Part shown: one piece after another, positions 1 through 48,892 of the stretch
Layout of the letters: every line of letters starts with the position of its first letter
Numbering within the stretch: the stretch's first letter is position 1
Assembly (NCBI GenBank): GCA_020723165.1
Contig: DYJK01000011.1
Location: 1-48,892 of the forward strand
DNA length: 48,892 bases
DNA from: Melioribacter roseus
GTDB lineage: Bacteria; Bacteroidota; Ignavibacteria; Ignavibacteriales; Melioribacteraceae
Reading direction: 5' to 3'
Made by a program: the position numbers and the translations under genes
The notes under the pieces: model-generated
What the model was told of the DNA's origin: nothing
Database searches by the model: none
The model's input: the letters and a program-made list of their open reading frames with translations, nothing else

Positions 1-89
1 ATTTTACCGGTAGTTTGACTTAACAAAAGACCAGCACTTGAGAAAAACACAATCAAGATTAACATAAAAATTCGTCTTCTTGAGTTCAT
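1..89 (-). CDS. N-terminus of a secreted protein, probably a TonB-dependent receptor (partial)
   Basis: An ATG at 87-89 opens a frame that stays open for 29 codons to the left edge. It encodes a clear signal peptide: basic MNSRRR, then a hydrophobic stretch (IFMLILIVFFSSAGLLL), then SQTTGK. The residues just after the likely cleavage site, TTGK followed by Ile or Met, match the start of the mature TonB-dependent receptor at 35714-38704 (AGTTGKIKGTV), where the carboxypeptidase-like regulatory domain begins. I therefore infer a TonB-dependent outer-membrane receptor serving the GH89/symporter operon just upstream. The inference rests on few residues; any secreted protein is possible. It is the last visible gene of the leftward run that starts at 5346. 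Confidence 0.45.
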   Translation of the reverse strand, partial: MNSRRRIFMLILIVFFSSAGLLLSQTTGK

Positions 90-106
90 CGATTTACCTA
101 TTTGAA

Positions 107-619
107 TTATTTCCATTTTATTAAATACTTGATAAATACCGCTTTCATTTTAGGACCTTGCCGCTGTCCGGTTACTCCATCAATAATATTAAAATCATAG
201 CCGTTTTCTTTTTTGAAATAACCAATCCAATAAGGGTATTCCATAATGTTCTTCAACTCGATTTCAATTTGAGGGCAATCCTGATATTTTCTTTTTTTAT
301 AGAGAATTTCATTTATGATAAATTTTCTTGCTTTATCCCCGGCTTCGTTTTCGGTTACATCCGGGATGAAGTTGTTAACATTAACTATGTTATTGAAATT
401 GTTATTCACAAGATAAGCGCACTCGCCGTTTATCATATCCACACACACATGTGATAACCGACTTTTACCATCGTTAGAGTGTATCGTAACAGCAAATAAA
501 TAATACGGCAAAAAGATAAGTTCGGATCGACATAGATCTTTTTTCCTCTGGAATAGATTCTCCTTTCTAACTAATTCTTCAACTGCACGATTTTTATTAA
601 TTAGCGGTTGATATTGCAT
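107..619 (-). CDS. Hypothetical protein, 170 aa
   Basis: An intact 170-residue frame starting MQYQPLINKN from ATG at 617-619, six bases after the stop of the small membrane protein upstream, so it is almost certainly co-transcribed with the symporter operon. I do not recognise the family. It has no signal peptide and no membrane helix. The N-terminal third is basic and charged. The centre (PYYLFAVTIHSNDGKSRLSHVCVDMINGECAYL) looks like a beta-rich fold, and the C-terminus has aromatic-rich YPYWIGYFKKENGYDF followed by IDGVTGQRQGPKMK. It is probably cytoplasmic. Its function is unknown; the context suggests an accessory role in uptake or use of an N-acetylglucosamine-containing substrate. Confidence 0.6.
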   Translation of the reverse strand: MQYQPLINKNRAVEELVRKENLFQRKKDLCRSELIFLPYYLFAVTIHSNDGKSRLSHVCVDMINGECAYLVNNNFNNIVNVNNFIPDVTENEAGDKARKFIINEILYKKRKYQDCPQIEIELKNIMEYPYWIGYFKKENGYDFNIIDGVTGQRQGPKMKAVFIKYLIKWK

Positions 620-624
620 TATTA

Positions 625-819
625 CTAACCATTTTTCTTAGAAATTAAAAAAGCACCGCCTGATATAATGAAAAACAAAAAACTGCAAATGAGATTAACT
701 ATTATTCCTTTTCCCGGTTCTGTAAAGAAAAGTGCAGCCAATAAACTCAAGCCAAACACACAAAAGAATATGCTGATGATAGTCATTATAGAAATACCGG
801 TTTTTCTTTCTTGATTCAT
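625..819 (-). CDS. Small two-helix membrane protein, 64 aa
   Basis: A tiny protein with two strongly hydrophobic segments, about residues 10-32 (ISIMTIISIFFCVFGLSLLAAL) and 40-58 (IIVNLICSFLFFIISGGAFL), ending in a basic SKKNG tail. I chose the ATG at 817-819 over the TTG three codons upstream. The gene lies between a second two-helix protein (837-1046) and the hypothetical protein at 107-619, with gaps of 17 and 5 bases, downstream of the sodium:solute symporter. I infer a small accessory membrane protein of the symporter operon, perhaps an associated subunit. There is no direct sequence evidence for its function. Confidence 0.6.
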   Translation of the reverse strand: MNQERKTGISIMTIISIFFCVFGLSLLAALFFTEPGKGIIVNLICSFLFFIISGGAFLISKKNG

Positions 820-836
820 TTTATCCAACTGTTATT

Positions 837-1046
837 CTAAAAAATGGAATAGACAACAAGCATTATTATAGTTAACAGTGCTATCCATATTTTTAAATTT
901 CTCCAAATGTTGTTATCTGCTGCTCCTGAATAGATATAACTTTTCTTTAATGTCAGTGCAAATACAAACGGAAGCAAAAAAGTAATCAGCACAATTAATC
1001 TTGCACTCCCCACATCAATATGACTGATCCAATCAAAGTTTAACAT
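837..1046 (-). CDS. Small two-helix membrane protein next to the symporter, 69 aa
   Basis: A 69-residue protein with two predicted membrane helices: residues 14-32 (ARLIVLITFLLPFVFALTL) and 49-68 (LKIWIALLTIIMLVVYSIF). They are joined by a polar linker KKSYIYSGAADNNIWRN. The ATG at 1044-1046 follows the stop of the symporter gene by a single base, so translation is probably coupled. Very small hydrophobic proteins encoded directly after solute:sodium symporters fit an auxiliary subunit, but I cannot name the family. The linker with paired Asn and Trp is the only distinctive part. Confidence 0.65.
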   Translation of the reverse strand: MLNFDWISHIDVGSARLIVLITFLLPFVFALTLKKSYIYSGAADNNIWRNLKIWIALLTIIMLVVYSIF

Positions 1047-1047
1047 T

Positions 1048-2589
1048 TCAATTCTCGTGTTCTATCTTTCTTTTTAGTATGTCTTGTAGTTCAGGATCTT
1101 TTACTACCAAACCGTAAACTAACCCTCTTAAATTTTCTATTGGATGAGGCTTTGTAACAATACTCACAATGATCGTGACAATAGCAGAGCCAAGAAAACT
1201 CCACCAGGAGATATATAAAAACGGTTCACTAATAGAGAAAAGAGATTTCTTATATAAATACATTAGTGCAGAGAGGCAGATGCCGGCAATTAATCCAGAC
1301 AATCCTCCCCATTGCGTAATTCTTTTCGAAAAGATTCCTAAGATTAATACAGCAAAAATGGGTCCCTGGATAAATGAATTAATTGTTTGAACGTAAACAT
1401 AGATACCCGGGAATTGTGCGCTTAGAGGAGAAGTAATTATTGCAAAGATTAAAATGATTGCTGTTACATATCTTCCTACAACAAGATAATGTTTATCTGT
1501 TGCATTTTTCTTGATGAGCAATTCATAAATATCTTTTGTCCAAATAGTAGCAACAGAATTTACTATAGCGCTCACAGTCGACATTAATGCAGCTAAGAAT
1601 GCTGCGAATACAAGTCCGGTTAATCCGGGCGGTAACAATTCTTTAATTAACTTAGCATACACACTATCCCCGTCTTGTACATTAGGGAATAATGCAACGG
1701 CTATCAATCCAGGGAAAACTATTAATACCGGTATAAGCAATTTTAAGAATGCACCGAAAATCATACTTGCTTTCGCATTCCATTCATCCTTAGCACCCAA
1801 CGATCTTTGAATGATAATCTGGTTGCCAATGTAATAAGCCGGCGCAAGTACAAACGCTAACCCGAATAATATACCGGTCCATGGATAAGGTGTATTGGTA
1901 TCAGGTGATAAGACAAGATTAAAATGATGTTGGTACTCTGGACCAAGAGAAATAACCTGATTATATAATTCGTTAATACCGCCAATCTGCCATAGACCAA
2001 GAATCAGAATTGCTAAGCTGCCAATAATCATTATGATCACTTGTATCACATCTGTCATAACAACAGCAAGCAATCCACCGGTTATAGTGTATATACCAAC
2101 AATAACAACGGTAAGAATTATAGAAAGCATGATAGGCCAGCCAAGCATCTCTTTTAGTAAAACACCGGTTGCCCATAACATAACACCAAGTGTAAAGGAA
2201 ATAAATATTAACCAAAGAGAGGCGCTGATTACACGTAAGTGAGTATTATATCTTCTGCCAAGATATTCCGGGATAGTATAAACACCGGCTTTCCAGTAGT
2301 AGGGAATAAAAACCAACCCGGCTAAAATCATTGCCGGCACAGATCCAATCCAATCAAAGTTTGCAACTACAATTCCAAATCTGTAAGCTTGCCCGGTTAA
2401 CCCTACGAAGTCTACTGCCCCAATATCGGTTCCAACAATAGAAATTGCGATAGCCCAGAACGGCAACATTTTTCCGGCAAGAAAATAATCCGAAGAAGAT
2501 GAAACATATTTTTCATAATATAAACCAATTACAACAGTACCGACCAAATAGAGAAATATTATAAAGTAATCAATGCCGATAAGCGACAT
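1048..2589 (-). CDS. Sodium:solute symporter (SSS/SLC5 family)
   Basis: A 513-residue polytopic inner-membrane protein starting MSLIGIDYFIIFLYLVGTVVIGLYY. The ATG at 2587-2589 follows a GGAG in the right place, so I prefer it to a GTG four codons upstream. SSS landmarks are visible: the first helix followed by SSSSDYFLAGKMLPFWAIAIS, then a glycine-rich GTDIGAVDFVGLTGQAYRFG, the QRSLGAKDEWNAKASMIF block near residue 265, and FAAFLAALMSTVSAIVNSVATIWTKDIY near residue 335, which carries the Ser/Thr sodium-site region of SLC5 proteins. About 13 membrane segments are likely. Its place between a GH89 glycosidase and tiny membrane proteins suggests it imports a sugar, amino sugar or short glycoside. 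The exact substrate cannot be read from sequence. Confidence 0.92.
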   Translation of the reverse strand: MSLIGIDYFIIFLYLVGTVVIGLYYEKYVSSSSDYFLAGKMLPFWAIAISIVGTDIGAVDFVGLTGQAYRFGIVVANFDWIGSVPAMILAGLVFIPYYWKAGVYTIPEYLGRRYNTHLRVISASLWLIFISFTLGVMLWATGVLLKEMLGWPIMLSIILTVVIVGIYTITGGLLAVVMTDVIQVIIMIIGSLAILILGLWQIGGINELYNQVISLGPEYQHHFNLVLSPDTNTPYPWTGILFGLAFVLAPAYYIGNQIIIQRSLGAKDEWNAKASMIFGAFLKLLIPVLIVFPGLIAVALFPNVQDGDSVYAKLIKELLPPGLTGLVFAAFLAALMSTVSAIVNSVATIWTKDIYELLIKKNATDKHYLVVGRYVTAIILIFAIITSPLSAQFPGIYVYVQTINSFIQGPIFAVLILGIFSKRITQWGGLSGLIAGICLSALMYLYKKSLFSISEPFLYISWWSFLGSAIVTIIVSIVTKPHPIENLRGLVYGLVVKDPELQDILKRKIEHEN

Positions 2590-2636
2590 ACAACTCTCCA
2601 CGGCAATATTTTAGTGCCGGAATTAAATTTCTTTGT

Positions 2637-4790
2637 CTAAATATTTTCTGAGTACATTTTGTAATTCACAACAAATTTCTCAGCCAATTTTATTTCGTCT
2701 TTACCATTAACTACATCATAGCTGTTGGTTTTATTAGACCATTCAATTGCATGAGATATTATCCAGTTATTAAAATCTGTTTCATTAAAATCTTTCTTTG
2801 ATGTTAAAGAGGATAAACAATAATCGAAAAAACATTTCCACCTTGGTATGTAATAATCTTTTATCAGCCCGCCCCATTGTTTGTTTGCATAATCATGGAA
2901 CTCATTTATTTCAGGTGAACTCCATAAAGTAATTTGTCTTCTTGCATTCCACTCCAGCAGTTTTAAATCGTTTTCGTCCTTCTTCTTACTTTTGGCAGAA
3001 TTAAGCCAAGAACCGAGCGAAAAATTTTTATTACTGGCAAGAAGCTCGTCCAGATCCCAGCATAGAGATATAAATAATTCTGAGTACTTTTTGAATTCAT
3101 CTATATCTTTCTGATTATACGTTGATATAATCTTTCCAAAAAGCCGGTTAGCTAAGTTAGCGCCGAATTGCCGTGTTACATCAACAACATCGTAGCGGTA
3201 CGTTTCTATTTCTTTTAAGTAAATTGCATTGGATAGAAGTAATTCAGCAGCTTTCAACAAATCCAAATTGCTATAGTAAATCTCTGTAGAGCCGTTTGAA
3301 CTTACATTTTTGATATTAAATTTTGGAACTGAGCAGATTACAGATTCGATAGGTGTATATCCTTTTGGACCGGAATAAACGGTATCAAGTAAAATACTCC
3401 AGGCATTGTTAATATTAGCTGATGTAAACCCATAGCGTCTTTCTGAATACTTATTAATCCAGTCTTCAGAATTTATTTTTTCCTTATGCCAATTTAATTC
3501 CATAAATAATTCGTAAACCGGCACATTATTTTCAATTCCTTCCGGTACAATACCAATACCGATTAATTTACTACTTGGTATTTCTTCTTTTGCATTTTGC
3601 AAGTCACTCACAATTTTTGGGATATTTCCGCCCAACCCGGTTCTACCGCCAAAGTTATTAATTATACTCCATATCCAGGGTTGACCATGAAAATGATCGG
3701 TTTTATTCCACTTAGGTTCGGTTTCGCAAAACATATCAAGCACAATAGTATGATTAGGATCAAGAACTGAAATGCTGTCATCACGGATTGTCCAGCTCTG
3801 TAAAATCCAAACAGCATCTTTATCAGCTTCCATTAAACTTTCCTGGATTCCTTTATAAACACGGCTCATGTAATCCTTAGATTTATCGGAGGAATCAATT
3901 TCATGGAAAATGTCGCCGGCAAAAAAATGATCATTACCGTATAATTCGTTTTGAACATCAAAGAATAGTTTACCTAATTTCTTAAATAACGGATCTGAAG
4001 GATCCAGAAAATAGACTCCATCAAAATCATACCAGCTTTTTAGTTTGGTAATTTGTGCCTCAGGAAATCTTTTTGCAAAGGCCCTCGGCACCCTTCCGGT
4101 AAAAGTTTGAAGTACCGGTGTAATATTTAATGAACGGAGTCTCTCTAAAATTTTTAATTGTAATTCTTTTTGATCGTCAACCCAGTTTTGTGTTGTAGGT
4201 CCACCCCAACCATCCAAATTATTTAACCATCCCCAGGCATTAAACGCCGGGCCAGGTAAAAATTCAAAAACTTCCTTTTGATCACATCCTATTTCAGAAA
4301 ATAATTTCTGCCATACTGCTTCTTGCCCAACCAGCGACAAAACTAAATTTATTCCATTTAATGCCATCCAATCAATTTCTTTTTCCCATCTTTCCCAATT
4401 CCACCAAGGTGTTGAGTAACTAAACGTACAATAATTAAGATAATAACGGTATTTAAATTGTGATTTTATTGTTACCGGCGCATTAAGCTTTTGTAATCGT
4501 TCGGATAATTTTATTTGATTTCCATTCCAGCCAATATGGCAATTACTATAATATTTCAAATACCAATTTAGTGCTGAAGCAACTGAAACCTGATTGTTGC
4601 CATCCAGAACAACTAGATCATTACTATTATTATAGATACTGAACATATCATTACCATTGATTTCGGTAATTTTAGCTTCAAATTGCTTATAATGATCTGG
4701 TAACAGTCTTTTGATTAAATCAGTTACCGCAATTTCGCTAAGTGCTATTTTCTTCTCTGTTTCTACTAAATTATAGTCAGTATTATCCAC
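2637..4790 (-). CDS. Alpha-N-acetylglucosaminidase, GH89 (NAGLU-like)
   Basis: A 717-residue relative of human lysosomal NAGLU. It has the N-terminal alpha/beta domain (1-105), then the barrel beginning FKYRYYLNYCTFSYSTPWWNWERWEKEIDWMALNGINLVL. The two carboxylates I align with the GH89 catalytic pair are Glu297 (AGDIFHEID) and Glu417 (GIVPEGIENN). The stretch between them (HGQPWIWSIINNFGG, LDMFCETEP) matches NAGLU closely. It should release terminal alpha-linked GlcNAc. There is no signal peptide. The start is a GTG 25 bases after the acetyltransferase stop, so I place the enzyme in the cytoplasm, working on material brought in by the symporter that follows. Some homologues are secreted, so the location is inferred. 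Confidence 0.93.
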   Translation of the reverse strand: MDNTDYNLVETEKKIALSEIAVTDLIKRLLPDHYKQFEAKITEINGNDMFSIYNNSNDLVVLDGNNQVSVASALNWYLKYYSNCHIGWNGNQIKLSERLQKLNAPVTIKSQFKYRYYLNYCTFSYSTPWWNWERWEKEIDWMALNGINLVLSLVGQEAVWQKLFSEIGCDQKEVFEFLPGPAFNAWGWLNNLDGWGGPTTQNWVDDQKELQLKILERLRSLNITPVLQTFTGRVPRAFAKRFPEAQITKLKSWYDFDGVYFLDPSDPLFKKLGKLFFDVQNELYGNDHFFAGDIFHEIDSSDKSKDYMSRVYKGIQESLMEADKDAVWILQSWTIRDDSISVLDPNHTIVLDMFCETEPKWNKTDHFHGQPWIWSIINNFGGRTGLGGNIPKIVSDLQNAKEEIPSSKLIGIGIVPEGIENNVPVYELFMELNWHKEKINSEDWINKYSERRYGFTSANINNAWSILLDTVYSGPKGYTPIESVICSVPKFNIKNVSSNGSTEIYYSNLDLLKAAELLLSNAIYLKEIETYRYDVVDVTRQFGANLANRLFGKIISTYNQKDIDEFKKYSELFISLCWDLDELLASNKNFSLGSWLNSAKSKKKDENDLKLLEWNARRQITLWSSPEINEFHDYANKQWGGLIKDYYIPRWKCFFDYCLSSLTSKKDFNETDFNNWIISHAIEWSNKTNSYDVVNGKDEIKLAEKFVVNYKMYSENI

Positions 4791-4815
4791 AGTATTTATT
4801 CCCGTACAAGATTAT

Positions 4816-5346
4816 TCAGAAAGTCGGACCATTTAAATCGACCAGTCCATTTGGCCATGGTTCACCGGATAGTAATTTTACCATTACATCTTTATTTCTT
4901 TCTATCTTAACTTCATTAGTTAGATATTCTACATACTTTATTTCGTTGTCAATGTTAAAATAACCGCTTGAACTATATACTCGGTTATCTCCAAATAGCA
5001 TCGCATATTTATAGCCTTGTTTAATAAGCCAATCATCAGCTAATTTTAAGATGATTTTCGTTAAACCTTTGTATCGATAATCGGGGTGAGTACATACTTC
5101 TGCAATGCCGCCAATTTTAATCTTTTTATTATCGACTGTAATTATCTTTTCATGAAGGGCAACATGAGAGATTATCTCATCATCACTTTCCAAATACCAT
5201 CTATACGCCGGGGCTTCCTTAAAATAACGTCGCTCATTAAATATCGTTTGGTTTGCAAAACACAAGGCAAGCAAAGTTTTCAATTTTGTGTCTAAATTTT
5301 TATTAACATCCAAATCTCTAACAAATTTTATTTCATATGATCTCAT
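4816..5346 (-). CDS. GNAT-family N-acetyltransferase
   Basis: A 176-residue protein with the GNAT fold. The core strand and acetyl-CoA loop run across residues 78-100: IGGIAEVCTHPDYRYKGLTK, where RYKGLT replaces the usual R/Q-x-x-G-x-G/A pyrophosphate loop. It is followed by the helix IILKLADDWLIKQGYKYAMLFG and the C-terminal YSSSGYF segment. I chose the ATG at 5344-5346 rather than a TTG seven codons upstream. It is the first gene of the GH89 operon, directly under the divergent operator region. Acetylation of an amino sugar (glucosamine to N-acetylglucosamine) would fit the GH89 neighbour, but GNAT substrates cannot be assigned from sequence. Confidence 0.85.
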   Translation of the reverse strand: MRSYEIKFVRDLDVNKNLDTKLKTLLALCFANQTIFNERRYFKEAPAYRWYLESDDEIISHVALHEKIITVDNKKIKIGGIAEVCTHPDYRYKGLTKIILKLADDWLIKQGYKYAMLFGDNRVYSSSGYFNIDNEIKYVEYLTNEVKIERNKDVMVKLLSGEPWPNGLVDLNGPTF

Positions 5347-5390
5347 CAAACAACCTACCAGATTCAATTAGGGGTTAACCCAATATTTAC

Positions 5391-5450
5391 TTAGTGTATT
5401 AATTACAATATATACACTTTTAATATAATATCTTAGTGTCAAAAACACAA
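5391..5450. promoter_or_regulatory. Candidate NUDIX-regulator (NrtR-like) operator with repeated AGTGTAT half-sites
   Basis: The 203 bases between the divergent acetyltransferase and NUDIX-regulator starts hold a perfect inverted repeat AGTGTAT (5393-5399) / ATACACT (5412-5418) with a 12-base spacer. A third TTAGTGT follows at 5433-5439, and it faces ACAC at 5445-5448 to make a second, weaker palindrome. NrtR-like regulators usually act on divergent promoters next to their own gene through AT-rich palindromes. I therefore propose this as the operator for both the GH89 operon and the regulator itself. Seen: the repeats. Inferred: the binding protein. Confidence 0.55.
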
Positions 5451-5549
5451 TAACTTTTTAATTATTTAAAAAATAATTTATATTTACAAAGAGTAATATT
5501 TGACAGTATTTTTATAATTAATGTTATCATAAACAAAACAAACAATACT

Positions 5550-6236
5550 GTGGCAAAAAAATCAGAACAAATAATCAAAAACTTATCAACCGATAGCGTC
5601 ATATTCGGTTTTGACAATTCAGAGTTAAAAGTACTGCTCATTAAACTTGCCGTTGAACCTCAAAAAGGAGAATGGGCTTTACCGGGAAGCAACATACTTA
5701 CTGATGAAAACTTAGATGTTGCCGCAAAACGTGTATTAAAAGAACTTACTGGACTTGATAATGTCTATATGGAACAACTATACACCTTTGGCGATGTTTT
5801 ACGTTTTCCATTATTCAGGGTTGTTACAGTAGCTTATTTTGCACTTGTTAAAATTGAAGATTATCAACCCGAGCCTGGACCAAAAGCTAGTGACGCAAAG
5901 TGGTTTCCAATTAAAAAACTTCCTAAACTACCTTTCGATCATATTGAAATTATAAACTATGCATTAAAAAGATTGAAACAACGCGTAAGAATACGTCCCA
6001 TAGGTTTTGAATTATTACCCATGAAATTTACCCTCTCCCAGCTTCAAAATCTATACGAGACTATAATGGATGTTGAAATGGACAAAAGAAATTTTAGGAA
6101 AAAAATTATCGGGATGAATCTTCTAATACCTCTAGAAAAACAGAAAGGGGTTCCTCATCGTGCCGCAAAATTATATAGATTTGATAAGCGCAAGTACGAC
6201 AGCTTGAAAGAGAAGGGATTTAATTTTGAGATTTGA
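5550..6236 (+). CDS. NUDIX-domain transcriptional regulator (NrtR/AraR-like)
   Basis: A 228-residue protein starting from GTG at 5550; no in-frame ATG lies upstream before a stop. Residues about 12-140 form a NUDIX domain (DSVIFGFDNSELKVLLIK, GEWALPGSNI, then the NUDIX-box region GSNILTDENLDVAAKRVLKE). The catalytic REUxEE core is degenerate (RVLKEL), so hydrolysis is unlikely and the domain probably only senses a ligand. Residues about 150-228 (FTLSQLQNLYETIMDVEMDK, NFRKKIIGMNLLIP) form the winged-helix DNA-binding domain of the NrtR family. In Bacteroidetes such proteins control sugar pathways and bind sugar-derived effectors. It is the only plus-strand gene here and faces the GH89 operon across the AGTGTAT repeats. 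Confidence 0.88.
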   Translation: MAKKSEQIIKNLSTDSVIFGFDNSELKVLLIKLAVEPQKGEWALPGSNILTDENLDVAAKRVLKELTGLDNVYMEQLYTFGDVLRFPLFRVVTVAYFALVKIEDYQPEPGPKASDAKWFPIKKLPKLPFDHIEIINYALKRLKQRVRIRPIGFELLPMKFTLSQLQNLYETIMDVEMDKRNFRKKIIGMNLLIPLEKQKGVPHRAAKLYRFDKRKYDSLKEKGFNFEI

Positions 6237-6301
6237 TTTCGACCTAGAGCAATGCTGAGTCGTTTAGCAAAAAATGGGGACGACAAATTACTTAAAATCA
6301 C

Positions 6302-8173
6302 CTAATGAAACAGTTCGTTATCATCTATTTCTCTTCTTTCATGTTTGCTTGATTTAATCATCACTTTCAATTCTTCTCCTTCAACATCATCGAAGTATTC
6401 GAGATAAAATTTGTGACTGCCGGAGAGCAAAGCAATGCTTCCGTATTTTGTTCTCGGACTGTGCGAGCCGTTGTTATCTACAACAAGCTGATCATCAATG
6501 TATAATTTTGCGCCGTCATCGGAACGAACGTAAAAGGTGTAAACATCGTTATCGTCAACACGAATCAATCCGCTGTAAGTTATAGCGAATTGATCTTCGC
6601 GCTCCTTTACGTCATCAATAGAAATATTTTTCAGCACGCCATTCTTCGTTTCTTTTATTTTATCAAACTCCGGCAAATTCAGCCAGTTAGTTCCTTCATA
6701 ATATTTATAATTCAATCCGCTGTTTGCCGGAATAAAAGAGACTCCCTTTTGTCCTTCAACTTTTTCAAATGCCATTACACTCGTTTTACTTTTTCGAGAG
6801 CCGTCGAAAGAAGAAACTTTTAGCGTGCATGATCTATTAATTGTTATTTGTCCTTTGTACAATTGTGAATTTATCGTTGGTTCATTTCCATCAAGAGTAA
6901 ATCTTGTTTGTGAGTTTTTATTATAATTCAAAACTGTTATAGTTACTTCATCTATAAATTTGTTATTAGCTGCACGTATCACCGGCGCAGACAATGTTAA
7001 TAATTGTTCCGATTCTTTTTTCAATTCGAGTTGATCGAACAAACTGCCGTTGTAATCAATCGCACTGAGATAAAGTTGATTGCCATTAATGGAAACGAGA
7101 CAAAAATTGTGGGCACTTTTTACTTTTGCAGTAAACCACGATCTCATCACAGCGCTTTTTTCCAGATTGCCTCCGGCGCCACCGGTTTGTATATAAACAA
7201 CACCGCTCTCATCAATTTTATCATTCACTATCCGCCATGTTCTTTCGTAGCTGTGAATGTGTCCGTAAAAAACAATATCGACATTATATTTTTCGTAGAG
7301 AGGAATGAGCGGAAGAATTACCGGGTCGCCTTTTAATCTGAGCGATGTTTCGGAATTACCGTAATCATCGTAATCGGAAGAATACGCGGGATGATGATGC
7401 AAGACAATTTTCCAAACTGATTTTGATTTTGCAAGCTCTTCTTCGAGCCAATTATATTGTTCGTTTCCCGGTTCAAGTTCAAGATTGCTGTCGATAATAA
7501 AAAATTGTGTATTGCAGTAAGTAAAAGTGTAATAACTTTTTTCGCTCCGCGATTTCATGTACTTAAAATAATTCGGATCGTTATTATCATGATTACCCAT
7601 CACCGGAAAGAGCGGAATGCTTTTCATGAACTCGTGTGCATTGGAAAGAAATTGATTGCGCCACATGTTAACGTCTTCGCCTCTTTCAACAAGGTCGCCG
7701 GCTATCAATCCGAAGTTTGGTCTTTCCAACAAAGCCATTGTAGAAATTTTATTCCATGCAAGCGTATCATCCTGTTGCTGCGAATCGCTGAAGACAGTAA
7801 ATGTAAACGGCTGTTCGAAATCGGGAAAAGTTGAAATCGGCAGAATATCATAATTAAGTGTATCACCATTCGCAGCATAGGAAAGTACTTTGTAAAAATA
7901 TTGCGTGCCGGGTTCAAGATTTTTCAATTCTATTACATGCATCATCGAAAGCGAGTCGTGAATTATTTTTTGATTTAGCACGGGAGAATTTTTATCAACC
8001 TCTGCTTTGCAGAATTTGACTTCGCCTTTTGAAGCGAGGTTTGTTTCCCACAATATCATAATTGAATTTGTTGATGTGTTCTGCGCGTAAGGTTTGACAA
8101 GAAAATTTAATTTTGCTTCTTGAGAGAAAATGATTGTTGAAAGAATAAATAGGCTTAGAAAGATTTTTTTCAT
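6302..8173 (-). CDS. Secreted purple-acid-phosphatase-like metallophosphoesterase with chitobiase-like and PA14 domains
   Basis: A 623-residue exported protein. The signal peptide is MKKIFLSLFILSTIIFSQ; I use the ATG at 8171-8173, preceded by GGAG, not a TTG six codons further out. Residues 20-115 are the purple acid phosphatase N-terminal fibronectin-like domain. The calcineurin-like phosphoesterase domain follows with its metal motifs in order: FSDSQ, GDLVERG, GNHDNND, HHHPAYS and GHIHSYERTW. About residues 405-465 form a chitobiase/HEX C-terminal-like repeat (TRFTLDGNEPTINS). Residues about 486-623 form a PA14 domain (YYEG, SDDGAKLYIDD, GSH). The same two C-terminal domains end the GH92 protein at 9914-12856. 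It probably removes phosphate from a glycan or sugar phosphate outside the cytoplasm. Confidence 0.9.
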   Translation of the reverse strand: MKKIFLSLFILSTIIFSQEAKLNFLVKPYAQNTSTNSIMILWETNLASKGEVKFCKAEVDKNSPVLNQKIIHDSLSMMHVIELKNLEPGTQYFYKVLSYAANGDTLNYDILPISTFPDFEQPFTFTVFSDSQQQDDTLAWNKISTMALLERPNFGLIAGDLVERGEDVNMWRNQFLSNAHEFMKSIPLFPVMGNHDNNDPNYFKYMKSRSEKSYYTFTYCNTQFFIIDSNLELEPGNEQYNWLEEELAKSKSVWKIVLHHHPAYSSDYDDYGNSETSLRLKGDPVILPLIPLYEKYNVDIVFYGHIHSYERTWRIVNDKIDESGVVYIQTGGAGGNLEKSAVMRSWFTAKVKSAHNFCLVSINGNQLYLSAIDYNGSLFDQLELKKESEQLLTLSAPVIRAANNKFIDEVTITVLNYNKNSQTRFTLDGNEPTINSQLYKGQITINRSCTLKVSSFDGSRKSKTSVMAFEKVEGQKGVSFIPANSGLNYKYYEGTNWLNLPEFDKIKETKNGVLKNISIDDVKEREDQFAITYSGLIRVDDNDVYTFYVRSDDGAKLYIDDQLVVDNNGSHSPRTKYGSIALLSGSHKFYLEYFDDVEGEELKVMIKSSKHERREIDDNELFH

Positions 8174-8222
8174 TGAGGGTAATCTCCACAAAACTCAACA
8201 CATTTTTTTATAAGCAATACAT

Positions 8223-8254
8223 GACCTTGAAGGTTCTGCACAACCTTTAAGGTC
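8223..8254. repeat. Intergenic hairpin with 13-base arms
   Basis: GACCTTGAAGGTT at 8223-8235 pairs with AACCTTTAAGGTC at 8242-8254, with one mismatch and a six-base loop. Each arm is itself close to a palindrome (AACCTT.AAGGTT type). It sits between the alkaline phosphatase stop and the metallophosphoesterase start. It could be an RNA hairpin that tunes expression between the two genes or a member of a dispersed REP-like family. No T-run follows it in the direction of transcription. Confidence 0.55.
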
Positions 8255-8293
8255 GAGAAGTTTTACTACGATATTCAAAAAGAATCCAAAATT

Positions 8294-9799
8294 TTATTTT
8301 GCCTTTTTATATCCGTGCAGAACATCAAAAATAATTTGCGCATCTTCGCGTGTTATTTTATAATCTGAATTATTGTTGAGCATCTCGAACAATTGCTCTT
8401 CGGATTTTGCTTCGCCGAAAATTTTGTAGATCGAACTTTTCTGGCTTTTCAATTTCTTAAATTGCTCGAAGAACAAAGGATCGGTATCGCTGTGCCAGAG
8501 ATCTCCGCTCGAAAGTTTCTTCTTGAAAAGATTTTCTTCCGAAACTTTCGTGTACGCAATTCCGAGACCGCCGGTTTCGTGATCTGCCGTAAAAATCAAT
8601 AATGTATTTGGATGCGCTTTTTGAAAATCATAACAAACGCCGAGCATGTTGTTCATTTCTTCAACGGCTTTGTAAATTGCGCCGGCATCGTTATCGTGAG
8701 CTTCCCAGTCAATTCTCCCAGCTTCAATCATAACAAAAAAATTTTTGTCTTTACGGTCAAGCAGTTCAAGTGCTTTCGTTGTCATATCAACCAATGAAGG
8801 TTCACCGGTAATTTCAGTATCTCTGTCAACAGCGGCAGAAATTCCGCCGCCGTTAAACAATCCGAGAACTTTATCCGTACTGCTGTCAAGATTCATCAAA
8901 TCATTTTTGTTGGAGATTATTTTATAACCGTTTGCTTCGAAACCGGTCAACAAATTTTTTTCGTCTTCTCTTTCGGAAAACATTTCATTGATGTATGATG
9001 AATTTTTATAGTAAGCAAAATCTTTCAGCTTTGTTCCTTTCGGAATAAATTTTGCAACACCGCCGCCGAATACTACTTCAATGTTGTGCCCGATCAATTG
9101 TTCTGCAATTTCATTTTCAAGATTTCTGTTGTAAGTGTGCGCATAAAACGCCGCCGGTGTTCCGTCCGTAATTCCGGCATCGGTTACAAGCCCAGTTACA
9201 TAACCGAGTTTTTCTGCAAGTTCCAAAGATGTTTCAACCGGGTAACCGTTCGTATCAACGCTTACAATTTCCATCCAATTTTTATAGCCGGCTGATATTG
9301 AAGAAGCGGCAGTTGCGGAACATGTAACTACTCCGTTAATAGTGTTGGTTAGTACAACTCCCGATGCACCTACATCCATAATTTTTTCGAAGTAAGTTTT
9401 TTCGCTGTTGTGTTCGGCAATTCTCATGTAAATCGGCAGACTCATATGATTGAATCCCATTCCGTCTCCAATCATCAAAATCACATTTACACCATCACGA
9501 ATCGCTTGCTGTGTTACTTTTCCAACTTCGGTGTTGTCAATAATTCCTTTCAATTGATTAACATACTTTTCCGGTCCAACGGCACCGAGCGGAACCGGCG
9601 AAGATGTGTGGTTGCCCGTTCCCCATGTTATGTGCGATTGACTTGAAACTGCTCTGTTATAGAGTAAGTGCGCATGTTTATTTTTTGCCGACCAAAAAAC
9701 TTCGCCCTTGTAACCGATATGATCATCATGCTGGCAGTTAACTAAAAATGGAATTGAAAAAAAAATTAATGCCGCAAAATTGGTAATTGATTTATTCAT
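8294..9799 (-). CDS. Alkaline phosphatase, probable lipoprotein
   Basis: A 501-residue PhoA-superfamily enzyme with a lipoprotein signal (LVNC, lipid-anchored Cys22). Metal and catalytic landmarks are in order: GDGMG (Asp112), VTCSATAAS (nucleophile Ser161), TDGTPAAFYAH (Asp212/Thr214), MIEAGRIDWEAHD (Glu359, Asp364, His368), TADHETGG (Asp406, His407) and LWHSDTDP (His436, by position). In E. coli PhoA the residue before the nucleophile serine is Asp; here it is Cys160, while the rest of the site is kept. It is a non-specific phosphomonoesterase outside the inner membrane. It lies between GH92 and the metallophosphoesterase, 114 and 120 bases apart, probably one operon. Confidence 0.93.
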   Translation of the reverse strand: MNKSITNFAALIFFSIPFLVNCQHDDHIGYKGEVFWSAKNKHAHLLYNRAVSSQSHITWGTGNHTSSPVPLGAVGPEKYVNQLKGIIDNTEVGKVTQQAIRDGVNVILMIGDGMGFNHMSLPIYMRIAEHNSEKTYFEKIMDVGASGVVLTNTINGVVTCSATAASSISAGYKNWMEIVSVDTNGYPVETSLELAEKLGYVTGLVTDAGITDGTPAAFYAHTYNRNLENEIAEQLIGHNIEVVFGGGVAKFIPKGTKLKDFAYYKNSSYINEMFSEREDEKNLLTGFEANGYKIISNKNDLMNLDSSTDKVLGLFNGGGISAAVDRDTEITGEPSLVDMTTKALELLDRKDKNFFVMIEAGRIDWEAHDNDAGAIYKAVEEMNNMLGVCYDFQKAHPNTLLIFTADHETGGLGIAYTKVSEENLFKKKLSSGDLWHSDTDPLFFEQFKKLKSQKSSIYKIFGEAKSEEQLFEMLNNNSDYKITREDAQIIFDVLHGYKKAK

Positions 9800-9913
9800 C
9801 GATTTTCACTCACAAAATTTTTAAACAAATTTCTTGATCATGCTCGCCAAAAAACGGCGGGTAAACTCTTGTTCTTTCTTTTTTGATCAAGAGTATGAAT
9901 AAAATTAATAATG

Positions 9914-12856
9914 TTACTCGCCTTCATAGAATAACATTGAATCCGGTATTTGTTGTTTCTCAATTTCCGGACCTTCAAATTTAACTTCGATGCTGTTCCC
10001 TTCATAATCTTCAAAATATAATAATGTAAAACGGTGGAAGCCTTCTTTCAGTGCAATCATGCCGGATGCTTCCAAAGCTCCGTGCGAGCCGTCGTTACCA
10101 ACAATTTGTTTGTCGTCAATAAATAGAACCGAGCCGTCATCGGACAAAGTATAGAATTGGTAAAAACCTTTTTTAGGAATTTTTACAAATCCCGTGAACT
10201 TGAATCCGTAATGATCTTCTTTTTCTGCCGGACTCAAATCAAAATTTTCCAGCTTGCCGGATTTCAATGATTTGCTCGATGCAAAATCGAACACACTCAA
10301 AAATGTTCCTTCGTAATATTCATAATTAATTCCGTTGACCGGCTTGTGAAGATTTACCGGTTCGAAGTAAATAAGTTTGTTTGCTTCGATTAATGAAAGA
10401 GGACTCGGATTCATTCCCTCCTTAAATGCTTTCGCTTTGATTACCGCCGATTCAGTTAACTGAAACGGTTCGCTAAATAATTTTGAATTTTCATCCGGTT
10501 CGCTCCCATCCAATGTGTAACGAATTTTTGCATTAGTCGTACGTGTAGTTAAATCAATAACAGCAGAATTTTCAAAATAAGTTATATCATTTTTTTGGTA
10601 CGGCGTTGAAACAAAATCAACTTGCGAAAAAGAATACGGCTGATTTTCATTTCCGGTTCCCCAATTCTTATTTGGCTCTGCACCCATCTCAAAAACGATC
10701 TTCGCGCCGTTCATTATATCATCATACATAATAAAATTTTTATCGTAAGATTTTCCGTTCAACTTCACAGATTGGATATAAATATTTTTCGATGAGACTC
10801 CGCGTGCTTCAACAACAAATTGTTTTCCGCTTGCGATATCTATAGTTACTTTTTCGAAAAGCGGTGTTCCGATAGCATACTCGTTTGTGCCCGGGCATAC
10901 CGGATAAAATCCCATCGCGCTTAATACTAACCACGCCGACATTTGTCCGCAGTCTTCGTTGCCACTTAATCCGTCCGGCAAAGCTGTGTACATCTCATCC
11001 ATAATTTTGCGGACACGCTGCTGAGTTTTCCACGGTTCGGGAGTAAAGTTATAAAGATACGCCATGTGATGACTCGGTTCGTTGCCGTGAGCGTACTGCC
11101 CGATCAATCCGGAAATATCAGATTGTTGCTTGCCTTCAAGTTTGGTATCTGCTTCAAAAGTTTCATCAAGTTTTGCTGCAAGTTTATTTCCGCCGCCGTA
11201 CAAACTTTTCAAGCCGCTAACATCGTGCGGAACATAAAGTGAATACTGCCACGAATTTGCTTCGGTAAAATCGCGTGTTACGGCATAAGGATTAAAAAGC
11301 GGAACCCAAGTGCCGTCCGATTTTTTCCCGCGCATAAATCCGTTGTAGCCGTCAAACAGATTTTTGTAGTTCATTGCCCGTTTGCTGAATCTATCGTAGT
11401 CATCTTTTTTACCGAGTTCCTTTGCCATCATTGCGATGCACCAGTCATCGTAAGCATATTCCAAAGTTTTTGATACGGACTCGTGTTCGCTGTCGGATGC
11501 AACGTAATTTAGTTCTTTGTAGGTCTTCAATCCGAGATGATTCATATCCGCACTTTTCTTCATTGCGGTAAAAGCTTTTTCAACATCAAAATTTCTCAAG
11601 CCTTTCATGAATGCATCCACAATTACGGGGATAGAATGATAACCTATCATCGTGCCGGTTTCATTTGAAGACAACTCCCACACCGGTAGTAAAGTGCCCG
11701 TTTCATATTTGGCAAGTAATGTTTTTATCATATCAATATCGCGCTGAGGTTCAATGATTGTAAAAAGCGGATGCAATGCGCGGTAAGTATCCCACAAAGA
11801 ATAAACAGTATAATAGTTGAAATCTTTTGCTTGATAAATTTTGTTATCCATATCTCTGTACTTGCCGTCAATATCCATAAAAACATTCGGGTGAATCATT
11901 GTATGAAAAAGTGCTGTGTAAAAAACTGTCAGTTGTTCTTTTGTACCGCCTTCAATTTTTATTTTACTTAATTCTCTTTCCCACATTTGCCCGGCTTCAT
12001 TTCGTGTTTTGTCAAAATTCCAACCGGGAATTTCTGCGTGGAGATTTTTTCTCGCACCTTCAATACTTATGGCAGAGATTCCAACCTTCACAAGAATTTG
12101 CTCATCTTCATTTGTTTTGTATCGAACATATCCTTTTAGATTTTCTCCTTTTGCTTCTTTCACACTTGCTGAAATTTTATCATCGAGTGCGGTTCCAAAT
12201 GATTCAAATGGTTTTGAAAATTCTATAACAAAATAGAGTATCTGATCATTCGCCCATCCTTTTGATCTTCGGTATCCTTCTACTTTTGTACTGCTCACAA
12301 AGTTTATGTATGATTCAATTGCACGATCAGATATACCATGCTTTAAATCAATGATGATGTTTGAACTTTCCGATTTAGGAAAAGTGTATTTATGAAATCC
12401 GGCTCGTGCTGCTGCGGTAAGTTCTGCTTTGATTTTGTAATCGTCCAAAATTACACTGTAATATCCGGGCGAGGCTTTTTCATTTTCATGAGTGAACCGC
12501 GAGCGGTAACCTTCATCCGGATTTGTTTTGCTTCCGGGAATAATTTTCAGTTCGCCGGTAGTCGGCATTAATAAAACATCACCGTAATCTGCACCACCCG
12601 TTCCGCTGAGATGTGTATGACTAAAACCCATTATCGAATTATCGGAAGTATGATAGCCCGAACACCAATCCCACCCTTCAATATCAGTATCGGGACTTAA
12701 CTGCACCATTCCAAACGGAACTGAAGCACCGGGGAATGTATGCCCGTGTCCGCCGGTACCAATGAAAGGATCAACATACTTTGTTATGTTTTGTGCGTAA
12801 AGATTGAAACAGCCGGCTAAAAGTAAAACTAAAACTCCGCAGCAAATCTTTTTCAT
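9914..12856 (-). CDS. GH92 alpha-mannosidase with C-terminal chitobiase-like and PA14 domains
   Basis: A 980-residue exported glycosidase. The N-terminus has a hydrophobic core with LAGC (possible lipidated Cys16) and also a usable cleavage site after YAQ, so lipoprotein versus free secretion is open. The GH92 family is clear: VDPFIGTGGHGHTFPGASVP, GFSHTHLSGTGG, the central SLWDTYRALHP, TEANSWQYSLYVPHD with a conserved Glu, and GNEDCGQMSAWLVLSAMGFYP. GH92 enzymes are calcium-dependent, inverting exo-alpha-mannosidases, mostly alpha-1,2. After the catalytic part come a chitobiase-like repeat (about 765-830, IRYTLDGSEPDENS) and a PA14 domain (about 842-980). The pairing with two phosphatases makes phosphorylated mannans a possible substrate. 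Confidence 0.95.
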   Translation of the reverse strand: MKKICCGVLVLLLAGCFNLYAQNITKYVDPFIGTGGHGHTFPGASVPFGMVQLSPDTDIEGWDWCSGYHTSDNSIMGFSHTHLSGTGGADYGDVLLMPTTGELKIIPGSKTNPDEGYRSRFTHENEKASPGYYSVILDDYKIKAELTAAARAGFHKYTFPKSESSNIIIDLKHGISDRAIESYINFVSSTKVEGYRRSKGWANDQILYFVIEFSKPFESFGTALDDKISASVKEAKGENLKGYVRYKTNEDEQILVKVGISAISIEGARKNLHAEIPGWNFDKTRNEAGQMWERELSKIKIEGGTKEQLTVFYTALFHTMIHPNVFMDIDGKYRDMDNKIYQAKDFNYYTVYSLWDTYRALHPLFTIIEPQRDIDMIKTLLAKYETGTLLPVWELSSNETGTMIGYHSIPVIVDAFMKGLRNFDVEKAFTAMKKSADMNHLGLKTYKELNYVASDSEHESVSKTLEYAYDDWCIAMMAKELGKKDDYDRFSKRAMNYKNLFDGYNGFMRGKKSDGTWVPLFNPYAVTRDFTEANSWQYSLYVPHDVSGLKSLYGGGNKLAAKLDETFEADTKLEGKQQSDISGLIGQYAHGNEPSHHMAYLYNFTPEPWKTQQRVRKIMDEMYTALPDGLSGNEDCGQMSAWLVLSAMGFYPVCPGTNEYAIGTPLFEKVTIDIASGKQFVVEARGVSSKNIYIQSVKLNGKSYDKNFIMYDDIMNGAKIVFEMGAEPNKNWGTGNENQPYSFSQVDFVSTPYQKNDITYFENSAVIDLTTRTTNAKIRYTLDGSEPDENSKLFSEPFQLTESAVIKAKAFKEGMNPSPLSLIEANKLIYFEPVNLHKPVNGINYEYYEGTFLSVFDFASSKSLKSGKLENFDLSPAEKEDHYGFKFTGFVKIPKKGFYQFYTLSDDGSVLFIDDKQIVGNDGSHGALEASGMIALKEGFHRFTLLYFEDYEGNSIEVKFEGPEIEKQQIPDSMLFYEGE

Positions 12857-13207
12857 GATAGTTTCCAGATTATTTGTTTGAATAAATTACAAACATAGTG
12901 TATAATATACAATAAGAAATTACAAATATTACGCTGAAGCAAATATTTCAGACACTTTTAACAAAATAATAATATGACTAAAAGAAGTTATCATTTCGCA
13001 GCAATTTGGAGTTCTGATAGCAAATGCCGGGGGAACAAATGCTTACCGGCATGTTAGCAAGAATCGTAAATTTATTTATAATGCAATTACTCAAACCGCC
13101 GGACTGATCTCTTTCGTGCCGCGGCAATATTGAATTTAGATGCTGAAACAAAATAATTGATGTCTTCGTACCGGTTAAAGTAATGCCGAACTACAAAAAG
13201 TAAGCTT
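12857..13207. other. Non-coding interval upstream of GH92 (351 bases)
   Basis: No convincing gene is present. Near the GH92 end it has AGTGTATAATATACA (about 12897-12911), an AT-rich element sharing the AGTGTAT half-site of the operator at 5393-5418, and ACACTTTTAA at 12952-12961, which also occurs at 5414-5423. These may be the GH92 promoter/operator. The rest is unremarkable AT-rich sequence with a short GC-richer patch (TGCCGGGGG, TACCGGCATG, about 13024-13051). A short frame at 13087-13299 overlaps the kinase gene and does not look real. Confidence 0.4.
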
Positions 13208-15505
13208 TTATTCTTTGTGAACCGGCAAGGTGAAAATAAATTTACTTCCTTTGCCATGTTCGCTTTCAACGCGGATTGTGCCGCTGTTTTTTTCAACAAA
13301 CTCTTTACACAAAATTAATCCGAGTCCCGTGCCGGATTCGTTTTCGGTTCCGCTCGATGAATGAGTAGCATCCAATCTGAAAAGACTTTCAATAGTTTTT
13401 TTATCCATCCCGATTCCTGAATCGACAACTTCAATCTCAGTAAAATCTCCTTTGGCAGCAGCATTAACGTTTATAACAGAATCTCTATTACTGAATTTAA
13501 TTGCATTTGTTAGAAGATTACGTATGACTGTATCGATCATATCTTTATCAGCATAAACATACTGCTGTCCAGCAATTTTGTGAAGAAGTTGTATCCGTTT
13601 TTTCTCTGCTGTCATTTCAAGCAGAAGGAAGTTAGCATTTACCAATTCGTGTAGATCAAGTTTTTGAGGGTTAAAATCAATCCTTCCGGTTTGAGAACGA
13701 GACCATTGCAGTAAATTCTGTAAAAGATTATGAGAAACTTCGGCAGATTTTTTCATCTCGCCTACATAAAATAATTTTTCCTCATCTGAAAGTTCTGCAT
13801 AGTCCGATAGAAGCAAATCAGAAAATCCTAAAATCGTAATGAACGGATTTTTAAGATCGTGCGCGATGATTGAGAAAAATTTATCTTTTGTTTGATTCAA
13901 TTGCTTCAATTCATCAGCATATTTTTTAATTGCATCAGCATTTCTCTGTCTTTCAATAACCTGGGCAATCTGTTCTGAAACGAAAATTAGAAGCTGCTTC
14001 TCTTCTTCGCCGTAAGCTTTTTCATTTTCATAATCCTGGACTACAATAACGCCGACAGTTTTACCACCAAGCTTAAGAGGAACACCAAGCCAGATCGGCG
14101 AATTTGTTCCTATCAATTCTATTTCTCCGGCAGCTCTGAGTTCAGCATCTTTCTTAAAATCTACTAACACAGCTTGCCCATTTCTTAAAACATATTCAGT
14201 TAAACCTCTGCCGAGCTTTTTAGTAGGCTGCGGCGGATCAAATTCATCAACAAAGTACGGAAACGAAAGGGATTCGATTTTCTTTTCGTAAAGTGCAATA
14301 TAAATATTTTTTACCGGCATAGTGTGAGCAATTATTTCATGAATTCTTTTATAAAGGGCATCCATATCAGATGCTGTAAAAGCAGCTTCAGAAATGTCGT
14401 AAAGTGTTTCTCGAATGCGCTCTGATTTTTTTCTATTAGTGATATCGTGCCCGATCCCTACTAAGCCAATTATTTTCCCATCTTCGGTATGAAGCGGAAG
14501 TTTGGAGGTTAGGAGCCAGCGCTTGTTTCCATATTTATCATAAAAATATTCTTCCCGGTTAATTACTGCCTCGCCTTTCTGAATAACAACTTGATCATCT
14601 GCAAAAAATGTTTCGGCAATTTCTTTCGGGAAATAATCAAAATCGGTTTTGCCGAGAACATCTTCTTCTTTTTCGCATCCCATATTTTCCAGGTCTGTTT
14701 TATTGGCTAAAGTTTTGCGGCAGTTTATATCTTTCGCGTAGATAGCATCAGGGATATTATTGAACACTGTCCGCATAAGAATCTGTTCGTGTTGAAAAGA
14801 CCTTTCCATTTCTTTTCTATCGGTAATATCCCGTATAAAAGAGGCAACTTCATTATCCCCGTACGGAAGAACCCTCGCTTCAAATGATTTTTCTTTACCG
14901 CCGATTGGAAGTTCGTATTCAATTACTGTAAGTTTTTTACCTTTCGAAATTTCTTCTAATGCAAACTGAAATTTAACACCCACAGATTTAGGCAGCACAG
15001 ATTGCATATGTTTACCAAGAAATTTTTCCGGCGGCAGATAAAGATCTGTTATAGACCCGGCTTTATAATCGAGTATTGTTCCGTCTTTACTCATTCTAAA
15101 GAAAATATCCGGTAATGAATTTAATATAGCATCAAGTTCTTTTACGGTTTCTTTAGAATTTTTATTTCTTTTCTTATGATTGTTCCCCGGCTCAATTCTG
15201 TTCAAGAGAATCAATTTGAATTTTTCTTTCTTAAGTTTTACAGTTATTGCATCTGCCTTGATAGAACCATTATTACCAGGCATCGAGAATTTTCCATTCG
15301 AGATTCTATACGGAAACTTATAGTTAATCAGCAGTTGGTTTGTTTTCTTTAAAATTTTAGCGGCTGGCTGAGTACAATAAACTATTTTATTACGGTCGTT
15401 TAAGATTAGTGCTGAATCTTTATTATTCAGTTGTACAATTTTTTTTAATTCACGTATTAGTTTCTGATTATAGTTTGCGGATTCGGCTGGTCCACTTGGA
15501 GCCAT
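13208..15505 (-). CDS. Soluble PAS-GAF sensor histidine kinase
   Basis: A 765-residue kinase without membrane segments, started at the ATG at 15503-15505 behind AAGGAG. An N-terminal PAS-like segment (about 20-102) is followed by PAS domains at about 121-232 (ELDAILNSLPDIFFRMSKDG) and 238-360 (NNIPDAIYAKD to GLVGIGHDITNRKK). A GAF domain follows at about 365-520. A short coiled linker leads to the HisKA domain with phospho-acceptor His549 (FFSIIAHDLKNP). The HATPase domain has its N-box (RNLLTNAIKFSN, about 662-673), G1 (DSGIGMD) and G2 (GTGLGLILCKEF). It should sense a cytoplasmic signal and autophosphorylate. No response regulator is adjacent, so the partner is elsewhere and the link to glycan use is positional only. 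Confidence 0.93.
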   Translation of the reverse strand: MAPSGPAESANYNQKLIRELKKIVQLNNKDSALILNDRNKIVYCTQPAAKILKKTNQLLINYKFPYRISNGKFSMPGNNGSIKADAITVKLKKEKFKLILLNRIEPGNNHKKRNKNSKETVKELDAILNSLPDIFFRMSKDGTILDYKAGSITDLYLPPEKFLGKHMQSVLPKSVGVKFQFALEEISKGKKLTVIEYELPIGGKEKSFEARVLPYGDNEVASFIRDITDRKEMERSFQHEQILMRTVFNNIPDAIYAKDINCRKTLANKTDLENMGCEKEEDVLGKTDFDYFPKEIAETFFADDQVVIQKGEAVINREEYFYDKYGNKRWLLTSKLPLHTEDGKIIGLVGIGHDITNRKKSERIRETLYDISEAAFTASDMDALYKRIHEIIAHTMPVKNIYIALYEKKIESLSFPYFVDEFDPPQPTKKLGRGLTEYVLRNGQAVLVDFKKDAELRAAGEIELIGTNSPIWLGVPLKLGGKTVGVIVVQDYENEKAYGEEEKQLLIFVSEQIAQVIERQRNADAIKKYADELKQLNQTKDKFFSIIAHDLKNPFITILGFSDLLLSDYAELSDEEKLFYVGEMKKSAEVSHNLLQNLLQWSRSQTGRIDFNPQKLDLHELVNANFLLLEMTAEKKRIQLLHKIAGQQYVYADKDMIDTVIRNLLTNAIKFSNRDSVINVNAAAKGDFTEIEVVDSGIGMDKKTIESLFRLDATHSSSGTENESGTGLGLILCKEFVEKNSGTIRVESEHGKGSKFIFTLPVHKE

Positions 15506-15567
15506 AACAAACTCCTTGCAGTTTTATTGATAAATAAAATATTGTTTTTATAAAATTAAAGGAAATA

Positions 15568-15583
15568 ATTGTTTAAAAACAAT
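15568..15583. promoter_or_regulatory. Short palindrome upstream of the histidine kinase
   Basis: ATTGTTT at 15568-15574 and AAACAAT at 15577-15583 form a perfect inverted repeat around a two-base centre, about 65 bases before the kinase start codon. It could be a regulator site or a chance AT-rich palindrome. The rest of the 216-base gap (15506-15721) shows nothing else I can support. Confidence 0.25.
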
Positions 15584-15721
15584 CAATTCGGTGCCAATTA
15601 TAGTAGTGATATGAATTCTTATTGTTACAACTTGTATAAATTTTTATAGCAGAGATTTTATTTAACGTATTTTTAACATAATCCCGAAAAGGGAAAATAT
15701 TCTCAAATTAAATTCTGGTCA

Positions 15722-18376
15722 TCACCGGGAATTTAAAAATACTTTATATGGATCTATCTTTCTTTTGCTCAGATTCAAAGTAATTTTGTTGCCAACAGTA
15801 GGAAGCCGGTTAATTTCATTTTCCATGAGATCAACTCTAGCTGCTTTTAAGATATTTTTATGAAATAAAGTTAGTGTCGTATTAATATCATTTGCCGAAT
15901 AATTGATAAGTCTAAAAACTAATGCATTATCATCCACCGATTTTTTCACATATAAGACTTGGACGAAATCATTATCAATCTCAAAAAATTTCCCGTACAG
16001 AGTTTTCGGTATATTAACCGCCGGGTGTACCTCAGTTTTTATTTTTAACGAATCTGCTTCCTTTTTTATTGAATGCGAGTGAAACTTTTCAAAAGTAGTT
16101 AAATGATATTCGAATTCGACATATCCCGGTTGAGACGGACGGAAATTTGTATCCCAATAATTATTCATTGGCCATGCAAGTAATAACGGATTCTCATTTC
16201 TTTCAATTTGTTTACTTCTTTTGCCAAAATTAAAACCACCGGCTTGAATCATCGGTGCATCCGGGCAGAACAGTACAGCACCATAATTATCGTTATACAT
16301 TGCAACATACGATTCTACAGTAAACCAATCCTTACTGGATCCGTTCAGTTGTTCGGTATCAAGTTCTGTAGGCATTCCGGCTGTATCAAAATTACATTTC
16401 CAATCCTTTGCAAGTTTTAGGGGAAAGACAAAATAAATTGATTCCGGTGTTCTTATCTCTTCTTTATAAAATGAAGCTTTAAATGTTATCGATGGTTTTA
16501 AAGAGTTGAGGAGTATTGTCTGTTTTAAATTTTTTACACCCGGTGCTTCGAAAGAAAGCGTTAACGAAATTCCTTCAGGTGTTTGTTTAATTTCATAACC
16601 AAGAGGGCTTGAAGCTGTTTCTAAAATTCTTTTCCAATCACTATTCCAGCACGAAATATCATACTGCTCTTTTTCTAATTCACGGGCATAAAATGCCCGT
16701 CTGTCTTCCCGAAACAACGGATCGGTACGTTCCCTGACAAACTGGAAAAATGTAAACTCGTTTTCCGCATCTAGTAATTCATGTTTCCCGGTTTTATCAA
16801 ACACACGGAGTATCCTACAATTATCCGGGTTAAACTCAATTCTATAAAATTCCGATTCAATAAATATCGTCGCAGATTTTTCTTGAGTTTTTTCGAATGT
16901 ATTCAATCTACGAGAAGACGATTCGGAAACAATCTCTCCTTGTTTTAACGATTCGATTGCTTGACCTTCCAATAATTCATCAAACTTTATAAACTTATAT
17001 GAGTACGGTTCAATCTCAACCGGTCCGTATAGTGGTGCATTCGCCGGTTGATTATATCTCGTTTCCCACCCAAACCGTGAAGTACGCAACCGCTTACCAT
17101 CTAACTTCCACCAATCGGGAACGCGTACAAACTCCTTTTTAGTTACACCGCTCATATTAATAACAGCAATTCCTTGCTGGTTGTCTGCTGATTTCGGGTT
17201 CCCGGCAAAGGATTCGAGTTGATCTACAAGAAGATATTCTGCAGTTTCATTGGCAATATATGCATTGTTGTCTTTAATATTGAATTGCGTCTTCGAAAAA
17301 ATATTATCCGGGTCCATGGAGTTTGATGATCCCCAGGTATGTTCATCAAAAAGGTTAATTTCTCTCCATGCTTTATCCGCAAGACTTTGATAGTAATTTT
17401 TGTTTACTGACGAAAACGCATTCAGCAAATCTGCTTTATATAATTTTTGTTTCGCCAGAATGTTAGTCTTGGTTACATCGGCACTACTTGCACAACCAAA
17501 ATTCCAGTAATCAGTCCAGTCGCCAGAACGCACTTCGTACTCATCCGTCGGTTTAGATTTAATTTTTTCCAGCAGTTCGTTAGGAGTTATATAGCGGATT
17601 ACCGGCTGCAAACCCCGTTCATTCCATTCACGTATAAGTTTTGCAACATCAATACTTGGCGGTGAATTATCCCAGCACACCGGTGCAGCGGCTGTTGTTA
17701 AATAAATAAAATCATGTTTGTAATCCAGCTTACGAAGATGCTCAAGGTAAACATCCAATCCCTCTTTCATTCTATCAACATTGTTTTCCCATGTATAAAG
17801 AAGTTGATCAAACATCGTATAATGCGCGCCGTTCATAACAAAAATTTCTCTCCCCGAAGGTCCCTTCCATCTGAAAACAGACGGACGTTTTTCAATCGGT
17901 CCGCCAAGATGGATATTAACAGCCATAATTAACAATTCAACCCCGGCATCTAACAAAAGATCAACAACAGTCCATGGTATTCCGTCAACGTCGTGTTGAT
18001 TTGCTGTTTTAATTTCGATGTTTAAGAGTTCCCTAAGTTTTTTTACCGGTTCGAGCTGTTTTATAATTTGTTCTGCACTACATAGCGGGGTTGTGTTAAA
18101 TTGCAAACCTGAAATTCCAATTCGTTTCTTCTCTGTAAAATATTTTAGTTTATTGATGTCATCTTCACCGGCAGTTTCAAGCCATTTCATTATTTGCGCC
18201 GTAACTTCAATCGTCCATTTGGGTGCCGAACTTTTATCCCAACTTTCTGTCTCTTTAAGAAGCTCCAATGCTTGATCGATAAATTCCCTTTGTAATTCCC
18301 AAACAATTGGCTGTGTATGTGTGTAACCAACATCAAGATGACTATGATGCAGAACTAATATTTCTTTTATGTTCAT
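15722..18376 (-). CDS. Cytoplasmic GH38 alpha-mannosidase
   Basis: An 884-residue GH38 enzyme with no signal peptide. The N-terminal barrel starts HHSHLDVGYTHTQPIVWE, where His13 and Asp15 are the first zinc ligands. NQHDVDGIPW holds the probable nucleophile Asp129; Asp131 is next. HTWGSSNSMDPDN (around residue 360) is the distal metal/substrate region. The C-terminal two thirds are the beta-sandwich domains typical of GH38. The enzyme cleaves alpha-mannosides by a zinc-dependent retaining mechanism. It is the last gene of the long co-directional run, eight bases after the ABC ATPase gene, and likely hydrolyses imported mannosides. The HLDVGYT subfamily differs from lysosomal HNDPGW enzymes, so linkage preference is uncertain. 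Confidence 0.9.
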   Translation of the reverse strand: MNIKEILVLHHSHLDVGYTHTQPIVWELQREFIDQALELLKETESWDKSSAPKWTIEVTAQIMKWLETAGEDDINKLKYFTEKKRIGISGLQFNTTPLCSAEQIIKQLEPVKKLRELLNIEIKTANQHDVDGIPWTVVDLLLDAGVELLIMAVNIHLGGPIEKRPSVFRWKGPSGREIFVMNGAHYTMFDQLLYTWENNVDRMKEGLDVYLEHLRKLDYKHDFIYLTTAAAPVCWDNSPPSIDVAKLIREWNERGLQPVIRYITPNELLEKIKSKPTDEYEVRSGDWTDYWNFGCASSADVTKTNILAKQKLYKADLLNAFSSVNKNYYQSLADKAWREINLFDEHTWGSSNSMDPDNIFSKTQFNIKDNNAYIANETAEYLLVDQLESFAGNPKSADNQQGIAVINMSGVTKKEFVRVPDWWKLDGKRLRTSRFGWETRYNQPANAPLYGPVEIEPYSYKFIKFDELLEGQAIESLKQGEIVSESSSRRLNTFEKTQEKSATIFIESEFYRIEFNPDNCRILRVFDKTGKHELLDAENEFTFFQFVRERTDPLFREDRRAFYARELEKEQYDISCWNSDWKRILETASSPLGYEIKQTPEGISLTLSFEAPGVKNLKQTILLNSLKPSITFKASFYKEEIRTPESIYFVFPLKLAKDWKCNFDTAGMPTELDTEQLNGSSKDWFTVESYVAMYNDNYGAVLFCPDAPMIQAGGFNFGKRSKQIERNENPLLLAWPMNNYWDTNFRPSQPGYVEFEYHLTTFEKFHSHSIKKEADSLKIKTEVHPAVNIPKTLYGKFFEIDNDFVQVLYVKKSVDDNALVFRLINYSANDINTTLTLFHKNILKAARVDLMENEINRLPTVGNKITLNLSKRKIDPYKVFLNSR

Positions 18377-18384
18377 TATTGTTA

Positions 18385-19473
18385 TTATTCTTTTTGTGAG
18401 AGGGATCTTTCGCTGATGCTATCGAATACATGAATCTTATCTTTATCGAAAAGAACTTTTATCGATTGATTGTATTTCAAATCTTCAGTCAAAACAGATC
18501 TGCAGACAAGTTTCTGACTGCCAATGGTGAAGTGAATCAGCGATTCGTTTCCGAGAGGTTCGTGCAATTCAACCTTCACATTGATGCCGGTCGATAACTC
18601 TTTAGACGAAATAATTTTTATATCTTCAGGTCTTATTCCAAGAATAATACTACTATTACCGGCAGAATCAATTTTATTATCTAATTGAATTTCCAGCATC
18701 CCTTCGTTTGAAACGAACTTATTATTATCTATTAACTTTCCATAAATAAAATTCATAGCCGGGCTGCCGATAAATCCGGCTGCGAATTTATTAACCGGCT
18801 TGCGGTAAATATTCATCGGTGTGTCTACTTGTTGAATAACCCCATTCTTCATAAGTACTATTCTATCTGCCATTGTCATTGCTTCTACCTGGTCATGCGT
18901 AACATAAATCATTGTAGTGTTAAGTTTCTTATGAAGCTTCGAAATTTCCGTGCGCATTTGCACTCTCAATTTTGCATCAAGGTTACTCAATGGCTCATCA
19001 AACAGAAAAACTTTGGGGTTACGGACAATTGCGCGGCCAAGGGCAACACGCTGCTTTTGTCCGCCGGAAAGTTCTTTAGGTTTACGCTTAAGTAATTCTT
19101 CAATACCAAGAATGGCGGCTGCTTCATTTACTCTTTTGCTAATTTCTCCCTTATCAAAGTTTCTAAGTTTTAATCCAAATGCCAGATTCTCGTAAACTGA
19201 CATATGAGGGTACAATGCATAATTCTGAAAAACCATCGCTATGTCGCGGTCTTTTGGTGCAATATCGTTAACAAGTTTTCCATCGATATAAATTTCACCG
19301 CTGTCGATTTCTTCGAGTCCGGCAACCATACGTAATAACGTTGTTTTACCGCAGCCGGATGGCCCCACAAACACAATAAATTCACTATCATAAATCTTCA
19401 ATGAAAAATCATTAACTACATTTATTTTCCCATCGTAAGATTTGCAAACATTCTTAAAAATAATTTCAGCCAT
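18385..19473 (-). CDS. ugpC: Sugar ABC transporter ATPase, UgpC/MsmX/MalK type (copy 1)
   Basis: A 362-residue carbohydrate-importer ATPase. Walker A is GPSGCGKTT (38-46), the Q-loop is [10 protein letters not shown], the signature is LSGGQKQR, Walker B is [16 protein letters not shown] and the switch is VTHD. The C-terminal 120 residues form the regulatory TOBE/MalK-like domain (FIGSPAMNFIYG, LGIRPEDIKI). ATPases of this kind energise two-permease sugar importers, and one copy often serves several. It sits between the fused mannose-6-phosphate isomerase (17 bases) and GH38 (8 bases). No permease adjoins it; the only permease pair in the window is at 38893-40607, which also has copy 2 at 43707-44828 nearby. 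Confidence 0.94.
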   Translation of the reverse strand: MAEIIFKNVCKSYDGKINVVNDFSLKIYDSEFIVFVGPSGCGKTTLLRMVAGLEEIDSGEIYIDGKLVNDIAPKDRDIAMVFQNYALYPHMSVYENLAFGLKLRNFDKGEISKRVNEAAAILGIEELLKRKPKELSGGQKQRVALGRAIVRNPKVFLFDEPLSNLDAKLRVQMRTEISKLHKKLNTTMIYVTHDQVEAMTMADRIVLMKNGVIQQVDTPMNIYRKPVNKFAAGFIGSPAMNFIYGKLIDNNKFVSNEGMLEIQLDNKIDSAGNSSIILGIRPEDIKIISSKELSTGINVKVELHEPLGNESLIHFTIGSQKLVCRSVLTEDLKYNQSIKVLFDKDKIHVFDSISERSLSQKE

Positions 19474-19490
19474 ATTAAATTCTTCTTTTG

Positions 19491-21341
19491 TTAATCGTTA
19501 GGATCGTTTACCGGTATTGAAATTCCAACTTCGGGCTTAACATAAACAAGGACAAGTTTGCAAGGTTTTCTGCCGGTATTTATAAAAGTAACTTGCTCTG
19601 CCGCAGCCGGAATAAGCATTGTTTCAATATACGCAAGCGATGTAGTCCTTCCTTTAGAAGATACAACATCGATCGTTTCGCCTTCAACAAGATTAATTGC
19701 ATATCCCTTACCATCGGTATTTATCGTGTAGCTCTTTTCAAATTCAACTCTCAAGATTTTATAAAAGGTAAAAGGCTTATCATAAAGTTCGAATAGTTTC
19801 CAGTCTTTCCCGGAATCAATTAGTTTTGGTTTTGCAAGCAGATTCTCCTTAACCCAGCTGCTTGTTCTTTCCGTTCGTATATTGGCAAATCCTCTTTCGA
19901 TATTGATAGGTCTTAATTTTCCTTCGAGATCTCTGCGTAAATAATCATAAATTTTAAATGTGAAGATATACGGAGTCGCGCTGATTTCAAGAACTAAGTT
20001 TCCGCTGCCGCTGCAATGCACAGTTCCATTCGGAATACAGAATAAATCGTGCGGCTTACTTGGTTCGCTGTTTACATATTTATCAATATCTATTTCGATC
20101 TCTTCTTTCGCGGATTTTAAGAGATCTTTTTTGAAATTATCAATATTACATCCTTCTTGTAAACCGATGTAAACCCTTGAATCCGGCTTAGAATTTACAA
20201 TGTAATATGTTTCATCTTGTGTATAAGTTTCACCGAATTCTCTTTTAATGTAAGTTGGTCTCGGATGAACTTGCGTTGATAAATTACCACCATCGATAGT
20301 ATCAAGGTAATCAAATCTTATCGGCCATTCGTATTTAAATTGATTCGCAATGTGTTCACCAAGAATATTTTTATTATTAAAGTACATCACGAAATCAAAA
20401 GAGCATTCCAGGAAATTATCGCCGCTCCGGAATATCACCCCGTTTTCCGGAACAATCAATTCAAACGACCACGCATAATTGGGCTTATCTTTATCGAGGT
20501 CCATATGCCACTTCATATATTGCCCGCCCCATGGTCCCGGGTAAAACCACGGACGCACCCTGAAAGGCGATTGCGATAATTCATTTAATGCATTTCTAAA
20601 ATCATCTCCATCTATAAATGCCGGGTTATCATCATCTTGCCCGTCTATAAACAATGATATATAGTTAAGAATTCTCTTCTTCTGGCGATTAAACGAAGGC
20701 CACTCAATGAAATAAGAACGTTTATAGAACTCCTCAAAATCTTTTGCTAAGTAACCGGTATTATTTGCTTTTCCATGACGGAACATATCTTGAATTGTAT
20801 CTTTTGGAATATCAACATACCAGAGTTCATCCCACAATTCTATTAAAGACGCACCGGTACCAACGATGATTGTCAGTTTCCCTGATTTGTCTCCGCGTCT
20901 TACGGCAGATTCAATTCTTAAGTCGGCAATTTTCTTTGTATCAAAAAACACCTCCGGGCCAAACGGATAATGTGTTCCAAAAATTCTATCATCACCACCA
21001 AGAAATGGTTTAAGATCTTCATTAATCTTATCTGCTTCTCTCAGGTATAGATCGAACCGGATAAATTCAAAATTAATTTTTTTATTCTCCAAACTTTCCC
21101 GGAAACCATTTACTATATTTTCCCAGTTGACGCCGGGATATCCATCAATTACAAGGACACGCAAACCCTTATTAATTTTTGATATTACACTATCAGCTAA
21201 TTTGTTATAACTCTTCTGAATTTTTTCTTTCTCAATATCAAAAGTTGGCAATACTTCATACAGACCTTTAGGGTAAATATCATTCCCTTCCGGTAATGGT
21301 GTTTGAAAAGGACTTTCAAGCGACTTACTTCTATCTTCCAT
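19491..21341 (-). CDS. Class I mannose-6-phosphate isomerase fused to a degenerate P-loop kinase-like domain
   Basis: A 616-residue two-part protein. Residues 259-616 are a ManA-type cupin isomerase: WGGQYMKWHM, then the zinc ligands Gln357 and His359 (STQVHP), Glu377 (DETYYI) and His442 (PNGTVHCSGSG). All four ligands of the known enzymes are kept, so it should interconvert mannose-6-phosphate and fructose-6-phosphate. Residues about 1-250 look like a uridine-kinase/P-loop fold (GLRVLVIDGYPGVNWENIV near 59-77, RFDLYLREADKIN near 95), but the Walker A Gly-Lys-Ser/Thr is missing, so that part probably cannot bind ATP normally. It lies 23 bases after the ROK kinase gene, giving kinase plus isomerase for mannose entry into glycolysis. 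Ordinary ManA proteins are 300-400 residues. Confidence 0.85.
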   Translation of the reverse strand: MEDRSKSLESPFQTPLPEGNDIYPKGLYEVLPTFDIEKEKIQKSYNKLADSVISKINKGLRVLVIDGYPGVNWENIVNGFRESLENKKINFEFIRFDLYLREADKINEDLKPFLGGDDRIFGTHYPFGPEVFFDTKKIADLRIESAVRRGDKSGKLTIIVGTGASLIELWDELWYVDIPKDTIQDMFRHGKANNTGYLAKDFEEFYKRSYFIEWPSFNRQKKRILNYISLFIDGQDDDNPAFIDGDDFRNALNELSQSPFRVRPWFYPGPWGGQYMKWHMDLDKDKPNYAWSFELIVPENGVIFRSGDNFLECSFDFVMYFNNKNILGEHIANQFKYEWPIRFDYLDTIDGGNLSTQVHPRPTYIKREFGETYTQDETYYIVNSKPDSRVYIGLQEGCNIDNFKKDLLKSAKEEIEIDIDKYVNSEPSKPHDLFCIPNGTVHCSGSGNLVLEISATPYIFTFKIYDYLRRDLEGKLRPINIERGFANIRTERTSSWVKENLLAKPKLIDSGKDWKLFELYDKPFTFYKILRVEFEKSYTINTDGKGYAINLVEGETIDVVSSKGRTTSLAYIETMLIPAAAEQVTFINTGRKPCKLVLVYVKPEVGISIPVNDPND

Positions 21342-21364
21342 TAATATTCCTTAACTATAAATTG

Positions 21365-22264
21365 TTATCTATCTAAAAATGCCGCACCGATACACGCAGC
21401 TTTGTCTTCTAATTGTGAGGGCAATATTTCAATATTACCTTTTGGGACTGTCCATGCCCTTCTCTTAACTATCTCGGTTAATACCGGGATTATCTTATCA
21501 TGGCTATTCATCAATCCGCCTCCCAAGATCACCCTATTAATTCCATACGCATGAACAACATTCACTATACCGAGAGCAAGATTTTCACGAAACTCATTTG
21601 CAACTGATTTGTATTTATCGTTTGAATCAGATTCATCGAAAAAAGTTTTTAACGGATTTTCTTTTTCAACTAATTGAGGAAATTTATTCAGCACCTTTTT
21701 CTCTAATGACGATGCCGAACAATACAATTCCAAACAGCCTTTGTTACCGCATGGGCATTCTGCACCGTTTCGATCAATACTAATATGTCCGCCAAGAACA
21801 CCGCTCATAGGATTTTCCGAACCGAATAATTTTCTATCTATCACAGCGGCACAACCAATGCCGGTACCAAGTGTTATTACAATTACCGAGTTAAAATTTT
21901 TTCCGGCACCGAATTTCCACTCTCCATAAGCATATGAACGAGCATCATTATCAATTACAAATGGAATATTAAGCTTTGTAGAAAACAGTTTTTGGAGATT
22001 TATACCGGCAAACTCATTCGCTGCCCCTACATCGTTGATCAATTCGCCGGTATTTCGGTTGATCAATCCTTTGATAGCCAAACCTCCGCACAAAATTTTT
22101 TCATTACCGGCAAACTTTTTCGTCTCTTCCAGCAAATTGAGTAATAACGCGTTCGTGTTTCTCAAATCGATAAGTTTCTTCACTGAAAATTTGTATGTAG
22201 AACCATCTTCCCCGAACAAACCGAATTTAATATTCGTGCCCCCGAAATCTATTCCTATCCTCAT
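21365..22264 (-). CDS. ROK-family sugar kinase (mannokinase/glucokinase-like)
   Basis: A 299-residue ROK kinase. The phosphate loop IDFGGTNIKFGLF is at the N-terminus. The catalytic base is Asp107 in FVIDNDARSYAYGEWKFGAG. ITLGTGIGCAAVID is the second phosphate loop. The structural zinc motif is His160 with CPCGNKGCLE (Cys170, Cys172, Cys177). It phosphorylates a hexose at O6 using ATP. Mannose is likely because the next gene encodes a mannose-6-phosphate isomerase and mannosidases surround it, but ROK kinases are often broad. Its ATG overlaps the esterase stop (ATGA, 22261-22264), a sign of translational coupling. Confidence 0.93.
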   Translation of the reverse strand: MRIGIDFGGTNIKFGLFGEDGSTYKFSVKKLIDLRNTNALLLNLLEETKKFAGNEKILCGGLAIKGLINRNTGELINDVGAANEFAGINLQKLFSTKLNIPFVIDNDARSYAYGEWKFGAGKNFNSVIVITLGTGIGCAAVIDRKLFGSENPMSGVLGGHISIDRNGAECPCGNKGCLELYCSASSLEKKVLNKFPQLVEKENPLKTFFDESDSNDKYKSVANEFRENLALGIVNVVHAYGINRVILGGGLMNSHDKIIPVLTEIVKRRAWTVPKGNIEILPSQLEDKAACIGAAFLDR

Positions 22265-23226
22265 TGCTCATCCTTCGGGAAAAAATAAATTAGCACATCG
22301 ATCAGATGTCTTTTCCAGTTGCCCCACGTGTGTCCTTCGGAATATTCCTTGTAAACGAAATCATAACCTTTATCTTCCAAAACTTTTTTAAAGCGTCTGT
22401 TCGCTTCAAGAAAATTTGATTCTTCTTTCGGCAAGAACGAGGCACCAACTACTTCTTCGTAAATACCTATATCTACATAAAGCTTGATATCTTTTTTCTG
22501 TTCCAACTTATAGAGATTTATCAGTTTATCATTATTAAATGATTGGTAACCAGACTGGCTACAACCATTGGCAAAAACATCAGGACGTGCGAACGGAATG
22601 TATGCCGAAATCAATCCCCCAAAAGAATCACCCGTAACTAACCGCGCTTTGGGATCTGCGACAGTACTATAATTTTTATCTACGAATGGAATTAACTCTT
22701 CAGCAAAAAATTTAACATAATTATCGTTCAAGCCATACTCTGTCATTCTATTCGGTATTCCGGGTTGAAATCTGTTTGGAGGTGTAACAAATACTGCCAT
22801 CATTGGTTTGATTTTATTATCGCGTATCAACTGATCAATCGTTGTCGGCACTTGCGCAAATTCAACGTAGTCAATTCCGTCTTGCAGATAAAGAACCGGG
22901 TATTTTGTTTCCGAATTATAGCCGGGAGGAAGGTAAACATGTATCGTATGTTTATAGCCCAAACATTCCGAATCGATTTCATGTACTTTCAAATTTTCGA
23001 CACCTCCCTTTTTACCGTAAATAAATTCATTAAAGTACTTGTGCCTTTCATATGTCGGCATTGCAAGTTCGGAAAGTTCACCAAAACCGTTGAGCGATTT
23101 AAACGGATTAAGCGGATCGAGCGACCACATACTATTTTTGCCGAACATTAGCCAATATTCAATTCGAGCATCAGCCGGTGCGTTCCCCTTTAGATAGAAA
23201 AGATCAGTACCTTCAATTTTTTTCAT
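22261..23226 (-). CDS. Alpha/beta-hydrolase esterase (enterochelin-esterase-like), 5'-truncated by an upstream in-frame stop
   Basis: A 321-residue Esterase-D-like protein as it stands. The catalytic serine is in GDSFGG (Ser201), the histidine in EGHTWGNWKRH (His299), and the acid probably lies in the YVDIGIYEE region. Its first residues (DARIEYWLMF, SMWSLDPLNPFK) are the middle of an early-set/CBM48-like domain, so the protein starts inside a domain. In the same frame, codons upstream to an ATG at 23512-23514 encode the missing signal peptide and domain start, split by a single TAA at 23347-23349. What remains would be cytoplasmic and may fold poorly. Family members act on feruloyl, acetyl or siderophore esters; an acyl group on a glycan is the contextual guess. 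It overlaps the ROK gene by four bases. Confidence 0.8.
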   Translation of the reverse strand: MKKIEGTDLFYLKGNAPADARIEYWLMFGKNSMWSLDPLNPFKSLNGFGELSELAMPTYERHKYFNEFIYGKKGGVENLKVHEIDSECLGYKHTIHVYLPPGYNSETKYPVLYLQDGIDYVEFAQVPTTIDQLIRDNKIKPMMAVFVTPPNRFQPGIPNRMTEYGLNDNYVKFFAEELIPFVDKNYSTVADPKARLVTGDSFGGLISAYIPFARPDVFANGCSQSGYQSFNNDKLINLYKLEQKKDIKLYVDIGIYEEVVGASFLPKEESNFLEANRRFKKVLEDKGYDFVYKEYSEGHTWGNWKRHLIDVLIYFFPKDEQ

Positions 23227-23514
23227 CCATACAATATCTGTCCAACTGTTAATATCACCAAGGACACCAACCGAATCATTTTCTCCTTTGTAAAAGAGAA
23301 TGTAGGTAGTATCGTTTTCAAAAACCGGGTACGTTGATTGCAGTTTTTAGTAGAATGATTCGCTTAATTCTTTTTTTAACCGGGAATCGTTTGCATTATA
23401 AATTTCTTTAAGAAAATCATTGAACATCGGGTTATTAATCTTTTCTTGCATAAAGTTAACCGCCGGAAATATCGTTATAAGTAAAAATATTATTACTAAA
23501 TGATGTCTTTTCAT
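23227..23514 (-). pseudogene. Detached 5' end of the esterase gene, with in-frame TAA
   Basis: From ATG 23512-23514, in the same frame as the esterase at 22261-23226, 55 codons read MKRHHLVIIFLLITIFPAVN (a signal peptide) followed by QEKINNPMFNDFLKEIYN and a charged stretch ending SESFY. A TAA at 23347-23349 then interrupts. The 40 codons after the stop continue in frame without another stop (KLQSTYPVFENDTTYILFYK, then an early-set-like strand pattern) into MKKIEGTDL of the annotated esterase. A single base change (for example AAA to TAA) would explain the break. The full-length product would be about 417 residues and exported. It begins 8 bases after the stop of the glycosidase gene at 23522-25588. 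Confidence 0.75.
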
Positions 23515-23521
23515 TTTAAAG

Positions 23522-25588
23522 TCACTTTACTTTTAATATACCTTTTTTAGAAACATTATAAATTTCATTATGATATTTGAGATTGTGTAGCTCGGCTTTC
23601 GGATCGAACTCGCCGAATTGCGGTTTCGATTTAATACCGTCAAACTTTGTTGCCTTCACTCCGAAGATTCCTTCGATGATTGTTGAAACGTAATTCCCGG
23701 CAGAAGAGCAAGCCCAATCCGCACCGTAAGGCCATTCGTAAAAAGCTTTCAACGCACCGCCGGAATCCGGTTTCATTGCACTTTCTACAAAATGACATTG
23801 ACCAAATGGCCCTTGATTAGCGGACTTTGCAACACCTTTCAACCATTTGAATGCAAGATCACCCTTGCCGATATTATACAAACCGGTTGCGGCAAGCGAA
23901 GGCCATGCTGTGTAGGCACCATTCCATTGGTGATCCGGCCGAACGCTGAACATTGCGTTGTTATCCTTCGGTGATAAAGCCCGCATCCAAATTGGCGTTT
24001 GAAGTTCGTTCACAAAAAAGTTTACCATTTCTTCTTTTTGTTTAGAAGTTAGATCATCGGGAATTGTATTTAGTATGGTCATAAAATCATAACAATGCCG
24101 GACCTCTACAAGCTTACCATCCGGGAAACGCGTGTTCCAAAATCCTTTACCATCGGAGTATAGTTTCATCAATTCATCTAAAACTACTTTTGCCTCTGTT
24201 GCTAATTCGGAAGACGAAGAATCATTATATTTTTTTGAAAGTATTTCTGAAAGTGTGCGGAGATTAAAAACATTTCCGGAATTTAAACTCGCAACTTCGT
24301 GAATGTACGTGCTTACACATTCCAACAAATTATTTATACCGCCATAATCCGCCAGACTAGAAGAGGTTTTAAATTGCCTATAGTTTGTTGCAAACTCTTT
24401 TAGATAATCAATCACCTTTTTACCCGAATCGTCAATAGTTTTATCGAGCCAATCAAAATTTCCGTTCCATGATAAATAGTCGTTGGAAATCCACGTTAAA
24501 GCAAAATCATTTACAGAATACCAAGGTCCAACAGTCCTCCCGTTTAAATACTCGGTACCAAAGTGAGTGTGAATATCCGTCCTCATCCATAATTCAATAT
24601 ATTTTCTCATCACTTCGGGATCGAGAAGCGCGTGAACGGTGGAACTCAAATAATAATCCCAGATAAAAGTAGTGCCTTGCCAATAACGCGGCATCAATGT
24701 ATCATATGCGCGACCGTAAACCGAGTATGGATTATCACGGCGGAAATAAACTGTGCCAAGGACACCCATGTAATATAAACGCGATATGTCTTCATCATCT
24801 GTATGAAGTTCAGGTAAAAAACCGGAGTACTCTGAATTGCCGGGAGTGAATATTGCTTTAATCTGTTTATTCCATTCCGATTCGTTTATTTCAAAAAGAT
24901 TTTCAATCCACTCGTTCGCAAGCGAATCAAATTGCTTGAACGTTTCCCCGGCTTTTTCACCGAGAACATTTATATAATAGATTACTCCAATCCCATTCGC
25001 CGGGATGAGGATTTTCTTTTCAACTCCGAACTCATTTACGGTATCGGCTTTCGGATACATTCCTTGAACTGAACATGCCTCACTGTGTACAGCTTCAAAC
25101 AAAACTGCGTTGCGCGATTCTTCAATTGTAATTTTATTGTCTTCTTCCAGCGGTGGATGATACATTTTCCCGCTGTCAAAATTTTTTGTGATAGTGCTGC
25201 TTGTTCCAAATTTTAATGTTAGTTTCTTATCCGAACCACTGTTATTCATAATTTCTAACCTGATAACAGCAGCCATTTTTCCAAACGGAAGTATTGTTGT
25301 GGATTTTAATTTTAATCCTTCAGCTTCAGTTTCTCTAACAATTTTATCAGGGTACCAGGTGAAACCTATTTCGTTATTCAGCGAAGGGAAATACCATCCG
25401 TTCAAAAACAAACTGCCGGTAACTTTATCGGAGTTTGTGAAAGGCGGAAAATTAAAACTTCTTATCCCGGTGATGTCAAAATCTGCCTGGCATGTACCAA
25501 AAAAATTAGTAATGCCCGGCGAATTAAAAAGATCACCGAATTTGTGTTTAAGTTTGTCGCTTCTTAAATCATTTACTACCGGAATCAA
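23522..25588 (-). CDS. Six-hairpin (alpha/alpha)6-barrel glycosidase, GH63/MGH1-like
   Basis: A 688-residue protein without a signal peptide. The start is a TTG at 25586-25588 behind TAGGAG with six-base spacing; the nearby ATG is out of frame. The first 230 residues are beta-rich (FTWYPDKIVRETEAEGLKLK, RLEIMNNSGSDKKLTLKFG), a super-sandwich domain. From about 270 onward there are alternating helices with glycosidase-like blocks RYWQGTTFIWDYYLSSTVHA, WMRTDIHTHFGTEYLNGRTV, FWNTRFPDGK, RPDHQWNGAYTAWPS and FYEWPYGADWACSSAG. This layout fits the GH63/MGH1-type six-hairpin clan, which includes alpha-glucosidases and mannosylglycerate hydrolases. I cannot fix the family or substrate. It lies among mannosidases in one co-directional run. 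Confidence 0.72.
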   Translation of the reverse strand: MIPVVNDLRSDKLKHKFGDLFNSPGITNFFGTCQADFDITGIRSFNFPPFTNSDKVTGSLFLNGWYFPSLNNEIGFTWYPDKIVRETEAEGLKLKSTTILPFGKMAAVIRLEIMNNSGSDKKLTLKFGTSSTITKNFDSGKMYHPPLEEDNKITIEESRNAVLFEAVHSEACSVQGMYPKADTVNEFGVEKKILIPANGIGVIYYINVLGEKAGETFKQFDSLANEWIENLFEINESEWNKQIKAIFTPGNSEYSGFLPELHTDDEDISRLYYMGVLGTVYFRRDNPYSVYGRAYDTLMPRYWQGTTFIWDYYLSSTVHALLDPEVMRKYIELWMRTDIHTHFGTEYLNGRTVGPWYSVNDFALTWISNDYLSWNGNFDWLDKTIDDSGKKVIDYLKEFATNYRQFKTSSSLADYGGINNLLECVSTYIHEVASLNSGNVFNLRTLSEILSKKYNDSSSSELATEAKVVLDELMKLYSDGKGFWNTRFPDGKLVEVRHCYDFMTILNTIPDDLTSKQKEEMVNFFVNELQTPIWMRALSPKDNNAMFSVRPDHQWNGAYTAWPSLAATGLYNIGKGDLAFKWLKGVAKSANQGPFGQCHFVESAMKPDSGGALKAFYEWPYGADWACSSAGNYVSTIIEGIFGVKATKFDGIKSKPQFGEFDPKAELHNLKYHNEIYNVSKKGILKVK

Positions 25589-25601
25589 ACATAGCTCCTA
25601 T

Positions 25602-26669
25602 TTATTCAAATGTTACTTCTATCAAATGAGGATAGTACTCCTCAAATTCCACGTATGTTATATAAACAGTCTGTCCATTGTTTTTTGACAAAGCCGGGTG
25701 TTCCTTACCGGCATAAATCAATTGCGGGTAAGATAATTCAACTGGGCGATCTATTTTTATTTGATAAAGTTCAGTCGGCAAACTCCACGGGCCCCACGGA
25801 TTATCAGAAGTACGCGCAACTATTTTGCCGCTCAAATCGTAAGAATGGACCGCGAGATATTTTCCTAAATATTTATTGTACGAAACGGATTGTTCATTCG
25901 GCATACCATTAAAAACCGGAATTGCTTTTTCAATATGTCTCGACCATTTCGGGCTGCTGTTTGAAAGATATTCGTAACAATCAAGCTGAACGATTTCATC
26001 TTTTTTTACCCGGGCAAGATAAGATCGTTGAACTTTATCATCACTTTGTAAGACACCATATAGATATAAATACTTTCCATCAACATTCAAAACCGCCGAT
26101 GCAAAATGCGGTTGATCAGCTTTCCACAAAATATCACTGTTGTTAAAATAGATTCTTCTAAAATTCCAATTGATTGAATCTCCGACAGCGATGCCCGAAC
26201 CGATAATTTTAAAGTTAACCGGGAAAATTCCTTCTTCTACTGTTTCAACCTTTATAAAGAAAAGATAAATTCTTGAATTCAATTCAATCCCATGCAAACA
26301 CCAAATTCTATCCTTATCCGGATCTTCATATATTTCAAGAGGGATTAGTTGTTTAATATTTCCGTCTGAATCGAGTATATCATTGAAATCAACAATACCG
26401 GACTCATCAACTTTATTCAAGCTTACAAGCCCGGTATTATTCAACATTTTTTCGATGCCCGCTGTACCACTCATGTCTTTTGGCCCAACAGCTACACCGC
26501 CGGGATACCAAAGACTCTCTCCTGGAATTCTTCTGCCTATCAGCGTATCACCAAAAAACCAAAGAAGCCCATTCTTCAACGGAATTGTAAAAGCACCGTC
26601 TTGTCCTACCATTTTATGACGGTTAGCTTTAAATTGTATTCCCAAATCTTTAACTGATGCTGCTTTCAT
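25602..26669 (-). CDS. DUF4185-like five-bladed beta-propeller protein, cytoplasmic
   Basis: A 355-residue protein (start ATG 26667-26669 taken; a TTG four codons upstream is possible). Residues 15-45 hold GQDGAFTIPLKNGLLWFFGD followed by TLIGRRIPGESLWYPG, the opening of DUF4185/GH43-like propellers. Later blocks are YLYLYGVLQSDDKVQRSYLA, PNEQSVSYNKYLGKYLAVHS, RTSDNPWGPWSLPTELYQ, and HPALSKNNGQTVYITYVEFE. No signal peptide is present. Such five-bladed propellers resemble clan GH-F/GH130 enzymes, but the expected catalytic carboxylates cannot be assigned with confidence, so it may be an enzyme or a binding protein. The same propeller type forms the middle of the surface protein at 31036-32931. 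Confidence 0.65.
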   Translation of the reverse strand: MKAASVKDLGIQFKANRHKMVGQDGAFTIPLKNGLLWFFGDTLIGRRIPGESLWYPGGVAVGPKDMSGTAGIEKMLNNTGLVSLNKVDESGIVDFNDILDSDGNIKQLIPLEIYEDPDKDRIWCLHGIELNSRIYLFFIKVETVEEGIFPVNFKIIGSGIAVGDSINWNFRRIYFNNSDILWKADQPHFASAVLNVDGKYLYLYGVLQSDDKVQRSYLARVKKDEIVQLDCYEYLSNSSPKWSRHIEKAIPVFNGMPNEQSVSYNKYLGKYLAVHSYDLSGKIVARTSDNPWGPWSLPTELYQIKIDRPVELSYPQLIYAGKEHPALSKNNGQTVYITYVEFEEYYPHLIEVTFE

Positions 26670-26763
26670 AATTTTCAACAAGAATAATATGGACGGCTCA
26701 ATTAAGAGAGTTTAATAAAACGGCGTCAACTGTTAGTTAAGCCTCCTAAAGAGTCGTCCTATT

Positions 26764-27609
26764 TTATTTCATCAATAACATTTTCTTTGTACTTTCAAAA
26801 CTTCCGGCTTCAAGTTTATAGAAATAAATTCCGCTTGTTAACTGCGATGCATCAAACTCAACACTCTTCTTACCGGCAGACATCAAGCCATTTATCAAAG
26901 TTGCAACTTCCTGACCTAAAGAATTATAGACCGTTAATACAACATTTGATTCTTCGGGCAGTGTAAAACTGATAACCGTAGAAGGATTGAAAGGATTCGG
27001 GTAATTCTGTGCTAGTGTATATGCAGTTGGAACAATTGATTCTTCTTCAACACCAACTGCCGGAGTTATGGTAACTTTGTGATTCATCGAAGTATCAGCC
27101 CATGCAGAAGAATTATCTTCATCCGTGGTATTTAAACTGGCTAATAGATCGGCAGAATTTTTTGTGGTGCAATAACCGATATTAAAATCACCGGTTCTCT
27201 GCCCAACTTTCAGAACAAGATTGGCTTCGTGAATTACATTTGCTTCGTTTGTATATGCAGCATCGGAAAGTAATTTGATCCACACCATGCCAGCCGGCGG
27301 CGCAAGAACAGAATCGATATTTCCGTAAACCGGTACAGCGTTTGTATCAATTATAAATGAACCGGTACCGACTTGAGAATCATATGTGCCTGAAACAAAT
27401 TCCCAGTCATCCGGTACGAGCACGCAAACTGCGCCAACATGTGCGTTGGCATCTGCTGTCATATCGGTTATTGTAAGTTTAGTTGTAAACTCTCCGCCGG
27501 CTTGAACAGTGGTGGATTGTTCAACTTCGCTTATCAAGCAACCGCTTAACAGCGCCGCAATTAGAACGAAAGAGAAAAATAATTTAAGTGCATCGGTAAT
27601 TTTCATCAT
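26764..27609 (-). CDS. T9SS-tailed surface lipoprotein with a DWE/GTY N-terminal domain
   Basis: A 281-residue exported protein behind a strong AGGAGGT ribosome site. The signal ends in a lipobox, LLSGC (Cys24). Residues about 30-185 form a domain (VLVPDDWEFVSGTYDSQVGTG, LRVGQ-like VLKVGQRTGDFNIGY) that also occupies the N-terminus of the protein at 31036-32931. Residues about 195-281 are a type IX secretion tail: AYTLAQNYPNPFNPSTVISF, then YNSLGQEVATL and SGIYFYKLEAG ending KKMLLMK. I do not recognise the N-domain's function; a carbohydrate-binding or adhesion role is plausible. It lies 25 bases upstream of nothing coding and directly after the secreted GH38 gene, so it is probably made with it. 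Confidence 0.82.
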   Translation of the reverse strand: MMKITDALKLFFSFVLIAALLSGCLISEVEQSTTVQAGGEFTTKLTITDMTADANAHVGAVCVLVPDDWEFVSGTYDSQVGTGSFIIDTNAVPVYGNIDSVLAPPAGMVWIKLLSDAAYTNEANVIHEANLVLKVGQRTGDFNIGYCTTKNSADLLASLNTTDEDNSSAWADTSMNHKVTITPAVGVEEESIVPTAYTLAQNYPNPFNPSTVISFTLPEESNVVLTVYNSLGQEVATLINGLMSAGKKSVEFDASQLTSGIYFYKLEAGSFESTKKMLLMK

Positions 27610-27634
27610 AAGCTACCTCCTTTGTTATGGATTT

Positions 27635-30600
27635 TCAGTGGTACTTTTGTACCAATATTTTCTTAATTGAGTTGGATGTTATATCAAGTGTAATCGAATT
27701 ATTTTCTACTTCGATACTATTAATACTTTCACCGAGATAATTGATCTCGAACACTTTTGATTTAGAGAACAACAACTCAGAAGTAAGCTTTACTTCTTGT
27801 TTGCTATCTACGTTGCTGTTTTGTAAAGTCAATTCGTATAAACTATTTTTATAATCTACCGGTCTTATCGAAACAATTTTTACATTTGAATTTGACGAAC
27901 TCAAAAACTGTTGAACCGGTTCATCTTTTTTATACCAGCTTCTTCTAACAACCGGTTCGGTAGTTGTTTCCAACCCAAATGCTGTTATATCAGGATCAGT
28001 TTTATTTACACACGTAATACTGAATTTAAATTCCGGACTGCCGGTTTTATCCTCGTTTCTATTCCACCCTTCGGGGAAATTATTGAGAACATTCGCAATC
28101 AAAATATTTCTGTTATTTAACGTATCGAGAACAAAAATCCGGCAGTCGGCGGAGGCTACCATGAAGAAACCTTTAGAGTTTTCAATTCCTATCGATCTTC
28201 TAACCGGCATGAAGTTATGCCCGACAGCTTTGAAGCGGTCATCGATTGAAGTTAAACCGCCTAAAGTTTCAAACAAGACTTTTCCTTTCCCGGTATTGAA
28301 TGCAAAAGGAAGTCCATACTCCTCTGTGTAGTCTGTTTCTTTTAACGCATGTAAGTTTGTCTGTAAAGCAACATCAATCTTGTTTTGATTCTTCCACAAC
28401 CTGAACTTGATAACGCTGAATAATTCGTCTTGATATTTGAAGACAATTTCTTCAAAGACAGAATTCTTTTCTGCATGAGGATTCTGAAGTTTCCCGGTTA
28501 TTGGTAAAAATTTCTCGTTTAGCTGGAATCTTTTCCGTACCGGGACGAAGGAAGTTAATTTAGAATCATTATCAAGTATGTTCTCTCCTGAGAATTTTTC
28601 AATGATTGATAAACCGGTTCCATCAAATCTAATTTTGAAATAATCATTCTCTATTTCGTTATCCCCATCGGTTTTATCAACAGATGCAGTTGGCGAATTA
28701 ACAAGCTGATATTGTTTGTATCCAATGCCCGGTACATTTTCGGCAATAAAGTAAAGCTTGGTTCCATTTCTATATGAAACAACTTTTTTATTACTGGAAA
28801 GATCAATTACATCATAGTTATTCAAATCGGTTTGAGACAGTTCTATTTCAACCGGCATTGTACGGTTCCATGAAAGTGTGTTGAATACAATCATTCCGTG
28901 CGAGTCGAAACTTTCCTTTGGGGCAGTTAATCTATACGCTATTCTTTCCAGCAATTCTTCAGTTTTTAAATAAGCATCATCCACATAATCGTTCCGGAAT
29001 TCTTCGGTAATCACATTCTCTTGTTTCGTGCCGAAACCATATTCAAGTCCGCTGCCGTGCCCGGCATAATTAAGCAGTCTGTTATAGATAAAATCTATTT
29101 CATCGCTAAAAGAATTATCTCCCGGATTTTGTATCGAAGAAAATGTTGATAAAATCTCGGCGGATGGAAGATGATTTTGTATCCATCTATACATAAGCAT
29201 TCGTTTGGTTTCACCTTGAAAAAGAACGTCCCAGTCGGAAGTCCAATCTCCCCGGACAACTTTAAGTGAATTCAATTTCTCTTTGTATAGTTCTTTACAG
29301 AAATCATTCAACGTTGATACAACAAACCTGGGATATTCGTATTCGTCATTCCACGTTAGAGCGTTGTTATATTGATTGAGAGCGATTCCGCTGTTATCTG
29401 AAAAAGCGCCGCTGATTAGAATTTTTGTGAAAGGATATTCACGCTGAATAATATTATTGACACGGTGCCATATTCTGTAAGCAATTGAATTGACATCGCG
29501 TTCGAGTCCGTACCGCGAACCTTCGACGTATGCCTCGGTTAAGTAGAGCGGAATAGTATCGTTATTGGAGCCGGCCCAATTAAAAACTTTCGGCAGACTT
29601 TTCTGGAATTTATAATCTGCATATAATTCATTTATACCATCAACAAGAACTTTGACGCCGGCTTTTTTCAATGCTTGCGGCAAAGCCCATGACTGCCCAG
29701 GAACATCGTTGTAAAGAGCACCGAAATATTCTATTCCATATTTCTTTTTATACTTTTCGGCAAGCCTGAAACTCTCTGTCATTTCTGTTTCACTAATCCA
29801 TCCCGTAAAGGGATTTGAATAAATGGGTGAAACCGCAACCGTTCCTCTTTTTATTAATTCAATTAATTTGTCAAACTTTTCTTTTGATCTCGATTGACTA
29901 TAATTATCAAGCAGCCACATCGTTTCGATAGTCCACCTGAAATTTTTATCCGACTCACATTTTTCAATTACCTGGTCGAGAGTTTTAAGTTGTCTTTCAA
30001 TAACTACCGGTTGTGGATTGGTATAGCCGATATCCATATGTGTGGTAGGCATAAAGTAGAGTTCATATTTTGGTAATGCTTTCAGCTCAATTTTCTTATC
30101 TAAAGAAATATTTTGCAGAATTAATTTTGCATCAACTGCCGCAATTGTTTCCGGTTCAAGCAAATATATTTCTCTTTGATTAATACCTATCCCGATATTT
30201 TCGAAAGAAAATTCGTACTCATTATTATTGTACTCGAATAAAAGCTCCGCGGAAGAATTCTGTTCAATAGAAGAATTTATTTCGACAAAATATTTCTGTT
30301 TTATTTTATCATCAATCTTTTTGTAAAAGAATGACGGGGTGATTTTAAAATCAGGATTGATTTTCCCTTTATCAACTGAAATTGAAATACCTTTCAACGC
30401 TTCATCATCCAACCCGGTTAGTCTGCAATAGAAACCCCACTCATACCAGATCGGGTCCCAAAATGCAGCCGAGTGATTCTTATGTGTGTTTGCAATCTTA
30501 ATTAATAATCTATTCTCACCTTTCCGAAGTGTAACTGTATCGGAAAAATTATCTTTTACCGAATTGATCTCCTTCAATGACTTATAAATATTATCGCCAT

Positions 30601-31039
30601 TAAAAGTAATCCCGGTTACTGTATTTCCTCCAAATTTAATTTTGACTTTTTGCTCTTCGCCGGAATAGATTTTTGCAAATGCATAAATAATTTTCACATA
30701 CCAAACTTTTTCCGTGGTATTAAAGGTTTTCCAACCGTAATGCTCATTCAAATCCGTTAAGCCATTCTCTTTAGTACTTAAATAACACCATTCTGTAATA
30801 CCTTTTTCAACTGAAAGATTCTTTTGTGATATTCCGTATTCAGGACTTGCATGAATTTCATCTATCGCTTGTTCATCAGATAGATCACCAAATCCTACAG
30901 TTCTAATTTCAAACGGACCGTTGGTAAGCCACACCGGAATAATTCCATCCGGCTTTAATTCGATACGTGTCTGCCCGGCAATATCGGAGACAAATATTAA
31001 TCCAGTTACAACGAGAATATTTATAAACTGGTTTTTCAT
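27635..31039 (-). CDS. Secreted GH38-family alpha-mannosidase
   Basis: A 1134-residue exported enzyme (signal MKNQFINILVVTGLIFVSDIAGQ). Residues about 25-320 are an N-terminal beta-rich extension with a galactose-binding-like segment (LRKGENRLLIKIANTHKN). The GH38 barrel then starts: MPTTHMDIGYTNPQPVVIE (His334, Asp336), YNDVPGQSWALP (probable nucleophile Asp445), and NYAGHGSGLEYGFGT near residue 660. Sandwich domains follow to the end. It resembles the cytoplasmic GH38 at 15722-18376 in its H-x-D-x-GYT-x-x-QP motif but is longer and exported. It lacks a T9SS tail, so it is probably periplasmic. Its ATG overlaps the previous stop (ATGA, 31036-31039). Confidence 0.88.
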   Translation of the reverse strand: MKNQFINILVVTGLIFVSDIAGQTRIELKPDGIIPVWLTNGPFEIRTVGFGDLSDEQAIDEIHASPEYGISQKNLSVEKGITEWCYLSTKENGLTDLNEHYGWKTFNTTEKVWYVKIIYAFAKIYSGEEQKVKIKFGGNTVTGITFNGDNIYKSLKEINSVKDNFSDTVTLRKGENRLLIKIANTHKNHSAAFWDPIWYEWGFYCRLTGLDDEALKGISISVDKGKINPDFKITPSFFYKKIDDKIKQKYFVEINSSIEQNSSAELLFEYNNNEYEFSFENIGIGINQREIYLLEPETIAAVDAKLILQNISLDKKIELKALPKYELYFMPTTHMDIGYTNPQPVVIERQLKTLDQVIEKCESDKNFRWTIETMWLLDNYSQSRSKEKFDKLIELIKRGTVAVSPIYSNPFTGWISETEMTESFRLAEKYKKKYGIEYFGALYNDVPGQSWALPQALKKAGVKVLVDGINELYADYKFQKSLPKVFNWAGSNNDTIPLYLTEAYVEGSRYGLERDVNSIAYRIWHRVNNIIQREYPFTKILISGAFSDNSGIALNQYNNALTWNDEYEYPRFVVSTLNDFCKELYKEKLNSLKVVRGDWTSDWDVLFQGETKRMLMYRWIQNHLPSAEILSTFSSIQNPGDNSFSDEIDFIYNRLLNYAGHGSGLEYGFGTKQENVITEEFRNDYVDDAYLKTEELLERIAYRLTAPKESFDSHGMIVFNTLSWNRTMPVEIELSQTDLNNYDVIDLSSNKKVVSYRNGTKLYFIAENVPGIGYKQYQLVNSPTASVDKTDGDNEIENDYFKIRFDGTGLSIIEKFSGENILDNDSKLTSFVPVRKRFQLNEKFLPITGKLQNPHAEKNSVFEEIVFKYQDELFSVIKFRLWKNQNKIDVALQTNLHALKETDYTEEYGLPFAFNTGKGKVLFETLGGLTSIDDRFKAVGHNFMPVRRSIGIENSKGFFMVASADCRIFVLDTLNNRNILIANVLNNFPEGWNRNEDKTGSPEFKFSITCVNKTDPDITAFGLETTTEPVVRRSWYKKDEPVQQFLSSSNSNVKIVSIRPVDYKNSLYELTLQNSNVDSKQEVKLTSELLFSKSKVFEINYLGESINSIEVENNSITLDITSNSIKKILVQKYH

Positions 31040-32931
31040 TTGATAAAAACCATCTTCTTAGTTTCGCGTTTACCCGATGTTTCTAAAGAATAGAAATAAA
31101 CACCGCTGCTCAAGTTGTGAGGTTCCCAGCTTGTTTTGTATCTGCCGGCTAATAATGTTTTTGAATCGATCAAAGTTTTCACCACTTCACCAAGAGAATT
31201 ATAAATTTTAAGGCTCACTTCGGAAGTCATACCAAGTTCAAACTCTATAAGCGTTACTGGGTTGAAAGGGTTCGGATAATTTTGTAACAGTCTGTAAGCT
31301 GCCGGTAATTCTGTTTTCTCTTTTATGCCGGTTTGATTTTCGTTAATTGACAATTTTATAAACCGTGGTCTGTAGATATCGGCTATGTTAATATTTTCCG
31401 AAAAGCTTAGAGTGTTTACATTGTAACTTATCAACAAAGAATTATCATCCGAAAGTGACGGGTGTGCTTTGGCATTGTAAACAAAAACGTTGCTTGATAT
31501 CTGGACTTCCGGGCATTGATAGATTTCATTGTAAAAATCAAAAGGTCCAACCGGCGATTCACCAAAACGAACTGCGACAGAAGAACCAATCTGGCAAACA
31601 AGTAAATATTTATCATCTATTTCAGTAATACTGAATTCCTGGGAAATTTGATCCGTAATAGAGGCACACGAAGAAAAATCATTAGTCCATTCATTCCCGT
31701 TCCAGAATTGCCATTTATCAAATTCCATAAATTCTTCCGGCAAAACTCTGCTTGCAATTAATTTTTTCCCATTGCTGCTATCGCGAGGTCCGTACACATA
31801 AATATACCCGTCATAATTCTTGTTACCGCTTACTTCCGTATTCGGCAATATTGCCTGACCAAGAATTGTTGTATTGTTACTATCAGTTAAGAAAAATGGA
31901 AAATCCGTCTGTGTTATATTTTCAGGATAATAATTATCAGACAAGGTAAAAGAGATTATTACAGTTCCATTAATTTCAAAATCGAAAGCACCGTTTCCGG
32001 TAATTTTTAAGCGGAGGGAAAAAACATGTATTGTATCACCTATCTTAATTCCATCCATCAGCCAGTAAAAATCATTTGCCGTTGCCGAAGAGGTTGCCGG
32101 AACAAAAACAGCTTTTGGAGAAGACCCGTTTTGATTCCACATGAATGTAATACTGTCTTCAACCGGTTGATTCCCTTTTAAATATGCCAGCGTATTATTG
32201 ACAATTGTTGTATTGATTCTTTTTCCGGAAGCATCAACGTTCCCGATAAAAGTATCGCTGAATAAAATTAGATGATCTTGTCCGCCCGGTTTTTCACTTT
32301 CATCCATTGGGATTGAATAAATTCCATCAGCACCAGTCCATCCCGATTTTCTATTAAACAACGAATCCCATTCATCGGCTTTTTCAACTTTGAATTTATC
32401 TTCGCAAGTTGTTCCGTTAGGTACAGAAATATTATTAGGGTAAGAGAACGGGGCCCAGCTGCTCTGCCCGGAACAAATTAATCCCGATGTTGCTTTGCTT
32501 ACAAGGTAACCCAATTTAAAACATCCTTCCGTCATCCCGGTTCTCAATCTTAGTTCGATATCAACATCAACTGCATTCGTATATGTATAACCATTGTCTG
32601 AGACCAGGCAGATCCAATTCATATTTCCTTCAAAACTGTTAGAAGGATAACATGCCTCAAGTGAGTCTTTCCATTCATCATTAATTAACAGACTGCCCGA
32701 TCCCAACGAGCAAGAATAAGTTCCGCCAATCACTTCCCAATCTTGCGGAAGTAAAATTCCAATTAACCCTTTGTGAGGATTTGTCTCCGGTACATCGCTT
32801 GCTGTTACGTTTATATTCACAACTATTTCGGAATTGGTATCAGCCGATACCGGTTGTGTTATATTCGTTATTTTACACCCGCTAATTATTACCGGCATAA
32901 TTATCATCAATAAATTTTTAACATATTTCAT
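31036..32931 (-). CDS. T9SS-tailed surface lipoprotein: DWE/GTY domain plus DUF4185-like propeller
   Basis: A 631-residue exported protein. The signal has a lipobox IISGC (Cys19). Residues about 25-175 are the same domain as in the 281-residue protein at 26764-27609 (GILLPQDWEVIGGTYSCSLG, LRLRTGMTEGCFKLGYLVSK). Residues about 185-540 form a DUF4185-like propeller: GADGIYSIPMDESEKPGGQ, LFSDTFIGN, FYWLMDGIK, YIYVYGPRDSSNGKKLIASR, ESPVGPFDFYNEIYQ, and AKAHPSLSDDNSLLISYN. The end is a T9SS tail (YRLLQNYPNPFNPVTLIEF, SGVYFYSLETSGKRETKKMV). It is probably displayed on the cell surface, binding or trimming glycan. Two bases separate it from the PorV-like gene upstream. Confidence 0.83.
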   Translation of the reverse strand: MKYVKNLLMIIMPVIISGCKITNITQPVSADTNSEIVVNINVTASDVPETNPHKGLIGILLPQDWEVIGGTYSCSLGSGSLLINDEWKDSLEACYPSNSFEGNMNWICLVSDNGYTYTNAVDVDIELRLRTGMTEGCFKLGYLVSKATSGLICSGQSSWAPFSYPNNISVPNGTTCEDKFKVEKADEWDSLFNRKSGWTGADGIYSIPMDESEKPGGQDHLILFSDTFIGNVDASGKRINTTIVNNTLAYLKGNQPVEDSITFMWNQNGSSPKAVFVPATSSATANDFYWLMDGIKIGDTIHVFSLRLKITGNGAFDFEINGTVIISFTLSDNYYPENITQTDFPFFLTDSNNTTILGQAILPNTEVSGNKNYDGYIYVYGPRDSSNGKKLIASRVLPEEFMEFDKWQFWNGNEWTNDFSSCASITDQISQEFSITEIDDKYLLVCQIGSSVAVRFGESPVGPFDFYNEIYQCPEVQISSNVFVYNAKAHPSLSDDNSLLISYNVNTLSFSENINIADIYRPRFIKLSINENQTGIKEKTELPAAYRLLQNYPNPFNPVTLIEFELGMTSEVSLKIYNSLGEVVKTLIDSKTLLAGRYKTSWEPHNLSSGVYFYSLETSGKRETKKMVFIK

Positions 32932-32933
32932 TT

Positions 32934-33875
32934 TTAGAAAGATATTCCCACTGTGAATCTATGAATGTCGTCGAATACGATTTCCGACTTAACAAATGAA
33001 TAATCTAGTTTAAGGTTTATACCGCTTACACTTGGAGATACCACACCAAACCCGACTGAAAGTTTACCCTCATCAGTATTGAGCCGGTAACCGCCGCGCA
33101 GAAAGAAATAATCGTACAATTTTAATTCTGTACCAACGTTTACTATTTCAACGTTATCAGTAGAGTGAACCAATTCCACAGCTGCTGTTAAACTTGATTC
33201 AGTCCATTCAAATATTTCATCGGTTGCATTAAGACGGAACAGAAGAGGAGTCCTATATTCTTGATCAACCATTTTCATATCCGGACCAAAATGCTGGAGT
33301 GAAAAGCCAAGCCGCAGATTTCTGAAACCGGTGTAATATAAAGCGCCAATATCGAATAAAACATTATCGATGCTGTAATCATCAAGTTTTTCGTGAACAT
33401 ATTTTACTTGTCCGCCTATAGAAAGATGATCTGTAAACATTTTTGCAGCAGCAATACCTATCACAACATCACCGGCGCTTACCATTCTGCCGGTGCCATC
33501 AGGATCTGTAACGGTTGTTTCTTCAAATTCATTTATTGCAAATGATACAGCACTTACTGCAATACTAAAATCTTCAAAGGGAATTGCTAACGCAGCAGCA
33601 ATCTCTTTGCTATCCACAAGCCAGTTATTATGCGAAAATGTTGCCTGGTAATCCGTTATGTATGCCAGCCCGGCCGGATTCCAAAAGACAGCATTAACAT
33701 CTTTCACAGATGCAATAACAGCTTCGCCCATTGCACTTTCCCTTGCACCAATACCAATTTTCAAAAATTGCAAACCGGCGGACCCGGTCTTGGCAAAATC
33801 AAAACCATAATCGTATTGTGCATGTAGTATGCTTGATGATAAGAGTATTAATGTAAGTATTACTTTTCGTTTCAT
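32934..33875 (-). CDS. PorV/PorQ-family outer-membrane protein
   Basis: A 313-residue beta-barrel protein with signal MKRKVILTLILLSSSILHAQ. The family signature is near the N-terminus: KTGSAGLQFLKIGIGARESAMGEA followed by VKDVNAVFWNPAGLAY. The rest is alternating strands (LSIGGQVKYVHEKL, LRLGFSLQHFGPDMK, FFLRGGYRLNTDEGKLSVGFG) with a terminal aromatic (RFTVGISF). PorV shuttles T9SS cargo to the surface attachment complex. This copy lies between a T9SS cargo/FN3 protein and a T9SS-tailed propeller, downstream of a TonB receptor, so it may be a dedicated carrier or structural partner for this locus rather than the housekeeping PorV. Confidence 0.88.
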   Translation of the reverse strand: MKRKVILTLILLSSSILHAQYDYGFDFAKTGSAGLQFLKIGIGARESAMGEAVIASVKDVNAVFWNPAGLAYITDYQATFSHNNWLVDSKEIAAALAIPFEDFSIAVSAVSFAINEFEETTVTDPDGTGRMVSAGDVVIGIAAAKMFTDHLSIGGQVKYVHEKLDDYSIDNVLFDIGALYYTGFRNLRLGFSLQHFGPDMKMVDQEYRTPLLFRLNATDEIFEWTESSLTAAVELVHSTDNVEIVNVGTELKLYDYFFLRGGYRLNTDEGKLSVGFGVVSPSVSGINLKLDYSFVKSEIVFDDIHRFTVGISF

Positions 33876-33883
33876 AATTTTTT

Positions 33884-35695
33884 CTATTTAATTATCAATA
33901 ATGTACCTTTAGTATTGCCTACAGCCGATTCAACGGTCCAGAAATAAATGCCCGGTGCTATTCTCTGGCGTGCATCAGTAAGCTGATTCCAGGTTTCCTC
34001 GCCGGACAGTTGGCTGTTGTGTTCCATTGTTTTTATTAATTCACCGTTGCTTGTGTAGATCCTAACTTTGCAAACTGCCGGAAGGTTCGTCCACACAATC
34101 GAATTTTCTGATCCGCTTACCGGGAAGCCCGAAACTATTTTGAATGGATTCGGAAAAACTTTTACATTCAATACATTCTCTGCCGGGTTCCTGATTGCAT
34201 AAACGGGTTCTTCATTTCTATTAGTTAAGCCGCTTTCATTACCATCTTTATCAACCGAAGTAACAGCATAAAAATACCCGGCGCCAAGACTGATTGTTCC
34301 GTCTTCAACACTCCACCTATTATTTTCGGCATCATAATAACGGGTTACGTCTGTTGCCCGGCTCGGACGAACTGTTTTAATTAAGTTATAGGGACCAATG
34401 AAAGATAAGCTGCTTCTGTAAACTCGGTATTCATAAAAATCATTTGTACTATTAAACGGATCGATCCAATTTTCTTCGACCGGGTTCCAATTTATTGTGA
34501 CCGACTGTTTTTCAGGAACCGGGATAATTTCTACCGATGGCGACGGAGGCGGAAGTATTTCAACCACATAATTATCGGCATAAATACTTTTAGCTTTTAC
34601 GATCGATTCCTTTAGTAAATTTTCTCCTTTATATAATAACGATTGCGATGATAAACCATTTAAAGCATCTTTGAGTGATATACCGTCAACAGCTTCAACA
34701 AGAACAACCTTAACCGAACCGTTCGCTTCAATATCATAAGGACCGGCAGCCATAAGCATAAAAGGTGAAAGATGATCGGTTTCAGCAGCTTGCAATGTTT
34801 TATCTTCCCCGGATAAAATCTTGTACATATTTGCCGCCGAACTGCTGGTAAGAGTAAAATATCTCTCGTTATTTAATAACTGTGCATAGAATACATTTGC
34901 CGGCTGAGGAATATTATTTTTGGCTGTGCTCGCATCAACAAGTGCATAACCGGCATAACCGGTTGTTCTTAATTCATTTTTATCATCCCAATAATTTCCT
35001 ACATCACCGGGCAAAGAATAATTTGGTGTATCATCGTACGAATAGAGTAATTTGTTTTCAGCATCATATTTTACATAATCATCGGTGCGGTTAAAATCAT
35101 CGCCCCAGCCGTTATGAACAACAAAATCCTGGTAGCTTGGCCTTATTAAATACGGAAATCCAAAATATACATCGGTAACTTTCGCAGCATTTTTATTTGT
35201 AAATAGATATTCAATAAGAATAAAATTATTACTGCCCGGGTAGCTCCATGCACGGCTTGTTCTCTTCACTTCGATATTTTCAGTTGTGGTAAGGGTAACG
35301 TTAATGATTTGCTCTGCTTCGTTGGGATTGAATGTAGCACTCTCAATATAGTTATCGGTTCTATCAAGAAGCGTGAAAGTACCTCTATCAATATTTAAGA
35401 ATGGTCCGTTTTCAGTTAGGAATAAATTTCCGTTTGAATGGTATCCTCCGATCCACAGACCGGCTCCAAGCATGTATGATCTTTGATCATCTTTCAACAT
35501 TTCATTTGGTCCGCCGGGCCAATCCATGCTTGGGAAATACTTAAAACGATTGGTCGGATCAGCCGAGCCGATCGTGCCATCATCTTTCATTGTTTCCCAA
35601 AGAATTCCTCTATCATGAATTTTAAATTCTGCTGTTCTTGATTGACCAAAGATCAACAGCGGGATAAAGAGAATTAATAATATTTTCGATTTCAT
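33884..35695 (-). CDS. T9SS type A sorting-domain surface protein with fibronectin-like domain
   Basis: A 603-residue exported protein (signal MKSKILLILFIPLLIFGQ). The first 370 residues (RGILWETMKDDGTIG, DWPGGPNEMLKDD, MLGAGLWIGGYH, VKRTSRAWSYPGSNNFILIE, FGFPYLIRPSYQDFVVHN) form a family common in Ignavibacteria-like genomes that I cannot name. A fibronectin type III-like domain follows at about 385-500 (VTINWNPVEENW, YEYRVYRSS, YFYAVTSVDKDGNESGLTNR). The C-terminus is a T9SS/FlgD-like tail (VFPNPFKIVSGFP, PGIYFWTVESAVGNTKGTLL). It occupies the place where SusD would sit after a SusC-type receptor, 18 bases after the TonB-receptor stop, so a substrate-binding surface partner is a reasonable inference. 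Confidence 0.8.
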   Translation of the reverse strand: MKSKILLILFIPLLIFGQSRTAEFKIHDRGILWETMKDDGTIGSADPTNRFKYFPSMDWPGGPNEMLKDDQRSYMLGAGLWIGGYHSNGNLFLTENGPFLNIDRGTFTLLDRTDNYIESATFNPNEAEQIINVTLTTTENIEVKRTSRAWSYPGSNNFILIEYLFTNKNAAKVTDVYFGFPYLIRPSYQDFVVHNGWGDDFNRTDDYVKYDAENKLLYSYDDTPNYSLPGDVGNYWDDKNELRTTGYAGYALVDASTAKNNIPQPANVFYAQLLNNERYFTLTSSSAANMYKILSGEDKTLQAAETDHLSPFMLMAAGPYDIEANGSVKVVLVEAVDGISLKDALNGLSSQSLLYKGENLLKESIVKAKSIYADNYVVEILPPPSPSVEIIPVPEKQSVTINWNPVEENWIDPFNSTNDFYEYRVYRSSLSFIGPYNLIKTVRPSRATDVTRYYDAENNRWSVEDGTISLGAGYFYAVTSVDKDGNESGLTNRNEEPVYAIRNPAENVLNVKVFPNPFKIVSGFPVSGSENSIVWTNLPAVCKVRIYTSNGELIKTMEHNSQLSGEETWNQLTDARQRIAPGIYFWTVESAVGNTKGTLLIIK

Positions 35696-35713
35696 AGTTT
35701 GTTCTATTTTATT

Positions 35714-38704
35714 TTAAAAACTGTATCTAATACCGAAATAGATTTTTCTTGTATCAAAGTAATTCTGCCAGCTTATATCATAACCATCCGCATCAACCGT
35801 AGAAATAGTACCTTTCTCTATATAATTCTTTGTTGCCTCGCTGTCGAATAATATATCACCGTACGTTCGTAGGTTTTTTTTGTTCAATAAATTTGTTATT
35901 TGCATATAAACTGACATGAGGTGTCCATCCAAAAGTGCAATTTGTTTTTCGATCTTCACATCGATTGTATGGATTGCCGGGAAACGATAATTATTATATG
36001 TATCAGGCGGATCGGTTGCTTGAAGATATGTAAAAGCTTGTCCACTGAAATAGTTGAACAGAATACTGAGATTTGTTCCCATAAATATATTATCGATAAA
36101 ATCTGGGTTAGTGACGTTGGGGTACTTAATAAAGGTATTTACACGTAAAATGTGTGGACGTGAAAAACTTTTTTCAACCGGTATTCTTTTATTAACATCG
36201 GAATCCCATGCATAAGTAACATTTCCTTCGTTATCATAACGAATTATACTCGGCGTTGCCCTTCCTTCCGTAGCGCGCGAAAAACTATAATTAATATCAA
36301 AAAAGATTATGCTGCTGAATAATGTTCGTATCGAAATTTCAAATCCTCTAGAATCGCCGTAATCACCAGATAAAAAAGTTTGGTAAGAATTATTTGGCGT
36401 AGTAACATTGTTAAACGGGTCCCATCCGTATATATGGTGATCGAATAAACCGATCCGTTCCGAAGTTTGATTGAAAACATCTTTATAATAAGCAGTAACA
36501 TCAACCACGGCAATCCCTTCAAAGTTCTGTTTAATGCCGGCTTCGAACATTATTGTTTTTTCCGGTTTCAAAGATTCGTTTGTAAAAGTAACAACTCTTT
36601 CGGCATCGCCATCGTTAGAAGCAATATGTTTTGGTTCTCTTCCTTCAGCGGCTGCGGCAGCAGCTTCTGCTACCATTTTATTAACTATATATAACGGTCT
36701 GAAATAACCGAGTTCGAACATTTGATCAAGAGGAGGCATCTGGTAATAATGACCATAATTAAAATGTAACAATGTATTTTCTGTAATCGGGAAAGAGACA
36801 CCGAATCTCGGGCTGAACATATGATACGCTTCTGCTGCTTTTCTCGGTTTATCCAATAAGTTATTAAAAGAATATTTAACATTACCGTTGCTATCTATTT
36901 GATCTTTGTCCGGGTCCAGTGTTGAATTATAATCAGCGTTAATTGCAAGGTTATACAAATTTGTTTTTTCGAACCAATCGTAGTTTGGATTAAAGTAGTC
37001 GTATCTCAATCCAACATTTAAGATCATACTTTCAAATTCCATTTTATCCTGGATATAAAAAGCTGCCTGGATAGGATGATACGTTTCCATCAATCCTCTA
37101 TTCAGCCACAATGATTTATCCATCGTGTAAGATGGCAGTCTATAATTTTCTTTTTCATCGTAAGTGTTGTAGCGGAATTCAAAACCGCTTTTAAGTAAAT
37201 TATTTTTATCGAACTGCCAATTGATATTACCAACCAATGAAACATCACCGGTAAGAATATCGTTAATAATAATAGGTGCATAATGATCAAACGGTTCGCT
37301 TTCATAGCTATCAAATCTTTGAAATCCCCAGATAGTTGGGTTCTGGCTTGAACCGAGTAATAAATATTCACCTGGTCCCTCTTTGAAATGCGACCAGTAA
37401 GTTCCGAGTTTGAGTTCGTAAAACAATCTTTCACTAAGAACCTGGGTAAAGTTGAAATTGAGAAAATATGTGTACGTATCAAGAAGCGAGCCCCATCCTC
37501 TATAGTACTTTGCCTGGTTTGTAAAATCACCATTCTCTTGCAAAGTTGAATGTGCATCATGGTTATAAAACCCGGTCAATTTCATTTTAATATTTTGGGG
37601 ACCATAAGCAAGATTGAATATTACATTTTCAGCATTTCTTGAATCGCGCGGATGCGGCAGAGTATAAGGTTGCTTTTTAAGTTGAGCTGAACTAAAAAAT
37701 GTTACCTTACTATCACCAATATTAAAAAGAGGTCCATCCAAACTGAAGTTGTAAGTGTAGTCTGGAATTTTTGTATAATCATATATCTGTGCTTTTCTTT
37801 CAGCAGTCCACCAATTTGGATCTAACGAACCATCCGGCAATGTATTATCTATAAATTCTTTCCCCGTTTTTGTATCATACAGATAATTACCAAAGTGATG
37901 CTGACCCGAAAGACCATAAATCATCTCAGCCGATCCGTGAAAATCATTTCCTCCTTCTTTGGAAACAATACTAACAATTCCTGATTGAGCTTCGCCGTAT
38001 TCGGCAGTAAAACCACCGGTCATTACCTGGACTTCTTTTATTGCGTTCAAATTAATGTTGGTGAAAGAACCGCCCCAATCAGCACGTCCTAATAATAAAT
38101 TGCTGACTCTTGCACCGTCTATGGACCATTTAACTTCATCCTGGTTACCACCGCGCACCGAATAACGATTTTCACCTTTCCCGGCCGAACCCAATCCGCC
38201 AGCAACCGGGATTGGATCGAAGAAAACGCCGGCTTGAACCATTAAACTTTGCTTTGCATCCCTTGATGGGAGTCTTTCAAATTCTCTTATCCCAATATTT
38301 TGAATGCTTGCTGTAACATCTTTTTGAATTACCGGCGCCTCGGCTGTAATAACAATTTCCTTGTTCAAAGAAATTGTCTCGTCTAGCATTTCAATATCAA
38401 TGCTCGTGGTTAAATCTACTTTCACAAAAACATTTTCAACAAAAACAGTTTGATAACCAATCATCGAAGCTTTAATTGTGTAGGTACCGGGCGGTATTTG
38501 TAGAATTATAAATTCGCCGTCCAAATCAGCAGCCGCACCGTTAGTAGTTCCAACCACAAGCACATTAACACCAGGTAAAGGCAAGCCGGTATTTTTATCG
38601 ATTACAGTACCTTTAATTTTACCGGTGGTTCCGGCAAATAATATTCCAGTGCCTATCAATAAATAGAAAATTAAAAATGCCTTAATAGAATTAACTTTTC
38701 TCAA
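35714..38704 (-). CDS. TonB-dependent receptor with carboxypeptidase-like regulatory domain
   Basis: A 996-residue outer-membrane receptor. I start it at the TTG 38702-38704, which follows GGAGG with proper spacing and gives signal MRKVNSIKAFLIFYLLIGTG ending LFAG. Residues about 27-110 are the carboxypeptidase-D-like domain (GKIKGTVIDKNTGLPLPGVN, ADLDGEFIILQIPPGTYTIK). The plug follows: RYSVRGGNQDEVKWSIDGAR, LNAIKEVQVMTGGFTAEYGE, SGIVSIVSKEGGNDFHG. The C-terminal barrel ends in RKIYFGIRYSF. It takes up a ligand with TonB energy, presumably an oligosaccharide. No SusD gene follows; instead come a T9SS surface protein and a PorV-like protein. A run of six alanines (VAEAAAAAAEGREP) lies in one loop. 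Confidence 0.93.
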   Translation of the reverse strand: MRKVNSIKAFLIFYLLIGTGILFAGTTGKIKGTVIDKNTGLPLPGVNVLVVGTTNGAAADLDGEFIILQIPPGTYTIKASMIGYQTVFVENVFVKVDLTTSIDIEMLDETISLNKEIVITAEAPVIQKDVTASIQNIGIREFERLPSRDAKQSLMVQAGVFFDPIPVAGGLGSAGKGENRYSVRGGNQDEVKWSIDGARVSNLLLGRADWGGSFTNINLNAIKEVQVMTGGFTAEYGEAQSGIVSIVSKEGGNDFHGSAEMIYGLSGQHHFGNYLYDTKTGKEFIDNTLPDGSLDPNWWTAERKAQIYDYTKIPDYTYNFSLDGPLFNIGDSKVTFFSSAQLKKQPYTLPHPRDSRNAENVIFNLAYGPQNIKMKLTGFYNHDAHSTLQENGDFTNQAKYYRGWGSLLDTYTYFLNFNFTQVLSERLFYELKLGTYWSHFKEGPGEYLLLGSSQNPTIWGFQRFDSYESEPFDHYAPIIINDILTGDVSLVGNINWQFDKNNLLKSGFEFRYNTYDEKENYRLPSYTMDKSLWLNRGLMETYHPIQAAFYIQDKMEFESMILNVGLRYDYFNPNYDWFEKTNLYNLAINADYNSTLDPDKDQIDSNGNVKYSFNNLLDKPRKAAEAYHMFSPRFGVSFPITENTLLHFNYGHYYQMPPLDQMFELGYFRPLYIVNKMVAEAAAAAAEGREPKHIASNDGDAERVVTFTNESLKPEKTIMFEAGIKQNFEGIAVVDVTAYYKDVFNQTSERIGLFDHHIYGWDPFNNVTTPNNSYQTFLSGDYGDSRGFEISIRTLFSSIIFFDINYSFSRATEGRATPSIIRYDNEGNVTYAWDSDVNKRIPVEKSFSRPHILRVNTFIKYPNVTNPDFIDNIFMGTNLSILFNYFSGQAFTYLQATDPPDTYNNYRFPAIHTIDVKIEKQIALLDGHLMSVYMQITNLLNKKNLRTYGDILFDSEATKNYIEKGTISTVDADGYDISWQNYFDTRKIYFGIRYSF

Positions 38705-38766
38705 AGTTGCCTCCAACAATCAACAATTGTTTATTCTTAACGATTGTGTGCAAAGAACCAGAAAAA

Positions 38767-38782
38767 AACTGTTGAAACAGTT
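38767..38782. repeat. REP-like palindrome 1
   Basis: AACTGTT-GA-AACAGTT is a perfect inverted repeat with seven-base arms. It lies in the 188-base gap between the ABC permease and the TonB receptor and resembles palindrome 3 at 38851-38870 with a changed central arm base. Confidence 0.7.
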
Positions 38783-38803
38783 ATTAAAATAAATTCAGTT
38801 TTT

Positions 38804-38833
38804 ATTAACCCACGGCTTAAGCCGTGGGTTAAT
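38804..38833. repeat. REP-like palindrome 2, perfect 30 bases
   Basis: The arm ATTAACCCACGGCTT at 38804-38818 is followed directly by its exact reverse complement at 38819-38833, with no spacer. It is far more G+C-rich than its surroundings. It could form a hairpin (terminator-like) or be a dispersed REP element mobilised by a TnpA-REP-type transposase encoded elsewhere. A run of A residues (38838-38844) follows it on the plus strand. Confidence 0.8.
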
Positions 38834-38850
38834 GGATAAAAAAAGAACCT

Positions 38851-38870
38851 TAAACCGTTTCAACGGTTTA
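38851..38870. repeat. REP-like palindrome 3
   Basis: TAAACCGTT-TC-AACGGTTTA is a perfect inverted repeat with nine-base arms. Together with the two palindromes before it, it fills most of the intergenic region between the permease operon and the TonB receptor. That makes this gap a likely transcription boundary on the minus strand. Confidence 0.75.
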
Positions 38871-38892
38871 CAAGTTAATTCACACAATCAAT

Positions 38893-39717
38893 TCATTCTT
38901 TTATTCCGCTCATCGTAAAACCTTTTATAAAATATTTCTGGAAGAAGAAAAAGATCACGATAACCGGAAGCATCATTAATACTGATGCCGCCATTAAAAT
39001 TGCCCATTCCGGCTGCTGCTGACCGGCAAGTTGTCCTAAACCCAAGGCAAGAGTTCCTTTAGCTTTGTCCGATAAGTAAATCAATGGACCAAGAAAGTCA
39101 TTCCATACAAACATAAACGTCATTATTGCTACGGTAGCCAGTGCCGGTTTAGCTAAAGGCAGAACAATCTTCCAATAGATTTTAAACTCAGAACAACCGT
39201 CAATGCGTGCAGCATCTAAAAGACTTTTAGGAACAGACATAAAAAATTGCCGCATCAAAAAAATATTAAACGCACCGCCGCCTAGAAACATTGGGATAGT
39301 TAAAGGTTTGAAAGAATTAAGCCAGCCGATCTCTTTGAAGATTACAAATATTGGAATCATAGTAACTTGAATCGGCAGCATCATAGTTGCAACAACAACA
39401 TAAAACAGAGCATTTCTTCCCGTCCATTCTATACAACTGAAAGCATAACCTACAATAGAACTCGACAGTACAATGCCAATTACAGCAACAGAGGTTATAA
39501 AAACAGAATTTTGAAGATATTGCAAGAAAGGAATTTTATTAAACAGTTTTACATAATTATCAAGTTGAATTGCACTTGGCAAAAAATTATTTGAGAAAAC
39601 TTCAGCTTCGGGTTTTACAGAGGTAAGTATAATCCATAAAAATGGCAGAATAAAAAAGATGGCAATCATTGTCATCAGAATAAATATGAAATAATTATTT
39701 CTTTTTTGTCTTGTCAT
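38893..39717 (-). CDS. Sugar ABC transporter permease, MalG/UgpE type
   Basis: A 274-residue inner-membrane permease. I start it at ATG 39715-39717, which overlaps the upstream permease stop (ATGA), instead of ten codons further upstream. The first helix is FIFILMTMIAIFFILPFLWIILTSVKPEAEVF, typical of MalG-like proteins, and five or six helices follow. The ATPase-contact EAA loop is VPKSLLDAARIDGCSEFKIYWKIVLPLAKPALATV, with the conserved E/D-A-A-x3-G pattern as DAARIDG. It pairs with the MalF-type permease at 39714-40607 and the binding protein at 40604-41935 to form an importer. The ATPase is one of the two UgpC copies. The imported substrate is a carbohydrate of unknown identity. Confidence 0.93.
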   Translation of the reverse strand: MTRQKRNNYFIFILMTMIAIFFILPFLWIILTSVKPEAEVFSNNFLPSAIQLDNYVKLFNKIPFLQYLQNSVFITSVAVIGIVLSSSIVGYAFSCIEWTGRNALFYVVVATMMLPIQVTMIPIFVIFKEIGWLNSFKPLTIPMFLGGGAFNIFLMRQFFMSVPKSLLDAARIDGCSEFKIYWKIVLPLAKPALATVAIMTFMFVWNDFLGPLIYLSDKAKGTLALGLGQLAGQQQPEWAILMAASVLMMLPVIVIFFFFQKYFIKGFTMSGIKE

Positions 39718-40607
39718 TTCTCTACACCGCCGCTGTAAAAAACCCATTTCTTACTAACCTTGAACTGGATAAAAGTTATAATCCCGCTGATAATAAAAAG
39801 TAACCATGCAAGTGCGGAAGCATATCCCATATCAAAATCGTCGAATGCTTTATTATAGAGATATAGATTGTAAAATAATGTTGAATTGAGCGGCCCTCCC
39901 TTGGTCATAATGTAAGCTTCAACAAAAACCTGGAGAGAAAAAATCATCTCAAGTATAAACCAGAGAAATAGAACGGGCGAAATAAAAGGAACGGTAACAT
40001 TTTTAAATTTAGCCCACCATCCTCCACCGTCAATTTCGACAGCTTCGTAAAACTGTTTTGGCACATTTTGTATAGCCGCTAAAAATACCAGCATCCTTCC
40101 GCCTCCTAGAGACCAGATGCTCATCAATATAATAGATGGTTTTGACCAGTTTGGATCAATTAACCACAGCGGACCCTGGATTCCAAAAAATTGCAGTGTG
40201 CTATTAATTAATCCATATTCGGGATTAAGCAACCACATCCACAGCACGGATAATATTACACCGGAAATGATTGATGGGATAAAATAAATTGTCCGGAATA
40301 TTTTAACACCAGTTACAGCTTTACTTACAATAACTGCAAGGATCAGAGAACCAAGTATAACAAGAGGAGTTCTGACAAAAGTATAGAAAAGTGTATTCCA
40401 TATTGTTGTATAGAAGTATTGGTCCTCAAATAATAATTCCTTGTAATTTCTTAATCCGATATATTGGGGAATGCGCAGCACATCATACTGGCACAAGCTA
40501 TAATAGAATGAAACAATTATCGGGTACAAACCAAAAACGAGAAATCCAACAATCCACGGCGAAGCGAAAAGGTATCCCCAAAAATTATTTTTAGTTTTAA
40601 CTTTCAA
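39714..40607 (-). CDS. Sugar ABC transporter permease, MalF/UgpA type
   Basis: A 297-residue permease beginning MKVKTKNNFWGYLFASPWIVGFLVFGLYPIIVSFYYS, the usual start of UgpA-like proteins. Six helices are expected. The EAA loop is VPKQFYEAVEIDGGGWWAKFKNVTVPFISPVLF (EAVEIDGG). The start is a TTG in a TTGA overlap with the binding-protein stop (40604-40607), and its own stop overlaps the next permease by four bases. All three genes are therefore translationally coupled. The conserved late segment EAYIMTKGGPLNSTLFYNLYLYNKAF matches the family. It forms the channel with the MalG-type permease. Confidence 0.93.
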   Translation of the reverse strand: MKVKTKNNFWGYLFASPWIVGFLVFGLYPIIVSFYYSLCQYDVLRIPQYIGLRNYKELLFEDQYFYTTIWNTLFYTFVRTPLVILGSLILAVIVSKAVTGVKIFRTIYFIPSIISGVILSVLWMWLLNPEYGLINSTLQFFGIQGPLWLIDPNWSKPSIILMSIWSLGGGRMLVFLAAIQNVPKQFYEAVEIDGGGWWAKFKNVTVPFISPVLFLWFILEMIFSLQVFVEAYIMTKGGPLNSTLFYNLYLYNKAFDDFDMGYASALAWLLFIISGIITFIQFKVSKKWVFYSGGVEK

Positions 40608-41935
40608 TCAAAGAATCCTTCCGTTTTCATTTTAGAGTTGACATAATTGTCATAATCTATTGCCCTATCAAGAAAAGATTGAATAGTTTTTTCAGCTTGC
40701 TTCAATGCTTGTTTTGCCGTTGTTATATTTCTTAAAGATTGTTCCCTTGCAAAAGAGAATTCGCGCCAGAAGATATCATGAGCTAAAGGAATAATCGATT
40801 TTGTTCTTGTTTGTTCCATTTGTTCGGTAAAAATTTTCATGTACTTATTCATTGATAAAAATGCCGGGTCGTTGGCAGCAAAGCGGTTAACCGGGAACAA
40901 TGTTTCATCGCGACTCATACTTTCTTTTAATTGTGTTTCCCGGCTCACAACAAATTTCATAAACTCCCATGCTGCATTTTTGTTTTTTGCCCCTCTCGGA
41001 ATTGCAAGCCACCAGCTCCCGGCAGAAGAAACGGATGGTAAATCATCCATGGTAGGTATTAATGCAACGCCGTAATCAAGATCGGGTTTATACTTTTTTA
41101 TTTGATCAATAAAACTATTATCATTAACCAGCATTGCTACTTTTTCGGAAATGAAACCATGTTGATTTCCGTATCCAAATCCTCCCATGAATGCCGTAAC
41201 TTCCTCCACAGAATAAACATCAAAAAAATCATGTTCCCACTGGAATGCCTTTTCAATCAAAGGATCGTTAAGCTTAACTTTTGTTCCATCATCACTAATA
41301 AATTTAGCCCCTAGTTCAAACGCAATTATGAGCGGTGTTTCTATCGTACCATATTGCGGCACAAAACCCATTCTAACAATTTTTTTGTTTTCCCTTTTCA
41401 AAATTTTTCTTGAATATTCTTTAACTTCATCCCACGTTCTAGGTGGTTTCTCAGGATCGAGCCCGGCTTCCTCAAAAATTTTTTTATTATAGAACAATGA
41501 ATAGGCACCGGTATAAGCCGGAAGTGCATAAATGTTATTCCGGTATTTCATTTCACCCCATAGCGATGAAAAAAATTGATTTGTGTCTAATTTATCCTTG
41601 TAAATAATATCATCAAGGTTAATGAGTGCCTTACGAGCTGCCCATTTGGGAACCGGCGTTACAAGATTAACTACGTCGGGCGGGTTCTCGCTTAATATTG
41701 CTGTGAGTACTTTCTTTTCATGTTCATTCCATGGAATTGGAGTACATTCAACATGGATGCTATCTTGGGATTGATTGAATAACTCTACACATGGTGGGAT
41801 ATCATCTTTAACACCGGCAACAAACCAATAATTTACTACATTTTTTTCTTTCTCAACTTTACCTGGTAGTAATAGAATCAGAATTAAAGTCGATAGAGAA
41901 AGACCGATAACTATTTTTATTAATTTGTTTTTCAT
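40604..41935 (-). CDS. ABC transporter sugar-binding protein (family 1), membrane-anchored
   Basis: A 443-residue extracellular solute-binding protein. The N-terminus (KNKLIKIVIGLSLSTLILILLLPG) is hydrophobic but has neither lipobox cysteine nor clear signal peptidase site, so it may stay as a membrane anchor. Family landmarks are VNYWFVAGVKDDIPPCVELF, LSENPPDVVNLVTPVPKWAA, the ALPAYTGAYSLFYNKKIFEEAG block, PPRTWDEVKEYSRKI, and GSWWLAIPRGAKNKNAAWEF near residue 310. It binds a sugar in the periplasm and delivers it to the permeases just downstream. The start is ATG 41933-41935; a TTG one codon earlier is also possible. The regulator gene lies 29 bases upstream. Confidence 0.92.
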   Translation of the reverse strand: MKNKLIKIVIGLSLSTLILILLLPGKVEKEKNVVNYWFVAGVKDDIPPCVELFNQSQDSIHVECTPIPWNEHEKKVLTAILSENPPDVVNLVTPVPKWAARKALINLDDIIYKDKLDTNQFFSSLWGEMKYRNNIYALPAYTGAYSLFYNKKIFEEAGLDPEKPPRTWDEVKEYSRKILKRENKKIVRMGFVPQYGTIETPLIIAFELGAKFISDDGTKVKLNDPLIEKAFQWEHDFFDVYSVEEVTAFMGGFGYGNQHGFISEKVAMLVNDNSFIDQIKKYKPDLDYGVALIPTMDDLPSVSSAGSWWLAIPRGAKNKNAAWEFMKFVVSRETQLKESMSRDETLFPVNRFAANDPAFLSMNKYMKIFTEQMEQTRTKSIIPLAHDIFWREFSFAREQSLRNITTAKQALKQAEKTIQSFLDRAIDYDNYVNSKMKTEGFFD

Positions 41936-41964
41936 CAATTCGGGTTTACGGATGATGAATAATT

Positions 41965-42705
41965 CTATTTTTTTGATCGTTCTATTTCAATAGAATACGT
42001 AAATCTTTCTGCGTTGTAATATCCAATATTAAATTCAACCGGTCTCTTTCCCGGATCATAAACAAATCTTTTTCTATAGAGGATTGGATCACCGGAATTA
42101 ATTTTTAATTTTTTTGCAATCAGTTTGTCGGCTACCATAGCACGAATTTCTTCTTTGGAAACCGAAACTACGGTATGATAATCTTCTTCGAGAGTATGAT
42201 ATAATGGTTTGGAAAAATCTTCATTACCTTTTAAACCTATCCTGGGGTGAAAATAAGAAGTGAAATAAACTATCGGACATTCTTCCATTCCTCTCAAACG
42301 ATCCATCTTTAACACAAGTTTATCTTTAGATATACCAAAAAATTCTGCAACTTCTTGTGGTGGTTCTACCCACTCGACTGAAATATCAATATTCTGAAAT
42401 AGAATACCTTTCTCATTCATTTCTTGTGTAAAACTAAGCCAGCTATCAAGTCTGGTAGTAACAGTTTTCTTATCCGCTACTTTTGTACCTATTCCTTTCT
42501 TTCGAACAATTAATCCTTCGTGTACAAGTTTGTTTGTTGCTTGCCGAACCGTATTTCTTGATATGCCGAGTCTCTTTGCTAAGTCAACTTCATTAGGGAG
42601 AAATTTTCCACCGCTGTACTCGGGTTTGTGAATCAGCTCGCGAAGAAGTTGTTCTACCTGGGCATGAAACGGTATTGCACTGTGATGGTCAATTTTGCTA
42701 GTCAT
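41965..42705 (-). CDS. GntR-family transcriptional regulator with UTRA domain (HutC subfamily)
   Basis: A 246-residue regulator started at ATG 42703-42705 behind GAGG. Residues 1-75 are the GntR winged helix: PFHAQVEQLLRELI, then FLPNEVDLAKRLGISRNTVR and the wing GLIVRKKGIGTKVA. Residues about 95-240 are the UTRA effector domain (FFGISKDKLVLKMDRLRGME, ITYFTSYFHP-like VYFTSYFHPRIG, LKINSGDPILYRKRFVYD). HutC-type regulators commonly sense sugar phosphates or amino-sugar phosphates and repress transport operons. It heads the binding-protein/permease operon, and a near-perfect palindrome lies just upstream of its start, so autoregulation is likely. Confidence 0.94.
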   Translation of the reverse strand: MTSKIDHHSAIPFHAQVEQLLRELIHKPEYSGGKFLPNEVDLAKRLGISRNTVRQATNKLVHEGLIVRKKGIGTKVADKKTVTTRLDSWLSFTQEMNEKGILFQNIDISVEWVEPPQEVAEFFGISKDKLVLKMDRLRGMEECPIVYFTSYFHPRIGLKGNEDFSKPLYHTLEEDYHTVVSVSKEEIRAMVADKLIAKKLKINSGDPILYRKRFVYDPGKRPVEFNIGYYNAERFTYSIEIERSKK

Positions 42706-42722
42706 TTTTTATCCTCATAATT

Positions 42723-42750
42723 ATGTTCATATGTTCAGACATATGGACAT
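42723..42750. promoter_or_regulatory. Candidate GntR operator upstream of the ABC transporter operon
   Basis: An inverted repeat CATATGT (42728-42734) / ACATATG (42739-42745) has a TCAG centre. It extends, after one mismatch on each side, by ATGT (42723-42726) / ACAT (42747-42750), giving a 28-base palindrome. It ends 18 bases before the regulator's start codon on the minus strand, where a repressor could block transcription or initiation. The pairing with the UTRA regulator is inferred from position. Confidence 0.6.
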
Positions 42751-42862
42751 GGCAAACCTAAATGCTTTTGAGATTACATGCAAGTAAATAATTGATAGAA
42801 AGGTTCAAAAATTTGTGGGGAGACACCACAGTATGACTTAGTGGTTGTAAAACAAGCTTTCT

Positions 42863-43717
42863 TCAGTTCTGTTTACTGTCACTTTTAAATTTTAACATCA
42901 ATTGAATCGCTTCAGTAAAGAGAGGTTTCCAAACTTTCCATGAATGATCGTCGTTGATGATTCTTAATTCTGCCGGTATGTATAATTGCTTGTACAGTTC
43001 TTGATAGAGCAAAACAGTTTGATACTCCACGTTATATTTTTTTCCTTCGGTATGATTCCAATCGTCATCGCCAGCACCGATAAAAAAGAAGACTTCATTT
43101 TTTTTCGATAAATATTTTTTTAACGAGTTGGGATAATTCAACTCATCCCATTTTTTTATATCGAACGGATTTCCGAAAACACCTTTTGTTCGCGCGCTCG
43201 ATCCTTCCGGCGGTTCTTCGTTATAAAGTGCCGGACTAAAAATCGCACATGCACAAAAAAGTTCCGAATAAACAAGTCCATATCTTAACGCGCCAAAGCC
43301 TCCCATCGAATAGCCGGCAATCATTCTGCCTCCCCGCGAAGCAACAGTGAAATACTTCCCGTCTATTTCCGGAATCAATTCATTAATAATTGCCGATTCA
43401 AATTTTTCCGTTGAGTTCACCCACCACCCTCTTTCGCCGGTTGGTGTAACAAGTATTACCGGTTCGATCTTCCCAAATTTTATAAGCGAATCGACTACGC
43501 TATAAATCGGCGACCATGCATTTTCATCATCACCGTTACCGTGTAAAAGATAAATCACCGGATATCGTTTGCCGGAAGTGTTGTAATCGTCGGGCAAATA
43601 AACTGAATATTTCCATTTGCGATTCAACTCTTTCGAATCGAGTTCGGATTTTACAATTGTCCCGCCGATTGTAATTGTTGACACAAACAATACAAACAAA
43701 ACAATTTTATTCAACAT
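42863..43717 (-). CDS. Secreted alpha/beta-hydrolase esterase (Esterase-D-like)
   Basis: A 284-residue exported esterase. I place the start at ATG 43715-43717 ([20 protein letters not shown], a signal peptide) because GGAG precedes it properly; upstream ATGs would put charged residues before the signal. This start lies 11 bases inside the ATPase gene's end. The nucleophile is Ser137 in GYSMGG, with the oxyanion segment [12 protein letters not shown] (57-68) and His258 in NDDHSWKVW; the acid is probably in FIGAGDDDW. It resembles tributyrin/acetyl-xylan esterases, so it may deacylate decorated glycans. It ends the run of ADP-ribosylglycohydrolase-like and ATPase genes; a GntR operator region follows. 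Confidence 0.87.
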
Positions 43718-44828
43718 GATTTTCTCCATTGTTGATAATTGCACTTCCCGATTCGGCATCAAAGAAATATAGTTTTTCGTGATTGAACTTCATTCTAATT
43801 TTCATGCCGGCATGAAGTTGATTGTTAACCGGCACTCTCGAAACCAATTGTTTTGTACCGACATTGAAATAAATAAAAATTTCGTTGCCGAGCATTTCGG
43901 CAACTTCAATTGTTATTTCAATAAAATTACAGACTGAATTTGCTTCATCAAATACCGAAACATCTTCCGGACGAATTCCCATCGTAATTTTTTTATCGAT
44001 GCAGTTCGATAAGTCATTACTTTCTTTTGTTAGTTTGATTCGAAGCGAATTACTTTCATCAACAAAAGTCAATCCGTCATCGTTAATTATTCTCCCTACT
44101 ATAAAATTCATGGATGGGTTACCAAGAAACCCGGCGACAAATTTATTTACCGGTGAGTTGTATAAATTGAGCGGAGAATCAAACTGCTGAACAATGCCTT
44201 TATTCATTACAGCAATTTTATCTCCCATCGTCATCGCTTCAACTTGATCGTGTGTTACATAAATTATTGTTGCACCAAGTTCACGGTGAAGTTTCGATAT
44301 TTCCGTCCGCATCTGCACTCGCAATTTTGCATCGAGATTGCTGAGCGGTTCATCGAACAAAAATAATTTCGGCCTTCTAACAATAGCTCTGCCGACAGCA
44401 ACACGCTGTCTTTGTCCGCCGGAAAGTTGTTTCGGTTTTCTACCCAGTAATTCTTCGATGCCGAGAATTCTTGCAGCGTCTTTTACTCTTCCCTCAATTT
44501 CGACTTTATCAAACTTTCTCAGCTTTAATCCGAATGCGAGATTTTCATAAACCGTCATGTGCGGGTAAAGGGCGTAATTCTGAAACACCATTGCAATGTC
44601 ACGATCCTTCGGTGGGATATCGTTTACTTTTCTATCGTCGATCAATAGTACGCCGCTCGATATTTCTTCGAGTCCGGCAACCATTCTTAACGTTGTAGAT
44701 TTTCCACAACCGGAAGGGCCCACGAGCACAATAAATTCTTTATCATGAATATGAAGATTCACATCATGCACAACATGATTATCCCCTTCATAAATTTTGT
44801 TGATGCTGATTAGTTTAACGTCCGCCAT
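43707..44828 (-). CDS. ugpC: Sugar ABC transporter ATPase, UgpC/MsmX/MalK type (copy 2)
   Basis: A 373-residue ATPase very close to copy 1 at 18385-19473. Walker A is GPSGCGKST, the Q-loop [20 protein letters not shown] is nearly identical, the signature is LSGGQRQR, Walker B is [16 protein letters not shown], and the switch is VTHD. The C-terminal regulatory domain ([24 protein letters not shown]) is more diverged. It follows the first ADP-ribosylglycohydrolase-like gene by 35 bases and lies about 3 kb upstream of the permease genes in the direction of transcription, with a regulator and its operator in between. It is the more likely partner of that permease pair, though either copy could serve. 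Confidence 0.94.
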
Positions 44829-44863
44829 GAAAATCCTTCGTTAGCTTCAAATAAATAATAATT

Positions 44864-45847
44864 TTAGGAAACAAGTTTTGCCAGTTCTTTTGCAATGTTG
44901 AAAACATCCAATCCTTTTGTGAACGGAAGACAAATACCAGCCGGGCGACGTGTCTTCTCTTTCCAAACTTCGGGAATATTTTTTGCGCCATTCAGTGCGC
45001 CGCTTATTGCGCCGACAATCGCACCGATTGTATCGGCATCGCGCCCAAAATTACCGCCATAAATTATTCCTTTTTTGAAATCACCTTTCGTTAACATCAA
45101 CACGGCAAATGCTTCAACCACTGCTTCGGGAACAGCGGCTTTGTAGGTTGACCACAATTGATGATGAAGCGGCATCCACGCTTCTTCGAGCGAATTGGAA
45201 TTGTTAATTATCTCGATTGCTTTGAGCATGTTGTATCTCAACCATGAATCTTCCGGCATAAATTTAAGAGCGGTGTCAATGATCTCATCGATTGCTGCAT
45301 CAACCATAGCAACTGAAATTGCGGCGGCAACTGATTTAGCGCCCCAAATGCCGTCGCGCCAATGACTCAATGAAGATTCAATTTCCGCAAGACGTGCCGC
45401 TTTTTCGGGATCGCCGGCGCAAACAATTCCAACCGGTGTAATTCTCATTGCGGCACCGTCGCTAATATTGTACGCGTTGAACTTGCCGGATTCGGGCGGC
45501 ATAATTCCGCGTTTGAGATTTGCCATTCCTTCGATTTCACTTGCACCGCCGCGTTTTAATTCTTTGTTTGGACCGACATATTTAATCCACGATTTCACGA
45601 CATCATCAGTTGTTAATTTTCCATCGCATTCGATCAAAGTTTGTGCGGTCAACAACGCAAAATCGGTATCGTCCGTGCTCGGCACTTCGCTTTCGTCAAA
45701 ATCCATTGTGATGCCGTACATAAAATGTTTTTCAGGTGTCCGAGCGGCATCGCCGAACGAATCGCCGATTGCATGACCGATCAGCGCGCCGTAAGCTTTG
45801 TCGATTAACAAATTCTCATCTTTTATTAAATCAATTTTGGATCTCAT
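44864..45847 (-). CDS. ADP-ribosylglycohydrolase-fold protein 1
   Basis: A 327-residue member of the ADP-ribosylglycohydrolase (DraG/ARH) family, all-helical and cytoplasmic. It starts at ATG 45845-45847 behind AAGGAG. The two di-metal motifs are intact: STDDTDFAL (TDDTD, residues 58-62) and GGNFGRDADTIGAIVGA (GRDADT, 268-273). Other family blocks are AYGALIGHAIGDSFGDA near 18-33 and SHWRDGIWGAKSVAAAIS near 161-178. DraG removes ADP-ribose from nitrogenase reductase, but no nitrogen-fixation gene or ADP-ribosyltransferase is nearby. The neighbours are a sugar ABC ATPase and three similar proteins, so I infer hydrolysis of an imported glycoside. Closest relatives here are proteins 3 and 4. Confidence 0.92.
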   Translation of the reverse strand: MRSKIDLIKDENLLIDKAYGALIGHAIGDSFGDAARTPEKHFMYGITMDFDESEVPSTDDTDFALLTAQTLIECDGKLTTDDVVKSWIKYVGPNKELKRGGASEIEGMANLKRGIMPPESGKFNAYNISDGAAMRITPVGIVCAGDPEKAARLAEIESSLSHWRDGIWGAKSVAAAISVAMVDAAIDEIIDTALKFMPEDSWLRYNMLKAIEIINNSNSLEEAWMPLHHQLWSTYKAAVPEAVVEAFAVLMLTKGDFKKGIIYGGNFGRDADTIGAIVGAISGALNGAKNIPEVWKEKTRRPAGICLPFTKGLDVFNIAKELAKLVS

Positions 45848-45859
45848 TTTTTCTCCTTG

Positions 45860-47188
45860 CTAAAATTTTTTGATCGCCAGTCCGCAAGTGCGTTTGGCAA
45901 GATTTGAGAAACCCGAGTTGTCGAATCCCTTCATGCTGCTTCTTATTTTATCTTTTAAAGGTGCAATCCATTTCGATGGAAGTTTGTCGAAGCCGTTCAT
46001 TGTTCCGATAATCGAACCGACTGTTGCGCCGCTGCTGTCCGTATCTAAACCGCCCATTACTGTGGCGCAGATTGATTTCTCAAGATCTCCTTTGCCGTAA
46101 GTAAGTGCAGCCGCTATCAATGCAATGTTGTTTACCGAGTGAACCCAAAAATATTTTTCGTACTCTTTGAGAAGAACATCAAGTATGGCATCCCACGATG
46201 ATTTTTTTTTTACCGTTGAGATTCCGAATTTTGCCGCTTGTGCTGTTCTGCTTTCATCGGGAATATAATTGATCGCTAAAGTCAAAGCTTCTTCGGGACT
46301 CTTCGTAAAAAATGAAATTGCGACAACCGCAGCGATAAACATTTCAGCATAAACACCATCTCTTGTATGACTGAGTGAGGCATCTTTGAAAGCAAGTTGA
46401 ACAGCTTGCAAAGGATTGCCGGGAGAAACCCAGCCCCAAATATCTGCACGTATCATTGCACCGATCCATTCGCGGTAAGGATTACGATAGATTGGAACGT
46501 TTTGCAAATCAATCAATTGCAAAAGATTGTTGTATGCGGCACGCTCCGCAGTAAATGTTGAAAGCACCGGAAGAATGCTAAGCCACGTTTCTGCAACACT
46601 GCCGGTTGTAAATTCCTTCCCATACTTTTCAAGAATATGAAGATTGAGCATCGCGTAATTCATGTCGTCGTCTTCTGTCATGCACAAAATATTTTCGCGC
46701 AAACTTTCTTTGCCTTCGTGACGGTTCCATGGATATTTTTTTAGAATTTCTTCGGGCATTCCTTCAGCAGTTATATAATTATCGAGCGGATACGAATTAT
46801 TCGAAGAAAGAATTTCCTTTATCACTTCGCGCCGATATTTCTCGATCGGCTTGCCGAGCAAACATCCGGCAGCGCGGCCGTTCCATCCGCCGAGAATTTT
46901 ATCATAGAGTTGATCGAACGAAAGATCAATTTTTGGTTTTGCTTCTTTCTTTTTTAATTCATCTAAAAAATTTTGAATCACAGTGTTGTTGATATTCTTT
47001 TTAAAACTTTCCAATCGTTCTAAAAATTTTTCTGTTTCGCTCCTAATTTCAGTTTGATCGGTGCAATTTTTCTTAACCGATTCCCAATCTCTTTTCAGCT
47101 CGCTTGTTTCTATTCCTTCGTCCTCAAGCTGGACGAGTTCAAATTCAACAAGCTGTTCAGGGCGAATCCATGAAATATCTACTTTCAT
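45860..47188 (-). CDS. ADP-ribosylglycohydrolase-fold protein 2, with N-terminal extension
   Basis: A 442-residue member. About 90 residues precede the catalytic core (ISWIRPEQLVEFELVQLEDE, then charged helices). They are absent from the other three copies. The core starts FDQLYDKILGGWNGRAAGCL, the subclass with a GxxxGRAxGCxLGxPxE start. Metal motifs are TEDDDMNYA (171-179) and GGLDTDSSGATVGSI (379-393), both with their aspartates. It differs clearly from proteins 1, 3 and 4, so it probably acts on another bond or moiety. It lies 12 bases upstream of protein 1 and 6 bases downstream of protein 3 in the direction of transcription, so it is certainly co-transcribed. It is cytoplasmic. Confidence 0.92.
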   Translation of the reverse strand: MKVDISWIRPEQLVEFELVQLEDEGIETSELKRDWESVKKNCTDQTEIRSETEKFLERLESFKKNINNTVIQNFLDELKKKEAKPKIDLSFDQLYDKILGGWNGRAAGCLLGKPIEKYRREVIKEILSSNNSYPLDNYITAEGMPEEILKKYPWNRHEGKESLRENILCMTEDDDMNYAMLNLHILEKYGKEFTTGSVAETWLSILPVLSTFTAERAAYNNLLQLIDLQNVPIYRNPYREWIGAMIRADIWGWVSPGNPLQAVQLAFKDASLSHTRDGVYAEMFIAAVVAISFFTKSPEEALTLAINYIPDESRTAQAAKFGISTVKKKSSWDAILDVLLKEYEKYFWVHSVNNIALIAAALTYGKGDLEKSICATVMGGLDTDSSGATVGSIIGTMNGFDKLPSKWIAPLKDKIRSSMKGFDNSGFSNLAKRTCGLAIKKF

Positions 47189-47194
47189 ATTCTT

Positions 47195-48238
47195 TTATTT
47201 GTCTAGATTTGTTTCTGCAATTTGATTTAGCTGTTCTGCAATTGTGTTTAAATTTTTTCCCTTCAAAGAGGGAATACAAATACCGTTCAGCCGTGTAAAA
47301 TTTTTTACCCATTCTTCTTCGAAAGGTTCATTGTTCATCGTGCCGCAAAGCGCACCAACAAATGCCGGAACGGAATCCGCAGTTTTGGCGAGTGACGCCG
47401 CAGCGGTAATTCCAACAGAAATATTTCCGCCGGATAAAACAAACAAAGCCAGCGTAAGCGCAAGATTATCCGGCGCAGATGAACCGTAATTGTAAGTGTG
47501 ATCTATTATTTCATCGTGCAAAACCGGCAGTGCGCTGAAAACTGATTTATACTTTTTAGAAATCTTTAGCGCTTCGTTTATTTTCAAGTAGAGCCAACTG
47601 TTTGTTGGAATCGGTTGAAGAGCGGCAGAAATAATTTTTTCAATTTCTGTTTCTACGCAAGCTGTACTAATTGCCGCCGCAATTGACTGCGCCGCCCAAA
47701 TTCCATCGAGCGAATTTGTGATTGACGCTTCCAAACCGGCGCACTCAACCGCTTTATCGATATCGCCGGCATATATCGCACCGATAGGAATTGCACGCAC
47801 CATCGAGCTATCATCGAAATAATGCGGATTGTCATTACCGGTTACGGGAGGCATCATATTCTTTTTAAAATTATTTAACGCCGCAATCACGGCAACACTT
47901 CCTTTAATTTGCGATTCGTCTTCTGCGAGTTCCTTCCATGCTTTTATGTGTGAATCAAAATTATAAACACCTTCATTTTGAATAAGAATCTGTGAAATAA
48001 ATGCCGCCCACTCGCTGTCATCAGTCGGAGAAATCTTAAACGATTCTGTCGGAATGTTCAATGAAAAAGGAAGATTGGGTTTTAAAATTCCAACAGATTC
48101 CGATTCAACATCGATTTCTCTTCTCAGTCGTCTCGTCCAAAATGGAAAGTTGTAACTTTTGTGATAGAGTGCTTGCCAGCTCAACGCATCGCCGGCGGCC
48201 AGACCGAGCAAAGCATTTTTTGTTCTTTGATAATTCAT
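47195..48238 (-). CDS. ADP-ribosylglycohydrolase-fold protein 3, with altered metal motif
   Basis: A 347-residue member starting MNYQRTKNALLGLAAGDALSW. The first metal motif is kept in part as SPTDDSEWAAF (TDDSE, 72-76, for TDDTD). The second is SLAKTADSVPAFVGAL (AKTADS, 284-289), where proteins 1 and 4 have GRDADT and GRDTDT. The first aspartate of the pair is replaced by threonine and the glycine and arginine are changed, so one metal position is damaged. NSLDGIWAAQSIAAAIS (175-191) and the general fold are conserved. The reading frame is intact, so this looks like a functional change (binding, regulatory or altered catalysis), not decay. Confidence 0.88.
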   Translation of the reverse strand: MNYQRTKNALLGLAAGDALSWQALYHKSYNFPFWTRRLRREIDVESESVGILKPNLPFSLNIPTESFKISPTDDSEWAAFISQILIQNEGVYNFDSHIKAWKELAEDESQIKGSVAVIAALNNFKKNMMPPVTGNDNPHYFDDSSMVRAIPIGAIYAGDIDKAVECAGLEASITNSLDGIWAAQSIAAAISTACVETEIEKIISAALQPIPTNSWLYLKINEALKISKKYKSVFSALPVLHDEIIDHTYNYGSSAPDNLALTLALFVLSGGNISVGITAAASLAKTADSVPAFVGALCGTMNNEPFEEEWVKNFTRLNGICIPSLKGKNLNTIAEQLNQIAETNLDK

Positions 48239-48352
48239 TTCAATTTATCCGTGATACATATTAATCATAAATCCATTTGTGGTCGAACAAGCTAATTCAT
48301 CAACCGGAATTCTTTTATTTACCCTTGCGACCTTTGCGTTTAACTTTGCGTG

Positions 48353-48407
48353 CTTTGCGTGAACCCCTTTCCTTTCTTTCACGCAAAGGCGCTAAGGATA
48401 CGCTAAG
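48353..48407. repeat. ACGCAAAG-type hairpin repeat running into a gene end
   Basis: CTTTGCGTGAA (48353-48363) and TTCACGCAAAG (48378-48388) are exact inverted arms around a 14-base loop. The flanks repeat the unit (CCTTTGCGT, ACTTTGCGTG before; GCGCTAAGG, ACGCTAAGT after). This is the pattern of the dispersed 'ACGCAAAGGCGCTAAG' intergenic repeats seen in many genomes. Its right part overlaps the last codons of the gene at 48392, supplying its stop. The rest of the gap (48239-48352) is plain AT-rich sequence. Confidence 0.65.
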
Positions 48408-48892
48408 TCTGCAAGTTTGCTTGCTATCGAAACCAGATCAACATCTTTAACTATTTTGATGCAATTACCATTTACGGTTTCTACTTTTCCGCTCCACTTT
48501 TGTGGAATCATATCGTAACCGATTTTTGCACCGAGAATTGCACCGGCAATTGCGGCAATCGTATCGGTATCTCTTCCTACATTAACTCCGCCGAGCACGG
48601 CATCCGAAAAATTTCCTTTCGAAGCGGCGATCAATCCAAAACTTAACCCAACAGCTTCGGGTGCTAAATCAGCCCAATGATAATAACTGCACGGTATTTC
48701 ATCGTACAACTTCACAAGTGCATCTTCCATGTTTAATGCATTCGAACCAATCTCAATTCCTTTGCTGATTGCCCGATAACTCCAAGAATCTTTCGGCACC
48801 GAATTGAGTGCCGCATCAAAAATTTTTTCGAGTGAACAATCAATCATCGCCATAGAAATTGCGGAAGCAACTGCCATCGCAGAATAAATTCC
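48392..48892 (-). CDS. ADP-ribosylglycohydrolase-fold protein 4 (partial, runs off the right edge)
   Basis: The last 166 codons of a fourth family member. The frame is open to the window end, where it reads GIYSAMAVASAISMAMIDCS, matching GIWGAKSVAAAISVAMVDAA of protein 1. The second metal motif is intact: GGVNVGRDTDTIAAIAGAI. The C-terminus (NGNCIKIVKDVDLVSIASKL) is the usual family end, followed by ADLAYP, whose last codons lie in the repeat at 48353-48407. The first metal motif lies outside the window. An internal ATG at 48875-48877 is not a real start. It is the most upstream visible gene of the tandem set. Confidence 0.9.
   Translation of the reverse strand, partial: GIYSAMAVASAISMAMIDCSLEKIFDAALNSVPKDSWSYRAISKGIEIGSNALNMEDALVKLYDEIPCSYYHWADLAPEAVGLSFGLIAASKGNFSDAVLGGVNVGRDTDTIAAIAGAILGAKIGYDMIPQKWSGKVETVNGNCIKIVKDVDLVSIASKLADLAYP

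What the first reader, a model, noticed from the sequence alone, without database searches (positions are those of the whole stretch)
32934..38704. TonB receptor without SusD, followed by a T9SS surface protein and a PorV-like protein
Receptor, FN3/T9SS protein and PorV-family protein are packed within 20 bases of each other, in the place where Bacteroidetes loci carry susC-susD. The trio may be an alternative surface uptake complex in which a T9SS-delivered protein replaces the SusD lid and PorV anchors it.
Basis: partly seen in the sequence, partly recalled or inferred. Interest (0 to 1): 0.6.

Follow-up and report, generated by a model that had tools for sequence, protein, structure and literature searches.

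The report
SusD-free TonB receptor–T9SS–PorV cassette
A three-gene set, found again and again in soil, sediment and marine bacteria related to Bacteroidota, pairs an outer-membrane nutrient gate with a secreted surface protein and a small membrane barrel that probably holds it, and looks like an undescribed counterpart of the well-known SusCD sugar-uptake system.

Summary
On the minus strand lie a TonB receptor (start 38704, end 35714), a 603-residue type-9-secreted protein and a PorV-family barrel, with gaps of 18 and 8 bases. It is not a one-off. The genome carries about ten such trios and no detectable SusD. Of 80 named receptor loci chosen without regard to neighbours, 54 show the trio, 25 are cut by a contig end and one is rearranged. 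The taxa include Ignavibacteria, Calditrichota, KSB1, Latescibacterota, Marinimicrobia and WOR-3. The three genes co-diverge as cassettes (r about 0.9 among paralogues of one genome). The secreted proteins carry their own class of C-terminal sorting domain, recognised in 52 of 52 held-out cases. In the PDB it resembles only the uncleaved domains of PorU and PorZ, which PorV and PorQ hold on the surface. The N-terminal domain is predicted to be a beta-supersandwich like those of GH94/GH15-type sugar enzymes, without their catalytic barrel. Most likely each receptor has a dedicated PorV paralogue that delivers and holds a substrate-capturing surface protein, working like SusC–SusD but unrelated to it. 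Cassette: near certain. Tethering: likely. Lid function: plausible, untested. Ten literature searches found no description.

The parts
35714..38704 (-). TonB-dependent receptor (about 996 aa from the TTG with GGAGG; 1001 aa as longest ORF to 38719): CarboxypepD_reg N-domain, Plug, TonB-receptor barrel; contains EIVITA, a TonB-box-like motif (motif recalled)
   Evidence: SusC/RagA model TIGR04056 only 86.6 bits over the first 320 residues, cut-off 368
33884..35695 (-). T9SS-delivered surface protein, 603 aa, signal peptide of signal peptidase I type (LIFGQ), no lipobox
34562..35623 (-). N-terminal beta-supersandwich domain plus linker helix, residues 25-378 of the 603-aa protein (predicted)
   Evidence: AlphaFold2 model m0b570e8877d1 (mean pLDDT 71) against PDB: cellodextrin phosphorylase 8xi1_A Z 17.4, rmsd 3.9, 262 aligned, 7% identity
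34196..34534 (-). fibronectin-III-like domain, residues 388-500 (predicted)
   Evidence: secondary structure of the model; profile match to Fn3-like 3mpc, E 0.004
33887..34186 (-). trio-class T9SS C-terminal domain, residues 504-603
   Evidence: not found by PF18962
32934..33875 (-). PorV/PorQ-family outer-membrane barrel (FadL superfamily), trio group
   Evidence: NF033709 166.7 bits over cut-off 90; PDB PorV 6h3i E 4.9e-5; tree
31036..32931 (-). next gene: DUF4961/DUF4185 protein with lipobox and ordinary type A CTD; probable accessory surface protein of this locus
   Evidence: a counterpart follows the trio in the same-genus genome (L091 9561-11528)
27635..31039 (-). GH38-type alpha-mannosidase-like enzyme of the same run of genes
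38893..41938 (-). two ABC sugar-type permeases and a solute-binding protein upstream (possible inner-membrane step)
41965..42705 (-). GntR/UTRA regulator

Best explanation
The trio is one copy of a widespread, multi-copy cassette that works like SusC-SusD but is built from other parts. The TonB receptor is the energised import channel. The T9SS-delivered protein crosses the outer membrane through the SprA translocon. Its dedicated PorV paralogue recognises its special C-terminal domain, collects it, and then keeps holding it beside the receptor, instead of being recycled as ordinary PorV is. The sugar-enzyme-like supersandwich domain on the surface binds a ligand (here probably a mannose-rich glycan or its fragments) and hands it to the receptor; the ABC transporter upstream then takes it into the cell. 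Shown: conserved cassette, co-divergence, separate CTD class, no SusD detected in the genome, domain folds (predicted). Inferred: permanent tethering by PorV, contact with the receptor, ligand capture, the glycan.
For: Conservation: 54 of 80 named receptor loci (53 plus L165) carry receptor, CTD protein and PorV; 25 of the other 26 are cut by a contig end. 19 of 19 sampled CTD loci from other genomes are trios. In five genomes (one sampled in part) 31 of 56 PorV ORFs are in trios. Co-divergence among paralogues within genomes: r 0.90-0.92, 0 of 2000 within-genome permutations reach it. CTD class: 52 of 52 held-out trio CTDs favour the trio model and 76 of 87 other CTDs the ordinary one, most of the 11 exceptions being cut or rearranged trios; PF18962 finds 114 CTD stretches in the genome and none of the ten trio ones. 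The trio-CTD profile matches only PorZ and PorU in the PDB, while the ordinary-CTD profile matches cleaved substrates as well. 82 of 83 trio proteins lack a lipobox. Fold. SusD: 0. SprA_N and ExbD present. Setting: GH38, GH92, DUF4185, ABC and GntR genes.
Against: No physical interaction is shown. Co-divergence would also follow from joint inheritance of neighbours that do not touch. The PorU and PorZ matches are weak (E 0.005 and 0.0014), and CTDs of PorU from these very genomes favour the ordinary model (0 of 5 favour the trio model). A supersandwich fold does not show glycan binding. Some trios sit next to GWxTD and lipid A acyltransferase genes rather than sugar genes, so a glycan ligand is not general. 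Most neighbours of the other trios have no sugar-related Pfam label.
Confidence: 0.6

Rival explanations
1. The PorV paralogue is only a private secretion shuttle: it takes the T9SS protein out of the translocon and is then recycled; the protein is cleaved and fixed to lipopolysaccharide or released, and works beside the receptor (for example as a binding protein) without being held by PorV.
For: Ordinary PorV works in this way (PMC5562754 and PMC10994853 passages). Type A substrates of F. johnsoniae share one PorV (PMC12618676).
Against: One PorV gene per substrate in the same operon points to one-to-one use, as argued for SprF-like shuttles of type B CTDs (PMC12618676 passage). The separate CTD class is most like the uncleaved CTDs of PorZ and PorU.
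Confidence: 0.22
2. The receptor is not an importer but an export or assembly aid for its T9SS partner, in the way the Oar receptor is needed for secretion of PopC in Myxococcus.
For: The receptor has the CarboxypepD_reg domain and matches PF25183, a barrel family that I recall as Oar-like; PMC6434023 (search listing only) reports Oar-dependent secretion.
Against: The genome has SprA and about a hundred other CTD stretches, most of them not beside a receptor in the loci I read. Sugar-uptake and glycan-breakdown genes surround the window trio.
Confidence: 0.08
3. The cassette is a surface signalling or attachment device: the T9SS protein senses or binds a polymer and the receptor passes a signal or simply scaffolds it.
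For: Response-regulator and envelope genes occur among the neighbours.
Against: No signalling N-domain was found in the receptor; full plug and barrel are kept, with about ten diverged copies per genome, as expected of nutrient receptors.
Confidence: 0.07

Closest known systems
SusC-SusD (RagA-RagB) glycan and peptide importers of Bacteroidia
   Same: TonB receptor with an adjacent gene for a surface partner, many diverged copies per genome, often in glycan loci; CarboxypepD_reg-like N-domain
   Different: No SusD (0 matches); receptor far below the SusC model cut-off; partner is a T9SS cargo without lipobox and with a predicted beta-supersandwich instead of the helical SusD fold (SusD fold recalled); extra PorV barrel
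PorU-PorV and PorZ-PorQ of the T9SS attachment complex
   Same: Surface protein with CTD held by a PorV-family barrel (published tethering, PMC5562754 abstract and passages); trio CTD profile matches PorZ and PorU in the PDB
   Different: No sortase domain found; a TonB receptor is added; about ten copies per genome; PorVs of the PorU pairs form a separate group in the tree
SprF/PorP-like barrels with cognate type B CTD proteins (SprB-SprF, PG1035-PorP)
   Same: Dedicated FadL-family barrel per secreted protein, genes often adjacent, barrel holds the cargo (PMC9143113 discussion; PMC12618676)
   Different: Barrel belongs to the PorV family, not PorP (PF11751 17.9 bits, below 22.3); no type B CTD match; no TonB receptor there
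BamA-BamG-BamH of the Bacteroidota BAM complex
   Same: Large barrel plus a FadL-family barrel whose outer loops hold a surface protein (PMC12578637 and PMC12611786 passages)
   Different: Outer-membrane protein assembly, essential, no TonB receptor and no T9SS cargo
BtuB-BtuG and glycan utilisomes
   Same: TonB receptor with surface partners beyond SusD (starts of abstracts in a search listing only)
   Different: Partners are lipoproteins; no PorV

Membership tests
SusC-SusD system | SusD/RagB homologue as partner | tested here: not met
   PF07980 0 matches in the genome, control Bacteroides positive; PF14322 0 matches; other SusD models not run
SusC-SusD system | Receptor passes the SusC/RagA model TIGR04056 | tested here: not met
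   86.6 bits against cut-off 368.25, residues 34-320 only
SusC-SusD system | Surface partner is a lipoprotein | tested here: not met
   No lipobox in the 603-aa protein; 1 loose match in 83 trio proteins with complete N-termini
SusC-SusD system | Partner has the helical SusD fold (recalled) | tested here: inconclusive
   Model is beta-supersandwich + FN3 + CTD and SusD is not among listed matches; absence from the list is not proof
PorV/PorQ family (NF033709) | Score over the curated cut-off | tested here: met
   166.7 bits, cut-off 90, residues 33-313
PorV proper or PorQ proper (NF033710, NF033711) | Score over the equivalog cut-off | tested here: not met
   50 of 250 and 79.2 of 220 bits
T9SS type A sorting domain (TIGR04183, PF18962) | Score over the curated cut-off | tested here: not met
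   TIGR04183 16.6 of 23 bits; PF18962 gives no match for the protein and none at the ten trio CTDs of the genome among 114 hits
T9SS-delivered CTD proteins in the broad sense | C-terminal domain related to known CTDs, signal peptide, T9SS in the genome | tested here: met
   Profile match to PorZ and PorU CTDs, best NCBIfam match is the CTD part of PorU, SprA_N present; secretion itself not tested
PorU-PorV / PorZ-PorQ type tethering | CTD kept on the mature protein and bound to the barrel | not testable with these tools
   needs proteomics or a complex structure
PorP/SprF with type B CTD | PorP/SprF model over cut-off | tested here: not met
   PF11751 17.9 of 22.3 bits, TIGR03519 18 of 90.55
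Oar-type export receptor | Needed for secretion of a partner protein | not testable with these tools
   genetics needed

The most novel reading that the evidence does not exclude
[quoted passage not shown] It would be the main large-nutrient gate of Ignavibacteria, Calditrichota, KSB1, Latescibacterota and Marinimicrobia.
Probability: 0.45. Interest if true: 0.85.

Novelty: new variant of a known kind. Interest (0 to 1): 0.72.

Why it matters
Ignavibacteria and their relatives break down polymers, yet a survey finds susCD scarce in their sugar gene clusters (PMC10576277 passage), leaving open how large ligands cross their outer membrane. The trio is a concrete, testable answer. It also departs from the statement, made for Flavobacterium, that all type A CTDs use one PorV (PMC12618676): here there is one PorV paralogue beside each cargo of a special CTD class. 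Practically, the trio CTD model finds surface proteins that Pfam and NCBIfam miss, and gives a marker for uptake loci in lineages where SusD-based searches fail.

Tried and rejected
Type A CTD label from libraries: rejected as stated, since PF18962 and TIGR04183 miss or under-score these domains. 'PorU-like CTD' as a simple statement: weakened, because PorU and the short CTD proteins of the same genomes favour the ordinary CTD model (0 of 5 and 0 of 4 favour the trio model); only the PDB profile search and the sub-threshold NCBIfam match point to PorU/PorZ. A single clean clade of trio PorVs: the tree needs 3 label changes (shuffled mean 21.2), so nearly but not strictly one group, with a long-branch warning. 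A glycan role for all trios: not supported; one group of trios sits by GWxTD and lipid A acyltransferase genes. SusD fold or phosphorylase activity of the 603-aa protein: SusD did not appear in the fold list and the catalytic barrel that follows the matched domain in GH94 enzymes (recalled) is absent; absence from a fold list is not proof. Gene finding first hid PorV or receptor ORFs in L165, L174, L177, L180, L182 and L184; reading all frames restored them. The promoter scan was at chance level and the terminator scan close to it. Literature: ten searches used; none listed a paper describing the trio; subscription papers and preprints are mostly not in that library.

Counts and dropped rows: one search used 80 of 83 trios with long enough proteins; 34 of 35 chosen ordinary CTDs went into A6 (L124 dropped as off-register); 35 of 41 chosen trio CTDs went into A4 (L046, L078, L090, L109, L131 and L158 dropped as not ending at the CTD or as outliers), so A4 leans to typical members. 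In some searches the loci of G017 were left out as near copies of G000, and the control set of neighbours listed was not scanned. Of the 8 genomes, five were read around PorV genes (G017 in part). One search scores at most 16 candidates a genome, so its counts are lower bounds; many same-class genomes have only one hit at about 1e-15 to 1e-23, whose neighbourhood I did not check. The 19 loci were taken from the printed top of that list, not at random.
Full report
WHAT IS THERE. The window's minus strand carries, in transcription order, a TonB-dependent receptor (to 35714), a 603-aa protein (33884-35695) and a 313-aa PorV-family barrel (32934-33875), with 18 and 8 bases between them. The receptor's start at 38704 (TTG, five bases after GGAGG) is better than the longest-ORF start at 38719. 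Pfam finds CarboxypepD_reg, Plug and barrel domains in the receptor and nothing in the 603-aa protein. NCBIfam puts the third protein in the PorV/PorQ family at 166.7 bits (cut-off 90), but far below the cut-offs for PorV and PorQ proper. It gives the 603-aa protein only sub-threshold CTD matches, the best to the CTD part of PorU. Upstream are ABC sugar-type permeases, a solute-binding protein and a GntR regulator. Downstream are a DUF4961/DUF4185 protein, two GH38 enzymes and, further on, a GH92 enzyme, so the surroundings suit mannose-rich glycan use.

THE TRIO IS A CONSERVED, MULTI-COPY CASSETTE. The genome has 19 matches to the PorV family at E 1e-5, and seven relatives have 12 to 18. I fetched 55 stretches around such genes from five genomes and annotated them, with the window, using models built from the window's proteins. 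Of 56 PorV ORFs over 200 bits, 28 are in the order receptor-CTD protein-PorV, 3 in the order receptor-PorV-CTD protein, 2 beside a receptor in other ways, 10 behind a CTD protein without a receptor (5 of them PorU-PorV, 4 a short CTD protein with a tandem PorV pair, 1 a trio cut by the contig end) and 13 alone. The median gaps within 80 trios are 24.5 and 18 bases.

NAMED RELATIVES. A scan of genome contigs with a receptor alignment kept the best 80 of 560 relatives, chosen without regard to neighbours. Of the 80, 53 are trios by rule, one more (L165) when all frames are read, 25 end less than 5.5 kb beyond the receptor, and one (L155) has receptor and PorV together with the CTD protein upstream. 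Loci with the full trio include titles naming Ignavibacteria/Melioribacteraceae, Calditrichota, KSB1, Latescibacterota, Neomarinimicrobiota, WOR-3/Stahlbacteria and Delongbacteria; Balneolales and Zixiibacteriota loci are cut by the contig end. A few titles outside the FCB group (Planctomycetota, Deltaproteobacteria, Verrucomicrobia, Caldisericaceae) may be binning or labelling errors.

CO-DIVERGENCE. Over 80 trios the distances of receptor, CTD protein and PorV correlate at 0.89-0.93. Among paralogues of the same genome (84 pairs) they correlate at 0.922 (receptor-CTD protein), 0.904 (receptor-PorV) and 0.902 (CTD protein-PorV), and none of 2000 permutations within genomes reaches this. The trio thus duplicates and diverges as a unit. 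This fits a physical complex but does not prove one. In a tree of 110 PorV proteins the 87 trio rows need 3 label changes against 21.2 when shuffled.

A SEPARATE CTD CLASS. Models trained on CTDs of the five family genomes were tested on the named loci: 52 of 52 trio CTDs favour the trio model (median difference 74 bits) and 76 of 87 other CTDs favour the ordinary one. The 11 exceptions are mostly trio proteins at contig ends or in rearranged or misread loci (L116, L117 twice, L123, L132, L137, L145, L146, L148, L155, L165). In the window's own genome PF18962 finds 114 CTD stretches at E 0.01, none at the ten trio CTDs (positions). Ten trio-class CTDs agree with the ten trio PorVs if the T9SS gene cut at the end of C33 continues at the start of C178 (L044, L172; inference). 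Against the PDB, the trio-CTD profile matches only PorZ (5m11, E 0.0014) and PorU (6za2, E 0.005) below E 0.1. These are two CTDs that are not cleaved (PMC11285876 passages) and whose owners are held by PorQ and PorV (PMC5562754 abstract and passages). The control profile of ordinary CTDs matches cleaved cargo (8glj, 8glk, gingipain) as well as PorU. Against this, PorU CTDs of these genomes favour the ordinary model (0 of 5 favour the trio model), and the PDB matches are weak.

DISTRIBUTION. A search of 296 genomes of the phylum with the trio-CTD profile (E 1e-14) found it in 140: 17 of 17 of the own family (own genome included), 11 of 11 more of the order, 40 of 45 more of the class and 72 of the remaining 223 (group totals counted by me from its rows). 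Neighbourhoods of 19 hits from other genomes were read, taken from the top of the list: 19 of 19 are trios. SusD_RagB has 0 matches in the own genome and 1-3 in 33 of 79 family genomes. In the 17 family genomes present in both searches I count 142 trio-class CTDs (a lower bound) against 5 SusD matches. PF14322 also gives 0 in the own genome. A published survey notes susCD 'scarcely detected' in sugar clusters of Ignavibacteriales (PMC10576277 passage); the Melioribacter genome paper describes a SusCDE locus (PMC3534657 passages).

THE SECRETED PROTEIN. Of 83 trio proteins with complete N-termini, 82 have no lipobox, so unlike SusD they are not lipoproteins. AlphaFold2 of the 603-aa protein (19 sequences, mean pLDDT 71.1, pTM 0.64) shows an all-beta N-domain with a linker helix, an FN3-like domain and the CTD. 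Residues 25-378 match the N-terminal beta-supersandwich of GH94-type phosphorylases and kin (8xi1_A Z 17.4, rmsd 3.9, 262 aligned). A distant trio protein from KSB1 (L102, 1033 aa, 30 sequences, pLDDT 76.9) gives the same fold (dextran dextrinase 9ju0 Z 20.9, glucoamylase 1lf6 Z 19.6, galactose mutarotase 14.2). The catalytic (alpha/alpha)6 barrel that follows in those enzymes (recalled) is missing, so a binding role is more likely than catalysis. A shared fold shows no function.

MECHANISM. The genome has the T9SS translocon (SprA_N) and ExbD. Published structures show PorV loops gripping the CTD inside SprA and support exit together with it (PMC10994853 passages). Type A cargo shares one recycled PorV, whereas type B cargo has private SprF-like barrels, thought to be made in step with it and to hold it at its destination (PMC12618676 abstract and passages; PMC9143113 discussion). 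BamG holds BamH on the surface beside BamA (PMC12578637 and PMC12611786 passages). The trio transfers this private-barrel logic to the PorV family and adds a TonB receptor: the most economical reading is a SusC-SusD analogue with PorV as anchor. My estimates: functional unit about 0.95; tethering by the paralogue about 0.7; capture lid for the receptor about 0.55.

LIMITS. No complex prediction was possible, no substrate is known, neighbours of other trios vary (GH16 with malectin, GH88, esterase, ABC, but also GWxTD and lipid A genes), and co-inheritance is not contact. Ten literature searches found no description of the trio.

Noticed in passing
window 26767-27609 and 31039-32931; L091 9561-11528: Proteins with both a lipoprotein signal (lipobox Cys) and an ordinary T9SS CTD; the two in the window also match DUF4961. 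Only 3 of 118 non-trio CTD proteins show this. A lipoprotein routed through the T9SS would be unusual.
   Followed up: partly
window 38780-38880: The gap upstream of the receptor holds three inverted repeats in a row, including a 24-base palindrome AACCCACGGCTTAAGCCGTGGGTT and a terminator-like one.
   Followed up: no
L048, L060, L069, L080: Conserved block of a 527-532 aa CTD protein followed by two tandem PorV-family genes, without a TonB receptor, in four genomes; a different, unexplained PorV-CTD set.
   Followed up: no
L045, L067, L078 (also L158): A group of trios lies beside GWxTD-domain and lipid A acyltransferase genes (L045, L067 shown); in L078, L090 and L158 the CTD protein runs on past the CTD with an EQQ(I/V)LD(H/R)F tail.
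   Followed up: partly
L044 (C33 end) and L172 (C178 start): A trio protein cut at one contig end and a trio CTD at another contig start are probably halves of one gene in receptor-PorV-CTD order.
   Followed up: partly
L137, L163, L169, L134: Trio-like receptor and partner on contigs titled Planctomycetota, Deltaproteobacteria, Verrucomicrobia and Caldisericaceae; likely mislabelled bins, otherwise transfer out of the FCB group.
   Followed up: no
window 9914-31039: The locus holds two GH38 and one GH92 mannosidase-type genes, DUF4185 proteins and a ROK protein, suggesting a large mannose-glycan utilisation region without SusCD.
   Followed up: partly

Follow-up and report, generated by a model that had tools for sequence, protein, structure and literature searches.

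A conserved row of four ARH-fold genes, one a pseudoenzyme, in a putative ribose or riboside locus of Melioribacter roseus

To our knowledge, proteins of the ADP-ribosylglycohydrolase (ARH) family have been described almost exclusively as enzymes that erase ADP-ribosylation, and annotation routinely gives bacterial copies that role. The locus described here, a row of four ARH genes in the company of genes for sugar uptake, raises the question of what such a set would act upon, and whether all four members are enzymes at all.

The ARH row and its conservation

The window, i.e., the whole 48,892-nucleotide stretch of DNA that was analyzed, carries at its right end four adjoining minus-strand PF03747 genes, designated A to D in order of transcription (Table 1). 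All four score above the Pfam gathering cut-off (26.2 bits), with values of 75.2 to 175.7 bits. Since the window is the entire contig C100, ARH_A is cut by the contig end and not by the choice of window. ARH_D is followed on its 3′ side by the UgpC and esterase genes, a hairpin, and then a GntR-UTRA regulator, a sugar-binding protein (SBP) and two permeases. The hairpin may mark where transcription of the array ends; terminator-like hairpins in this region were no commoner than in shuffled sequence. Judged by eye, the array proteins have no apparent signal peptide.

Table 1. Coordinates of the array and adjoining features in the window
Feature	Position	Strand	Evidence
ARH_A, C-terminal half (contig end)	48392..48892	-	PF03747 75.2 bits; GRDTDT metal motif present
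ARH_B, conserved pseudo-ARH	47195..48238	-	PF03747 115.6 bits; predicted ARH fold
ARH_C, extra N-terminal helical part	45860..47188	-	PF03747 132.9 bits; TEDDD, LDTDS present
ARH_D, best-conserved member	44864..45847	-	PF03747 175.7 bits; TDDT, GRDADT present
UgpC/MalK-type ATPase of ABC sugar importer	43707..44828	-	subfamily model 487.6 bits vs cut-off 432
Putative esterase (PF00756)	42863..43762	-	in relative G133 likewise adjoins UgpC
Terminator-like hairpin 3′ of esterase	42814..42830	-	consensus match only

Searches with ARH_B and ARH_C in the window's order, its phylum and genome contigs found the row in the same order, as far as contigs reach, in 15 genomes including the window's own; a sixteenth (G045) has a partial row. 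Carriers with names are MAGs labeled Ignavibacteria, Bacteroidetes, Melioribacteraceae and, in one case, candidate division KSB1. In a tree of 46 proteins, from which the window's ARH_A was left out as too short, A, B, C and D each form one fully supported clade, and the window groups with G133 within B, C and D. Four monophyletic groups in a fixed order indicate that the four genes predate the split of these lineages and travel as a block. The initial annotation, which had reported four consecutive ARH-fold genes in one operon with a UgpC-type ATPase and an esterase, was sound in its description of the row.

The array is rare. Within the order, 8 of 164 genomes carry it and, in a phylum draw, 3 of 395; it was not found in one other genome of the same genus. 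In a 296-genome phylum draw, the three cassette genomes list four ARH genes each, while no cassette-free genome lists at least three separate ARH genes within 6 kb. Within this draw, such crowding is thus confined to cassette genomes, and the four-gene row exceeds chance.

A fifth ARH gene occurs elsewhere in the window's own genome (contig C54, L071:8682-10534), beside an ECF CbiQ-like transporter component. It also adjoins a GntR-UTRA regulator and a CehA/McbA-type metallohydrolase, and the locus may perhaps serve vitamin-type riboside uptake.

Metal sites of the four proteins

In solved ARHs, two metals are held by a Thr-Asp-Asp motif and a D-x-D-T motif, and in human ARH3 the Asp314 of D314-x-D316-T317 holds one Mg; with the substitution D314A, one Mg is lost, ADP-ribose is bound 44-fold more weakly and activity is lost (PMC8141533, PMC5727137). 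Both motifs are kept in A, C and D, all orthologues of which retain D-x-D. In the window's incomplete ARH_A, only the C-terminal motif is visible; its full-length orthologues keep SDDT and have a Glu at the flap position. ARH_C has an additional ~90–95 N-terminal residues that are helical in the predicted model. Judged by their motifs, A, C and D qualify as catalytic-type ARHs with a putatively metal-competent two-metal site. ARH_D lacks the usual flap Glu that A and C have, which counts against the ribosidase reading developed below.

Predicted models of B and C share the fold of ARH3, DraG and MJ1187 (PDB 6g1p, 2woc, 1t5j), with Z values of about 27–32. Against ARH3, the values are 31.5 for ARH_B (pLDDT 83.6) and 31.9 for ARH_C (pLDDT 83.5), and structure alignments of the two models to known ARHs show 12–22% identity. 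The fold of A and D is assigned by sequence alone, MJ1187 being the best sequence match of ARH_D. Alignment to ARH3 is weak at the adenine-binding residues. The best array score is 53.7 bits against the DraG equivalog model TIGR02662 (cut-off 337.05) and 48.6 bits against the Tri1 ADP-ribosylarginine hydrolase model NF041672 (cut-off 490).

The fold searches with ARH_B and ARH_C also showed the ARH fold, with Z values of 19.5–30.8 overall, in motor subunits of the chloroplast FtsHi type (8xks, 8xqw) and in an assembly factor of the trypanosome mitoribosome (6sga).

ARH_B departs from the metal-site pattern of A, C and D. The first Asp of its D-x-D, equivalent to Asp314 of ARH3, is missing in 15 of 15 orthologues, where T, S, N, C or A is found, and was lost in none of 30 other phylum ARHs. 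The second Asp is often gone too, and several orthologues have lost the N-terminal metal motif as well. Strong conservation is seen at residues peculiar to this protein, including WTRRxRRE and NPHYFDD. Five pairs give dN/dS of 0.09–0.20, indicative of purifying selection, with most dS values near saturation and the least saturated pair at 0.20. By its residues, then, ARH_B is a conserved, putatively non-catalytic ARH, whose metal site was lost yet whose gene was kept. Most simply, it would be an inactive partner that stabilizes, positions or regulates an active paralogue.

A decaying pseudogene was considered as an alternative for ARH_B and rejected, given the full-length frames and the low dN/dS in all five pairs. 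An exception is the copy in L081 (9001-9989), which has a frameshift, whether real or an assembly error.

Importer, ribokinase and proposed function

Two permeases and an SBP lie directly upstream of ARH_A in 12 of the 12 loci that reach that far, and are 49–96% identical to the copies in relative G044. The recurrent link to sugar transporters that had been proposed for the row is thus seen in every testable neighborhood. Within 1.5 kb of 30 of the best-scoring phylum ARHs, no CUT1 importer or kinase was found, bar one generic ABC ATPase, so the importer link is specific to the array cassette. A TonB/SusC-type gene is also present in the locus. Its usual SusD place is taken by a protein of 603–665 residues, two scanned copies of which match no Pfam family, and no SusD was identified.

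The window's own SBP and permeases (38893-41938) are another matter. They are only 22–29% identical to the relatives' array-side importer and belong to a different unit, headed by the GntR gene, with a hairpin between that unit and the array. Beside this unit is a large locus (1048-38719) with two GH38 genes, GH92, GH89 (NAGLU), two DUF4185 genes and a second UgpC. The same stretch holds an MGH1-like glycoside hydrolase, a ROK kinase and T9SS-tailed proteins, and looks like a mannose-rich glycan locus. The SBP, the two permeases and the UTRA regulator of the window probably serve this neighboring mannan- or glycoprotein-type glycan locus as its importer. Hence the sugar-importer context claimed in the initial annotation stands through the array-side genes of relatives, but the genes cited for it probably belong next door. 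A search of the window's assembly with the SBP alone gave no array-type importer, and the one that belongs to the array has apparently fallen into a gap of the assembly. For the beta-lactamase-like gene that relatives have upstream, the assembly gave weak paralogues only.

The second recurring partner is ribokinase. In the contiguous relatives G043, G044, G054 and G382, a ribokinase gene is located upstream in the array locus on the same strand, and it passes curated cut-offs (TIGR02152, 357 vs 299.65; PRK11142, 343.5 vs 341). The sole true ribokinase of the window's genome is on contig C27, which ends in the order LacI - SusC - 603-type - FadL-type - esterase - ribokinase - LVIVD (cut); the last six genes are 44–61% identical to the upstream half of the relatives' locus. 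As the simplest reading, we infer that C27 and C100 would be joined across a gap.

Within the order, ribokinase is found in 8 of 8 array genomes versus 21 of 156 others (Fisher p 4e-7, the genomes not being independent). It was not found in the array genomes G524 (small) and G525 (KSB1-labeled), and ribokinase-like kinases can accept other sugars; both points count against the ribose reading. ARH and ribokinase occur together in 13 genomes of the 296-genome phylum draw, and the two lie no more than 15 kb apart in six of these, where 0.12 would be expected (p ~7e-10, relatedness of genomes ignored). Without the array genomes, the figure is 4 of 10 (p ~7e-7, relatedness again ignored). These four non-array cases each combine ribokinase with a single ARH of about 470–520 residues that has an apparent signal peptide. 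In three of them a sugar permease adjoins the ribokinase, and L144 also has SusC and SusD; the four loci resemble the Rus ribose locus of Bacteroides thetaiotaomicron (PMC12596196).

A separate observation concerns G117 (L067:1-8823), where a relative of ARH_C adjoins a true ribokinase, with GH65, a HAD phosphatase and UgpC nearby. This is an independent ARH-ribokinase pairing.

Solved ARHs require both metals and the cis-diol of ribose (PMC7050489). Taken with the ribokinase, this chemistry argues for ribofuranoside hydrolysis in the cytoplasm, and since a true ribokinase is part of the locus, the likely product can be named as ribose. The row is therefore read, with moderate confidence, as the cytoplasmic ribosidase module (A, C and D) of an ABC-fed ribose or riboside locus, with B as a non-catalytic partner. 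A ribose-containing compound would be captured by secreted proteins and, at the outer membrane, by a TonB-type receptor, and then carried into the cytoplasm by the CUT1-type ABC importer whose genes adjoin the array. There, A, C and D would hydrolyze the ribofuranosidic bond, their two-metal site gripping the cis 2-OH and 3-OH of ribose, and the ribokinase of the same locus would convert the freed ribose to ribose-5-phosphate. The three active ARHs may each serve different linkages or chain positions, and ARH_B may be an inactive ARH-fold subunit that serves one of the active paralogues. The data show the array with its gene order, the importer upstream of it in relatives, the linkage to ribokinase, and for ARH_B the lost metal ligand and purifying selection; catalysis, an alpha linkage, the substrate and complex formation are what we infer within the ribose model. 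The initial annotation had suggested a set of cytoplasmic glycosidases or nucleosidases for an imported substrate; recruitment as glycosidases is still the best reading, but with the metal site of ARH_B lost, three members are metal-competent.

A bolder version, offered tentatively, is that A-B-C-D form a hetero-oligomeric riboside-degrading complex with B as an obligate scaffold or allosteric subunit. Its substrate would be an environmental glycan that contains ribose and is degraded by a pathway not yet described, and the aglycone would feed citrate-lyase-type chemistry in some lineages.

Among the alternatives to the ribosidase reading, salvage of nucleotides or nucleosides is unlikely but survives best. 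The importer would take up ADP-ribose, NAD-like compounds or alpha-nucleosides, and the ARHs would free a base or nucleotide with ribose as a by-product. Such a role would suit the characterized ARHs reviewed, all of which act on ADP-ribose derivatives (PMC7050489), and the E. coli yegTUV genes, which encode an ARH, a kinase and a putative nucleoside symporter (PMC10819704). However, no nucleotide-processing or base-salvage gene is among the recurring array genes scanned, the array importer is CUT1/MalFG-like, and the presence of TonB-type and secreted proteins speaks for a polymer or glycan.

Rather improbable is a second alternative, in which the true substrate is a different cis-diol furanoside, or the ARHs work at the aglycone end, and the ribokinase is no more than a neighbor. 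The window's neighboring locus is of mannan type, which would suit this idea. The 3′ side of ARH_D also bears on it: some genomes have UgpC there, and seven others a fused CitD-CitE together with CitF, namely L073 (3064-5845), L074, L076, L077, L079, L081 and L108. The citrate lyase match in L077 reaches 508 bits for TIGR01584 (cut-off 501.45), and in L073, the KSB1 locus, the citrate lyase genes overlap ARH_D by 4 bases. These genes suggest that a second moiety is processed, hint at a substrate that yields a citrate-like acid, and are unaccounted for by the ribose model. Against the alternative stand the phylum-wide proximity of ARH and ribokinase, which includes unrelated rus-like loci, and the presence of ribokinase in every array genome of the order.

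Reversal of protein ADP-ribosylation, toxin immunity or phage defense is very improbable: family membership is all that speaks for it, together with the precedent of Tri1 and the Listeria ART-ARH pair as immunity proteins with an ARH fold, whereas no ADP-ribosyltransferase (as already noted for the window) or toxin gene is among the annotated neighbors, the array scores lie far below the DraG and Tri1 cut-offs, and the array is tied fixedly to sugar import and ribokinase.

The co-inherited four-member ARH module, tied to sugar import and ribokinase, and the phylum-wide proximity of ARH and ribokinase suggest that some ARH genes are ribose-scavenging glycosidases. As a pseudoenzyme that has been kept, ARH_B gives a bacterial model in which non-catalytic ARH proteins can be studied, and the locus could reveal an overlooked environmental ribose polymer or riboside.

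Comparison with known systems

In the literature searched, no text was found that ties ARH to ribofuranosidase gene clusters or pseudoenzymes, nor did it yield a row of four ARHs that includes a fixed pseudoenzyme and is paired with an ABC importer. An ARH beside ribokinase or a similar kinase, however, has precedents in rus-like loci, yegTUVW and a staphylococcal triplet. The array is consequently a variant of a known theme rather than a wholly undescribed system.

Some rus loci may include an ARH-type gene, a lead that only L141-L144 support here. In L141, L143 and L144, the single ARH is next to or near the ribokinase. Rus itself (BT2803-2809) has a ribokinase, a sugar permease and SusC/SusD-type uptake. 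The array differs from them in having four ARHs without apparent signal peptides, one of them the pseudoenzyme, and an ABC importer in place of a permease of the Ureide_permease or Sugar_transport families. Its likeness to B. thetaiotaomicron Rus lies in the ribokinase and in a TonB/SusC-type gene.

E. coli yegTUVW resembles the array locus in combining a transporter, an ARH (YegU) and a PfkB-type kinase with a GntR-type regulator, but has one ARH and an MFS transporter, and its function is putative (PMC10819704). In Staphylococcus epidermidis, SERP2216-2218 encode an adjoining triplet of ARH, permease and ribokinase (PMC3637587, PMC3321955); here too there is one ARH, the permease is of cytosine/purine type, and the triplet is carried on SCC elements. 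ARH3, DraG and MJ1187 share the fold, whereas the array has no ADP-ribosylation context. Finally, vertebrate ARH2 (ADPRHL1) is, like ARH_B, a suspected inactive ARH that has been kept (PMC7050489, PMC7390403). ARH2, however, is a eukaryotic heart protein, while ARH_B is bacterial and always lies between paralogues with intact metal motifs.
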